From contig MEOG01000025.1 in the NCBI GenBank assembly GCA_001769125.1, positions 1-40,319 on the forward strand: a stretch of DNA of 40,319 nt, in the 5' to 3' direction. The position numbers and the translations under genes were made by a program. Source of the DNA: Bacteroidetes bacterium GWF2_35_48 (GTDB lineage Bacteria > Bacteroidota > Bacteroidia > Bacteroidales > GWF2-35-48). Of the stretch, positions 1 to 40,319 are shown piece by piece (the stretch's first letter is position 1; each line of letters opens with the position of its first letter). The notes beneath the pieces are model-generated. The model worked only from the letters and a program-made list of their open reading frames with translations, was not told the DNA's origin and did not search any database.

Positions 1-60
1 ACAAGTGAGGCGATGATTCAATTAGCTATGACAAAATTAATGCTTAACAGATTAAAATAA
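1..60 (+). CDS. 3' end of an upstream gene, possibly an IS transposase
   Basis: An open frame runs in from the window edge and stops with TAA at 58-60. The visible tail reads TSEAMIQLAMTKLMLNRLK. The pattern of a helix with A-M-x-x-L-M-L-x-R-L at the extreme C-terminus resembles the end of DDE transposases of the IS4/IS5 type, but 19 residues are too few to be sure. No terminal inverted repeat could be tied to it. The next gene starts about 60 bases downstream. Confidence 0.35.
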   Translation, partial: TSEAMIQLAMTKLMLNRLK

Positions 61-118
61 AAAATTCAAAACAGTTTCTAATCAAAAAAACGAAATCAGA
101 AATTTAATATTTATAATT

Positions 119-301
119 ATGGAAGATATTGAAATTTGTCATTGTAATGGCATTATGAAAAGCGAAATTGAAAAAGCAATTCGCGGAAAAAATCTGAAAA
201 CATTTGCAGAAGTTGGAGAAGCTACAACAGCAGGAACTGTTTGCGGAGGATGTCAGGAGGATATTGAAACGATTCTTAAAGATATTAATAACCAAAGTTA
301 A
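119..301 (+). CDS. BFD-type [2Fe-2S] small protein
   Basis: This 60-residue protein has the bacterioferritin-associated ferredoxin-like (Fer2_BFD) layout: CHC at residues 7-9 and CGGC at 42-45, four cysteines expected to bind one [2Fe-2S] cluster. The helical stretch between them (KSEIEKAIRGKNLKTFAEV) is typical of the fold. Free-standing BFD proteins dock on bacterioferritin or act as small electron carriers, and the same domain occurs in nitrite reductases and NifU-like proteins. The length is normal for a stand-alone BFD protein. No bacterioferritin gene is visible, so the partner is unknown. The cupin and YgbA-like genes follow in the same direction, separated by a repeat-filled gap, so co-transcription is uncertain. 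Confidence 0.85.
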   Translation: MEDIEICHCNGIMKSEIEKAIRGKNLKTFAEVGEATTAGTVCGGCQEDIETILKDINNQS

Positions 302-572
302 TCATGATTTTCAAACCTGCCTGGCTGATGCTACCGTGTGGATACAAATAATGAAAAACGACTCCGGAGGAGTCGAATGTTTATAACCCCGAGCTCAAGC
401 TCGGGGTATAAACAAATGAGAATAAAAAGATTTTGGCGGAAAATTTGCGTAATACCTATGCTAAACCTGGCAATAAAATATAAGTATGCAAATTTTGTGA
501 CAAAATCAAGCAAAAAAAAGATGTGTCCACACGGTAGCTGGCTGATGCCGGTCAGACAGGTTTGAAAATGAT
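301..572. repeat. Inverted-repeat element with internal hairpins
   Basis: Two arms face each other. Bases 307-323 (ATTTTCAAACCTGCCTG) match the reverse complement of 553-569 with one difference, and 330-346 (GCTACCGTGTGGATACA) match the reverse complement of 522-538 with one difference. A few extra bases separate the two blocks in the right arm. Inside are a perfect short hairpin at 359-375 (stem CGACTCC, loop GGA) and another at about 386-407 (stem ACCCCGAGC). No coding frame here looks real. The layout resembles a small non-autonomous element or a degenerate dispersed repeat. It fills the gap after the BFD gene. Confidence 0.55.
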
Positions 573-672
573 ACGATTTGAAAATTTGAAAATGATACGA
601 TTTGAAAATTTCAGAGTGCACATCATCTTCAAATCTTCAATCGCCGCGGCGATCAATTAATCTTCAAATCAA
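562..672. repeat. TTTGAAAAT-type short repeats facing ATCTTCAAA copies
   Basis: The left half carries repeated TTTGAAAAT units, including two copies of a block reading TTTGAAAATGATACGA (561-576 and 585-600). The right half (about 624-670) carries ATCTTCAAAT units in the opposite sense, making a loose palindrome. A perfect 14-bp palindrome ATCGCCGCGGCGAT sits at 640-653. Similar TTTGAAGAT-type repeats recur at 11510-11600. I see no gene here. The block ends just before the cupin start codon. Confidence 0.5.
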
Positions 673-678
673 AATAGT

Positions 679-1011
679 ATGGAATTTAAAGAATTAGAAA
701 AAGCAGTAAAATTCTCTTTTCAGGGAATCATCGAATATCAGGCTGATTCGATTGTCAGCAAAACGATATTAAAAAAAGAAGCAGGAAATGTATCTTTGTT
801 TGCATTCGATAAAGGACAGGCATTAAGCGAGCACTCAGCCCCCTTTGATGCAATGGTGCAAGTAATGGAGGGACAAGGAGAAATATTAATTGATAGAAAG
901 CCTCACGTTCTTAATGCCGGTGAAACAATTATTATGCCTGCAAATATTCCTCACGCTGTAAAAGCTCCTGAACGCTTCAAAATGGTTTTAACCATGATTA
1001 AGAGCAAATAA
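679..1011 (+). CDS. Small single-domain cupin protein
   Basis: A 110-residue protein with a conserved cupin beta-barrel pattern. The first cupin motif is recognisable around residues 48-70 (GQALSEHSAPFDAMVQVMEG), and the second ends in PANIPHAVKAP (about 93-103). The usual HxH of motif 1 is reduced to a single histidine, so metal binding is possible but not certain. Stand-alone cupins of this size are common in Bacteroidota and clostridia and most have no assigned reaction. The stop is only 6 bases before the YgbA-like gene, which strongly suggests one transcript. The pairing hints at a role in redox or nitrosative stress, but this is inference from context. Confidence 0.85.
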   Translation: MEFKELEKAVKFSFQGIIEYQADSIVSKTILKKEAGNVSLFAFDKGQALSEHSAPFDAMVQVMEGQGEILIDRKPHVLNAGETIIMPANIPHAVKAPERFKMVLTMIKSK

Positions 1012-1017
1012 AATGTA

Positions 1018-1326
1018 ATGCAGAATATTGAAATAAAAACAGTGCATGCAATGTTTCAAATGCATTGCACGCACTTTCATTCTCACGATAAAAAACTTTG
1101 CCCCGATTGCCAGACTCTTGCTATGTATGCAGAACAGCGAATTAAAAATTGCGTATTCGGAAATAATAAGCCAACATGCAAAAAATGTCCGGTACATTGC
1201 TTCAATTCAAAAATGCGTGAAAAAATAAAATCCATTATGCGCTGGTCTGGTCCAAAAATGATTTATAAGCATCCATTTCTATGCCTGAAGCACATGATAC
1301 AATCATTTCGTTTTTCTTCATTCTAA
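1018..1326 (+). CDS. ygbA: YgbA-type nitrosative-stress protein (nitrous oxide-stimulated promoter family)
   Basis: This 102-residue cysteine-rich protein follows the whole pattern of the E. coli YgbA family: CPDC (28-31) in the N-terminal half, then the central block with GNNKPTCKKCPVHCF and MREKIKSIMRWSGPKM, and a C-terminal KHPFLCLKHM. YgbA is known in enterobacteria as an NO-induced gene controlled by NsrR and reported to help recovery from nitric oxide; its chemistry is unsettled. The conserved cysteines suggest a metal or Fe-S site. Here it follows a cupin by 6 bases and lies 2.7 kb upstream of nitrite reductase genes, a fitting context. The start is the ATG at 1018; in-frame Met 12 and 15 are less likely. 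I see no regulator site. Confidence 0.85.
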   Translation: MQNIEIKTVHAMFQMHCTHFHSHDKKLCPDCQTLAMYAEQRIKNCVFGNNKPTCKKCPVHCFNSKMREKIKSIMRWSGPKMIYKHPFLCLKHMIQSFRFSSF

Positions 1327-1355
1327 ATCGAATTAGTATTATTTTTGTTTTTAAA

Positions 1356-1385
1356 TTTGAATTTAACAAAAAAAATCTATTTTTG
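1356..1385 (+). promoter_or_regulatory. Bacteroidota-type promoter of the T9SS protein gene
   Basis: TTTG at 1356-1359, an 18-base spacer, and TATTTTTG at 1378-1385 match the TTTG / TAnnTTTG consensus of the Bacteroidota housekeeping sigma factor. Transcription would start near 1392, about 33 bases before the ATG at 1425. Confidence 0.5.
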
Positions 1386-1424
1386 CTCTGATGAAATTTA
1401 ATTATTAACCTAAACCCAAATGTT

Positions 1425-3737
1425 ATGAGAAAACTTACCCTGTTTATGGTTTTCGTATTGATAGGAACTCTTACCTATGCGATTAATCCTAAAAATCCTG
1501 TTAAAAAAACTACTACTTCCATGAAGTCAACAAGAAAAGTGCTTCTGGAAGAATTCACGAATGCTTCATGCGCTCCCTGCGCAGCAGCAAATCCTGCCAT
1601 CAATCAGCTTATTTTGGCAAATCCTTCCAAGTTAGCTGCAATTAAGTATCAAACAAATTGGCCGGGAGCTGACCCCATGAACGCACACAATCCTGGCGAA
1701 GTTGATACAAGAGTAGGTTTTTATCAGGTAAATGCCGTTCCCCATTCTGTTATTGATGGAGTATCCCTGAGCGGTCACCCCTCACAATCTTCTATCAACG
1801 CAGCTTTTGCTGTTCCTTCACCATTTATTATTCTTGTGAATCATCAGGTTTCCGCGGGTCAAATTACAGTTAATGCTACTATCAAAAAAACAGATTTAGC
1901 CACAGGAAATCTTGTTGTATTTATTGGTGTAATTGAAAAATATATTCATTTTGCATCAGCTCCGGGAACAAACGGTGAAACAGATTTCTACAGAGTAATG
2001 AAAAAAATGCTTCCCGGTGATAATGGCACTCCTCTAAATAATTTAAATATTGGCGAAACCCAGACAATCACTGAAAGCTGGACCCTTGCAAATGTTTATG
2101 ATGAAAGCCAGTTAAGCGCAGTAGTATGGGTTCAAAGCATTGATGACAGAGAAATTTTTCAGGCAGAAATGAGCGAACCTAATACTAGTAATGTTTTTGC
2201 GTTATTTGCTTGCGACAACATTATGGTTGCACCGGGAGCATCTGCTAACTTTACAGATGAATCAATAACTTCAACAGGAACAATTACAAACTGGGAATGG
2301 ACATTTGAAGGCGGAACACCCTCTACGTTCAGCGGACAAACTCCTCCTGCAATTTCATACAGCACTGTTGGATTCTACGATGTTCAATTAATTGTTACCA
2401 ATGATAATAATGATAAAGATACGCTTCTTATTCCCGAATACATTAATTGTAAAATTCCTGCCACAAGCGAGTGGATTATTCAGGCAAGTGGTTTTGCAAC
2501 TGCATCACGCGGAGCAATGTATCTTTCTGTTGCAAATTCAAATATAGCTTGGGCAATTGCAAATGATGGCTCAACCGGTGATGTTTTAAAAGAATTTACA
2601 AAAACCACTAATGGAGGTGTAACATGGACTCCCGGTACAATTTCTGGATTGCCAACATCGGCAGTTCCTTCATGCATCAGCGCAGTTGACGGAAGCACTG
2701 CTTATATTTCTACATACAGCAGTTCCGCTACTTCTGGACAATGTGGCGTCTTCCAGACTGTAAATGGTGGAACCACATGGACAAAACAAACAACGGCTAC
2801 CTACACAGGCACGGCTGCTTTTCCGAATATTGTACATTTTTTTAATGCTAATGATGGTATAACACAAGGGGATCCTAACGGTGGATACTTCGAGGTTTAT
2901 ACTACATCCGATGGCGGTACAACATGGACAAGAGTTCCTCAGGTTAATCTTCCTGCAATTGCTGCAAGTGATGAATATGGTTATACCAATATGTATGATG
3001 CTTATGGAGATAATTTGTGGTATGCAACAAACAAAGGAAGAGTATACAGATCTACCGATAAAGGCGCAACCTGGGCTGTTTCTGTAGTTCCTACTTTTAC
3101 AGATTTTTCAGAAATTGCTTTCAGTGATGAATTAAACGGTATGGCCGCGCAGATTACCTACAACACTTCTACAGGAGCAATAACTGCTGTTAAAATTGCC
3201 CGCACAAATGACGGCGGTGCTACATGGACTATTTTCACTCCGGGTGTTGGAGCTTATTTTTCATCTATAGCTGCCGTTCCGGGAGTTGCTAATAAATTTG
3301 TAAGCGTTGGTTATGATCAAAGTGGTAACCTTGGCTCTGCTTATACCGAAAATGCAGGAGATACATGGACAAACATTGATGAAGGTGTTCAGTACATCTC
3401 TGTTGATTTTTCTGACAACACCACAGGCTGGGCTGGCGGATTCAATCAAAGCGCAACTGAAGGTGGTATATACAAATGGCATTTGATTACTAAAACACCT
3501 TCTTTATTGCAAACGGATTATGCTATTTATCCTAATCCCAGCAACGGTATAATATCTTTATCATTAAAAGAAAATTCAAAAATCAAAGTTTTCAATACAT
3601 CAGGAACACTGGTTTTTGAAACAATAAAAGATTCAGAAAACAGCACGATTGACTTAACTTCTTTATCACATGGATTGTATCTTGTTCAGGTTGAATCAAA
3701 CGGAAGCATTTCGTCGAAAAAATTAATTATTCAATAA
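1425..3737 (+). CDS. T9SS-secreted protein: Omp28/thioredoxin-like, PKD, Asp-box repeats, sorting domain
   Basis: A 770-residue exported protein. Residues 1-19 are a signal peptide. About 36-255 is an Omp28-like thioredoxin-fold region with a CAPC motif at 49-52 (LEEFTNASCAPC). About 265-350 looks like a PKD domain (NWEWTFEGGTPST, then YSTVGFYDVQLIVTN). About 390-660 holds six Asp-box/BNR-type turns (such as TNGGVTW, SDGGTTW, NDGGATW) and is probably a beta-propeller. The last 75 residues form a type IX secretion sorting domain (YAIYPNPSNG start, GLYLVQVESNG and KKLIIQ at the end). It is therefore expected to cross the outer membrane by T9SS and be released or anchored on the surface. Substrate and activity are unknown. 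A strong hairpin terminator follows, so it is probably transcribed alone. Confidence 0.88.
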   Translation: MRKLTLFMVFVLIGTLTYAINPKNPVKKTTTSMKSTRKVLLEEFTNASCAPCAAANPAINQLILANPSKLAAIKYQTNWPGADPMNAHNPGEVDTRVGFYQVNAVPHSVIDGVSLSGHPSQSSINAAFAVPSPFIILVNHQVSAGQITVNATIKKTDLATGNLVVFIGVIEKYIHFASAPGTNGETDFYRVMKKMLPGDNGTPLNNLNIGETQTITESWTLANVYDESQLSAVVWVQSIDDREIFQAEMSEPNTSNVFALFACDNIMVAPGASANFTDESITSTGTITNWEWTFEGGTPSTFSGQTPPAISYSTVGFYDVQLIVTNDNNDKDTLLIPEYINCKIPATSEWIIQASGFATASRGAMYLSVANSNIAWAIANDGSTGDVLKEFTKTTNGGVTWTPGTISGLPTSAVPSCISAVDGSTAYISTYSSSATSGQCGVFQTVNGGTTWTKQTTATYTGTAAFPNIVHFFNANDGITQGDPNGGYFEVYTTSDGGTTWTRVPQVNLPAIAASDEYGYTNMYDAYGDNLWYATNKGRVYRSTDKGATWAVSVVPTFTDFSEIAFSDELNGMAAQITYNTSTGAITAVKIARTNDGGATWTIFTPGVGAYFSSIAAVPGVANKFVSVGYDQSGNLGSAYTENAGDTWTNIDEGVQYISVDFSDNTTGWAGGFNQSATEGGIYKWHLITKTPSLLQTDYAIYPNPSNGIISLSLKENSKIKVFNTSGTLVFETIKDSENSTIDLTSLSHGLYLVQVESNGSISSKKLIIQ

Positions 3738-3743
3738 TAAAAA

Positions 3744-3836
3744 ATAGGTTAAGGATTATAATTTTGGAGTGCTTCTTTCTCCCTGCCTGCTCGACGCAGT
3801 CAGGCAGGCTACCCCTATTCTTATTCCTTAATCTAT
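3744..3836. repeat. Long imperfect intergenic hairpin
   Basis: The outer arms 3744-3755 (ATAGGTTAAGGA) and 3825-3836 pair with one mismatch. Inside, CCTGCCTG (3782-3789) pairs perfectly with CAGGCAGG (3801-3808) around an 11-base loop. A related CCTGC/GCAGG hairpin lies at 11935-11961. It sits between the T9SS gene and its terminator. Confidence 0.5.
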
Positions 3837-3849
3837 AATAATATCAATC

Positions 3850-3891
3850 AAAGACCCGATATTTATCTCAAATAAAAAATATCGGGTCTTT
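3850..3891. terminator. Strong rho-independent terminator
   Basis: A 15-bp perfect stem (AAAGACCCGATATTT at 3850-3864 with its complement at 3877-3891) encloses a 12-base loop and runs into a T tract. It ends the T9SS gene transcript and separates it from nrfH. Confidence 0.85.
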
Positions 3892-3941
3892 TTCATTTCA
3901 ATATTAGGTAATTTAATACTTAAATGTTTATTTACGAAAAT

Positions 3942-3971
3942 TTTGTTTTTCAATTTTAATTTCTATTTTTA
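3942..3971 (+). promoter_or_regulatory. Probable promoter of the nrfHA operon
   Basis: TTTG at 3942-3945, 18 bases, then TATTTTTA at 3964-3971 give a one-mismatch match to the Bacteroidota consensus, with the same spacing as the promoter at 1356. The start point would be near 3978, about 43 bases before the TTG start codon. No convincing regulator palindrome is visible. Confidence 0.45.
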
Positions 3972-4020
3972 CCAAAACAACGCTATTATAAAAGAAATTT
4001 AGGAACTGTAATACTGAATT

Positions 4021-4653
4021 TTGCTGAAAAAAATTTTCCATATTTTTTATCTCATTGCTCCCTTTGGAAATTGGAGAATACCCGTTATTTTATTAAGCGG
4101 TATTTTTTCAGGTTTTGGTGCGTATGTTTTTTATATTTCCAACGCTCCCTCTTATCTTTCAGATTCTCCTACTACATGCGTAAACTGTCATATTATGGCT
4201 CCGCAATACACTACTTGGATGCACAGTTCACACCGGGAAGTTACAACCTGTAATGATTGTCATGTTCCTCATGATAATATTTTTCATACATATTTATTCA
4301 AAGCACAAGATGGAATTCGTCATGCAACGATATTTACATTGAGGAAAGAGCCACAGGTAATATTAATAAGAGAAGCCGGAATTGAAGTGGTGCAGGATAA
4401 TTGTGAGCGCTGCCACACGGAAATAATAGGAGAAATGGAACTTAACGGAAAAAATATAAAAACATGCAGATATTGTCCGCAATCCGGAGAAGAGGAAAAG
4501 GAAGGAGAAGAAAGGCTTTGCTGGGATTGTCACCGGGAAGTGCCACATGGCACAGTTAATAGTCTGTCAAGTACGCCCAATGCAAAAGTTCCTCTTCCAG
4601 AAAGCCCTGTGCCGGATTGGTTGAAAAAAGCAATGGAAAAAAATAAAAAATAA
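4021..4653 (+). CDS. nrfH: NrfH, membrane tetrahaem quinol-oxidising subunit of nitrite reductase
   Basis: NrfH takes electrons from menaquinol and passes them to NrfA on the outer face of the inner membrane. One membrane anchor spans residues 20-40. Four CxxCH haem motifs are at 53-57 (CVNCH), 77-81 (CNDCH), 128-132 (CERCH) and 167-171 (CWDCH), as expected for the NapC/NirT-type NrfH family. An extra CRYC at 149-152 lacks the histidine. The 210-residue length is somewhat above the usual 150-180, owing to an acidic insert near 156-165 and a Pro-rich tail. The start is TTG at 4021, because a stop at 4015-4017 closes the frame upstream and no ATG lies before the anchor. nrfA follows after 20 bases. 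Confidence 0.95.
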   Translation: MLKKIFHIFYLIAPFGNWRIPVILLSGIFSGFGAYVFYISNAPSYLSDSPTTCVNCHIMAPQYTTWMHSSHREVTTCNDCHVPHDNIFHTYLFKAQDGIRHATIFTLRKEPQVILIREAGIEVVQDNCERCHTEIIGEMELNGKNIKTCRYCPQSGEEEKEGEERLCWDCHREVPHGTVNSLSSTPNAKVPLPESPVPDWLKKAMEKNKK

Positions 4654-4673
4654 TCAACAAATAAATTTACAAT

Positions 4674-6179
4674 ATGAAACCCATAAGCGAAATTGTAAAG
4701 AAGAAACCCTGGTTTGGATGGTTTCTGTTTTTTTGTACAATGGCAGTCGTTTTCCTGCTTGGACTTTTTGCGTCGAGTGTTATGGAACGAAGAGCAGAAG
4801 CAGTCTTTGCATACAAGCCAACAGTAAAAATTAACGAGAATGAACCGAGAAATGAAATCTGGGGTAAAAATTTTCCAAGGGAATATCAATCTTATATTCA
4901 AACGGAAGATACCAGCTTCAAAAGCATGTATAACAGCAGCAACAATGACGATATGCTTGCGCATTATCCCAGGCTTGTTATTCTGTGGGCAGGATACGCT
5001 TTTTCAAAAGAATATAACCAGCCAAGAGGTCATTTATGGGCAGTAAAAGATGTAAGAGATATTCTTCGTACAGGTGCGCCAAAAAATGAAAATGAAGGTC
5101 CTATGCCAGGAACCTGCTGGACATGCAAAAGCCCTGATGTTCCGCGAATGATGAAAGAAATGGGAATTGAAAATTTTTATAAAGCAACCTGGGCTTCACT
5201 GGGAAAAGAAATAGTAAACCCTATTGGCTGCGCTGATTGTCATGATGCAGAAACGATGAACCTGCACATTTCGAGACCGGCATTAATTGAAGCATTTCAA
5301 AGGACAGGTAAAGATATTACAAAATCGAGCCATCAGGAAATGCGTTCATTAGTATGCGCACAATGCCATGTTGAATATTATTTCAAAGGCGATAGCAAAT
5401 ATCTGACGTTTCCGTGGGATAAGGGCGCTACGATTGAAGATATGGAAAAATATTATGACGAAATAAAATTCAGCGACTGGACACATTCAATAAGCAAAGC
5501 CCCCATGCTGAAAGCGCAACATCCCGATTACGAGGTTTTTAAGATGGGTGTTCATGCCGATAGGGGTGTCGCCTGCGCTGATTGCCACATGCCCTACGTG
5601 AATGAAGGCGGCGTGAAATACACAAATCATCATATAAAAAGTCCGCTTTCCCATATCAGCAAGTCTTGTCAGGTATGCCACAGACAAAGCGAAGAAAAAC
5701 TACGCACAAATGTGTATGAAAGACAAAAAAGCGTATTTCAGCTTCGTGATAAAGCCGAAGAACTTATTGTTAAGGCGCATTTTGAAGCGAAAGCAGCATG
5801 GGATGCAGGAGCAAAAGAAGATGAGATGAAAGATGTGTTGACGCTTATACGTCATGCGCAATGGAGGTGGGATTTTGTTGCAGCAGGGCATGGCAATTCT
5901 TTTCATGCGCCACTTGAATGTTCACGGATACTGGGCACTTCAATTGACAAAGCGCAGGAAGCGCGACTTCTCTTATCAAGAATTCTTGCTGCACATGGAA
6001 TAAATAAACCTGTTGCATTTCCTGATTTTTCAACAAAAGAAAAAGCACAAAAAATTGTTTGGCCTGACTTAGAAAAAATGAAAGCAGACAAAAAAGTTTT
6101 CAAAGAAACAATAGTCCCAAAATGGCTACAGCAGGCTAAAGAACGTGAAAGTAAATATCCTGTTTCTTCGTTTTTATGA
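4674..6179 (+). CDS. nrfA: NrfA, pentahaem ammonia-forming cytochrome c nitrite reductase
   Basis: NrfA reduces nitrite to ammonium with six electrons in the periplasm, and can also reduce NO and hydroxylamine. The active-site haem motif CWTCK, with its family-specific lysine, is at residues 148-152. Four CxxCH motifs follow at 186-190, 228-232, 301-305 and 332-336. The calcium-site and substrate-pocket region is recognisable in CHVEYYFKG (231-239) and in K280, Q282 and H283 of LKAQHPDY. An uncleaved N-terminal anchor or signal lies at about 14-33. The 501-residue length fits the family. It is co-transcribed with nrfH upstream. A structured repeat separates it from the cytochrome assembly genes downstream. 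Confidence 0.97.
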   Translation: MKPISEIVKKKPWFGWFLFFCTMAVVFLLGLFASSVMERRAEAVFAYKPTVKINENEPRNEIWGKNFPREYQSYIQTEDTSFKSMYNSSNNDDMLAHYPRLVILWAGYAFSKEYNQPRGHLWAVKDVRDILRTGAPKNENEGPMPGTCWTCKSPDVPRMMKEMGIENFYKATWASLGKEIVNPIGCADCHDAETMNLHISRPALIEAFQRTGKDITKSSHQEMRSLVCAQCHVEYYFKGDSKYLTFPWDKGATIEDMEKYYDEIKFSDWTHSISKAPMLKAQHPDYEVFKMGVHADRGVACADCHMPYVNEGGVKYTNHHIKSPLSHISKSCQVCHRQSEEKLRTNVYERQKSVFQLRDKAEELIVKAHFEAKAAWDAGAKEDEMKDVLTLIRHAQWRWDFVAAGHGNSFHAPLECSRILGTSIDKAQEARLLLSRILAAHGINKPVAFPDFSTKEKAQKIVWPDLEKMKADKKVFKETIVPKWLQQAKERESKYPVSSFL

Positions 6180-6203
6180 AAAATTTGGACTGAAACCAAA
6201 ATA

Positions 6204-6366
6204 ATAATATTCCGGTGCGCTGCACCTTTGTAAACAACGCAGCTATCGCTGCTACAAATGTTATCGCAGCTCTGCTGCTATATTTGGAATACAGCGGCAG
6301 AGCCGCAAAATATTTGTAAAATATAAAAAATATAGAAAGACCAAGGTGCAGAGCACCGTAATATCT
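6204..6366. repeat. Five-hairpin inverted element, copy 1
   Basis: The ends are inverted copies of each other: GGTGCGCTGCACCTTTG begins at 6214, and its inverted partner ends with GGTGCAGAGCACC at 6345-6357. Between them are three further short hairpins at 6239-6252 (GCAGC/GCTGC), 6266-6278 (GCAGC/GCTGC) and 6294-6306 (GCGGC/GCCGC). Flanking AATATT and AATATCTTTT are shared with copy 2 at 11672-11846. It lies between nrfA and resB and contains no gene. Confidence 0.75.
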
Positions 6367-6457
6367 TTTGCATGGATTAATAATAGTTTCAAATTTATAA
6401 AAAAAAAATAGTTCTTTTTCATGCGAAAGTTGAGTTTTTTAGTATTTCCAATATTTT

Positions 6458-6465
6458 TATTTTTG
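6458..6465 (+). promoter_or_regulatory. Possible -7 element upstream of resB
   Basis: TATTTTTG matches TAnnTTTG and lies 15 bases before the ATG at 6481. No well-spaced TTTG is present (the nearest TTG is 25 bases upstream), so this is weak. It favours 6481 over 6421 as the resB start. Confidence 0.25.
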
Positions 6466-6480
6466 TACAAAAGAAATCAA

Positions 6481-7701
6481 ATGAATAAAAGAAAAATCTG
6501 GCAATATCCCTGGACATACAAAGAAAGCGTTGTTATTGGACTTGGTTTTATTCTGATTGGTTTTGCGCTTGAAATTTTTTCTGATGGTAAAGGAGTTCAT
6601 CCCCCCGTTTTTCCTTATAATATTATTCTGCTGCTACAGCTGATTATTTTTATTCCTGCTATTTCTTTCTTCATGAAAAAACATCCGTTTATACAATGGA
6701 TGACAAGTGTACCTGCTGCGATTTCTGCAATTTTACTCATGACAATTTTTGTATTACTGATGGGCTTTATTCCGCAACAAGCTATACCGAATTCAATAGT
6801 ATCACGCATCGGACTAACTCATATTTTTGAAAGCTGGTCTTATCTGTTTATCACTTTATATCTGGTATTAATTCTTGGGTTCACTTTAGTAAAAAGACTT
6901 ACTCCCTTTTCAATAAAAAATACCGGATTCTTTTTAAATCATGCAGGTTTGTGGATCATAATAACAGCAGCCTCACTAGGAGCAGGAGATATTGAAAAAA
7001 GAACCATGTATTGTTATAAAGATAATCCTGCATGGCTTGGAATAAATAAATCAGGAGAGAAAAAAAACATGCCATTTGCGTTGGAGCTTTCAAAATTTGA
7101 AATACAAGAATACAGTCCCGAACTTGTTATAATTGATAATGCAACAGGAAAAATTCTATCAGACCAAAAAAAACTGCTGTCGCTGAAAAAAGGAGAAAAA
7201 AAAATCGTCTCCGAATGGAATGTTGAGGTTTTTGAATATTATAATTACGCTATTTGGTTTCACAATTCATTTAAACCGATTAAACAATTCGGAGCAGCTC
7301 CGGCAGCTAAGATAAAAGCAATACATATTGAAACAAAAGACACAATTAGTGGATGGATTTCTATTGGCAGTTATAAGGAAACACCGGTATTGCTTCCTGT
7401 TAACAATAATTCTTCATTTGCAATGACAGTTCCATCGCCCAAAAAATACCATTCAATTTTAAAACTGTATACACCTGATCAGAAAATAAACAAAATTGAC
7501 ATCGAAGTTAACAAGCCATTTTTTCACAAAGGTTGGTATTTGTATCAGACAGGATATGATGAAAAACAAGGCAGATGGTCGAACCTCAGTATTATTGAAG
7601 CAGTCAAAGATCCATGGCTCTATGTCGTTTACACAGGAATCTATATGCTGATAGCAGGGTCGGTTTTTTTATTCTGGCAAGGAAAAAAAATTAAAAAATA
7701 A
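6481..7701 (+). CDS. resB: ResB/CcsB-type cytochrome c biogenesis membrane protein
   Basis: A 406-residue membrane protein with transmembrane segments at the N-terminus (LGFILIGFALEIFS and the next two hydrophobic runs), one at about 150-170 containing LNHAGLWIIIT, a large extracytoplasmic domain, and a final helix (YTGIYMLIAGSVFLFW). This is the ResB arrangement of system II cytochrome c assembly, which with ResC/CcsA presents haem for attachment to CxxCH sites. I chose the ATG at 6481 because the protein then begins with MNKRKIWQYPW just before the first helix. An in-frame ATG at 6421 would add 20 residues. It overlaps resC by one base. Its clients are presumably NrfH and NrfA just upstream. 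Confidence 0.85.
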   Translation: MNKRKIWQYPWTYKESVVIGLGFILIGFALEIFSDGKGVHPPVFPYNIILLLQLIIFIPAISFFMKKHPFIQWMTSVPAAISAILLMTIFVLLMGFIPQQAIPNSIVSRIGLTHIFESWSYLFITLYLVLILGFTLVKRLTPFSIKNTGFFLNHAGLWIIITAASLGAGDIEKRTMYCYKDNPAWLGINKSGEKKNMPFALELSKFEIQEYSPELVIIDNATGKILSDQKKLLSLKKGEKKIVSEWNVEVFEYYNYAIWFHNSFKPIKQFGAAPAAKIKAIHIETKDTISGWISIGSYKETPVLLPVNNNSSFAMTVPSPKKYHSILKLYTPDQKINKIDIEVNKPFFHKGWYLYQTGYDEKQGRWSNLSIIEAVKDPWLYVVYTGIYMLIAGSVFLFWQGKKIKK

Positions 7702-8498
7702 TGGTTGGATATAAATATATTGCTCTGATTATTTTAGTCCTTTGGATTTTAGGATTGAGTACTCTTTATCTATTCTTCTCAAGAAAAAAAATCAGATTAA
7801 TTGGAGAGTTATTTTTAATTACCGGAGTATTAATTTCTGTTTTATACATCACGCTGCTTTGGATTAATTTAGAAAGAGCACCTCTGAAAACTCTTGGAGA
7901 AACACGGCTCTGGTATTCATTTTTTGTACCTCTCTTAGGGTTGATTATATATTACAGATGGAAAATAAAATGGATGCCCCTGTTTAGTTTTTTTCTTGCC
8001 GGAGTATTTGTGTTGATAAATGTTTTCAGACCCGAAAATTTTGACAAAGCATTGATGCCTGCGCTTCAGAGTGTTTGGTTTGTTCCTCATGTAATTGTAT
8101 ATATTTTTGCTTATGCTTTGCTTGCAGTCTCAACACTGTTTGCATTAAAAGGGCTTTGGCAGATTCAAAATAAAAGGTTTGATAATTCTTTACTCGACAT
8201 TGCAGACAACATTGTCTATATAGGTTTTGCTTTTCTGACATTCGGATTGCTTTTCGGGGCGCTATGGGCAAAAGAAGCCTGGGGGCATTACTGGACATGG
8301 GATCCAAAAGAAACATGGGCATTTCTCACGTGGTTGCTTTATTTGCTGTACATACATTTCAGGCACAGACATAAAGAACGCATAAAAATTTCCCTCTGGA
8401 TTCTTTCAATAGCTTTTATTATACTTCTTATTTGCTGGTTTGGTATTAATTATTTACCCTCTGCGCAAAACAGTGTTCATGTGTATTCTAATGGGTAA
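7701..8498 (+). CDS. resC: ResC/CcsA-type haem handling protein
   Basis: A 265-residue polytopic membrane protein carrying the haem-handling WWD-type motif at 194-208 (WGHYWTWDPKETWAF), flanked by conserved histidines at 130 (FVPHVIVY) and 260 (NSVHVY). This is the hallmark of CcsA/ResC, which moves haem across the membrane and keeps it reduced for the ligation reaction. About eight hydrophobic segments are visible. The start codon overlaps the resB stop (TAATG), so translation is coupled. Next to nrfHA it forms a dedicated cytochrome maturation pair; the lysine-ligated CWTCK haem of NrfA needs a specialised ligase in some bacteria, and this pair is a candidate for that role here. Confidence 0.9.
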   Translation: MVGYKYIALIILVLWILGLSTLYLFFSRKKIRLIGELFLITGVLISVLYITLLWINLERAPLKTLGETRLWYSFFVPLLGLIIYYRWKIKWMPLFSFFLAGVFVLINVFRPENFDKALMPALQSVWFVPHVIVYIFAYALLAVSTLFALKGLWQIQNKRFDNSLLDIADNIVYIGFAFLTFGLLFGALWAKEAWGHYWTWDPKETWAFLTWLLYLLYIHFRHRHKERIKISLWILSIAFIILLICWFGINYLPSAQNSVHVYSNG

Positions 8499-8542
8499 AA
8501 TTTTATTAAAAGTAGCTCCTCTTTTTTATTGTCATCTTTTGT

Positions 8543-8550
8543 TATCTTTG
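8543..8550 (+). promoter_or_regulatory. Possible -7 element of the pullulanase gene
   Basis: TATCTTTG matches TAnnTTTG perfectly and lies 40 bases before the ATG at 8591. The upstream region is T-rich but has no clear TTTG at the right spacing. Confidence 0.4.
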
Positions 8551-8590
8551 TATGAGTTATTATTAAATTCATATTACGTGATAAAATTTT

Positions 8591-11497
8591 ATGCCATCAT
8601 CCTCTTCCGACAAAATAATACTCTCTGAATACGATATTTTCAGAAATAGTAATAATATAATTATTGATTACGCTGTTATTGTTTCGCCCCACAGGCTTGA
8701 AATTTATTTAAAAAAAAATGTTCTGATAAAGCAGGAAGATATAAATTTTTTCTACTACGATTATTTTACATCTGCAACCGGAAATAATTTTAATTTAAAA
8801 TCTTTCGCAAAGCCTTTCTTTACACAGTTTGGCAAAATGTTGGTTTTTGAAAACAGACCTCTTGATTTTTCAAAAAACTATGTGATTGAAATTAAAGGTG
8901 AGAAAACAAATCTTGTTTTTGATGCTAAAACCGGTGGGATTTTAGATACGATTTTTGATGCAAGCCATGTGCAGGGACTTGGGATTTCATTTCATGGAAA
9001 CTCTGCTGTTTTTAAAGTATGGTCGCCTTCTGCAGGAAGAATTGTATTGAAACTTTTTGATGAAAATCAAGAACCTGTTTCTGTAAAATCTTCTCTCGAT
9101 TTAAGACGGGGACCTCAGGGTTTATGGGCTATTGAATTGCTCCCTTCCGATCTTTTAAATACTGAGACTTTTGACGGTCTTTACTATCAGTACGAAGTGT
9201 ATGCTTATGGGAAAAAAAAAATGGCGTTAGATCCCTATACAAAATCAATGGCTTCTTTTAATCCATCAGGTAATGATAAAATTGGCAAAGGTGCAATTAT
9301 TTCATTCCGGAATGAGAAAATACAAAAATCAAATTCATCAATTGTATTTAAAAACGGCAACAACATTGCAAATCCTGTTGATGTCGTCGCTTATGAAATA
9401 CATGTTCGCGATTTTACAATACAACCGGGCCTGCTTGATTCGCACATTGCAGGCACATTTGAAGGATTCAAAGAAAAAGTTTCTTATCTGAAATCACTTG
9501 GCATAACGCATGTTCAATTATTGCCTGTTACAAAATGTTATACTGTTAATGATACAGACCGATCCTATAACGGAACTGAAAAAAAAGAAATAAATTACAA
9601 CTGGGGATACGACACGCACAACTATTTCACGCTGCAAGGATGGTTTTCTACAAATTCTGATTGCCCATATACGCGAATAAAAGAATTTCGGGAATTAGTG
9701 CAAAGTCTGCATGAACAGGGCATCGGAGTAATAATGGATGTAGTGTATAATCACACGTATTGCGCTGAAATTTTTGAAAATATTGCACCCGGATGTTATT
9801 ACAGATTTAACCCTTCCTTAAAAATATCTGAAACAACAGGAGCAGGACCATCGCTTGAAAGCAGGAGAAAAATGGTTCGCAAACTCATCATTGATTCTCT
9901 GAAATATTTTGTTGAAGAGTTTCAGGTAGACGGATTTCGTTTTGACCTGATGTGCTTTATGGATCATGAAACCATGCGCTGTATAAGGCAGGAAGTGGGT
10001 CGGGCATACAATCCCTTAGATCGGAATGATCTTATTTTACAAGGAGAAGCGTGGAATTTCACAGATATAGAAGACATAGAAAACAATCCGGCTATTACAA
10101 AATATAAATTTCCTGAAAACATATCGCTTGGAATATTCAATGATGGAGTGCGTGACGCTTATGCCGGAAGAGATATAAACACAGGTTTTGCTCATGGAAA
10201 TTATTTTACATTTGACACTGTTATCGCGGGTATTACAGGAGCAATTAAAAATTTTCGTGATGACAGCCCTGTTGTTTCCAATCATGCATTTACAAATCCT
10301 TATAATTCGTTCGCGCTTTCCCCAGAAAACTGTTTGAACTTTCTTACAGTACATGATGGATTTACATTGTGGGATAAAATAAATTTATCTGTAAAAGAAA
10401 CCACAGGACTTCTTCGCGCAAGGATTATGAGAATGGCCACAGCAATGCTTTTCACGTCTCAGGGAAAAATTATTTTGCATGGCGGAGACGAAATATTGCG
10501 AACAAAACCGCTTTCAGAAAACGATAAAGAGAAAAACCGTGCGCATACATCGGATTTTGTTTCAGAAGAAGAGGGTGTAAAATTCTTTCATGAAAACTCT
10601 TACTGTTCGCCCGATTTTACAAACATGATACGCTGGAATCGTCTCTCAAATAAATATGCAGGCATTGCAAATGAAATGGTTCTGTATTACAAGGGGCTTA
10701 TTGAAATGCGAAGAAACATCCCGGCTTTTCGATATTCAAAAACAGAAAATATTTTAAAAGGACTTCGCTTTGTGAATGGAATTAAACCAACTGTATTTAA
10801 AAGTTTTATTGACCCGGAACTTGATTTTCTAAAAATAAAATTCATCAATGGACCTGCAAAAAATAATTTATTTTTAATTGGAGAAATTCATCCTAAAGGA
10901 ACACCAGCCAATCCTGCTGCAAATAATTTTATTGTAAATTTTGATGCAAAAGGAAGTGCGGAAATAAAATTCTCCAAAGACCAGATAGAGCGATTTGACT
11001 TTACAAAAAGAGGACAGGGAAACGGACTGAACATAAAATTAGTTCATGAACCCGGAATCGAAAAAACACTCCCCGAATCGTATTCAGAAGATGGAAGCAA
11101 TCTTATTCCTTTTTCGGCAATTTCTGAAAATAAAGATGTAACGATTGACCTGTCTGTTAAAAACTATATTGCATGTCAGAACAACTATATACCGGGATTT
11201 TGTATAGCTTTTTCATTAGATAATACGTTGGAAAATTCCATTACGAAAAAATTTTCAGGAACTGAATATTCGAGACTAATTGTATATTTCAATGCGGCAA
11301 AAACGCCTGTAAAATTCTATTCCGAAGCTGTTATCAACCCGGAAAAGTGGAATGTAATTCTTGACGATCACAATGCAGGGATTAAAGCTCTTGAATATAT
11401 TGAAACGGAAACAAGCCTACAGGGAAAAACAAATGTTTTGATTGAAAAACAATTTGTAACTGTACCGGGGCAAAGCTGCGCTGTGATTGCTTTTTAA
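8591..11497 (+). CDS. pulA: Type I pullulanase / glycogen debranching enzyme (GH13)
   Basis: A 968-residue alpha-glucan debranching enzyme that hydrolyses alpha-1,6 branches. Residues 1-125 match the pullulanase N-terminal region, 130-225 look like CBM48 (SFHGNSAVFKVWSPSAG), and 260-700 form the GH13 barrel. Conserved regions: YNWGYD at 336-341, DVVYNH at 383-388, DGFRFD at 447-452 with nucleophile D452, GEAW with acid/base E486, and VHDG with D589. The classical pullulanase motif has proline after YNWGYD; here it is threonine. A C-terminal all-beta region follows. No signal peptide is seen, so the enzyme is probably cytoplasmic and acts on glycogen or imported maltodextrins. It stands alone, with repeats downstream. 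Confidence 0.93.
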   Translation: MPSSSSDKIILSEYDIFRNSNNIIIDYAVIVSPHRLEIYLKKNVLIKQEDINFFYYDYFTSATGNNFNLKSFAKPFFTQFGKMLVFENRPLDFSKNYVIEIKGEKTNLVFDAKTGGILDTIFDASHVQGLGISFHGNSAVFKVWSPSAGRIVLKLFDENQEPVSVKSSLDLRRGPQGLWAIELLPSDLLNTETFDGLYYQYEVYAYGKKKMALDPYTKSMASFNPSGNDKIGKGAIISFRNEKIQKSNSSIVFKNGNNIANPVDVVAYEIHVRDFTIQPGLLDSHIAGTFEGFKEKVSYLKSLGITHVQLLPVTKCYTVNDTDRSYNGTEKKEINYNWGYDTHNYFTLQGWFSTNSDCPYTRIKEFRELVQSLHEQGIGVIMDVVYNHTYCAEIFENIAPGCYYRFNPSLKISETTGAGPSLESRRKMVRKLIIDSLKYFVEEFQVDGFRFDLMCFMDHETMRCIRQEVGRAYNPLDRNDLILQGEAWNFTDIEDIENNPAITKYKFPENISLGIFNDGVRDAYAGRDINTGFAHGNYFTFDTVIAGITGAIKNFRDDSPVVSNHAFTNPYNSFALSPENCLNFLTVHDGFTLWDKINLSVKETTGLLRARIMRMATAMLFTSQGKIILHGGDEILRTKPLSENDKEKNRAHTSDFVSEEEGVKFFHENSYCSPDFTNMIRWNRLSNKYAGIANEMVLYYKGLIEMRRNIPAFRYSKTENILKGLRFVNGIKPTVFKSFIDPELDFLKIKFINGPAKNNLFLIGEIHPKGTPANPAANNFIVNFDAKGSAEIKFSKDQIERFDFTKRGQGNGLNIKLVHEPGIEKTLPESYSEDGSNLIPFSAISENKDVTIDLSVKNYIACQNNYIPGFCIAFSLDNTLENSITKKFSGTEYSRLIVYFNAAKTPVKFYSEAVINPEKWNVILDDHNAGIKALEYIETETSLQGKTNVLIEKQFVTVPGQSCAVIAF

Positions 11498-11671
11498 AAA
11501 GTAGAATTTGATGATGATTTGATTTGATGATTTGAAAATTTGAAGATGGTAATTTTAATTTGAAGATTTGAGGATTAAGGATTGAGATATTGAATATTTG
11601 TTCGTTAAGAAAATAATCATCCACTACAGCGGAATCAATATCAGAATAAAAAAAAATAATGGAAATAATAA
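11498..11671. repeat. Short TTTGAAGAT-type repeats after the pullulanase gene
   Basis: From about 11512 to 11600 the sequence is built of near-repeats of ATTTGA, TTTGAAAAT and TTTGAAGAT with an 8-10 base period, like those at 562-672. No gene and no clear terminator hairpin is visible. Confidence 0.4.
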
Positions 11672-11846
11672 TAATATTACGGTGCGCTGCACCTTTGAAT
11701 ACAACGCAGCTATCGCTGCTACAAATATAGACGCTGCTCTGCAGCTAATTTAGTTGCAATGATAAAAGCAGCAGAGCTGCGTTATATTTGTAACTAAAAT
11801 GTCAATATTTAGTAAAACAAAGGTGCAGAGCACCAAAATATCTTTT
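11672..11846. repeat. Five-hairpin inverted element, copy 2
   Basis: The ends are GGTGCGCTGCACCTTTG starting at 11681 and its inverted form ending at GGTGCAGAGCACC (11822-11834). Three more hairpins lie inside at 11706-11719, 11733-11745 and 11768-11780. The first two hairpins and both flanks are nearly identical to copy 1 (6204-6366), whereas the centre has diverged but kept its ability to pair. No coding potential. Confidence 0.75.
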
Positions 11847-11934
11847 ATACAGGTAACTTTTACAAGACATTTGAATAAGCGAAACTTGAGTTAAAAATAA
11901 TAATCCGCTGCATTTATCAACACAAAATAAACAA

Positions 11935-11961
11935 CCCGCCTGCATGCTTTCGGCGGGCAGG
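11935..11961. repeat. GC-rich hairpin upstream of xerD
   Basis: CCCGCC (11935-11940) pairs with GGCGGG (11952-11957). CCTGC/GCAGG can pair as an alternative. It resembles the hairpin at 3782-3808 and stands out against AT-rich surroundings, 30 bases before the XerD start. Confidence 0.45.
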
Positions 11962-11991
11962 TAATCAACGGAAGAAAAATTTTATAAAAAA

Positions 11992-12900
11992 ATGAATTGG
12001 GAAAAAAGTATAAAAGAATTTGAATCGTATCTGAAATTAGAAAAATCTCTTTCTAAAAATTCTATTGAAGCGTATGATGACGATATCCGCAAGCTTGTAC
12101 AGTTTCTTGAATTAAGGCAAGACAGAGCTTCTCCAGAAGAAATTACATTGACCCAGCTTCGTGAATTTGTAAAATGGATCAGCGAGCTTGGATTGAACCC
12201 TCGTAGTCAGGCGCGCATTGTTTCAGGTATAAAAGCTTTTTATAATTTTCTTTTGCAGGAAGACTACATGAATACAAGTCCTGCTTCTTTACTTGAAGCG
12301 CCACGAATCGGGAGAAAACTACCATCTGTTCTTGCCGTTGAAGAAATTGATGCACTGATTGCTGCGATTGACCTTAGCAAACCAGAAGGACAAAGAAACA
12401 AAGCAATAATCGAAACAATGTACAGTTGCGGATTACGTGTTTCGGAGCTTACAGATATGAAAATTTCAAATCTTTTTTTTGATGAAGGCTTTGTAAAAAT
12501 AACGGGAAAAGGGAATAAAGAAAGACTTGTTCCTATTAGTCCAAGAGCAATAAAAGAGATAGAGCAATATAAAAATTATTACAGAAATCATCTGGATATA
12601 AAAAAGGGACACGAGAATATTTTATTTTTAAACAGACGTGGCAAAAAGCTAACGAGGGTAATGGTTTTCACAATAATAAAAAATCTGGCCTCTATTGCTG
12701 AAATAACAAAAATAATAAGTCCGCACACACTCAGACATTCATTTGCAACACATCTTGTGGAGGGCGGCGCAGACCTTCGCGCAGTGCAGGAAATGCTGGG
12801 ACACGAATCTATAACCACTACAGAAATCTACACACATCTTGACAGGGAATATTTACGAGAAACCATATTGCAGTTTCATCCGCGGTCTTTGAAGAGGTAG
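11992..12900 (+). CDS. xerD: XerD-type site-specific tyrosine recombinase
   Basis: A 302-residue recombinase with an N-terminal SAM-like core-binding domain (about 1-100) and a catalytic domain with every key residue in place: R149 (CGLRVSEL), K173 (TGKGNKER), H245 and R248 (PHTLRHSFATHL), H271 (LGHESITTTEIY) and nucleophile Y280. The length and the TGKGNKER and HTLRHSFATHL motifs fit the chromosomal XerC/XerD family, which resolves chromosome dimers at dif, rather than a phage integrase. The N-terminal annotation often given to Bacteroidota homologues is XerD; assigning C versus D is inference. A hairpin starting right after the stop separates it from the convergent CvpA gene. Confidence 0.9.
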   Translation: MNWEKSIKEFESYLKLEKSLSKNSIEAYDDDIRKLVQFLELRQDRASPEEITLTQLREFVKWISELGLNPRSQARIVSGIKAFYNFLLQEDYMNTSPASLLEAPRIGRKLPSVLAVEEIDALIAAIDLSKPEGQRNKAIIETMYSCGLRVSELTDMKISNLFFDEGFVKITGKGNKERLVPISPRAIKEIEQYKNYYRNHLDIKKGHENILFLNRRGKKLTRVMVFTIIKNLASIAEITKIISPHTLRHSFATHLVEGGADLRAVQEMLGHESITTTEIYTHLDREYLRETILQFHPRSLKR

Positions 12901-12936
12901 TAATTGGTGTCTTCGACTCCGCTCAGACACCGATTA
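12901..12936. terminator. Constant-loop hairpin A, probable bidirectional terminator
   Basis: TAATTGGTGTC (12901-12911) pairs with GACACCGATTA (12926-12936), with one G-T pair, around the loop TTCGACTCCGCTCA. It fills the whole gap between the convergent xerD and cvpA genes. The same loop occurs in hairpins at 21784-21813 and 20884-20905. Confidence 0.6.
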
Positions 12937-12944
12937 TTACCAGC

Positions 12945-13487
12945 CTACTTTTTCTTTTCAGTATCAATCTTGCTTTTTACCTCATCAATTTGTGCATCAC
13001 TGGGCTTAAACGCTTCAAGCATGGGAAAAATATACATCGAAACTTTTGAAAGAGGATTGTATAGTAGGGATTTATCTTTTGTTTCTTTTGAAATTAATGT
13101 TGCCTTTTCATCTGCCTTATTGAAAATGGTAAAGGCAATACTTAAAATTAACGTGAACTTGGCAATTCCAAAAGCGGCTCCGAGTATTTTGTTTACCAAT
13201 CCCAATGCGACTTTTTCGACTAATTTATTAATCAATCTTGATACAATATAAACAAGAATTACAATTAATAAAAAAGTTACTCCAAAAGAAATCACAGGAG
13301 TATATTCAGAGCTCATTCCAAATTTTCCAATAAAAACAGAGGCCATATAATCAGAAAAGTGCAATGCACCATAAGTTCCGAGAAGCAAAGCGGCAATACT
13401 TGCTACCTCAACAATCAAGCCCTTAGTAAAACCTTTGTAAGCGCCCCATAGGAGCGGAATTATAATAACGATGTCAATTGCATTCAT
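12945..13487 (-). CDS. CvpA-family membrane protein
   Basis: A 180-residue protein with four predicted transmembrane segments in the first 120 residues, beginning MNAIDIVIIIPLLWGAYKGF, followed by KGLIVEVASIAALLLG. This opening is diagnostic of the CvpA family (colicin V production / envelope homeostasis). The C-terminal 60 residues are charged and probably cytoplasmic. In enterobacteria CvpA supports envelope integrity and bile-salt resistance; its molecular activity is not known. It is transcribed away from the GH3-family gene, with a 116-base AT-rich divergent gap that must hold both promoters. Confidence 0.85.
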   Translation of the reverse strand: MNAIDIVIIIPLLWGAYKGFTKGLIVEVASIAALLLGTYGALHFSDYMASVFIGKFGMSSEYTPVISFGVTFLLIVILVYIVSRLINKLVEKVALGLVNKILGAAFGIAKFTLILSIAFTIFNKADEKATLISKETKDKSLLYNPLSKVSMYIFPMLEAFKPSDAQIDEVKSKIDTEKKK

Positions 13488-13603
13488 AAAATTTCAAAAT
13501 GATAAAAATAGAAAAAAAATAAAAATTCGGAAAATAATTTCTATTTTAGCAAATATTCAATCAATAAAAATATTCAAAATATTTATATTAAATTACATCA
13601 GCA

Positions 13604-15133
13604 ATGCCCATTATAAGTTCGATATTCTCATGGTTTACCGTTAAGCGAATGACGCAAATAGACCTGTTCAGGAAATATCCGATAGAAACCCAATACGAAA
13701 CCTTATTTAAAATTCTTAAAAAAGCTCAAGATACAGAATATGGAAAACAATACGGGTTTTCTTCGATTAAGTCAATAGATCAATACAGAGAACGTTTGCC
13801 CGTAATAGATTATGAGGGACTAAAACCTTATGTTATTCGCCTCAGGCAGGGAGAAAAAAATCTTATCTGGAGCGGAGAAATAAAATGGTTTGCCAAATCA
13901 TCGGGTACAACAAGTGATAAAAGTAAATTCATTCCTGTAACCAAAGATGCGCTTGAAGACTGCCATTACAGAGGAGGAAAAGATATTCTTGTTATTTACA
14001 ATCATAATCATCCGGACACAGAAATTTTTCCCGGGAAATGCCTGACACTCGGGGGCAGCAGACAAGTTAACAACTTCAGCAATGATTCGTATTATGGAGA
14101 TCTGTCTGCAATTTTAATTCAAAATATTCCTTTCTGGGCAGAATTTATCAGAACACCCAATCTTTCAATTTCTCTTATGGAAAAATGGGATGAAAAAATT
14201 GAAGAAATGGCCAAGACAACCATAAAAGAAAATGTTACAAATATTGCAGGCGTTCCATCATGGTTGCTGGTGCTCCTTAAACGAATTCTTGAAGTTACCG
14301 GAAAAACAAACATTGCAGATGTATGGCCGAATCTTGAATTGTTTACACATGGCGGGGTCAGTTTTATCCCTTACAGAGAGCAATTCAAAAAAATTATTGA
14401 CACACCGAAAATGAATTATCTGGAAACATATAATGCTTCCGAAGGTTTTTTTGCATTACAGGATAACCCTGCTACAGACGACATGCTGCTGATGCTCGAT
14501 TACGGCGTATTTTATGAATTTATGCCTTTGGAAGAAGCAGATAAAGAACGCCCAAAAACAATATCTCTGGAAGATGTTGAGTTAGATAAAAATTACGCCC
14601 TGATAATTTCTACCAACGGTGGTTTGTGGCGCTATATGATTGGCGATACGGTTAAGTTTACATCGCTGTATCCTTTTAAAATAAAAATTACAGGAAGGGT
14701 AAAACATTTCATCAATGCTTTTGGAGAGGAGCTAATTATTGACAATGCTGAAAAAGCAATCAAAGTTGCCTGTGAAAAAACAAATGCATTTATAAGAGAA
14801 TATACAGCAGGACCTGTTTATATGGGCGATAATCAGAAAGGAGGTCATGAGTGGCTTTTTGAATTTGAAAAAAAACCTGCTGACATACGCTATTTCATGG
14901 AAGTGCTCGACAATGCGCTGAAAGCGGTCAATTCGGATTATGAGGCGAAACGCTATAAAAATATGACGCTCTCATTTCCTAAATATCATATCATGAAAGA
15001 CGGCTTGTTTTATGAATGGCTGAATCAAAAAGGGAAACTGGGAGGACAACACAAAATTCCCCGCCTTGCAAATAACAGAGAATATCTCGAAAGCATGATG
15101 GATCTTAACAAGCATTTTAAAGCCCACGAATAA
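13604..15133 (+). CDS. GH3-family acyl-adenylating ligase
   Basis: A 509-residue member of the GH3 (auxin-responsive promoter) branch of the ANL superfamily. The ATP-binding motif SSGTTSDKSKFIP is at 99-111, the second motif YNASEGFF near 276-283, and the third, TNGGLWRYMIGDTVKF, near 338-353. In plants GH3 enzymes join amino acids to jasmonate or auxin through an acyl-AMP intermediate. Bacterial homologues are widespread in Bacteroidota, but their substrates are mostly unknown. All three nucleotide motifs are intact, so it should be active. The following gene begins 1 base after its stop, a probable two-gene operon. Confidence 0.9.
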   Translation: MPIISSIFSWFTVKRMTQIDLFRKYPIETQYETLFKILKKAQDTEYGKQYGFSSIKSIDQYRERLPVIDYEGLKPYVIRLRQGEKNLIWSGEIKWFAKSSGTTSDKSKFIPVTKDALEDCHYRGGKDILVIYNHNHPDTEIFPGKCLTLGGSRQVNNFSNDSYYGDLSAILIQNIPFWAEFIRTPNLSISLMEKWDEKIEEMAKTTIKENVTNIAGVPSWLLVLLKRILEVTGKTNIADVWPNLELFTHGGVSFIPYREQFKKIIDTPKMNYLETYNASEGFFALQDNPATDDMLLMLDYGVFYEFMPLEEADKERPKTISLEDVELDKNYALIISTNGGLWRYMIGDTVKFTSLYPFKIKITGRVKHFINAFGEELIIDNAEKAIKVACEKTNAFIREYTAGPVYMGDNQKGGHEWLFEFEKKPADIRYFMEVLDNALKAVNSDYEAKRYKNMTLSFPKYHIMKDGLFYEWLNQKGKLGGQHKIPRLANNREYLESMMDLNKHFKAHE

Positions 15134-15134
15134 T

Positions 15135-15929
15135 ATGAAGCTGCTATTGCTCTTATGTTTGTTTTTATTACTGGGACAAGATATTCTTACCCTGAAATTT
15201 TTATTTAAGATTGAGGTAAAGGCAGACACAATGCTGGCAGACCCTCTTGGAAATTTGTTCACGATTTCAGGAAAAACAATTACGCGGTATAATGAGAAAG
15301 GATTGAAAGAAAAAAATTACTCTTCAAATATTCTGGGAACAATAAGCTATGCAGATGTTAGCGACCCGTTCCGGATTTTACTTTTTTATAAAGATTTCAA
15401 TCAGATTGTTTTTCTCGACAACACACTCACAGAAATAAGCAGCCCCATTCAGTTAGACGACCTGAGTATTGATCAGGCAGAAATAGCCTGTTCGTCAGCA
15501 AACGGAGGATTTTGGGTTTATAATACAATCTCAAAACAACTCGTATATTTCGACAGACAACTAAAAAAAAATCATGAAAGTGTTTACCTGAATTCAATAA
15601 TGAATACAGAGCAAAAACCCATATTCTTAATTGAAAAAAGCGATTATATTTTCATGTATGTTCCGGAAACTGGAATTCTGGTTTTTGATAAGTACGGAAC
15701 CTATTTTAAAACGCTCAATCTTGGCCAAACAGAACAGTTTCAGGTATCAGATGATAAAATAATTTACTTGCAGGATCATACGATTTTTAAATATGATATG
15801 AAGTTTTTACAGACAAGTTCTGCGCAGATTCCGGATAGTATTAGGGGAGTGAAGAGTATTACTTTGTTTCAGGATAGAATTTTTATGCAAAAAGAAGAGA
15901 GCATCAATTTTTATAGAATTTGCGAATAA
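15135..15929 (+). CDS. Unrecognised exported protein, possible beta-propeller
   Basis: A 264-residue protein that I cannot assign to a family. Residues 1-19 are strongly hydrophobic after MK and look like a signal peptide, without a clear lipobox. The rest is rich in short beta-strands with a recurring pattern of hydrophobic strand, turn and aromatic (for example SDPFRILLFYKDFNQIVFLD, then GGFWVYNTISKQLVYFDRQL), as in small beta-propellers of Bacteroidota periplasmic proteins. It starts one base after the GH3-family gene stop, so the two are very probably co-expressed. It converges on aat with only 9 bases between the stops. Confidence 0.6.
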   Translation: MKLLLLLCLFLLLGQDILTLKFLFKIEVKADTMLADPLGNLFTISGKTITRYNEKGLKEKNYSSNILGTISYADVSDPFRILLFYKDFNQIVFLDNTLTEISSPIQLDDLSIDQAEIACSSANGGFWVYNTISKQLVYFDRQLKKNHESVYLNSIMNTEQKPIFLIEKSDYIFMYVPETGILVFDKYGTYFKTLNLGQTEQFQVSDDKIIYLQDHTIFKYDMKFLQTSSAQIPDSIRGVKSITLFQDRIFMQKEESINFYRICE

Positions 15930-15938
15930 ATACATTCT

Positions 15939-16604
15939 CTACTCCCTCCACTTCCCGCTCAAACTCTCAAACTCCAAAGCTTCTGAGAGCAGTTTCAGGA
16001 ATTTTTTGCGGGGGATACATTCTGCGCCGAAACTTGCAAGATATGTGGTGGGTGTTTGTGCGTCAATAAAATGAAATTGATGTTTTTTGGCAAATTCGAT
16101 CAAATAATAAAAAGCCACTTTTGAGGCATCGGATTTCAGGTGGAACATTGATTCGCCACAAAAAACACGACCAATTGAAATTCCATAAAGACCTCCAACT
16201 AATTTCCCTTCATAATAAGCTTCCACAGAATGTGCAAATCCAAGCTCATGAAGATTGCAGTATGCCTCCACCATATCATCTGTTATCCACGTGCCCAATT
16301 GATCGTACCGGGATACATTTTTGCAATGTTCTACCACATCACGAAAAGCAGTATCAAATCTGATTTCATATTTATTTTCACGAATAGTTTTCTGAAGACT
16401 TTTTGATACTTTCAATTTATCGGGAAAGAGAATAAAACGCGGATTAGGCGACCACCAGAGAATTGGCTCATCATCGTTGAACCAGGGGAAAATACCTTTT
16501 GAATACGCTTGCAGTAATGTTGCAGGGGAGAGATCGCCACCCCAGCACAAGAGCCCATCACGACTTGCAGTATCAGGGTCGGGAAATTGAAAACTGCTTT
16601 GCAT
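15939..16604 (-). CDS. aat: Leucyl/phenylalanyl-tRNA--protein transferase (Aat)
   Basis: Aat transfers Leu or Phe from tRNA to the N-terminus of proteins with basic N-termini, marking them for ClpS/ClpAP degradation in the bacterial N-degron pathway. The 221-residue length is right, and family landmarks are clear: FPDPDTASRDGLLCWGGDLS near the start, YSKGIFPWF, ILWWSPNPR, VGGLYGISIGRVFCGESMF and IDAQTPTTYLASFGA. The protein is cytoplasmic. It lies at the end of the minus-strand block that begins at sufB, behind a 207-base region of hairpins, so it may have its own promoter. Confidence 0.95.
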   Translation of the reverse strand: MQSSFQFPDPDTASRDGLLCWGGDLSPATLLQAYSKGIFPWFNDDEPILWWSPNPRFILFPDKLKVSKSLQKTIRENKYEIRFDTAFRDVVEHCKNVSRYDQLGTWITDDMVEAYCNLHELGFAHSVEAYYEGKLVGGLYGISIGRVFCGESMFHLKSDASKVAFYYLIEFAKKHQFHFIDAQTPTTYLASFGAECIPRKKFLKLLSEALEFESLSGKWRE

Positions 16605-16642
16605 AAATATTCTGCGTATAGGCTTTTTTGTGATATTTTATT

Positions 16643-16807
16643 CAACCCCATTCGGGGTTGCTGCATGTTAGTATGTTTAATAACCATCGGTTGCACCGAT
16701 AGTTATTAATATTAAAGTCCTTCGGACTTTTTTATTGATGTTGCTTCTAAAAGATGTTCCACATCTTTTTAAGCGTTCCACAAAGGTAAGATGTGGAACA
16801 TCTTACC
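16643..16807. repeat. Array of five tight hairpins
   Basis: Five perfect or near-perfect hairpins with 3-4 base loops follow one another: 16643-16660 (CAACCCC / GGGGTTG), 16681-16705 (ATCGGT / ACCGAT core), 16714-16730 (AAAGTCC / GGACTTT), 16749-16769 (AAAAGATGT / ACATCTTTT) and 16785-16807 (GGTAAGATGT / ACATCTTACC). The last two are also inverted copies of each other in their GATGTTCC cores. They fill the gap between the EEP-family gene end and the aat start. No gene. Confidence 0.7.
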
Positions 16808-16811
16808 GAAG

Positions 16812-17852
16812 TTATTTTATTTCTTTCGTTAGAAAAACATATACGGGAAAATGGTCGCTAAAGCCTCCCTGATATACATCTCCAACATAAGTGCGGAATG
16901 GGTATCCGGCAAAATTTCCTTCTTTCTGCATTAAAAATTTTTCGTTAAAAACACGCGCTTTTAAAAATTTATATGTGCTTTTATCATCTCCAAGTAAGTT
17001 TCCTGAAACAATTATCTGGTCAAAAAGATTCCAGCTATCTTTATATGCCAGAGAGCCGATTCCATCTTTAAAAAGTTTATACATGGCATTAAAAAGACCA
17101 TTTTTCTCCACTTTATCTTTATTACCAATAGCTCCTAAATGCTTGTAAACACTTGCATCTGTCGGGTCATCGTTCAAGTCGCCCATGATAATGATTTTTG
17201 CATTTTCATTAATTTTATAGATAGAATCAACTATAGAACGACATAATTTTGCAGCCAGTTCTCTCATGGGTGCGCTTCGTTTTTCACCGCCTCTTCTTGA
17301 TGGCCAGTGGTTCACTATGAAGTGCATTTCTTCACCATCAAGCATACCGGAAACGAGCAACTGATCTCGGGTGGTAAAGCTTGTATCTTCGGGGCTATAC
17401 AAAGGATATGATTTTGAATTGCTTACTTTAAAGCGAGCTTTCTGATAACAAAAAGCGACATCAACACCTCTGTTATAGCGGCAATCGTAATGAACAACTC
17501 CGTAATCCCATTTTTTTAAAGCAGGCTGACCGACTAATTCTTCCACTACTTTTTTATTTTCAACTTCACAAAGACCAAGCACGGTAGGCCCACTTTTTAC
17601 AATTTCGCCACCAAGCTTAGAAATAACATCTGACATTCTTTCAAGCTTTGCGAGATAACGATCCTGCGTCCATTTATTTTTTCCGTCAGGTAAAAATTCC
17701 TCATCGTCTTTTGTTGGATCATTTTCTGTGTCGTAAAGATTTTCGATGTTGTAAAAACCCACAATTGCGACTTTCGCTTTGCCCTGTTTTTCCTGAGCAA
17801 AAATTAAAATTGAAAAAAGACTAAATGCTGTGATTAATAAATTTTTTTTCAT
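16812..17852 (-). CDS. Secreted endonuclease/exonuclease/phosphatase-family protein
   Basis: A 346-residue exported protein with a signal peptide (1-19, ending LIFAQ). The EEP fold is shown by FYNIENLYDT (33-42), LCEVEN with the metal-binding Glu, NRGVDVAFCY, VNHWPSRRGG, the GDLNDDP catalytic block and the terminal SDHFPVYVF. All catalytic residues of the DNase I-like family appear present, so a metal-dependent nuclease or phosphodiesterase is expected outside the cytoplasm. Bacteroidota members of this type are often annotated only as EEP-family hydrolases; whether the substrate is DNA, lipid head groups or another phosphodiester is not visible. It follows sufS after 81 bases that contain a hairpin. 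Confidence 0.88.
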   Translation of the reverse strand: MKKNLLITAFSLFSILIFAQEKQGKAKVAIVGFYNIENLYDTENDPTKDDEEFLPDGKNKWTQDRYLAKLERMSDVISKLGGEIVKSGPTVLGLCEVENKKVVEELVGQPALKKWDYGVVHYDCRYNRGVDVAFCYQKARFKVSNSKSYPLYSPEDTSFTTRDQLLVSGMLDGEEMHFIVNHWPSRRGGEKRSAPMRELAAKLCRSIVDSIYKINENAKIIIMGDLNDDPTDASVYKHLGAIGNKDKVEKNGLFNAMYKLFKDGIGSLAYKDSWNLFDQIIVSGNLLGDDKSTYKFLKARVFNEKFLMQKEGNFAGYPFRTYVGDVYQGGFSDHFPVYVFLTKEIK

Positions 17853-17871
17853 ATTCTTATTTTTAAATTTT

Positions 17872-17932
17872 TTTTCGGTAATTTCGACTCAGTTCGACTT
17901 CGCTCACTGCAAGTCGCTCAATCACCGGAAAA
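17872..17932. repeat. Constant-loop hairpin D (variant loop)
   Basis: Loop TTCGACTTCGCTCA (17893-17906) differs by one base from the loop at 12912 and 21792. It is closed by CAG/CTG, and after a two-base bulge by CGACT/AGTCG (17885-17889 with 17912-17916). An outer TTTTCGGT/ACCGGAAAA pair may extend it. It lies between sufS and the EEP-family gene. Confidence 0.45.
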
Positions 17933-17933
17933 A

Positions 17934-19154
17934 TTATGACATCATTTGTTTCACTTTTAATAAACCTTCGTACAACACATCAATTTCTTCTTTTGTATTA
18001 TAAAATGCAAAAGAAGCCCTTACGGTTCCGGGAATTTTCAAAAAATCCATCACGGGTTGCGTGCAATGACTTCCTGTTCTTACAGCAATACCGAGCTTGT
18101 CAAGGATCATTCCAGTATCATAGTGATGAATCCCTTTCAGTAAGAATGAGAAAACGCTTGATTTGTATTTTGCATTTCCGTAAACAATTAAATCTTCAAT
18201 CGTTTGTAATTTTGATGCAGCATATTGCAACAATTCGTGTTCGTACATTGCAATTTCATAAATGCCGAGCGTGGTTAGATAATCAATAGCAACCGCAAGC
18301 CCAATAGCATCAATATAATTAGCAGTACCGGCTTCAAATTTAAAAGGGAGTTTATTGTAAACAGTTTTTTCGAATGTTACATGATGAATCATATCGCCAC
18401 CTCCCTGATACGGCGGTATTTCATTAAGGTATTCTTCTTTGCCGTATAAAACACCAATGCCCGTGGGCCCATATAATTTGTGTCCCGAAAATGCAAAAAA
18501 ATCACAATCCAAATCCTGAACATCAATTTTGGTATGTTGAACAGATTGCGCGGCATCAATCAAAACCGGGACTTTTCGGTCGTGCGCTTTTTTAATAATT
18601 TCTTTAATCGGATTAATTGTGCCAAGCGAATTTGAAATATGCGTAACAGCAACAATTTTCGTTTTTGGAGTAAAAAGCTTATCCATTTCATCCAAAATCA
18701 ACTCCCCGTTTGCATTCATAGGAATCACTTTCAATTTCGCTTTTTTTCTTTCACAAAGCATTTGCCATGGCACAAGGTTTGAATGATGTTCCATAGTGGA
18801 AAGAATAATCTCATCACCCTCTCTGATGTATCGTTCTCCGAAAGAAAACGCAACCAGATTAATAGATTCAGTTGTTCCTCGTGTAAAAATTATTTCATAA
18901 GAAAATTTTGCATTTATAAATTTCTGCACAACAGCGCGCGCATTTTCATAAGCTTCAGAAGATTTTTCGCTCAAATGATGCACTCCGCGATGAATATTGC
19001 TGTTGTACATTTTGTAAGCTTCCGAAATTGTATCAATAACCTTAAGCGGCTTTTGTGTTGTAGCGGCATTATCAAAATATACAAGAGGCTTTCCGTAAAC
19101 CTGCTGTGAAAGTATCGGGAAATCTTTTCTTATTTTTAAAATATCAAGTGGCAT
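17934..19154 (-). CDS. sufS: SufS cysteine desulfurase
   Basis: SufS releases sulfur from cysteine as a persulfide for Fe-S cluster assembly on SufBCD. This 406-residue class V PLP enzyme has EHHSN (122-126), the PLP-contacting D200 and Q203 (LIDAAQS), the Schiff-base lysine K226 (SGHKLYGP), and the catalytic cysteine C364 in RTGSHCTQP, which matches the group II (SufS) RxGxxC site. It is cytoplasmic. It closes the suf block; a short decayed segment separates it from sufD. No SufE or SufU is seen in the window, so the sulfur acceptor must be encoded elsewhere. Confidence 0.95.
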   Translation of the reverse strand: MPLDILKIRKDFPILSQQVYGKPLVYFDNAATTQKPLKVIDTISEAYKMYNSNIHRGVHHLSEKSSEAYENARAVVQKFINAKFSYEIIFTRGTTESINLVAFSFGERYIREGDEIILSTMEHHSNLVPWQMLCERKKAKLKVIPMNANGELILDEMDKLFTPKTKIVAVTHISNSLGTINPIKEIIKKAHDRKVPVLIDAAQSVQHTKIDVQDLDCDFFAFSGHKLYGPTGIGVLYGKEEYLNEIPPYQGGGDMIHHVTFEKTVYNKLPFKFEAGTANYIDAIGLAVAIDYLTTLGIYEIAMYEHELLQYAASKLQTIEDLIVYGNAKYKSSVFSFLLKGIHHYDTGMILDKLGIAVRTGSHCTQPVMDFLKIPGTVRASFAFYNTKEEIDVLYEGLLKVKQMMS

Positions 19155-19189
19155 AATAATTTAGAGGTTATAGCATGTTTATTATTTCG

Positions 19190-19324
19190 CTGACGTTCAA
19201 CAGCACTTTGAGTTTTACAATCACTCACGTAATCATCAAATGTTAAAATATCGGTTGTAAATTGCTCAATCAGTATTATTGCCTGAAAAATATCAGACAA
19301 TTTTTTTTTTTCTTTGTCCGTCAT
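19190..19324 (-). pseudogene. HepT-like (DUF86/HEPN) toxin remnant
   Basis: An ATG at 19324 opens a frame whose first 44 or so residues match the start of HepT-type HEPN toxins: LSDIFQAIILIEQFT followed by LTFDDYVSDCKTQSAVERQ. The similarity then stops abruptly and the frame runs into unrelated residues that overlap the sufS start. A normal HepT is about 110-140 residues and carries its catalytic Rx4-6H motif further on, which is missing here. The piece is therefore a C-terminally deleted, non-functional remnant. Confidence 0.65.
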
Positions 19325-19490
19325 AAATTAAAAATTTTGAAGCATCAATATTTTTTCTCAAGTATGGATTTTTTATTGAGGAATCTGTGAGCATGTCGAC
19401 TTTTCGGCATTGTGAAATACATAAATTGGTAAATAGATTTGCTCTTTTTGATATTTCAGTTTTAATATCCATATTTTTTGCAAGATACAA
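19293..19490 (-). pseudogene. MntA-like nucleotidyltransferase antitoxin remnant
   Basis: The C-terminal half of this short frame reads CRKVDMLTDSSIKNPYLRKN then IDASKFLIYDGQ, the typical end of MntA-type minimal nucleotidyltransferases that precede hepT. The N-terminal part with the GSxARG and DxDL catalytic motifs is absent; only about 30 bases remain before the sufD stop. It overlaps the HepT-like start by about 30 bases, as in intact mntA-hepT operons. It is an N-terminally deleted remnant. Confidence 0.6.
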
Positions 19491-19499
19491 ATTTTTCTT

Positions 19500-20837
19500 T
19501 TATCCGCAATTCACAACACAATTGGTGCATCTTGATAATTCTCCGCGCAGCCGTTTATCTACAAGTTCTTCGATACGTTCGCGCAGAGGAGCAAAATCAA
19601 TTTTTGCAATAACTTCATTTGCGAAAGCAAGCATAATCATCAGGCGAGCTTCTTTTTCAGAAATACCTCTGGAACGCAGGTAGAAAAGCGCATCCTCGTT
19701 AATATGACCCGAAGTTGCGCCATGAGAACACTTAACATCATCTGCATAAATTTCTAATTGGGGCTTGCTTGCCATTCTTGCATTGTCAGACATCAGTACA
19801 TTGTTATTCCGTTGAAATGCATTGGTGCGTTGCGCATCTTTGCGAACAAGAATACGACCATTAAAAGCACCGGTTGCCTCATCATCCAGAATGCCCTTAA
19901 AAAGCTGGTTGCTTACACAATCAGGTACAGCGTGATCTACAAATGTAAAATTGTCAATATGCTGTTTTCTATCCATCAGATAAATTCCTGAAATGTTCAC
20001 TTCAGCATTCGCACCTTCCATTGTGGCAATAAAATTATTTCGTATAGTTCCTCCGTGAAGAGAAGCTGTATTAGATGTGAAAACGCCATTCTGCTTTGTC
20101 TTTGCATGAACAGCATTAATGTGTACTGATGAATTATTTTGATCCTGAATATTAAAAATACTAAGATTTGCATTATTTTCAACAAAAACTTCGGTAACAG
20201 AATTGTTTAAAAATTTGAATGGCGTTAGCGTATGATCGCATATAACAATTTTAGCATTACTATTTTCTTCACAGCAGATTAAATTTCTTTGCTGCAACAT
20301 AAAATCGCCATCATGCACCAAAATATTAATAACCTGAACAGGTTTTTCAATAACAACATTCTGCGGCACGTATATAAACAAACCGTCCTGTGCATAAGCA
20401 GTATTTAAAGCTACCAGTCCATCTTCATAATAAGAAGCCGCTTTGCTATAATATTTTTCAAAAATATCAGGATGTTTTTTTGCCATTTCACGCAGACTGC
20501 CGATAAGAACACCATCAGGTAAATCCAACTTTATATTTTGATAATAATACCATCCATTAACGAGGAGTACAATGTAGGAGTCCAGATCAGGCACATTACA
20601 TTGAAATAATGAAGAAAAATCAACGCTTAATTTCTGAGGTTTAAATGCGCTTGAAAAATTTCCCTGAAATAATTTTTCTAATTCAATGTATCTGTAATCC
20701 TCTCCATTTTTATCAGGCAGACCCAGTTTTTGAAATTGCTGAAAAGCTTTTTCACGAACAGAATTCATCAAGTCAGAAGATTCGTCCTTCAGGAAGTTTT
20801 CATTTTCTTTATATCGTGCGATTAATTCGTTGTTCAT
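19500..20837 (-). CDS. sufD: SufD, Fe-S cluster assembly scaffold subunit
   Basis: A 445-residue SufB/SufD-family protein, more divergent at its N-terminus than SufB, as is normal for SufD. The family beta-helix is seen in the C-terminal half (AEVNISGIYLMDRKQHIDN, FKGILDDEATGAFNGRILV) and the conserved end KCSHGATSGHINEDALFYLR followed by RGISEKEARLMIMLAFANEV. The tail CTNCVVNCG holds three cysteines. SufD forms the SufBC2D complex in the cytoplasm. It follows sufC by 89 bases containing a hairpin and is transcribed with it. Confidence 0.93.
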   Translation of the reverse strand: MNNELIARYKENENFLKDESSDLMNSVREKAFQQFQKLGLPDKNGEDYRYIELEKLFQGNFSSAFKPQKLSVDFSSLFQCNVPDLDSYIVLLVNGWYYYQNIKLDLPDGVLIGSLREMAKKHPDIFEKYYSKAASYYEDGLVALNTAYAQDGLFIYVPQNVVIEKPVQVINILVHDGDFMLQQRNLICCEENSNAKIVICDHTLTPFKFLNNSVTEVFVENNANLSIFNIQDQNNSSVHINAVHAKTKQNGVFTSNTASLHGGTIRNNFIATMEGANAEVNISGIYLMDRKQHIDNFTFVDHAVPDCVSNQLFKGILDDEATGAFNGRILVRKDAQRTNAFQRNNNVLMSDNARMASKPQLEIYADDVKCSHGATSGHINEDALFYLRSRGISEKEARLMIMLAFANEVIAKIDFAPLRERIEELVDKRLRGELSRCTNCVVNCG

Positions 20838-20883
20838 TTTTTTATGTTATATTTTGTGTAAGGGTGTTGCAGGTTGCAGCCGC

Positions 20884-20905
20884 TGACTGAGCGGAGTCGA
20901 AGTCA
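20884..20905. repeat. Constant-loop hairpin C
   Basis: TGAC (20884-20887) pairs with GTCA (20902-20905) around TGAGCGGAGTCGAA, the reverse complement of the loop at 12912 and 21792. An imperfect outer stem using TTGCA / TGCAA on the two sides may lengthen it. It lies in the sufC-sufD gap. Confidence 0.5.
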
Positions 20906-20926
20906 AGGTTGCAAGTTTGAATACAT

Positions 20927-21682
20927 TTACTCTTCTCCTATTTCTTTTTTTATCCAGTCGTAACCTTTTTCCTCCAATTCGAACGCCAGTTCTTTTCCGG
21001 CAGATTTAACAATGCGTCCTTTATACAATACGTGAACAAAATCCGGCACAATATAATCAAGCAGTCGCTGATAGTGCGTAATTACAATACTTGCATTGTC
21101 TTTTCTTTTCAGTTTATTTACTCCGTTTGCTACAATGCGTAAAGCATCAATATCAAGACCGGAATCTGTTTCATCAAGAATTGCCAGTTTCGGCTCCAGC
21201 ATTGCCATTTGAAAAATTTCATTCTTCTTTTTTTCACCACCAGAGAAGCCTTCATTCACGGATCTATTGGTTAATTTTGAATCAATTTCCACAAGCTCTT
21301 TTTTCTCACGCATCAATTTAAGAAAATCGGAAGAAGAAAGAGGAGTAAGACCTTTGTATTTTCGCTGCTCATTCACTGCTGCACGCATAAAATTAACCAT
21401 ACTGACACCGGGAATTTCGATAGGATACTGAAATCCGAGAAAAATACCAGCGCGGGCACGGTCTTCGGGTTTCATCTCAAAAAGATTTTTTCCATAATAA
21501 ATCACTTCGCCTTGCGTAACTTCAAATATCTCTCTTCCGGCTAAAACTGCAGCCAATGTGCTTTTGCCCGAGCCGTTTGGTCCCATGATAGCATGAACTT
21601 CTCCCTCATTAATTTCAAGGCTGAGCCCTTTAAGAATCTCTTTGCTGTTAATGCTTGCGTGTAAATTTTTTATTTGTAACAT
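20927..21682 (-). CDS. sufC: SufC, ATPase of the Fe-S assembly complex
   Basis: A 251-residue ABC-type ATPase. Walker A GPNGSGKST is at 34-42, the signature region FSGGEKKKNEIFQMA and Walker B with LAILDETDSGLDIDAL follow, and the switch histidine lies in SIVITHYQRLLD. The DETDSGLD variant of Walker B/D-loop and the KKK after the signature are typical of SufC rather than transporters. It dimerises in the SufBC2D complex and drives scaffold opening. It sits between sufB (182 bases upstream) and sufD. Confidence 0.97.
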   Translation of the reverse strand: MLQIKNLHASINSKEILKGLSLEINEGEVHAIMGPNGSGKSTLAAVLAGREIFEVTQGEVIYYGKNLFEMKPEDRARAGIFLGFQYPIEIPGVSMVNFMRAAVNEQRKYKGLTPLSSSDFLKLMREKKELVEIDSKLTNRSVNEGFSGGEKKKNEIFQMAMLEPKLAILDETDSGLDIDALRIVANGVNKLKRKDNASIVITHYQRLLDYIVPDFVHVLYKGRIVKSAGKELAFELEEKGYDWIKKEIGEE

Positions 21683-21718
21683 ATTTTTACTTTTTGTTTC
21701 ATATTTAAGGTTTAAGAT

Positions 21719-21864
21719 TGCAGGTTGATTGTTGTTGCAGGTTGCAGGTTGCAGGTTGTTCTATATAGCAGCTTGATTCTACTCCGCTGGTTTCGACTCC
21801 GCTCAACCAGCGGTTTAGATACAAAAATCCGAAACCAGAAACTTGAAACATTCAACCTGAAACC
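21719..21864. repeat. GGTTGCA heptamer run and low-complexity spacer
   Basis: Between sufB and sufC, bases of about 21719-21757 contain consecutive GTTGCAG units. Past the hairpin at 21784-21813, a run of GAAAC / CTTGAAAC / CCTGAAACC-like words fills up to the sufB stop. Isolated copies of GGTTGCAGGTT recur at 20870, 31382 and 32220. Confidence 0.5.
21784..21813. repeat. Constant-loop hairpin B
   Basis: A perfect 8-bp stem CCGCTGGT (21784-21791) / ACCAGCGG (21806-21813) encloses the 14-base loop TTCGACTCCGCTCA. The loop is identical to that of the hairpin at 12901-12936, but the stem sequence is entirely different. It lies between sufB and sufC and has no T tract. Confidence 0.7.
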
Positions 21865-23313
21865 TTAACCCACACTTCCTTCTAAACTAATCTGCAATAA
21901 TTTCTGCGCTTCTACAGCAAACTCCATTGGCAATTTATTAAGAACTTCTTTTACATAACCATTCACAATAAGACCAACAGCATCTTCTGTGGAAATGCCT
22001 CTCTGATTGCAATAGAAAATCTGATCTTCACCGATTTTAGATGTCGTTGCTTCGTGCTCAACAACCGCTTTTGTATTCTGCACATCAATATAAGGAAAGG
22101 TATGCGAACCGCATTGATCGCCAAGCAGAAGAGAATCACACTGTGAATAATTACGCGCATTTTCAGCTTTTTTGGAAATTTTGACAAGCCCTCTGTAGCT
22201 GTTGTTGCTTTTACCTGCTGATATACCTTTTGAAACAATTCTGCTTTTTGTATTTTTCCCAAGATGTATCATTTTAGTTCCAGTGTCAGCTTGCTGATAA
22301 TTATTAGTAACGGCAACAGAATAAAATTCTGCAGCAGAATTATTGCCCTTCAAGATACAACTTGGATACTTCCATGTAATTGCAGAGCCGGTTTCAACCT
22401 GTGTCCATGATAATTTTGCGTTATCTCCTTTGCATATCCCGCGTTTTGTAACGAAATTAAAAATTCCACCTTTCCCGTTTTTATCTCCGGGATACCAATT
22501 CTGAACCGTAGAATATTTCACTTCTGCATTTTCCATAACTACAATTTCAACAACAGCAGCGTGAAGCTGGTTTTCGTCACGCATGGGCGCAGTACAGCCT
22601 TCAAGATAACTCACATAACTTTCTTCATCCGCAATAATAAGCGTGCGTTCAAATTGTCCTGTATTAGCGGCATTAATACGAAAATACGTTGATAATTCCA
22701 TCGGGCAACGCACACCTTTTGGAATATAAACAAAAGAACCATCGCTGAAAACAGCAGCATTAAGCGCAGCAAAAAAATTATCTCCATAAGGAACAACAGA
22801 GCCAAGATACTTTTGCAAAAGATTCGGATGTTCTTTAATGGCTTCATTCATGGAACAAAATATAATTCCCAGTTCTGCAAGTGTTTCTTTAAAAGTTGTC
22901 TTAACCGAAACGCTGTCCATTACAGCATCAACAGCTACACCTGCGAGATGCAATTGTTCTTCAAGAGGAATACCCAATTTATTGAATGTCTCTTTTAAAA
23001 TCGGGTCAACCTCATCCATGCTTTGATATTTTGCGCCCTGCTTGGGTACAGAATAAAATATTATATCCTGATAGTTTATTTCAGGAATTTTCAAATGCGC
23101 CCAAGTAGGCATGGTCAATGTTAGCCATTTCCTGTAAGCTTTTAGCCTGTATTCGAGCATAAAAGCAGGCTCTCCTTTTTTTTCAGAAATTAACCTTACA
23201 ACATCTTCACTAAGGCCTTTGGGTATAGATTCGGTTTCAATATCTGTAACAAATCCATACTTGTATTCATTTCCGGTTATTTCGTTTAATATTATATCTT
23301 GTTCTTTGTCCAT
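21865..23313 (-). CDS. sufB: SufB, Fe-S cluster assembly scaffold subunit
   Basis: A 482-residue SufB. The conserved N-terminal block ([20 protein letters not shown]), the [20 protein letters not shown] and [17 protein letters not shown] region, [20 protein letters not shown], and the C-terminal [20 protein letters not shown] are all standard. It is the scaffold on which the cluster is built from SufS-derived sulfur in the cytoplasm. The length is normal. It is the first gene of the minus-strand suf operon (sufB, sufC, sufD, sufS), with a possible promoter -7 element at 23388-23395. Confidence 0.97.
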
Positions 23314-23387
23314 TTTAGAATCTGTTTCTTTGAAAACGTTGGTTATTTATTGTTGCAAGTTTTCATCATAATATAAATTATCTCTTG

Positions 23388-23395
23388 CAAAAGTA
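23388..23395 (-). promoter_or_regulatory. Possible -7 element of the suf operon
   Basis: On the minus strand the sequence reads TACTTTTG, a perfect TAnnTTTG. It lies 75 bases upstream of the sufB start, giving a leader of roughly 65 bases. No exact TTTG at the right distance; the upstream partner is a T run. No Fe-regulator palindrome recognised. Confidence 0.4.
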
Positions 23396-23532
23396 TTAAA
23401 TAATAATAATACCGATAAAAAATATCAGAAAATCTAAACAAGGAATGATAAAAATCAATGAGGGGAATAATAAGGTATGAGAAATGAATCATTTCAGCAT
23501 TGTGCACTAAAATGGATGTAAAATTGAAAAAT

Positions 23533-23898
23533 CTATTCGGAGTGTTTAAATTCTATACCCAATTGAAAACATAAGGCTTCTATTATTTCTCTTTGTTTAT
23601 CAGGATCATCAATAATACCGTATTCTTTGGAAAGCCTTTGCTTATCCATTGTCCGGATTTGATGGCAAAGAACAATAGAATCATTTGGCACTCGCCCCTG
23701 ACCAGATAGGAGCAAAGCTTCGTTTGGATAAACCTGTCTGTTTTGCTTCTTCGTTGTCAAAGGCAAAACATTGACAATATTCAGTAAGTCATTAATGTCA
23801 TTATCGCTTACAATAAGAACCGGTCTTGATTTTCCCTGTTCGGAACCTATCACGGGGTCAAGATTTGCACGCCAGATGCTCCACCTTTTAACTTTCAT
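23533..23898 (-). CDS. MazF/PemK-type toxin
   Basis: A 121-residue protein of the MazF/PemK endoribonuclease fold. Family marks are RWSIWRANLDPVIGSEQGKS with the conserved RPVLIVSDN directly after it, the central VLPLTTK, and VLCHQIRTMDKQRL. Members cut mRNA at short sequence motifs when freed from their antitoxin. The GSEQG-RPVLIVS segment with its arginine, and the TT pair, cover the usual active-site residues, so it may be functional. Its start overlaps the upstream small gene by 4 bases, typical of toxin-antitoxin translational coupling. It lies upstream of the suf operon, which runs in the same direction. Confidence 0.9.
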   Translation of the reverse strand: MKVKRWSIWRANLDPVIGSEQGKSRPVLIVSDNDINDLLNIVNVLPLTTKKQNRQVYPNEALLLSGQGRVPNDSIVLCHQIRTMDKQRLSKEYGIIDDPDKQREIIEALCFQLGIEFKHSE

Positions 23899-24122
23899 GC
23901 GTTTTCTTTATCTATGTGTTTGAAATCTTCATTTACCTCTGAAATGTCAGTCATAAAAAGGGGATCTTTAGCTGCCTGCTGTATCAACAGGAGCTTTTTT
24001 TCTTTCTCATCATCGGTGTTTTCAACAACTACAAGCACTTTTTTAAAGTTTCTGAATTGCTCAGGCAAAGTAACCAATATACGGTTATCATTGCCTAGTT
24101 CATACGTCTGTCGATATATCAT
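23895..24122 (-). CDS. MazE-like antitoxin
   Basis: A 75-residue protein immediately upstream of, and overlapping, the MazF-type toxin gene. The first 35 residues alternate in a beta pattern (YELGNDNRILVTLPEQFRNF, then KKVLVVVE) that could be an AbrB/MazE-like DNA-binding barrel half, and the C-terminal part is acidic (DPLFMTDISEVNEDFKHIDK), as needed to embrace a toxin. I recognise it by position and composition more than by a specific motif. It probably represses its own operon. A possible -7 element lies at 24172-24179. Confidence 0.75.
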   Translation of the reverse strand: MIYRQTYELGNDNRILVTLPEQFRNFKKVLVVVENTDDEKEKKLLLIQQAAKDPLFMTDISEVNEDFKHIDKENA

Positions 24123-24171
24123 ATTTTATTGATTATATTGTTTCTTAAAGACACCTATTGCAACCATACTA

Positions 24172-24179
24172 CAAAATTA
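24172..24179 (-). promoter_or_regulatory. Possible -7 element of the mazEF-like pair
   Basis: TAATTTTG on the minus strand matches TAnnTTTG and lies 50 bases upstream of the antitoxin start. There is no clear upstream TTTG, so this is weak. Confidence 0.3.
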
Positions 24180-24453
24180 TTAGAAATAGCTTTGATATGA
24201 GAGAAAAAAAATAATAATAAGCCTACTATTCATCTACAAAATTAGTTTTTTTTTTAAGATGCTAAAATATAAAAAGGCTTATTCAAACTGATGGGTTAAA
24301 CAGGATTGTATGTATTTCAAATAATGAAAATATAAATTTTATGCCATCCGTAGAAAAAATAATTGATTGATTGATTGGAATAAAATTTAAAGCCATGTTG
24401 CATAATAATGTTTTTTTCTATATTTATATTTTTAAACCATCAAGCTTACAGCT
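24180..24453. other. Gene-free divergent spacer
   Basis: The spacer (total gap 24123-24453) between the divergent antitoxin and helicase genes is AT-rich. Apart from the antitoxin-side -7 element and three ATTG tetramers at about 24363-24376, I see no gene, hairpin terminator or repeat. It should hold the promoter of the EndoQ-UvrD gene, but no good TAnnTTTG match is visible. Confidence 0.5.
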
Positions 24454-27400
24454 ATGAAATTTATAGGCGATTTTCATATTCATTCTCATTATTCTCTTGC
24501 CACGAGTAAAGAATTGATACCGGAATTTTTAGATTACTGGGCAAGAATCAAGGGAATAAAAATAATTGGAACCGGAGATTTCACACATCCGAAGTGGACA
24601 GCAGAATTAAAAGAAAAAACGATACCTGCAGAGCAGGGTTTGTATAAATTAAAACCGGAATTGAAAAAAGAATTGCCTGTAAAAATTCCGGGTTGTGATG
24701 ATGAAACAAGATTCATGCTTACAGCGGAAATCAGCAATATCTATAAAAAAGGAGGCAAGGTACGAAAAGTTCACAATCTGATTTTCGCTCCATCCTTTGA
24801 GACCGTTGAGAAAATCCAGCAAACATTGCAAAGACAAAAATTCAACATTACTTCAGACGGGCGTCCTATATTGGGATTGGATTCCCGTAATCTTTTTGAA
24901 ATGCTTCTTTCCATTGATGAAAATATTTTTCTGGTGCCAGCGCACATCTGGACACCTTGGTTCTCGGCTTTGGGAGACAAATCGGGATTTGACACTATAG
25001 AAGAATGTTATGAAGATTTAACAAAATATATTTATGCTGTAGAAATGGGCTTGTCAAGTCATCCTCCGATGAACTGGGCAATCAGTTTTCTTGATAAATA
25101 TACGCTGATGGCTAATTCTGATGCGCACTCGCCAGAAAAATTAGGAAGAAATGCAAATATTTTCGATACAGAAATCTCTTACGACCACATAATACAAGCG
25201 TTAAAGCCAGAGAATCAAAAGACATTTCTGGGCACTATCAGTTTTTTTCCGCAGGAAGGCAAATATCATTTTGACGGACATCGGAAATGCAATATTTGCT
25301 GGACTCCTCTTGAAACGTTAAAGCACAACGAAATTTGCTCTGTATGCAATAAAAAAGTTACAGTGGGAGTCTTGTCCCGTGTTGCGCAATTAGCCGATCG
25401 AGAAGATATTTTGCAAAGAGAAAACAGGCATCCTTTTTTGAACCTGATTCCTCTGAAGGAGCTGCTTTCAGAAATATCAGGGAAAGGACCCAATTCAAAA
25501 GATGTAGCAAAAACCTATCATCATTTACTTCAAAAACTTGGTTCTGAATTCAACATTCTAATGCACATACCTGTTGATGAAATTCAAAAATCAGGAAATG
25601 AATTGTTGGCGGAAGCAATACGTAGAATGAGGAATGGAGATGTATATATTCAAGAAGGTTTTGATGGAGAATTTGGAGTAATTCGCGTAAGCCGTCCGGG
25701 AGAAAAAATTGTTTTGAAGAAGGCAAATCTTTTTAAAGAATCAGATATAGAAAATAAAAAAGAACAAAAACTATTAAGCTTTGACCTGAAAGAATATCAA
25801 AGGATAAGAGCTATTAAAAAATTGAATCAAAAAGATAATAAAACCGAAGAAATTGAGCAAAAAGAAAAAACGGGAAAATACGGACTAAACCCAAATCAGG
25901 AAAAAGCTGTTGAACATTTTAACGGTCCCGCATTAATTATAGCAGGACCAGGAACAGGAAAAACAAGAGTTCTTACATTTCGAATTGTTCATTTGATAAA
26001 CAGGCAAAGAGTTCTTCCTGAAAATATTCTTGCAATTACATTTACAAACAAAGCTGCATCTGAAATACGCGAACGATTAAAAAATCTTTTATATGATAAT
26101 TCAGCCGGAAACAAAGTAAGTGTTTCCACTTTTCATGCATTAGGTCTAACTATACTTAAAGAACATTTCTCAGCGTTAAACCGGACAAAAAATTTTATTC
26201 TAACAGATGAAGCGCAGAAAGAAGAAATCATGAAGAGCATAGCTGGTTGCGATAAAAAAATTGTATCCCGGATATTAGACGAAATTTCATTGGCAAAACA
26301 AAAACTATTTACCGCAAACGATATAGAAAACAAAGAAACGGCTCAATACTTTTTATCCTATCAGGAAGCATTGACCGAACGCGATGCTTTTGATCTGGAT
26401 GACCTTGTTTATGCTACAGTAAACATTTTAAGGGACTTTCCAGACATTGCAGCAAAATACAGAGCAAAGTTCAAATTTTTATTGGTGGATGAATATCAGG
26501 ACACAAATTATACGCAGTATATTTTCATTCGCAAATTAATGCCTGCATCCGATTCAAATTTATGTGTGATAGGCGACCCGAATCAGTCAATTTATGGGTT
26601 TCGTGGCGCAAATGTAGAATACATACAAAGGTTTACAGATGATTATTCAGAAGCAAAAGTTTATTCCTTAAATCAAAGCTACAGATGCTCTGACAAAATC
26701 CTTAAAGCGTCGGGAAATGTTATTAATGAAGGGAACTCAGCCCTTACAGGGATCAAAAAGGGAATCAAAATAAAAATTGTTCAACAGTCGTCTGAAAAAA
26801 GTGAAGCAGAATTTATTGCAAGAACCATTGAGAAAATGATAGGAGGCCTGCGCTTTTATTCTATAGATAGCAATGTTTCAGAAGGAGAAGAAGCTACAGA
26901 TATCAGCAGCCTTTCTGATTTTGCAGTTTTATGTCGGACAAAAGACCAATTTTTTGCAATACAAAAAGCGTTTCAAGATCATAGTATTCCCTGTCAGGTT
27001 GTGGGTCAAACCCCTTTTTATAAAAAAGAACCGATAATTTCTGTCCTTAACTTCATGCGCCTTGCAGCAAATCCAAAAAATGAATTTTTACTGAAAGAAA
27101 TATCAGAAAAAAACGGTTTAAAAAAAGATGATTATAACTGGATAAAAAAAGAGCTTTCCGGAAAAACAGTTGAGGAAGTCAGTCTTAATATTATTGACCG
27201 ATTTTTCAAAGAAGAAAAAAAATTGAAACCCGATTTATTTCTACAATTTGCTGAATGGATAAAAGGGAATGAGCATTCTCTTTCAGATTTTATTGAATTT
27301 TTAAATCTGGGAACTGAGGCAGACTCTTATATTCAAAAATCAGAGAGTGTTGCATTGATGACGATACACGCATCCAAGGGTCTTGAGTTTAAATGTGTAT

Positions 27401-27678
27401 TTATTGCGGGATGTGAAGAAGGGCTTCTCCCCTACTCTATTTATGAAAAACTAAAATCTGACAGGGATGAAGAAAAAAGGTTATTATATGTTGGGATGAC
27501 CCGGGCAGAAAAATATCTCTACCTTACCCACGCAGAAAGGCGCATTATTCATCATAAAGAACATCGTTTGCAAAAAAGTTCATTCTTAAATGCTATAGAA
27601 AAAGAGTTAATAGAACAAAGCAAAGCAGAAGTTAAAAAGAAAACGGATAAGAATGCGGGGCAGATGAGTTTGTTTTAA
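24454..27678 (+). CDS. EndoQ-like PHP endonuclease fused to a UvrD/PcrA-type helicase
   Basis: A 1074-residue two-part protein. Residues 1-425 look like endonuclease Q: PHP metal motif DFHIHSH (6-12), later histidines and NSDAHS (221-226), and a four-cysteine zinc site (C279, C282, C295, C298) between the PHP domain and a C-terminal helical region. EndoQ, known from Thermococcales, some methanogens and a few Bacillus, nicks DNA 5' of uracil, hypoxanthine, xanthine or abasic sites. A charged linker (425-475) leads to a full SF1A helicase: GPGTGKT (498-504), TFTNKAASE, VDEYQDTN, GDPNQSIYGFRGA, LNQSYRC, TIHASKGLEFK and LLYVGMTRAEK. Both halves seem intact. The natural reading is a lesion-nicking enzyme whose own motor unwinds from the nick. 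It is a single gene with its own terminator. Confidence 0.88.
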   Translation: MKFIGDFHIHSHYSLATSKELIPEFLDYWARIKGIKIIGTGDFTHPKWTAELKEKTIPAEQGLYKLKPELKKELPVKIPGCDDETRFMLTAEISNIYKKGGKVRKVHNLIFAPSFETVEKIQQTLQRQKFNITSDGRPILGLDSRNLFEMLLSIDENIFLVPAHIWTPWFSALGDKSGFDTIEECYEDLTKYIYAVEMGLSSHPPMNWAISFLDKYTLMANSDAHSPEKLGRNANIFDTEISYDHIIQALKPENQKTFLGTISFFPQEGKYHFDGHRKCNICWTPLETLKHNEICSVCNKKVTVGVLSRVAQLADREDILQRENRHPFLNLIPLKELLSEISGKGPNSKDVAKTYHHLLQKLGSEFNILMHIPVDEIQKSGNELLAEAIRRMRNGDVYIQEGFDGEFGVIRVSRPGEKIVLKKANLFKESDIENKKEQKLLSFDLKEYQRIRAIKKLNQKDNKTEEIEQKEKTGKYGLNPNQEKAVEHFNGPALIIAGPGTGKTRVLTFRIVHLINRQRVLPENILAITFTNKAASEIRERLKNLLYDNSAGNKVSVSTFHALGLTILKEHFSALNRTKNFILTDEAQKEEIMKSIAGCDKKIVSRILDEISLAKQKLFTANDIENKETAQYFLSYQEALTERDAFDLDDLVYATVNILRDFPDIAAKYRAKFKFLLVDEYQDTNYTQYIFIRKLMPASDSNLCVIGDPNQSIYGFRGANVEYIQRFTDDYSEAKVYSLNQSYRCSDKILKASGNVINEGNSALTGIKKGIKIKIVQQSSEKSEAEFIARTIEKMIGGLRFYSIDSNVSEGEEATDISSLSDFAVLCRTKDQFFAIQKAFQDHSIPCQVVGQTPFYKKEPIISVLNFMRLAANPKNEFLLKEISEKNGLKKDDYNWIKKELSGKTVEEVSLNIIDRFFKEEKKLKPDLFLQFAEWIKGNEHSLSDFIEFLNLGTEADSYIQKSESVALMTIHASKGLEFKCVFIAGCEEGLLPYSIYEKLKSDRDEEKRLLYVGMTRAEKYLYLTHAERRIIHHKEHRLQKSSFLNAIEKELIEQSKAEVKKKTDKNAGQMSLF

Positions 27679-27679
27679 A

Positions 27680-27705
27680 AAAAAGGCGCTGAACAGCGCC
27701 TTTTT
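27680..27705. terminator. Bidirectional terminator between convergent genes
   Basis: GGCGCTG (27685-27691) pairs with CAGCGCC (27694-27700), extended by A5/T5, making a symmetrical hairpin with T tracts in both directions. It serves the helicase gene (+) and the RRM gene (-). Confidence 0.9.
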
Positions 27706-27713
27706 AAAAATTT

Positions 27714-28040
27714 CTAATAGCGTTTTTTATTATAACCGCCGCCGCCGCCGCTGCCGCCTTGTCTGTTGGAGTTAAAGTCATTGCTCTTTCTTTCAGTTCT
27801 TGGTCTTGCTTCTGAAACAGCCATTTCTTTTCCATCGTAGATAGCTTTGTTCAATTCTTCAATTGCTTTGTCAGCTTCAGCAGGGTTTGTCATTTCAACA
27901 AATCCAAAACCTCTTGATCTGCCGGTAAGCTGATCAATAATAACTTTTGCAGAAGTTACTTCTCCAAATTCTTCAAAAACTTTTTTTAAATCGTCGTTCG
28001 TTACTCTGTAACTGAGATTCGCAACATAAATGTTCTTCAT
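27714..28040 (-). CDS. RRM-type RNA-binding protein
   Basis: A 108-residue protein with one RNA recognition motif: RNP2 IYVANL (4-9) and RNP1 RGFGFVEM (43-50), with the conserved aromatics, followed by a Gly-Ser-rich basic tail ending in KKRY. Bacteroidota lack Hfq and ProQ in many lineages and instead carry such RRM proteins (Rbp family), which bind single-stranded RNA and act as global post-transcriptional regulators. The tail (about 80-108) is probably disordered. A good promoter places the transcript start near 28155, leaving a 115-base leader that could be used for cold response or self-control. Confidence 0.93.
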   Translation of the reverse strand: MKNIYVANLSYRVTNDDLKKVFEEFGEVTSAKVIIDQLTGRSRGFGFVEMTNPAEADKAIEELNKAIYDGKEMAVSEARPRTERKSNDFNSNRQGGSGGGGGYNKKRY

Positions 28041-28161
28041 GATAAAAAATAAAATTAAAATTAATACTTATGGACTTGAGGTATAAGTGAGCGTGATATA
28101 AATAAGAAGAAAAAAAAATACTTAAATAGAATCAAAAAACTTAAAACTCTAAAATCCGAGA

Positions 28162-28193
28162 CAAACATACATATAATATTAAGATAAAACAAA
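28162..28193 (-). promoter_or_regulatory. Promoter of the RRM gene
   Basis: On the minus strand TTTG (28193-28190), a 20-base spacer and TATGTTTG (28169-28162) form a full match to the Bacteroidota consensus. Transcription would begin near 28155, so the leader is about 115 bases. Confidence 0.55.
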
Positions 28194-28258
28194 AAATCTT
28201 TTTATTGAAGAAATTTGAAGTAGGAGTAGGAATTTGGAATTTGGAATTAAGAATTTGG

Positions 28259-28424
28259 GAATACGATTGGAATACAATAGATGTTCGATAGAAATTCAAT
28301 AGGAATTCAATTGTACATCTACCGAGTCAACAATTGAACACCTATTGAACATCTATTGTAGCACTACTGAACAACTATCGTTGCACTATTGTACATCTAC
28401 TGAATTTCTATTGAATATCTTTAA
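28259..28424. repeat. Array of fifteen degenerate 11-bp repeats with a central inversion
   Basis: The stretch splits exactly into 11-base units; only the unit at 28325-28336 has 12. The second half of each unit is conserved. On the left it reads CAATAG or CGATAG (28270-28302); in the middle CAATTG, CTACCG and CAATTG (28303-28336); on the right CTATTG, CTACTG or CTATCG (28337-28413). The left words are the reverse complement of the right words, so the array changes direction at its centre. The first halves of the units vary. It lies between the RRM promoter region and the 3' end of the next minus-strand gene. No coding potential. Confidence 0.8.
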
Positions 28425-28451
28425 TATTTAATCAGAACAACAAATAATCAA

Positions 28452-30002
28452 TTATTGAAAGAAAAATCTTCCGAATTTGTATTTATTTCCTTTTTGGCAA
28501 AATACGAAATAAGCATCTTTTGTTTTAAGAAGGAGTCTTGCGGAAGTAGAAGTTTTGGCGTCATCGTCTTTAAACATGGGAGATTTCTCGAATGAACCAT
28601 CCTGAAAAACGGTCAAAACAATAGCTTGTCCGTCATCTTCTTTGGTTTGTTTTATTTTATCTCCATTTTGTGTATTTTCCTTTATATTTTTCGGATGATC
28701 GTTCATAATAAATTTGACCTGATTCCCTTCTGCTGCAATTGCATAAGAACCCCATCTGCCATCATCATCGCGGCTGAACTGGTTTTTGCAAATACGTTTA
28801 ATCCACAGCATTTTCCCGTCTTTATCTGCTGCTGCAACAACAATATCATTATAAAAATGCTGTGTGAAACGTTCTTCAGTTTTAGTTGTAGGATTTTGAA
28901 TTATCTGTAAAGTAGACATCGTGTATTCCGCAACCAGTATGGCTGTTCCGTTTTTCAAAAAAACAATCTGATTCAAATCAAAGCTAAAAACATCTTCGGG
29001 TTTACCATCTTTTTGTAGATTTCTTTCTTTTCTGAATTCCATATTCATTTCTGAAGTAAAAGGTACAGCTTCGAGTTTTGGATCCACTTGAAGGAATTTA
29101 TAAGTTCTGGGATTAATTCTTTTATAAAAAGCACCTGTCATATCGGGTTGTGATTTTTTCCCCATAAAACCCATAATAACAATTTCCTCTTTCTCATCTA
29201 AAACCATTGTTGCACTATGCACCGGATTTTTCTGTAATGTTAGATTGTACGATTTAAATTCATCCTTTTTAGCATTATAATGTAACACGATAAATTCGTA
29301 TACTTTGGGCGCAGTAGCCGCAGCTTTTTTCGTGCTTACAACTTCTGCTTTAATCAACATATAAAGATCTCCGCTTTTTCCTAACAAATACTTTTGAATT
29401 GTAAACTCTCTGTCTTTAAGAGGCAGTTCAAGATTTTTATTAAATAATTCTGTAAGCGTGGGATCAAATATTTTAAAAGCTAAAGGTTCTCCACTATATT
29501 TTGTGAATGTTTTATGATACTCTAACAAAATTTTGGAATGTTCTTCAAAAGTAAAAACATTAAAGCCATCCTTGCCATTTGACGGAGGAATTGCGCCTAT
29601 TTCCTTGGGCTTATTATTAAGCGTACCATCTTTGTTTATATATTGTACGTAGCAAATTTTCTGCTTCCTGTTCTCATCATTAATTGATGTATAGAGAATC
29701 AGGTTACCGCCCATATAGAACATTTTTTCATACGTTGAAGTTACCCCCTGAATACTCGGCATCAAAAGTTCTTTAGATGATTCAACGGTGTTGGTTGTTC
29801 CGTTAAAATATTCAAGGAAAAGACTTCCGGCACGATTTGATTTTAGGATGTAATATCCTTCTTTGTCTGCACCCAGCATTTTTTCTATATTATCGCCTTT
29901 TTCAAGGTTGTTAAAAGGACCCCAGTCAACATCGAGTGTTTGAGCCATTGCAAAACTTACAAATCCGATAAGGAAACAAAAAAGACTTACATGTTTTTTC
30001 AT
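28452..30002 (-). CDS. Unrecognised secreted protein of Bacteroidota
   Basis: A 516-residue protein that I cannot place in a named family. Residues 1-20 form a clear signal peptide (ending FAMAQ). The mature part is rich in beta-strands and repeats a pattern of hydrophobic strand, charged turn and aromatic, with phrases such as EGYYILKSNRAGSLFLEYFN, ILLEYHKTFTKYSG and GTAILVAEYTMSTLQI, suggesting a propeller-like or repeated beta-sheet domain. No sorting domain, lipobox or catalytic motif is visible. It is probably periplasmic. A promoter with a good TTTG lies 24-54 bases upstream. The gene is not closely linked to its neighbours. Confidence 0.65.
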   Translation of the reverse strand: MKKHVSLFCFLIGFVSFAMAQTLDVDWGPFNNLEKGDNIEKMLGADKEGYYILKSNRAGSLFLEYFNGTTNTVESSKELLMPSIQGVTSTYEKMFYMGGNLILYTSINDENRKQKICYVQYINKDGTLNNKPKEIGAIPPSNGKDGFNVFTFEEHSKILLEYHKTFTKYSGEPLAFKIFDPTLTELFNKNLELPLKDREFTIQKYLLGKSGDLYMLIKAEVVSTKKAAATAPKVYEFIVLHYNAKKDEFKSYNLTLQKNPVHSATMVLDEKEEIVIMGFMGKKSQPDMTGAFYKRINPRTYKFLQVDPKLEAVPFTSEMNMEFRKERNLQKDGKPEDVFSFDLNQIVFLKNGTAILVAEYTMSTLQIIQNPTTKTEERFTQHFYNDIVVAAADKDGKMLWIKRICKNQFSRDDDGRWGSYAIAAEGNQVKFIMNDHPKNIKENTQNGDKIKQTKEDDGQAIVLTVFQDGSFEKSPMFKDDDAKTSTSARLLLKTKDAYFVFCQKGNKYKFGRFFFQ

Positions 30003-30025
30003 AATTCTTAAATTAATTTGAGGGA

Positions 30026-30056
30026 TAAAAATATTAAATCATGTGTTAAAAACAAA
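30026..30056 (-). promoter_or_regulatory. Promoter of the unrecognised secreted protein gene
   Basis: On the minus strand TTTG (30056-30053), a 19-base spacer and TATTTTTA (30033-30026) match the Bacteroidota consensus with one mismatch, like the promoter proposed for nrfH. The start would fall near 30019. Confidence 0.45.
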
Positions 30057-30104
30057 AAAATGAGAAAAAAATTGCATCCATTGCCTTATTTTCACGTTGT
30101 TTAC

Positions 30105-31130
30105 CTATAAAAAACTCATTTGAGAAAAATTTTTTCTGTTTTTTAAAAAAAAATCTATAAGCATACTTCTGGGATAAATCTGAGGATGGTAGTTTACCGT
30201 AACCATCAGCTTCAATTTATTTCTTTTTTTATAATATGTTCCAAAAAGTTTGTAAAATGAAAGATGCGCATGTAAAACAGCCCAGAATTGAGGGAAAGAC
30301 AATGTAAACAAAAATTTCAAAGCAGCTACAGCATCAAAAAGACCTCTCGCAAAAAGAATTGGCAAAAGCGTAAACCACGGTAGATTTTTATAAAGTGTTA
30401 ACAGATTATTCCGAAAATTCAGATATAATTTTCTCGGGCTGTTATTTGGAAGCGTTCCTCCACCAACATGATATATTGTTACATCAGGGCAATACATAAT
30501 TTTATATCCCTGATTTTTCAATCTCCAGCAAAGGTCAATTTCTTCCATGTGGGCAAAAAAATCATCATCTAAACCATCAGCAGATTTATAAAGGCTAGCA
30601 CGTACAAACATACATGCTCCGGAAGCCCAGAAAACCTCTGTGCTTTTATTATATTGTCCGGTATCTTTTTCAATAACATTCAGAATTCTTCCCCTGCAAA
30701 ACGGAAATCCAAATTTATCAATGAAACCTCCGGCTGCTCCTGCATATTCGAAATATTCTTTGTTATCGTAGGATTTTATTTTAGGAGTACAGGCAGCAAT
30801 ATAATCATCTTGATCCATTAGATTAATAATTGGGTCAATCCAATTCTCCGTAACTTCTACATCAGAATTCAATAAAACAAAATACTCTGCATCAATTTGA
30901 AAAAGTGCTTTGTTATACCCAGAGGAAAATCCATGGTTTTTATCAAATTCAATTAATCTTATTTGTGGATGATTTTCTTTCAGATACTTTACCGATTCAT
31001 CTGTAGAACCATTATCGGCAACCCACAGTTCATATTCAGGAGAATTTGTATGCTGTATGAGAACGGGAATAAATTTTTTTAAAAATTTAATACCATTCCA
31101 ATTTAATATTACTACAGCAACTTTTGTCAT
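30105..31130 (-). CDS. Family 2 glycosyltransferase
   Basis: A 341-residue GT2 enzyme of the rhamnosyltransferase-like group. The GT-A fold begins VAVVILNWNG, with the nucleotide-binding VADNGSTDES near 37-46, the metal-binding LLNSDVEV near 87, and the catalytic-region FAHMEEIDLCWRLKNQGYKI followed by YHVGGGT. The C-terminal part has two hydrophobic segments (LPWFTLLPILFARGLFDAV, then LKFLFTLSFPQFWAV) that should bring it to the membrane. It probably adds a sugar to a surface polysaccharide or lipid-linked glycan, but no polysaccharide cluster surrounds it, so the acceptor is unknown. Confidence 0.9.
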   Translation of the reverse strand: MTKVAVVILNWNGIKFLKKFIPVLIQHTNSPEYELWVADNGSTDESVKYLKENHPQIRLIEFDKNHGFSSGYNKALFQIDAEYFVLLNSDVEVTENWIDPIINLMDQDDYIAACTPKIKSYDNKEYFEYAGAAGGFIDKFGFPFCRGRILNVIEKDTGQYNKSTEVFWASGACMFVRASLYKSADGLDDDFFAHMEEIDLCWRLKNQGYKIMYCPDVTIYHVGGGTLPNNSPRKLYLNFRNNLLTLYKNLPWFTLLPILFARGLFDAVAALKFLFTLSFPQFWAVLHAHLSFYKLFGTYYKKRNKLKLMVTVNYHPQIYPRSMLIDFFLKNRKNFSQMSFL

Positions 31131-31224
31131 TTTTATTGCAAAGTAAAGAAATTTTAACTTACATCAAAAACTTATGCTTCTTTATTTGGTGTCTTAAGAA
31201 ATTTAGAGTTTCAGGGTTAATTGG

Positions 31225-31392
31225 GATGGTTGTGGGTTGCATACGAAGATTGAGCGGCTTGCAGTGTGATGTGTTGAGGACATTGAGCCTGTCGAAATGC
31301 CGAAACAAGCGAAGTGCCGCACTGCGATGCGCTGAGCCTGCCGAAGTGAGTTAGCCAAAGTGTCGAATTGAGTCAAAGTCAAGGTTGCAGGT
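31225..31392. repeat. Cluster of degenerate constant-loop hairpin units
   Basis: This gap holds several diverged relatives of the TGAGCGGAGTCGAA word: GATTGAGCGG (31249), CATTGAGCCTGTCGAAATG (31282-31300), CGCTGAGCCTGCCGAAGTG (31330-31348) and GTCGAATTGAGTC (31362-31374). The second and third are each closed by short complementary arms (CAT/ATG, CACT-like). It ends in GGTTGCAGGTT beside the HEPN gene. No gene. Confidence 0.45.
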
Positions 31393-31801
31393 TATTAGCT
31401 GCATTATCGTTAATTCCAGTAATTTGCAAAGCGTATGTTCGAAAATATTCAGCAATATTTATAGCATACTCAAGTTCCTCTTTTGATAAGAAAATTATTT
31501 TATTTGGATAGCGAATTTGAACACTAAATCCATTTAATTTAATTGCCATGTTAAAAGTGTTTTCGTCTATATCATTTTTTTGGGAAAGTAAGTCTAAAAG
31601 ATAAATTAAATCATGTGATCGTAAAAATTCAATTTCATAAAATATCAATGCAGATTTTATATATTTTTCTACAGCTTGTTGGCAATGAAACGCAATTGTA
31701 TCAAAGTACTCTGGAATATGAATAAATATTATTTTAGCCGATCCCAAGTCATGATCTGCTTTATCAATCCAATCTTTGATATGTTTTAGATCAGCGCTCA
31801 T
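31379..31801 (-). CDS. HEPN-domain protein of an MNT/HEPN pair
   Basis: A 140-residue HEPN protein. The four-helix pattern includes WIDKADHDLGSAKIIF, then FHCQQAVEKYIKSALIFYE with the conserved QQAxEK, then LRSHDLIYLLDLL holding the family histidine, and QIRYPNK. HEPN proteins encoded next to a minimal nucleotidyltransferase can act as RNase toxins or as partners in substrate binding; the full Rx4-6H RNase motif is not obvious, only RSH. It overlaps the nucleotidyltransferase gene by 11 bases and follows it in one operon. Confidence 0.88.
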   Translation of the reverse strand: MSADLKHIKDWIDKADHDLGSAKIIFIHIPEYFDTIAFHCQQAVEKYIKSALIFYEIEFLRSHDLIYLLDLLSQKNDIDENTFNMAIKLNGFSVQIRYPNKIIFLSKEELEYAINIAEYFRTYALQITGINDNAANNLQP

Positions 31802-32105
31802 AAAGAACTTTTGAAGTTTTTAATGTACTACTTATAAAAGAATATTTGTCCGTTTTTTCTTGTTCATATTCGGCTTTTGTATATACCAATATGTCCATGG
31901 GTATTGCTGATCCTATTAGATATTTGCGTATCTCAAAGTCACGATATTGGATAGGTTGATCTGAATCTTTTATGATTAACAAATCAATGTCGCTATTCTC
32001 ATTTGGATTACCAATAGCATATGATCCAAACAAAATTATTTTATCAGGTTTAAACCTAAGAGCTATTTTATTTACAATATCATTTATTTTTTCTATACCA
32101 ATCAT
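31791..32105 (-). CDS. Minimal nucleotidyltransferase (MNT)
   Basis: A 104-residue nucleotidyltransferase of the pol-beta superfamily. The active site is complete: GSYA (27-30), the carboxylate pair D39 and D41 in NSDIDLL, and a third aspartate D71 in IPMDILV. Such proteins AMPylate or otherwise modify their HEPN partner in some toxin-antitoxin pairs (MntA). Together with the overlapping HEPN gene it forms an MNT/HEPN module, intact here, unlike the decayed mntA-hepT remnant at 19190-19490. Confidence 0.9.
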   Translation of the reverse strand: MIGIEKINDIVNKIALRFKPDKIILFGSYAIGNPNENSDIDLLIIKDSDQPIQYRDFEIRKYLIGSAIPMDILVYTKAEYEQEKTDKYSFISSTLKTSKVLYER

Positions 32106-32351
32106 ATTTTGCTTTTATCAAAATTTTATGCAAGATAAAAAAAAAATAACAAGATCATCTTTTAGCGTAATTTTTTTTAACTGGCAGCTAACGGTTTCGT
32201 AATAAGTAACAGTTCCGTGGTTGCAGGTTGTTGGATATTCAGAGTATTTTGAATTTACTTTTCTCAAAATAGGTTTGTGTTGTAAATATTTATGCAATTC
32301 TTCATTTTATCTGAAAAAATTATACTTTCGCTTAAAATTAAAAATATCAAT

Positions 32352-33503
32352 ATGAGCAAGCCCGTAATAAATTCTAAATTACCTCATGTAGGGACAACTA
32401 TTTTTGCGATTATGTCGAAAATGGCAACAGATTACAATGCAATAAATTTGTCACAGGGATTTCCAAATTTTCCTGCATCTTCAGAATTAATAAGTATAGT
32501 AGAGAAATATATGCGCAAGGGCTTCAATCAATATGCTCCTATGCCGGGAGTTAAAGAATTGCGTGAAGCAATTTCTGATAAGGCTGAAAAACTGTATGGC
32601 ATATCCTATCATCCGGAAACTGAAGTAACGGTTACATCCGGAGGAACGGAAGCTTTATTTTCTGCAATATCTGCGGTAGTTGAAAAAGGAGATGAAGTTA
32701 TTGTATTCGAACCTGCGTATGACAGCTATGTTCCTGCCATTGAGTTAAACGGTGGAATTCCGATTTATATAAGCCTGTGTCCGCCCCACTATAAAATTGA
32801 CTGGGAAATTGTGAAACAAAAAATTTCATCTAAAACAAAACTTATTATTGTTAATACACCACATAATCCTACTGGTGCGGTATTAAGCGCAGAAGATCTT
32901 AAGCAACTTGCAAATATGGTGCGTAACACAAATATTTTTCTTATTGCAGATGAAGTGTATGAACATATAATTTTTGATGATTTGAAACATCACTCATTTA
33001 TGACGCATCCGGTACTACAGGAGCGCAGTTTCATCATTGGTTCCTTTGGAAAAACCTTTCATGTTACAGGATGGAAAATCGGATTTTGCGTTGCACCTGT
33101 TGCTTTAACAACAGAATTCAGAAAAATCCATCAGTTCTTAACTTTTGCAAGCATAACGCCCGTACAGTATGCTCTGGCAGAATTTATGAAAAATCCCGAC
33201 AACTATTTGGAAGTTCCGGCATTTTACGAACAGAAAAGAAATAAATTTCTTGATGCTGTAAAAAATTCCAAATTTACATTTCAGCCATCATCCGGAAGTT
33301 ATTTTCAGAATCTTTCCTATAAAAACATAAGCAATGAAAATGATTTTGATCTGGCAGTAAGACTCACTAAAGAAATAGGTGTTGCATCAATACCTGTTTC
33401 TGTATTTTATCATGATAAAACCGATCATAAAATTTTGCGTTTTTGTTTTGCAAAAGATGATGCAACACTTGAATTGGCTGGGGAGAAGTTGTGTGGATTG
33501 TAA
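32352..33503 (+). CDS. PLP-dependent aminotransferase (methionine/kynurenine type)
   Basis: A 383-residue fold type I class I/II aminotransferase. It opens with SKLPHVGTTIFAIMSKMA and the substrate-loop INLSQGFPNF typical of methionine aminotransferase (YbdL-like) and kynurenine aminotransferase enzymes. PLP contacts: SGGTEALF (96-103), NTPHNPTG (168-175), D200 (IADEVYEH), and the Schiff-base lysine K234 in SFGKTFHVTGWKIGF. The start is the ATG at 32352; an in-frame ATG 60 bases earlier would add a leader unlike the family. A role in methionine salvage or aromatic amino acid turnover is likely, but the exact substrate cannot be read from sequence. Confidence 0.92.
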   Translation: MSKPVINSKLPHVGTTIFAIMSKMATDYNAINLSQGFPNFPASSELISIVEKYMRKGFNQYAPMPGVKELREAISDKAEKLYGISYHPETEVTVTSGGTEALFSAISAVVEKGDEVIVFEPAYDSYVPAIELNGGIPIYISLCPPHYKIDWEIVKQKISSKTKLIIVNTPHNPTGAVLSAEDLKQLANMVRNTNIFLIADEVYEHIIFDDLKHHSFMTHPVLQERSFIIGSFGKTFHVTGWKIGFCVAPVALTTEFRKIHQFLTFASITPVQYALAEFMKNPDNYLEVPAFYEQKRNKFLDAVKNSKFTFQPSSGSYFQNLSYKNISNENDFDLAVRLTKEIGVASIPVSVFYHDKTDHKILRFCFAKDDATLELAGEKLCGL

Positions 33504-33561
33504 ATTAATACGAATAACATATTACTAATTTTAGATAAATAAAACATAAATCATTTCACTT

Positions 33562-36096
33562 ATGAGAACAAAAAAAGCCAGTCCTTTAAAAGCTAAAAAT
33601 ATTCAGGCAGTAAAAAGAAAAAATATTCAAACAAAAAAAACTACTATAAAAAAAGTTAAGAAAGATGTAAAAATTCCGTACCATCAGAAGCCTGAAAACA
33701 TGAGTCTCGAAGAATGGCAAATCGCGCTCAGGAAGCAGGTTGCGAAAGAAACTGTTTTTAGTCTTGAAAATATCGGAGGTCAAGCTGTTTTTTCTGATTA
33801 TCTTGTAAAAAATCCCTTGACAAAACAAACATACAAAGTTGCAATACGCGATAATGCAAAAGGTTTAAATTTTTGTTCCTGTCCCGATTTTAAAACAAAC
33901 CTGCTCGGTACCTGCAAGCACATTGAGTTTGTTCTTGATAAAATTAATAATATACCGGCAAAGAAAAAATTAATGAAAGAAGGATTTCATCCTGAATACT
34001 CTTCTTTGAGTATTCGCTATGGAACAGAAAGAAAAATATATCTCAGAATAGGAACAGAAAATGAAACCGAAATCAAAAAACTTGCAAAAAAATATTTTAA
34101 TGAACATTCTTTTTTAAAAGATAATGCATATCAGGAAATAGATATTTTCCTTTCGGATGTTAAGAAATTAAATGCAGAATTCCGCGCATACGATGATGCT
34201 GTGCAGTTTATTATTGAAAAGCGAGATCGAACAAAAAGAGAAAAAATTATTACAGAACAATATGCAAATCAACCGGAAAAACTTGATTCATTAATTAAAA
34301 CAACACTTTATCCCTATCAAAAAGCGGGGGTATTATTTGCAGCCAAAGCAGGAAGATGCCTGATAGCAGACGACATGGGGCTTGGAAAAACCATTCAGGC
34401 TATTGCTACTTGCGAACTTTTAATCAAAGAATTTTATCTTGATTCAATACTGATTATTTGTCCAACTTCTCTGAAATACCAATGGAAATCTGAAATAAAA
34501 AAATTTACAGGTTGTGATGCTTTGGTTATAGAAGGAATGCCTCATCTGAGAAAAGAAAAATATGAAGCCAATTATACATATAAAATAATTAGCCACCATT
34601 TGGCGAAAAACGATCTTGAAGAAATACGCCGACTGTCTCCCGGCATGGTTATCCTTGATGAAGCGCAACGCATAAAAAACTGGAAAACTAAAATTGCGCA
34701 GGCGGTAAAAACTATTTCTTCAAAATATGCTTTGGTGTTAACAGGAACACCTTTAGAAAATAAAATTGAGGAAATACATTCCATCATGCAGTTTGTAGAT
34801 AATTTCAGATTGGGACCTCTGTACAAATTTTTAAACAAACATCAAGTTGCAGACAGTCATGGCAAAGTAATAGGATATCAGCATCTCAATGATATCAATA
34901 AAACATTAAATGAAGTTCTTATACGCCGCACAAAAGTTGAAATCGCAGATCAGCTTCCGGAAAGAATAGACAATAATTTTTTTGTTGAACTTACACCCAA
35001 ACAAAAAGAACTGCATGCAAATTATTACGAAGAAGTATGCCGCCTTGTAAATAAATGGAAAAAATTTAGATTTCTCTCTGAAGAAGACAGACAAAAACTG
35101 TTGATTTGCCTAAACTGTATGCGTATGGTATCAGACAGCTCTTATATTCTGGATCAGAAAACCCGGCATGACACAAAAATTGCCGAGCTCATGAGTATTT
35201 TAGGAGACCTTTTTGAAAATAAAAATCAGAAAGTAGTTATTTTTAGCCAGTGGGAACGCATGACACGATTGGTTGCTCAGGATTTAGATGCAATGAATAT
35301 AAAATACGAATATTTGCACGGCGGTATTCCCGGTCATAAAAGAGGCATCTTACTTGATAATTTTAGGAATGACCCCGAGTCCCGTGTTTTTCTTTCCACA
35401 GATGCAGGTGGAACAGGACTGAACCTGCAATCTGCCAACTATATAATAAATCTTGATATTCCCTGGAATCCGGCAATTCTTGAACAACGCATCGCACGCG
35501 TTCATCGCTTAGGACAAAAAGAAACCGTGAATGTTATCAATTTTATTTCTACTGGGTCTATAGAACAAAGAATTCTTGCGCTTCTCGGATTTAAAAAATC
35601 AATGTTTGAAGGTGTTCTTGATATGGGAAATGATTCTGTATTTATGAGTGAAGACCGCTTCTCTCAATTCATGCGTACAGTAGAAGCAGTGGCAGAAGCA
35701 CCGGTTGATGAATCGGAAGAAACAGAACATGCAGCAGAAACAGAATCTGAAATATTCGTTGAAGAAGAAGAAAGCATGCCCTTTGCTTCAGCTATATTGC
35801 AACCCGAAGAATCATTGGAAAATCAGGAAAAACCTCAAACGCAATTCCAAAACACAAGCGCTGGTGAATCTTTAGATTTTAATGATCTCATTAAAAAAGG
35901 AATTGATTTTCTTTCACAATTATCAGAATCATTAAAGCCTGATACAAATGGGAATGAAAGAAAAAGTAATGAAGGATTAATCAGGGAAGATGAAAAAACA
36001 GGAGAAAAATATTTGAGAATTCCTTTAAAGAATGAGCAATTTATTTCAAAATTAGCAAAAGGTTTCGGAGCTTTTATTGATGCGATGAGTCGCTGA
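33562..36096 (+). CDS. SWIM-SNF2 family helicase
   Basis: An 844-residue SF2 ATPase. A basic N-terminal tail (1-38) is followed by a SWIM zinc finger with C105, C107, C118 and H120 (CSCPDF, then GTCKHIEFVL). The SNF2 ATPase core has DDMGLGKTIQA (270-280), ILDEAQRIKNW (364-374), LTGTPLENKI, and a helicase C domain with VFLSTDAGGTGLNLQSA and the motif VI region RIARVHRLGQ near 643-652. After the core comes an acidic, probably disordered segment (about 710-790) and a short conserved-looking C-terminus. Such proteins move along double-stranded DNA; the bacterial role is not settled (repair or RNA polymerase recycling are proposed for related proteins). Its 3' end overlaps the convergent TrmH-type gene by 23 bases. 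Confidence 0.93.
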   Translation: MRTKKASPLKAKNIQAVKRKNIQTKKTTIKKVKKDVKIPYHQKPENMSLEEWQIALRKQVAKETVFSLENIGGQAVFSDYLVKNPLTKQTYKVAIRDNAKGLNFCSCPDFKTNLLGTCKHIEFVLDKINNIPAKKKLMKEGFHPEYSSLSIRYGTERKIYLRIGTENETEIKKLAKKYFNEHSFLKDNAYQEIDIFLSDVKKLNAEFRAYDDAVQFIIEKRDRTKREKIITEQYANQPEKLDSLIKTTLYPYQKAGVLFAAKAGRCLIADDMGLGKTIQAIATCELLIKEFYLDSILIICPTSLKYQWKSEIKKFTGCDALVIEGMPHLRKEKYEANYTYKIISHHLAKNDLEEIRRLSPGMVILDEAQRIKNWKTKIAQAVKTISSKYALVLTGTPLENKIEEIHSIMQFVDNFRLGPLYKFLNKHQVADSHGKVIGYQHLNDINKTLNEVLIRRTKVEIADQLPERIDNNFFVELTPKQKELHANYYEEVCRLVNKWKKFRFLSEEDRQKLLICLNCMRMVSDSSYILDQKTRHDTKIAELMSILGDLFENKNQKVVIFSQWERMTRLVAQDLDAMNIKYEYLHGGIPGHKRGILLDNFRNDPESRVFLSTDAGGTGLNLQSANYIINLDIPWNPAILEQRIARVHRLGQKETVNVINFISTGSIEQRILALLGFKKSMFEGVLDMGNDSVFMSEDRFSQFMRTVEAVAEAPVDESEETEHAAETESEIFVEEEESMPFASAILQPEESLENQEKPQTQFQNTSAGESLDFNDLIKKGIDFLSQLSESLKPDTNGNERKSNEGLIREDEKTGEKYLRIPLKNEQFISKLAKGFGAFIDAMSR

Positions 36097-36892
36097 TATC
36101 ACGATTTCTTTGCCTTACAGCCTCAAAAGCAAGAACGGCGCAGGAAACAGAAACATTCATTGAATCTATCTGACCAAACATGGGAATAATAATGTTTTGA
36201 TCAGATTCTTTGAGCCAAATTTCGCTGAGTCCCCAGGCTTCAGACCCTAGGACTATGGCGGAGGGTGGGGTAAAATTGCAGGAATAGCAGTTCACAGCAT
36301 CAGGAGTAATTGCCGCGCTGAAAATTTTTATATTATTTTTTTTTAGCCATTGTAAAGCCTCTTCTGAAGAACAAGATACGATTTGTTTTGTAAAAATACA
36401 GCCTAAACTGGAACGGACGATATTCGGGTTAAACAAATCTGTTTTCGGATCGCAAACGATAATCGCATCAACACCTGCAGCATCTGCAGTACGTAAAATA
36501 GCACCAAGATTTCCGGGTTTTTCTATAGATTCTAATACAAGAATCAAAGGATTCGCAGATAATTGAATTTCTTCAAGAAAAAAATTTTTAATTCCGGCTA
36601 CAGCAATTATTCCATCACGATTTTCACGGTAAGCAATTTTATCAAAAATATTCCGGGATATATCGAAAACCTGAGTATTCGAGGAAAGAAAAGAATCAAA
36701 AACAGAACTATTTTCCCCTGCTATTTCTGAACAAAGAAATAAATATTCCAAATGGAATCCATTCTGGACAGCCTTTTCAATTTCTCTTTTTCCTTCAATA
36801 AAAAACAAGGCATTTTCTCTTCTCTCCTTTGATTCCTGAAGAGATAATAAAAATTTAACACGAGGATTTTTCGCGCTTGTGATTTTTTCCAT
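36074..36892 (-). CDS. TrmH/SpoU-family RNA 2'-O-methyltransferase
   Basis: A 272-residue SPOUT methyltransferase. The N-terminal SpoU substrate-binding domain (about 5-100) starts with ITSAKNPRVKFLLSL as in RlmB/TrmH-like enzymes. The knotted SAM-binding domain has the three motifs: KPGNLGAILRTADAAGVDAI, AIVLGSEAWGLSEIW and IPMFGQIDSMNVSVSCAVL. It should methylate a ribose in rRNA or tRNA; the exact site cannot be told. It is cytoplasmic and overlaps the SNF2 gene end tail to tail. Confidence 0.93.
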   Translation of the reverse strand: MEKITSAKNPRVKFLLSLQESKERRENALFFIEGKREIEKAVQNGFHLEYLFLCSEIAGENSSVFDSFLSSNTQVFDISRNIFDKIAYRENRDGIIAVAGIKNFFLEEIQLSANPLILVLESIEKPGNLGAILRTADAAGVDAIIVCDPKTDLFNPNIVRSSLGCIFTKQIVSCSSEEALQWLKKNNIKIFSAAITPDAVNCYSCNFTPPSAIVLGSEAWGLSEIWLKESDQNIIIPMFGQIDSMNVSVSCAVLAFEAVRQRNRDISDSSHQ

Positions 36893-36943
36893 TTACAATA
36901 TTAACACTTCATTTTTGAGGCATTCTATATTATCAGACAAAGT

Positions 36944-37576
36944 CTATAAATATTCTTTTACTTTTTCTTGAATATACTTTTTTATCTCTTTCCAAGAACA
37001 CTTTATTATCATTTTTGGATCAATATCGGTCTCAGCATCTTCAAAGTAAGTAAGGCTTTTTATTACATAGAAATTATTGTAGTTAGAAAATTTTATTTCA
37101 AAAAAAGAAATCATCTCTTTAAGGGAATACTCATGCAAAAGAAAATACAAATCATAAAAATCTTTTTTTGCTCCCCGATTAGCAATTGCTGCTAATTTCA
37201 TTGGTACTATATCTTCCTTTGATAATAAACGAATTCCATTATCTGTAATAATTGGTTTTATTAACTCGTATTTATATTTTACAATATCAACTTTGATGGA
37301 ATTACGAGAACTTTCAGGATAATTTATTTTTAGATTAAGCCCACCTTTATTTTCTGAAATTTCTTGTATTTGATAATTTTGATCTAATTGTCCCCTAATC
37401 TCAGATAGATTGCATATCTGATTTGTGAAAAAATCCAAGTCAATAGAGATTCTATGACCCATTTGTAAAGCTAATGCAGTTCCTCCTACTAAGTTAAAAT
37501 TAGTTAAAAAATCTTGTTGCATCAAGCTTTTTAATAATTCCAGAGTTCTCTTGTCGATTGTGGAATATTGTAACAT
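36944..37576 (-). CDS. AbiEii/AbiGii-type nucleotidyltransferase toxin
   Basis: A 210-residue nucleotidyltransferase of the AbiEii family. The active-site block GGTALALQMGHRISIDLDFF (31-50) has GGTA, the HR pair and D46 and D48, and later KEDIVPMKLAAIANRGAKKD with the conserved KxxA and RxxxKD residues. Type IV toxins of this kind modify tRNA ends or other targets when not countered. Its start overlaps the upstream small gene by 46 bases, giving a two-gene module. Some family members act in phage defence by abortive infection; that role here is inference. Confidence 0.9.
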   Translation of the reverse strand: MLQYSTIDKRTLELLKSLMQQDFLTNFNLVGGTALALQMGHRISIDLDFFTNQICNLSEIRGQLDQNYQIQEISENKGGLNLKINYPESSRNSIKVDIVKYKYELIKPIITDNGIRLLSKEDIVPMKLAAIANRGAKKDFYDLYFLLHEYSLKEMISFFEIKFSNYNNFYVIKSLTYFEDAETDIDPKMIIKCSWKEIKKYIQEKVKEYL

Positions 37577-37815
37577 CTGAAATCTGTTTTTGAAATATTA
37601 AAATAAATACTACAGAAATTAAGTGTTTTTTGGTCTAAATATCTCATTATTAAAACTTCTTCCTTTATTCTCTCTAAACCATAATAAGCCTTTAATTCTC
37701 GCCAATCATTCAATGACCCTCTTGATAGCACACGATTCATAATAAACTGAGCATTTTTTTCAAAATCAACAGCATTAAAATCTACATCCCAGAATAAAGT
37801 TATATCTAAATTCAT
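37531..37815 (-). CDS. Small partner (putative antitoxin) of the AbiEii-type gene
   Basis: A 94-residue protein directly upstream of, and overlapping by 46 bases, the AbiEii-type gene. It opens with ITLFWDVDFNAVDFEKNAQF and continues with IMNRVLSRGSLNDWRELKAY, YGLERIKEEVLIMRYLDQKT. This pattern matches the small DUF6922-like proteins that often precede AbiEii-type toxins in Bacteroidota. The SLNDW and helix-loop-helix region could bind DNA. The unusually long overlap suggests strong translational coupling. Antitoxin function is inferred from position. Confidence 0.8.
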   Translation of the reverse strand: MNLDITLFWDVDFNAVDFEKNAQFIMNRVLSRGSLNDWRELKAYYGLERIKEEVLIMRYLDQKTLNFCSIYFNISKTDFRCYNIPQSTRELWNY

Positions 37816-37931
37816 CTATCGAATATTGTATTGATTATACAAAGATAAAAAAATAATCTTGTTTGTCTAATGTTTCATAACCCGGGAATCCGAAACCCTA
37901 AACTCAAATATAAATTCTACAGAAACAAAGC

Positions 37932-39755
37932 TTAATCGCTAAACCTCCAACTGACACCGAACTTCATAGTAAAACCATTCATCGGATAATTTAGTACTGT
38001 ATAATAGTTTCTTTTTGACATTAAAGCTGACAGATGCTCAAGTTTGAAAAATAAACGCGCTTTTTTTCGTTGAGCTGCAATAAAAAAATCAATATAAGGA
38101 TGACCTCCCATTTTTTTCTGATATTGCAGATAAAAAACTGATGTTGCAGGCATATATGCATAGCCTTTATAATATGAATTATAATAAACATCAAAGCCTA
38201 TGTGGGTGGGTAATTTTGCTTTGAAAAAATTAAATTTAAAAAATGCTGAATGAAAAAAAATTAAATCCGGCAGCGGAATTACGCTATTACTTGCAAGTTG
38301 ATACGTTATACTGTTATTCAAATGAAATTTTCCGAATTTCAAATTAGCTTTAATAAAAGCAGAGAAAATTGTTACCTGCTCCGTTAATTGTGTCGGTAAA
38401 GCAAGAGAATCATAATAAATATAATTCTCCGATGCCTGAAAATTTACTCCGGCAACAATATTTCTTTTTAAATTATTATAAGAAATCCCCCCTAATAAAT
38501 TCTTTCTATTAAGAAAAACAGTGTCCCATCTGAAATTATTTGAAAAGTATTTCTCCTCAAAAAAATCAGGTTTTGCAATATTGTATGCTGCTTTTATGGA
38601 TATATAATTTGAATCATTTTTAGAAAAAAGATATTTATTAAAAATAACATCAACCGATTTATTCCCGCTATAATGACCCTGAATAAAAGATTTAGCAGTT
38701 AACGAAAAATCAAAAAGCGGATTATTCATCGCAATACTTCCTGCAAAACCCAAAGAAGCAAAAGTGGTATCATAAGAATAAAATCCATTTTTTTCAATTC
38801 TACTATTCACGCCGAATTTTACGTCCAAAGGAAATTTATTTGATAAGTAAGGATTTATTCCAAGAAATACATAATTATCTAAGCTTTTTTGAAATGCGGT
38901 ATCTTTGGTTTTTAAACTGTCATAAAACCAATTCTGATAAAAATTTGATTTGTCGTCATTATAGGCTCTTGAAAAAACAGTAAATGCCGAAGTATGCCCT
39001 AAATTAAAGAGGTATTTTTTTCTAATAGAATCAGCATCGGAAAGTTTAAAAAAAAGAAATTTCTGATTCATAAAAAAAGATTTTTCGGAAGCATTAGAAA
39101 CAGCATTTGTAAAATTAACCGGTATTGTCTGCGTTGGTTCATCGGTCCTCTCAAATAGGGAGTCATTTGCAATTCCTCCATTCATAAGATTCTGATTCAA
39201 ATTAAAAACAAAATGCGCATTCAGAATATATCTTTCAGAATAATAAGAAGAAAAAACAGCAATAGCATGATTTCTGGTACGCTGCCTTTTAAAATAACCG
39301 GGAGCAGCTTCGAGGCGATAATTCAAACCTAAATTAAATTTTTTATTAATATTTTGGGAATGAAATATTTTCAAAATTTGATCTTTCTGACTTCCAAAAG
39401 AGTAGAAAATATCTGTATAAGGGCTTCGTGTATTAACGTAAAAAATATTATGATTATTAAAAAACCAAGGGCTAAAAGCATTGAGAAAAGCCGGGTAATT
39501 ATTAAGGTTTCTGTCAAAAAAGTCGTTAGAAATAAAAGGAGAACCATTATTTCCAAGAGTAGAAATAGATTTGGAGATTAAGTAGGAATAATTAAAAATC
39601 TGAAAATTATTCAGAGAAGTATCAATGGGTATTGTATCAATATTTTGAAGGTGGTTTAATTGAAAAGCGACAATACGAGTAGTATCCGTGTTATCAGAAA
39701 AAGAGGAAAAGGGAAAAATAATGAAAATGCAATAAAAAAGAAATAGATTTTTCAT
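37932..39755 (-). CDS. Outer-membrane putative porin (Porin_10 type)
   Basis: A 607-residue exported beta-barrel protein. Residues 1-20 are a signal peptide (MKNLFLFYCIFIIFPFSSFS). The Porin_10 mark FYVNTRSPYTDIFYSFGSQK followed by DQILKIFHSQN lies near 105-130, then many amphipathic strands of the type FFKLSDADSIRKKYLFNLGH and a terminal barrel strand ending GVSWRFSD with the aromatic residue needed for outer-membrane insertion close to the end. I moved the start to the ATG at 39755, because the 9-codon extension would run into the rRNA terminator at 39775-39805. The solute is unknown. It is the first gene after the rRNA operon on the minus strand. Confidence 0.85.
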   Translation of the reverse strand: MKNLFLFYCIFIIFPFSSFSDNTDTTRIVAFQLNHLQNIDTIPIDTSLNNFQIFNYSYLISKSISTLGNNGSPFISNDFFDRNLNNYPAFLNAFSPWFFNNHNIFYVNTRSPYTDIFYSFGSQKDQILKIFHSQNINKKFNLGLNYRLEAAPGYFKRQRTRNHAIAVFSSYYSERYILNAHFVFNLNQNLMNGGIANDSLFERTDEPTQTIPVNFTNAVSNASEKSFFMNQKFLFFKLSDADSIRKKYLFNLGHTSAFTVFSRAYNDDKSNFYQNWFYDSLKTKDTAFQKSLDNYVFLGINPYLSNKFPLDVKFGVNSRIEKNGFYSYDTTFASLGFAGSIAMNNPLFDFSLTAKSFIQGHYSGNKSVDVIFNKYLFSKNDSNYISIKAAYNIAKPDFFEEKYFSNNFRWDTVFLNRKNLLGGISYNNLKRNIVAGVNFQASENYIYYDSLALPTQLTEQVTIFSAFIKANLKFGKFHLNNSITYQLASNSVIPLPDLIFFHSAFFKFNFFKAKLPTHIGFDVYYNSYYKGYAYMPATSVFYLQYQKKMGGHPYIDFFIAAQRKKARLFFKLEHLSALMSKRNYYTVLNYPMNGFTMKFGVSWRFSD

Positions 39756-39774
39756 TCTGCAATAATAAAAAAAA

Positions 39775-39805
39775 AACCTCAATTCCGAAAAACGGAACTG
39801 AGGTT
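39775..39805 (-). terminator. rRNA operon terminator
   Basis: Read on the minus strand, AACCTCAGTTCCG pairs with CGGAATTGAGGTT (one mismatch) around a T5 loop and is followed by a run of ten T. It lies 10 bases past the 5S gene. Confidence 0.9.
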
Positions 39806-39814
39806 TTCAAAAGT

Positions 39815-39921
<107 letters not shown>

Positions 39922-39986
39922 GACTTTAAATAAGATTGACATGTTGGAAAATGGTTAAGTATACTAAAGTGAGATTTATTGAAAGA

Positions 39987-40319
<333 letters not shown>

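Follow-up and report, generated by a model that had tools for sequence, protein, structure and literature searches.

Fusion gene and its enzymatic parts

The analyzed 40,319-nucleotide stretch of contig MEOG01000025.1 of Bacteroidetes bacterium GWF2_35_48 (here, the window) carries a gene in which an endonuclease Q (EndoQ) domain is followed by a charged linker, a UvrD-type SF1A helicase, and a C-terminal clamp-type motif (Table 1). The frame starts with ATG and has no internal stops. Its AlphaFold2 model has a mean pLDDT of 86.5 and a pTM of 0.66, with pLDDT values below 50 in the linker region at residues 424 to 436 and 463 to 475. An earlier note on this DNA had read the gene as an N-terminal PHP/EndoQ part joined to a complete SF1A helicase, and the frame check, the profile and phmmer matches, and the predicted fold bear this out. 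The neighboring genes in the window are mainly housekeeping genes (SUF genes), and a MazF-type gene plus a HEPN/nucleotidyltransferase pair are also there. A literature search found no description of an EndoQ-UvrD fusion.

Table 1. Features of the EndoQ-UvrD fusion gene in the window
Feature	Residues	Window position	Strand	Basis
Whole fusion gene, from the EndoQ domain to the C-terminal clamp-type motif	1074 aa	24454..27678	+	
EndoQ domain (PHP nuclease core, Zn-binding and C-terminal parts)	1-414	24454..25695	+	phmmer, TIGR00375, fold
Zinc-site stretch (likely ligands H276, C279, C295, C298)	276-298	25279..25347	+	Alignment; ligand roles putative
Degenerate internal clamp-type motif KKANLF, end of EndoQ domain	422-427	25705..25734	+	Comparison with fused proteins
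Charged linker with predicted helix	445-472 (helix)	25723..25884	+	AlphaFold2 model
UvrD/PcrA-type SF1A helicase (motifs I, Ia, II, III, IV, V, VI)	478-1058	25885..27627	+	Profiles, phmmer, motifs, fold
2B-subdomain region, shorter than in PcrA	846-956	26989..27322	+	Gap between two phmmer stretches
C-terminal beta-clamp-binding motif QMSLF (putative)	1070-1074	27661..27675	+	Conservation in fused homologues

The N-terminal part, for which an EndoQ match over residues 1 to 425 had been proposed, aligns at residues 4 to 414 with Pyrococcus (Pfu) EndoQ (5zb8 residues 4 to 384, E value of 1.4e-53; 7k30, 7.2e-53; phmmer), and the predicted model overlays the same structures (5zb8, Z of 48.6 over 389 residues at 2.6 A; 7k30, Z of 46.9 over 391 residues). 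This whole-length homology and the EndoQ fold rule out a merely generic PHP domain. The TIGR00375 profile also matches the domain (E value of 4.9e-45, 154.5 bits), below its curated cut-off of 326.6 bits; since all three control genomes (B. subtilis, M. jannaschii, and M. acetivorans) have a match and only two of these pass, the cut-off rejects one control match too. The motifs DFHIHSH (residues 6 to 12) and NSDAHS (residues 221 to 226) are present, and E92, H107, and H164 align with E76, H84, and H139 of Pfu EndoQ, whose replacement by Ala is reported to abolish cleavage (PMC8307549). Together with H8, H10, D42, D223, and H225, these residues make up a PHP metal site that is unchanged across 87 fused and 23 stand-alone homologues, except for one row gapped at H8/H10, so that the metal ligands are intact. 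G199 and S201, invariant in the 110 homologues, correspond to Pfu G169 and S171, which are described as keeping T and A out of the pocket (PMC8307549). No active-site residues were found in PMC11354406.

The earlier note had further described a four-cysteine zinc site. All four residues (C279, C282, C295, and C298) are in the sequence, and C279, C295, and C298 are invariant among homologues. In contrast, only 43 of the 110 homologues have a Cys at the position of C282, which faces a Lys in Pfu EndoQ, and this weak conservation speaks against C282 as a ligand. At the position of H276, 112 of 114 aligned rows have His and the remaining two have Cys, and the Pfu residue is Cys. Given the poor conservation of C282 and the conservation of H276, the zinc site is more likely composed of H276, C279, C295, and C298, with C282 probably misassigned.

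The complete UvrD-type SF1A motor claimed for residues 470 to 1074 is likewise recovered, by matches over residues 478 to 1028 (UvrD_N, 8.2e-77; UvrD_C, 1e-46; PcrA 1pjr, 3.6e-86), by SF1 motifs I to VI and the 1A/2A core, and by the overlay of the predicted model on UvrD (4c2u; Z of 43.3 over 562 residues at 2.8 A). The motifs are conserved in 44 full-length fused proteins. The helicase shares its full set of SF1 motifs and its overall fold with PcrA, UvrD, and Rep (1pjr, 4c2u, 2is1, and 1uaa), from which it differs in its terminal clamp pentamer, its shorter 2B region, and its score against the PcrA equivalog TIGR01073. The 2B gap places query positions 413 to 489 opposite 1pjr positions 414 to 552, and the region measures 111 residues in the window protein and 80 to 176 residues in the 44 fused proteins. 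The TIGR01073 score of 437.5 bits misses the curated cut-off of 911.2, which indicates a UvrD-like helicase rather than PcrA itself, although this cut-off is also missed by the separate PcrA-like genes (more than 500 bits) that 18 of the 20 genomes examined carry (exceptions, G001 and G048). The fused helicases fall outside the clade of these 18 housekeeping proteins (support of 99).

Spread of the fusion and its terminal motif

According to the earlier note, EndoQ is largely archaeal, with a few occurrences in Bacillus, and is normally a separate protein. This agrees with published papers and disagrees with the genome data, in which bacterial EndoQ homologues number in the hundreds and, in a search of genome contigs, 62 of the best 80, from many bacterial groups, have a UvrD sequence in the same frame. 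The same architecture in a genome of the same genus (locus L014 of G001) and in many other records rules out an assembly artifact or local oddity; one such record is the complete Desulfonema magnum chromosome. Viral contigs, plasmids, and phages gave no match, which speaks against a mobile or viral origin.

Of the 23 EndoQ genes that stand alone, 10 are followed on the same strand by a UvrD gene, and in no case does UvrD come first. The other 13 have no UvrD gene nearby (five to six of these with at most 1.5 kb of downstream sequence), so that a motor beside EndoQ is not obligatory. Recurrent fusion and adjacent EndoQ-then-UvrD genes support, beyond a single protein, a functional coupling of the two parts. 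Of the earlier proposal that the fusion couples nicking to unwinding, it is this coupling of parts that gene arrangement bears out. In seven loci, dnaN and gyrB are found no more than 8 kb from the fusion gene, and beyond this association in Desulfobacteria no gene neighborhood conserved across phyla was found. Most large clusters in the neighborhood analysis were antisense or shifted frames of the fusion gene itself.

The window protein ends in QMSLF, which fits the canonical beta-clamp motif, Q-aliphatic-x-[L/M]-[F/L] (PMC11139829). A terminal Q[LMI]x[LM][FL] is present in 43 of 50 complete fused proteins, in 1 of 1,156 other frames of the loci (stop-to-stop frames of at least 150 residues, many of which are non-genes), and in a mean of 0.2 shuffled sequences; these and the following counts include related, nonindependent proteins. 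All seven complete split UvrD partners of stand-alone EndoQs share it. The seven fused proteins that lack the canonical pentamer have QLSFF (three proteins), QLRLI, QLPLKF, QAGLF, or no motif (L070). With a hexameric pattern added, the last 14 residues match in 45 of 50 fused proteins, 6 of 18 PcrA-like proteins, and 5 of 1,156 other frames, the six PcrA-like matches being nonterminal and of the QLLLKF type, and the last 8 residues match in 45 of 50, 0 of 18, and 0 of 1,156, respectively. QMSLF is a likely beta-clamp-binding motif, a reading weakened because short motifs may arise by chance and because those six PcrA-like proteins have the hexameric variant close to their ends. Where the EndoQ part ends, 32 of 44 full-length fused proteins have Qxx[LFMI][FLYW]; the window protein lacks it. 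The terminal clamp-type motif of EndoQ-UvrD fusions is a new observation, and the conserved QMSLF went unmentioned in the earlier note.

Distribution of EndoQ and uracil-DNA glycosylases

In the order to which the window belongs, EndoQ is patchy (12 of 99 genomes) and anticorrelated with Ung, as judged by counts, a Pagel-type test, and greedy pairing. Ung is present in 1 of 12 EndoQ carriers and in 73 of 87 noncarriers (strictly, 72 pass, G053 having been scored as present on a contig-end fragment below the cut-off). The Pagel-type test was run with an in-house script on a midpoint-rooted FastTree rpoB tree that covers 94 of the order's 99 genomes (G044, G047, G079, G083, and G089 had no usable rpoB) with a flat root prior, and some of its rates were at or near bounds. 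Greedy pairing over all branches, in 300 random orders, gave 9 to 10 pairs, 4 to 9 of them opposite and 0 same (median P of 0.016; range, 0.004 to 0.125), and rests on weakly supported branches. On well-supported branches there are only four independent pairs, with which the test is unable to reach significance. A UDG-superfamily match is still found in 6 of the 12 carriers. EndoV is present in only 3 of the 99 genomes, none of them EndoQ carriers; it explains nothing here and was ruled out as a background factor.

In Desulfobacteria, the class of Desulfonema magnum, EndoQ (174 of 192 sampled genomes) and UDG (187 of 192) coexist, which rules out a universal replacement of UDG. The earlier note had presented the fusion as a self-contained substitute for repair by uracil or hypoxanthine glycosylases. 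The scarcity of Ung among the carriers of the order is in keeping with such an alternative, but the coexistence in Desulfobacteria makes it lineage specific at best, and the protein would still depend on a polymerase, flap nuclease, and ligase.

Proposed function and alternatives

Our findings suggest that the bacterial EndoQ-UvrD fusion is a DNA-repair machine. We consider it probable that it acts as a clamp-tethered nick-and-unwind enzyme in glycosylase-free long-patch repair of deaminated bases. The EndoQ domain would recognize a deaminated base (uracil or hypoxanthine) or an abasic site and nick just 5' of the lesion, leaving a 3'-OH on one side and a downstream strand whose 5' end bears the lesion; this activity and these substrates are those expected by analogy with EndoQs characterized elsewhere. 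SF1A motors move 3' to 5', and the fusion helicase presumably does the same: it would load at the nick, travel on the intact strand, and peel off the lesion-bearing strand as a 5' flap. Tethering to the beta clamp through QMSLF would let a polymerase take over the 3'-OH, and flap trimming and ligation would complete the repair. Against the peeling step, a 3'-to-5' motor could in principle unwind either side of the nick. The glycosylase-free aspect is weakened by the coexistence of UDG with EndoQ in nearly all sampled Desulfobacteria and by the UDG-superfamily matches in half of the carriers of the order, and the explanation as a whole is weakened by the missed TIGR00375 and TIGR01073 cut-offs and by EndoQs without UvrD.

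The proposed action resembles that of the RepD-PcrA pair of rolling-circle plasmids, in which synthesis starts from the 3'-OH of a nick while the strand with the 5' end is displaced by a PcrA-type motor that moves on the intact strand; RepD, however, is sequence specific, covalently attached, and separate from PcrA, and it serves replication rather than repair. The characterized EndoQs (Pfu 5zb8/7k30, TkoEndoQ, and B. pumilus EndoQ) share with the window protein the whole-length alignment, fold, catalytic residues, Zn-binding part, and a clamp-type motif (PMC4858679). The window protein differs in its fusion to a motor, in its likely zinc ligand H276, which takes the place of a Pfu Cys, in a clamp motif that lies at the helicase end and is degenerate at the EndoQ end, and in its sub-cut-off TIGR00375 score. 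In archaea, a PIP box at the C terminus of EndoQ mediates binding to PCNA (KD of 55 nM), which stimulates the enzyme (PMC4858679). The Thermococcales enzyme thus resembles the fusion in nicking 5' of a deaminated base and in its C-terminal clamp motif, whereas it is a separate protein that binds PCNA rather than the bacterial beta clamp, and the word helicase does not occur in the paper (PMC4858679).

Three other readings were weighed. The EndoQ domain may have lost its lesion specificity and become a general nuclease for flaps or strands displaced by its own motor, serving replication or recombination in the manner of AddAB or Dna2. Coexistence with UDG in Desulfobacteria and the seven loci near dnaN and gyrB would suit this, and UvrD-type motors fused to nucleases are a recurring theme (AddAB and GajB are among the matches). 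We regard it as unlikely, because none of the 110 homologues counted departs from the Pfu pocket positions H139, G169, and S171, which are said to keep normal bases out, the predicted model retains the EndoQ fold in full, and carriers in the order tend to lack Ung. Alternatively, the two domains may work independently, with the fusion serving coexpression only: EndoQ would carry out repair by itself, and the motor would have the role of a PcrA (clearing of RNA polymerase or RecA). This would be compatible with the flexible, low-confidence linker and with stand-alone EndoQs without an adjacent UvrD. It appears improbable, given that nearly all genomes examined have a separate PcrA-like gene, that the fused helicases are a lineage outside that clade, and that the split helicases share the terminal motif, which PcrA-like proteins lack in its pentameric form.

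An antiphage role, in which EndoQ would attack uracil-containing or modified phage DNA and the UvrD part would degrade or unwind it, as GajB does in Gabija, is very unlikely. Like the fusion, GajB, AddAB, and AdnAB combine a UvrD-type motor with a nuclease, but their nuclease domains are unrelated to EndoQ and their roles lie in defense or at double-strand breaks. The helicase is matched by GajB models of PADLOC (up to 322.6 bits), and the gene is patchy in the order of the window; however, the PADLOC matches among the best 25 of 49 families fall on the UvrD part only and leave the EndoQ part unmatched, the gene is present in most sampled Desulfobacteria (174 of 192) and absent from the mobile and viral sequences searched, and its neighbors in the window are mainly housekeeping genes, the MazF-type and HEPN/nucleotidyltransferase genes notwithstanding. 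A suggestion that bacterial EndoQ may aid antiviral defense is relayed in PMC8307549.

More tentatively, the clamp-tethered nick-and-unwind enzyme might define an undescribed bacterial excision-repair pathway, in which one clamp-bound polypeptide or adjacent gene pair would find the lesion, nick 5' of it, and unwind, thereby doing the work of a glycosylase, an AP endonuclease, and a strand-displacing helicase; it may have taken over from Ung in several lineages while being near-core beside UDG in Desulfobacteria. Work on EndoQ has so far concerned a small enzyme found mainly in archaea. The genomes point to a partner, a UvrD-type motor that is fused or adjacent in many bacterial groups and has a conserved terminal clamp motif, and, judging from this motif, the fusion is likely a new client of the bacterial sliding clamp. 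The EndoQ-UvrD pairing offers a reason why some bacteria manage without Ung and makes the step that follows the EndoQ nick a testable question.

Domain composition and conserved residues

The EndoQ-UvrD gene of the window is an ATG-started frame of 1,074 aa without internal stops. Pfam recognizes UvrD-helicase (8.2e-77) and UvrD_C (1e-46) in its second half; in the first, the sole match is a weak one to PHP_C (5.1e-05). The first 425 residues matched three solved structures, all of EndoQ (5zb8, 1.4e-53; 7k31; 7k30), and NCBIfam TIGR00375 matched residues 6 to 410 (E, 4.9e-45; 154.5 bits, below the cut-off of 326.6). The helicase part best matched PcrA (1pjr, 3.6e-86) and fell short of the cut-off of the NCBIfam pcrA model (437.5 bits against 911.2). 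An AlphaFold2 model (mean pLDDT, 86.5; pTM, 0.66) based on 44 fused proteins of full length, for which a Foldseek comparison was also run, matches EndoQ 5zb8 over 389 residues (Z, 48.6) and UvrD 4c2u over 562 residues (Z, 43.3). In the model, a predicted linker helix (445-472) is flanked by low-confidence stretches (424-436 and 463-475), and the tail (1059-1074) is mostly of low confidence. Helicase motifs I, Ia, II (DEYQD), III, IV, V, and VI are kept across the 44 proteins, whose 2B regions span 80 to 176 residues (111 in the window; longer in PcrA). The earlier note's reading of an EndoQ part followed by a complete UvrD-type helicase is borne out.

Conservation was assessed in 110 homologues (87 fused and 23 stand-alone), with four contig-edge rows excluded. 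The metal-site residues H8, H10, D42, D223, and H225 are kept, apart from one row gapped at H8/H10. E92, H107, and H164 align with E76, H84, and H139 of the archaeal PfuEndoQ, and G199 and S201 with its G169 and S171; all five are invariant in the 110 homologues. According to the accessible text of PMC8307549, substitution of Pfu E76, H84, or H139 abolishes cleavage, and G169 and S171, with H139, are reported to keep T and A out. Of the proposed four-cysteine zinc site, C279, C295, and C298 are constant in 110 of 110, but C282 is Cys in just 43. Since position 276 is near-invariant (His in 112 of 114 rows, Cys in 2) and aligns with a Pfu Cys, the alignment suggests that the site is probably H276/C279/C295/C298.

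Features of the window and UDG-like genes of two EndoQ carriers
Sequence	Feature	Position	Strand	Remark
Window	EndoQ-UvrD fusion	24454-27678	+
Window	75-aa antitoxin-like frame	23895-24122	-	Precedes and overlaps the toxin gene
Window	PemK/MazF-type toxin (PF02452)	23533-23898	-	Directly adjoins EndoQ-UvrD
Window	Small RRM-type RNA-binding protein (PF00076)	27714-28040	-	Glycine-rich tail; convergent with EndoQ-UvrD
Window	516-aa frame	28452-30002	-	No Pfam match at E 0.001
Window	HEPN-domain protein	31379-31801	-	HEPN/MNT-type pair
Window	Nucleotidyltransferase (PF01909)	31791-32105	-	Overlaps HEPN gene; HEPN/MNT-type pair
L222 (window's genome, C103)	Divergent UDG-superfamily protein	352-1002	-
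L223	Divergent UDG-superfamily protein	158-919	+

Distribution and gene neighborhoods

The genome_contigs scan yielded at least 565 EndoQ relatives. Among the best 80 of these (loci L014 to L093), UvrD lies in the same open frame in 62 at an E of 1e-5 (60 at 1e-10), two of them interrupted (L028 and L048), which does not bear out the earlier statement that EndoQ is normally a separate protein; of the remainder, 16 stand alone and 2 are cut off by the contig end. By record title, fused copies, mostly from MAGs, belong to Bacteroidota, Thermodesulfobacteriota, Chloroflexota, Calditrichota, Planctomycetota, Spirochaetota, Gemmatimonadota, and others. The closest named record among the matches listed is a Bacteroidia MAG (L014), and one fused copy sits on the complete Desulfonema magnum chromosome (L052). 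Desulfobacteria, the class to which D. magnum belongs, have EndoQ in 174 of 192 sampled genomes (E ≤ 1e-20), and 23 of 30 fetched loci have frames of at least 1,087 aa. EndoQ was found in 12 (10 fused; 2 stand-alone, G005 and G095) of 99 genomes around the window's own, nearly all of which represent separate families of its order.

Ten of 23 stand-alone EndoQ genes are followed on the same strand by a UvrD-type gene, starting within -172 to +73 bp of the EndoQ stop in nine pairs and after 884 bp in one (distances between stop-to-stop frames). No downstream UvrD was found in the other 13, where the sequence extends 72 bp in L061 and at most 1.5 kb in five others. In four pairs (L072, 6854; L076, 2381; L197, 2934; L207, 2763), a single stop codon lies between EndoQ and UvrD in the same reading frame; fission, a recent break, and separate starts are all compatible with this arrangement.

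In a FastTree phylogeny of 107 helicases, which carries long-branch warnings, the split helicases are dispersed among the fused ones and starred branches force at least five changes; the exceptions, L072 and L089, sit beside the PcrA clade in a weak grouping. The 18 housekeeping PcrA-like proteins group together in a single clade with a support of 99, separate from the fused helicases. A separate PcrA-like gene (>500 bits) exists in 18 of the 20 genomes examined, all except G001, of the window's genus, and G048; the window's own genome has one (C122, 747.7 bits).

At least 5 kb of upstream sequence is available in 54 of the 80 loci. In seven of these, from Desulfobacterales or "Deltaproteobacteria" records (L042, L049 [1042-7974, minus strand], L050, L055, L067, L075, and L086), the 8 kb upstream of EndoQ-UvrD include dnaN and gyrB, both transcribed away from it; NCBIfam matches exceeded the cut-off for dnaN in five of five loci scanned and for gyrB in the one scanned. 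Because it occurs in 7 of 54 loci, this neighborhood is clade-specific. In L049, EndoQ-UvrD also has an OmpA-like gene as a neighbor, along with a weak RdgC-like match.

C-terminal motif and proposed mechanism

The window's protein ends in QMSLF; the accessible text of PMC11139829 gives the canonical clamp-binding motif as Q-aliphatic-x-[L/M]-[F/L]. Of the 50 complete fused proteins among loci L014 to L093, 43 have Q[LMI]x[LM][FL] in their last 14 residues; with shuffled tails the mean is 0.2 (maximum, 2), and 1 of 1,156 other frames has it. Counted with an aliphatic residue or Ala at position 2, the pentamer is followed by no residue in 28 fused proteins, one in 11, and two in 5. All seven split UvrD partners with complete ends carry the clamp-type motif. 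The pentamer is present in 5 of 24 frames of stand-alone EndoQ, with a looser version in eight further ones out of 23, and in none of the 18 housekeeping PcrA-like proteins, six of which have a hexameric form close to the end, not at it. Of the 44 full-length fused proteins, 32 retain a related internal motif where the EndoQ part ends, which would fit an origin of the fusion by attachment of the helicase to an EndoQ that already had such a motif at its end. Archaeal EndoQ binds PCNA through a C-terminal PIP box, and the same study pointed out, without a test, that bacterial homologues of EndoQ contain clamp consensus sequences (accessible parts of PMC4858679).

We regard EndoQ-UvrD as a probable clamp-tethered nick-and-peel repair enzyme. 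SF1A helicases have 3'-to-5' polarity, and the RepD-PcrA pair has a geometry similar to that proposed here. In published EndoQ work, the cut lies 5' of the lesion. Given this cut and that polarity, the motor would run on the intact strand and displace the lesion-bearing 5' end, and the 3'-OH at the nick would remain for synthesis. We found no description of the fusion in open-access full-text literature, including the accessible parts of PMC8307549, PMC4357722, PMC4858679, PMC6202378, and PMC3820547. Each half is of a known kind; the novelty would lie in how they are combined, how widely this occurs, and the clamp-type motif at the C terminus.

Relationship to uracil glycosylases

Ung was scored as present where TIGR00628 exceeded its cut-off, including one contig-end fragment. 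Among the 99 genomes, it occurs in 1 of 12 EndoQ carriers versus 73 of 87 others (Fisher, 3.6e-7); for UDG-superfamily matches of any kind, the counts are 6 of 12 versus 82 of 87 (2.9e-4). Carriers are scattered over the rpoB tree (10 changes), and likelihood-ratio tests indicate dependence between EndoQ and Ung (LR, 28.1; p, 1.2e-5) and between EndoQ and any UDG (LR, 15.9; p, 0.003), pair tests of the association being weaker. Carriers G051 and G084 have family-4 UDG over cut-off and G090 a divergent Ung; the window's genome has only a weak UDG-like protein. Of the divergent proteins of L222 and L223, one scores 25.4 bits to TIGR00758 and the other has no NCBIfam match at 1e-5. Six genomes of other groups that bear EndoQ all lack a TIGR00628 match.

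Desulfobacteria differ: a match to the UDG superfamily is present in 187 of the 192 genomes; the five without one all have EndoQ, yet so do nearly all genomes of the class. Because EndoQ and UDG occur together there, EndoQ-UvrD is ruled out as a general glycosylase substitute. The proposal of an alternative to glycosylase repair thus fits the window's order, where carriers mostly lack Ung, but not Desulfobacteria, where UDG and EndoQ coexist. At most, EndoQ-UvrD permitted the loss of Ung in some lineages.
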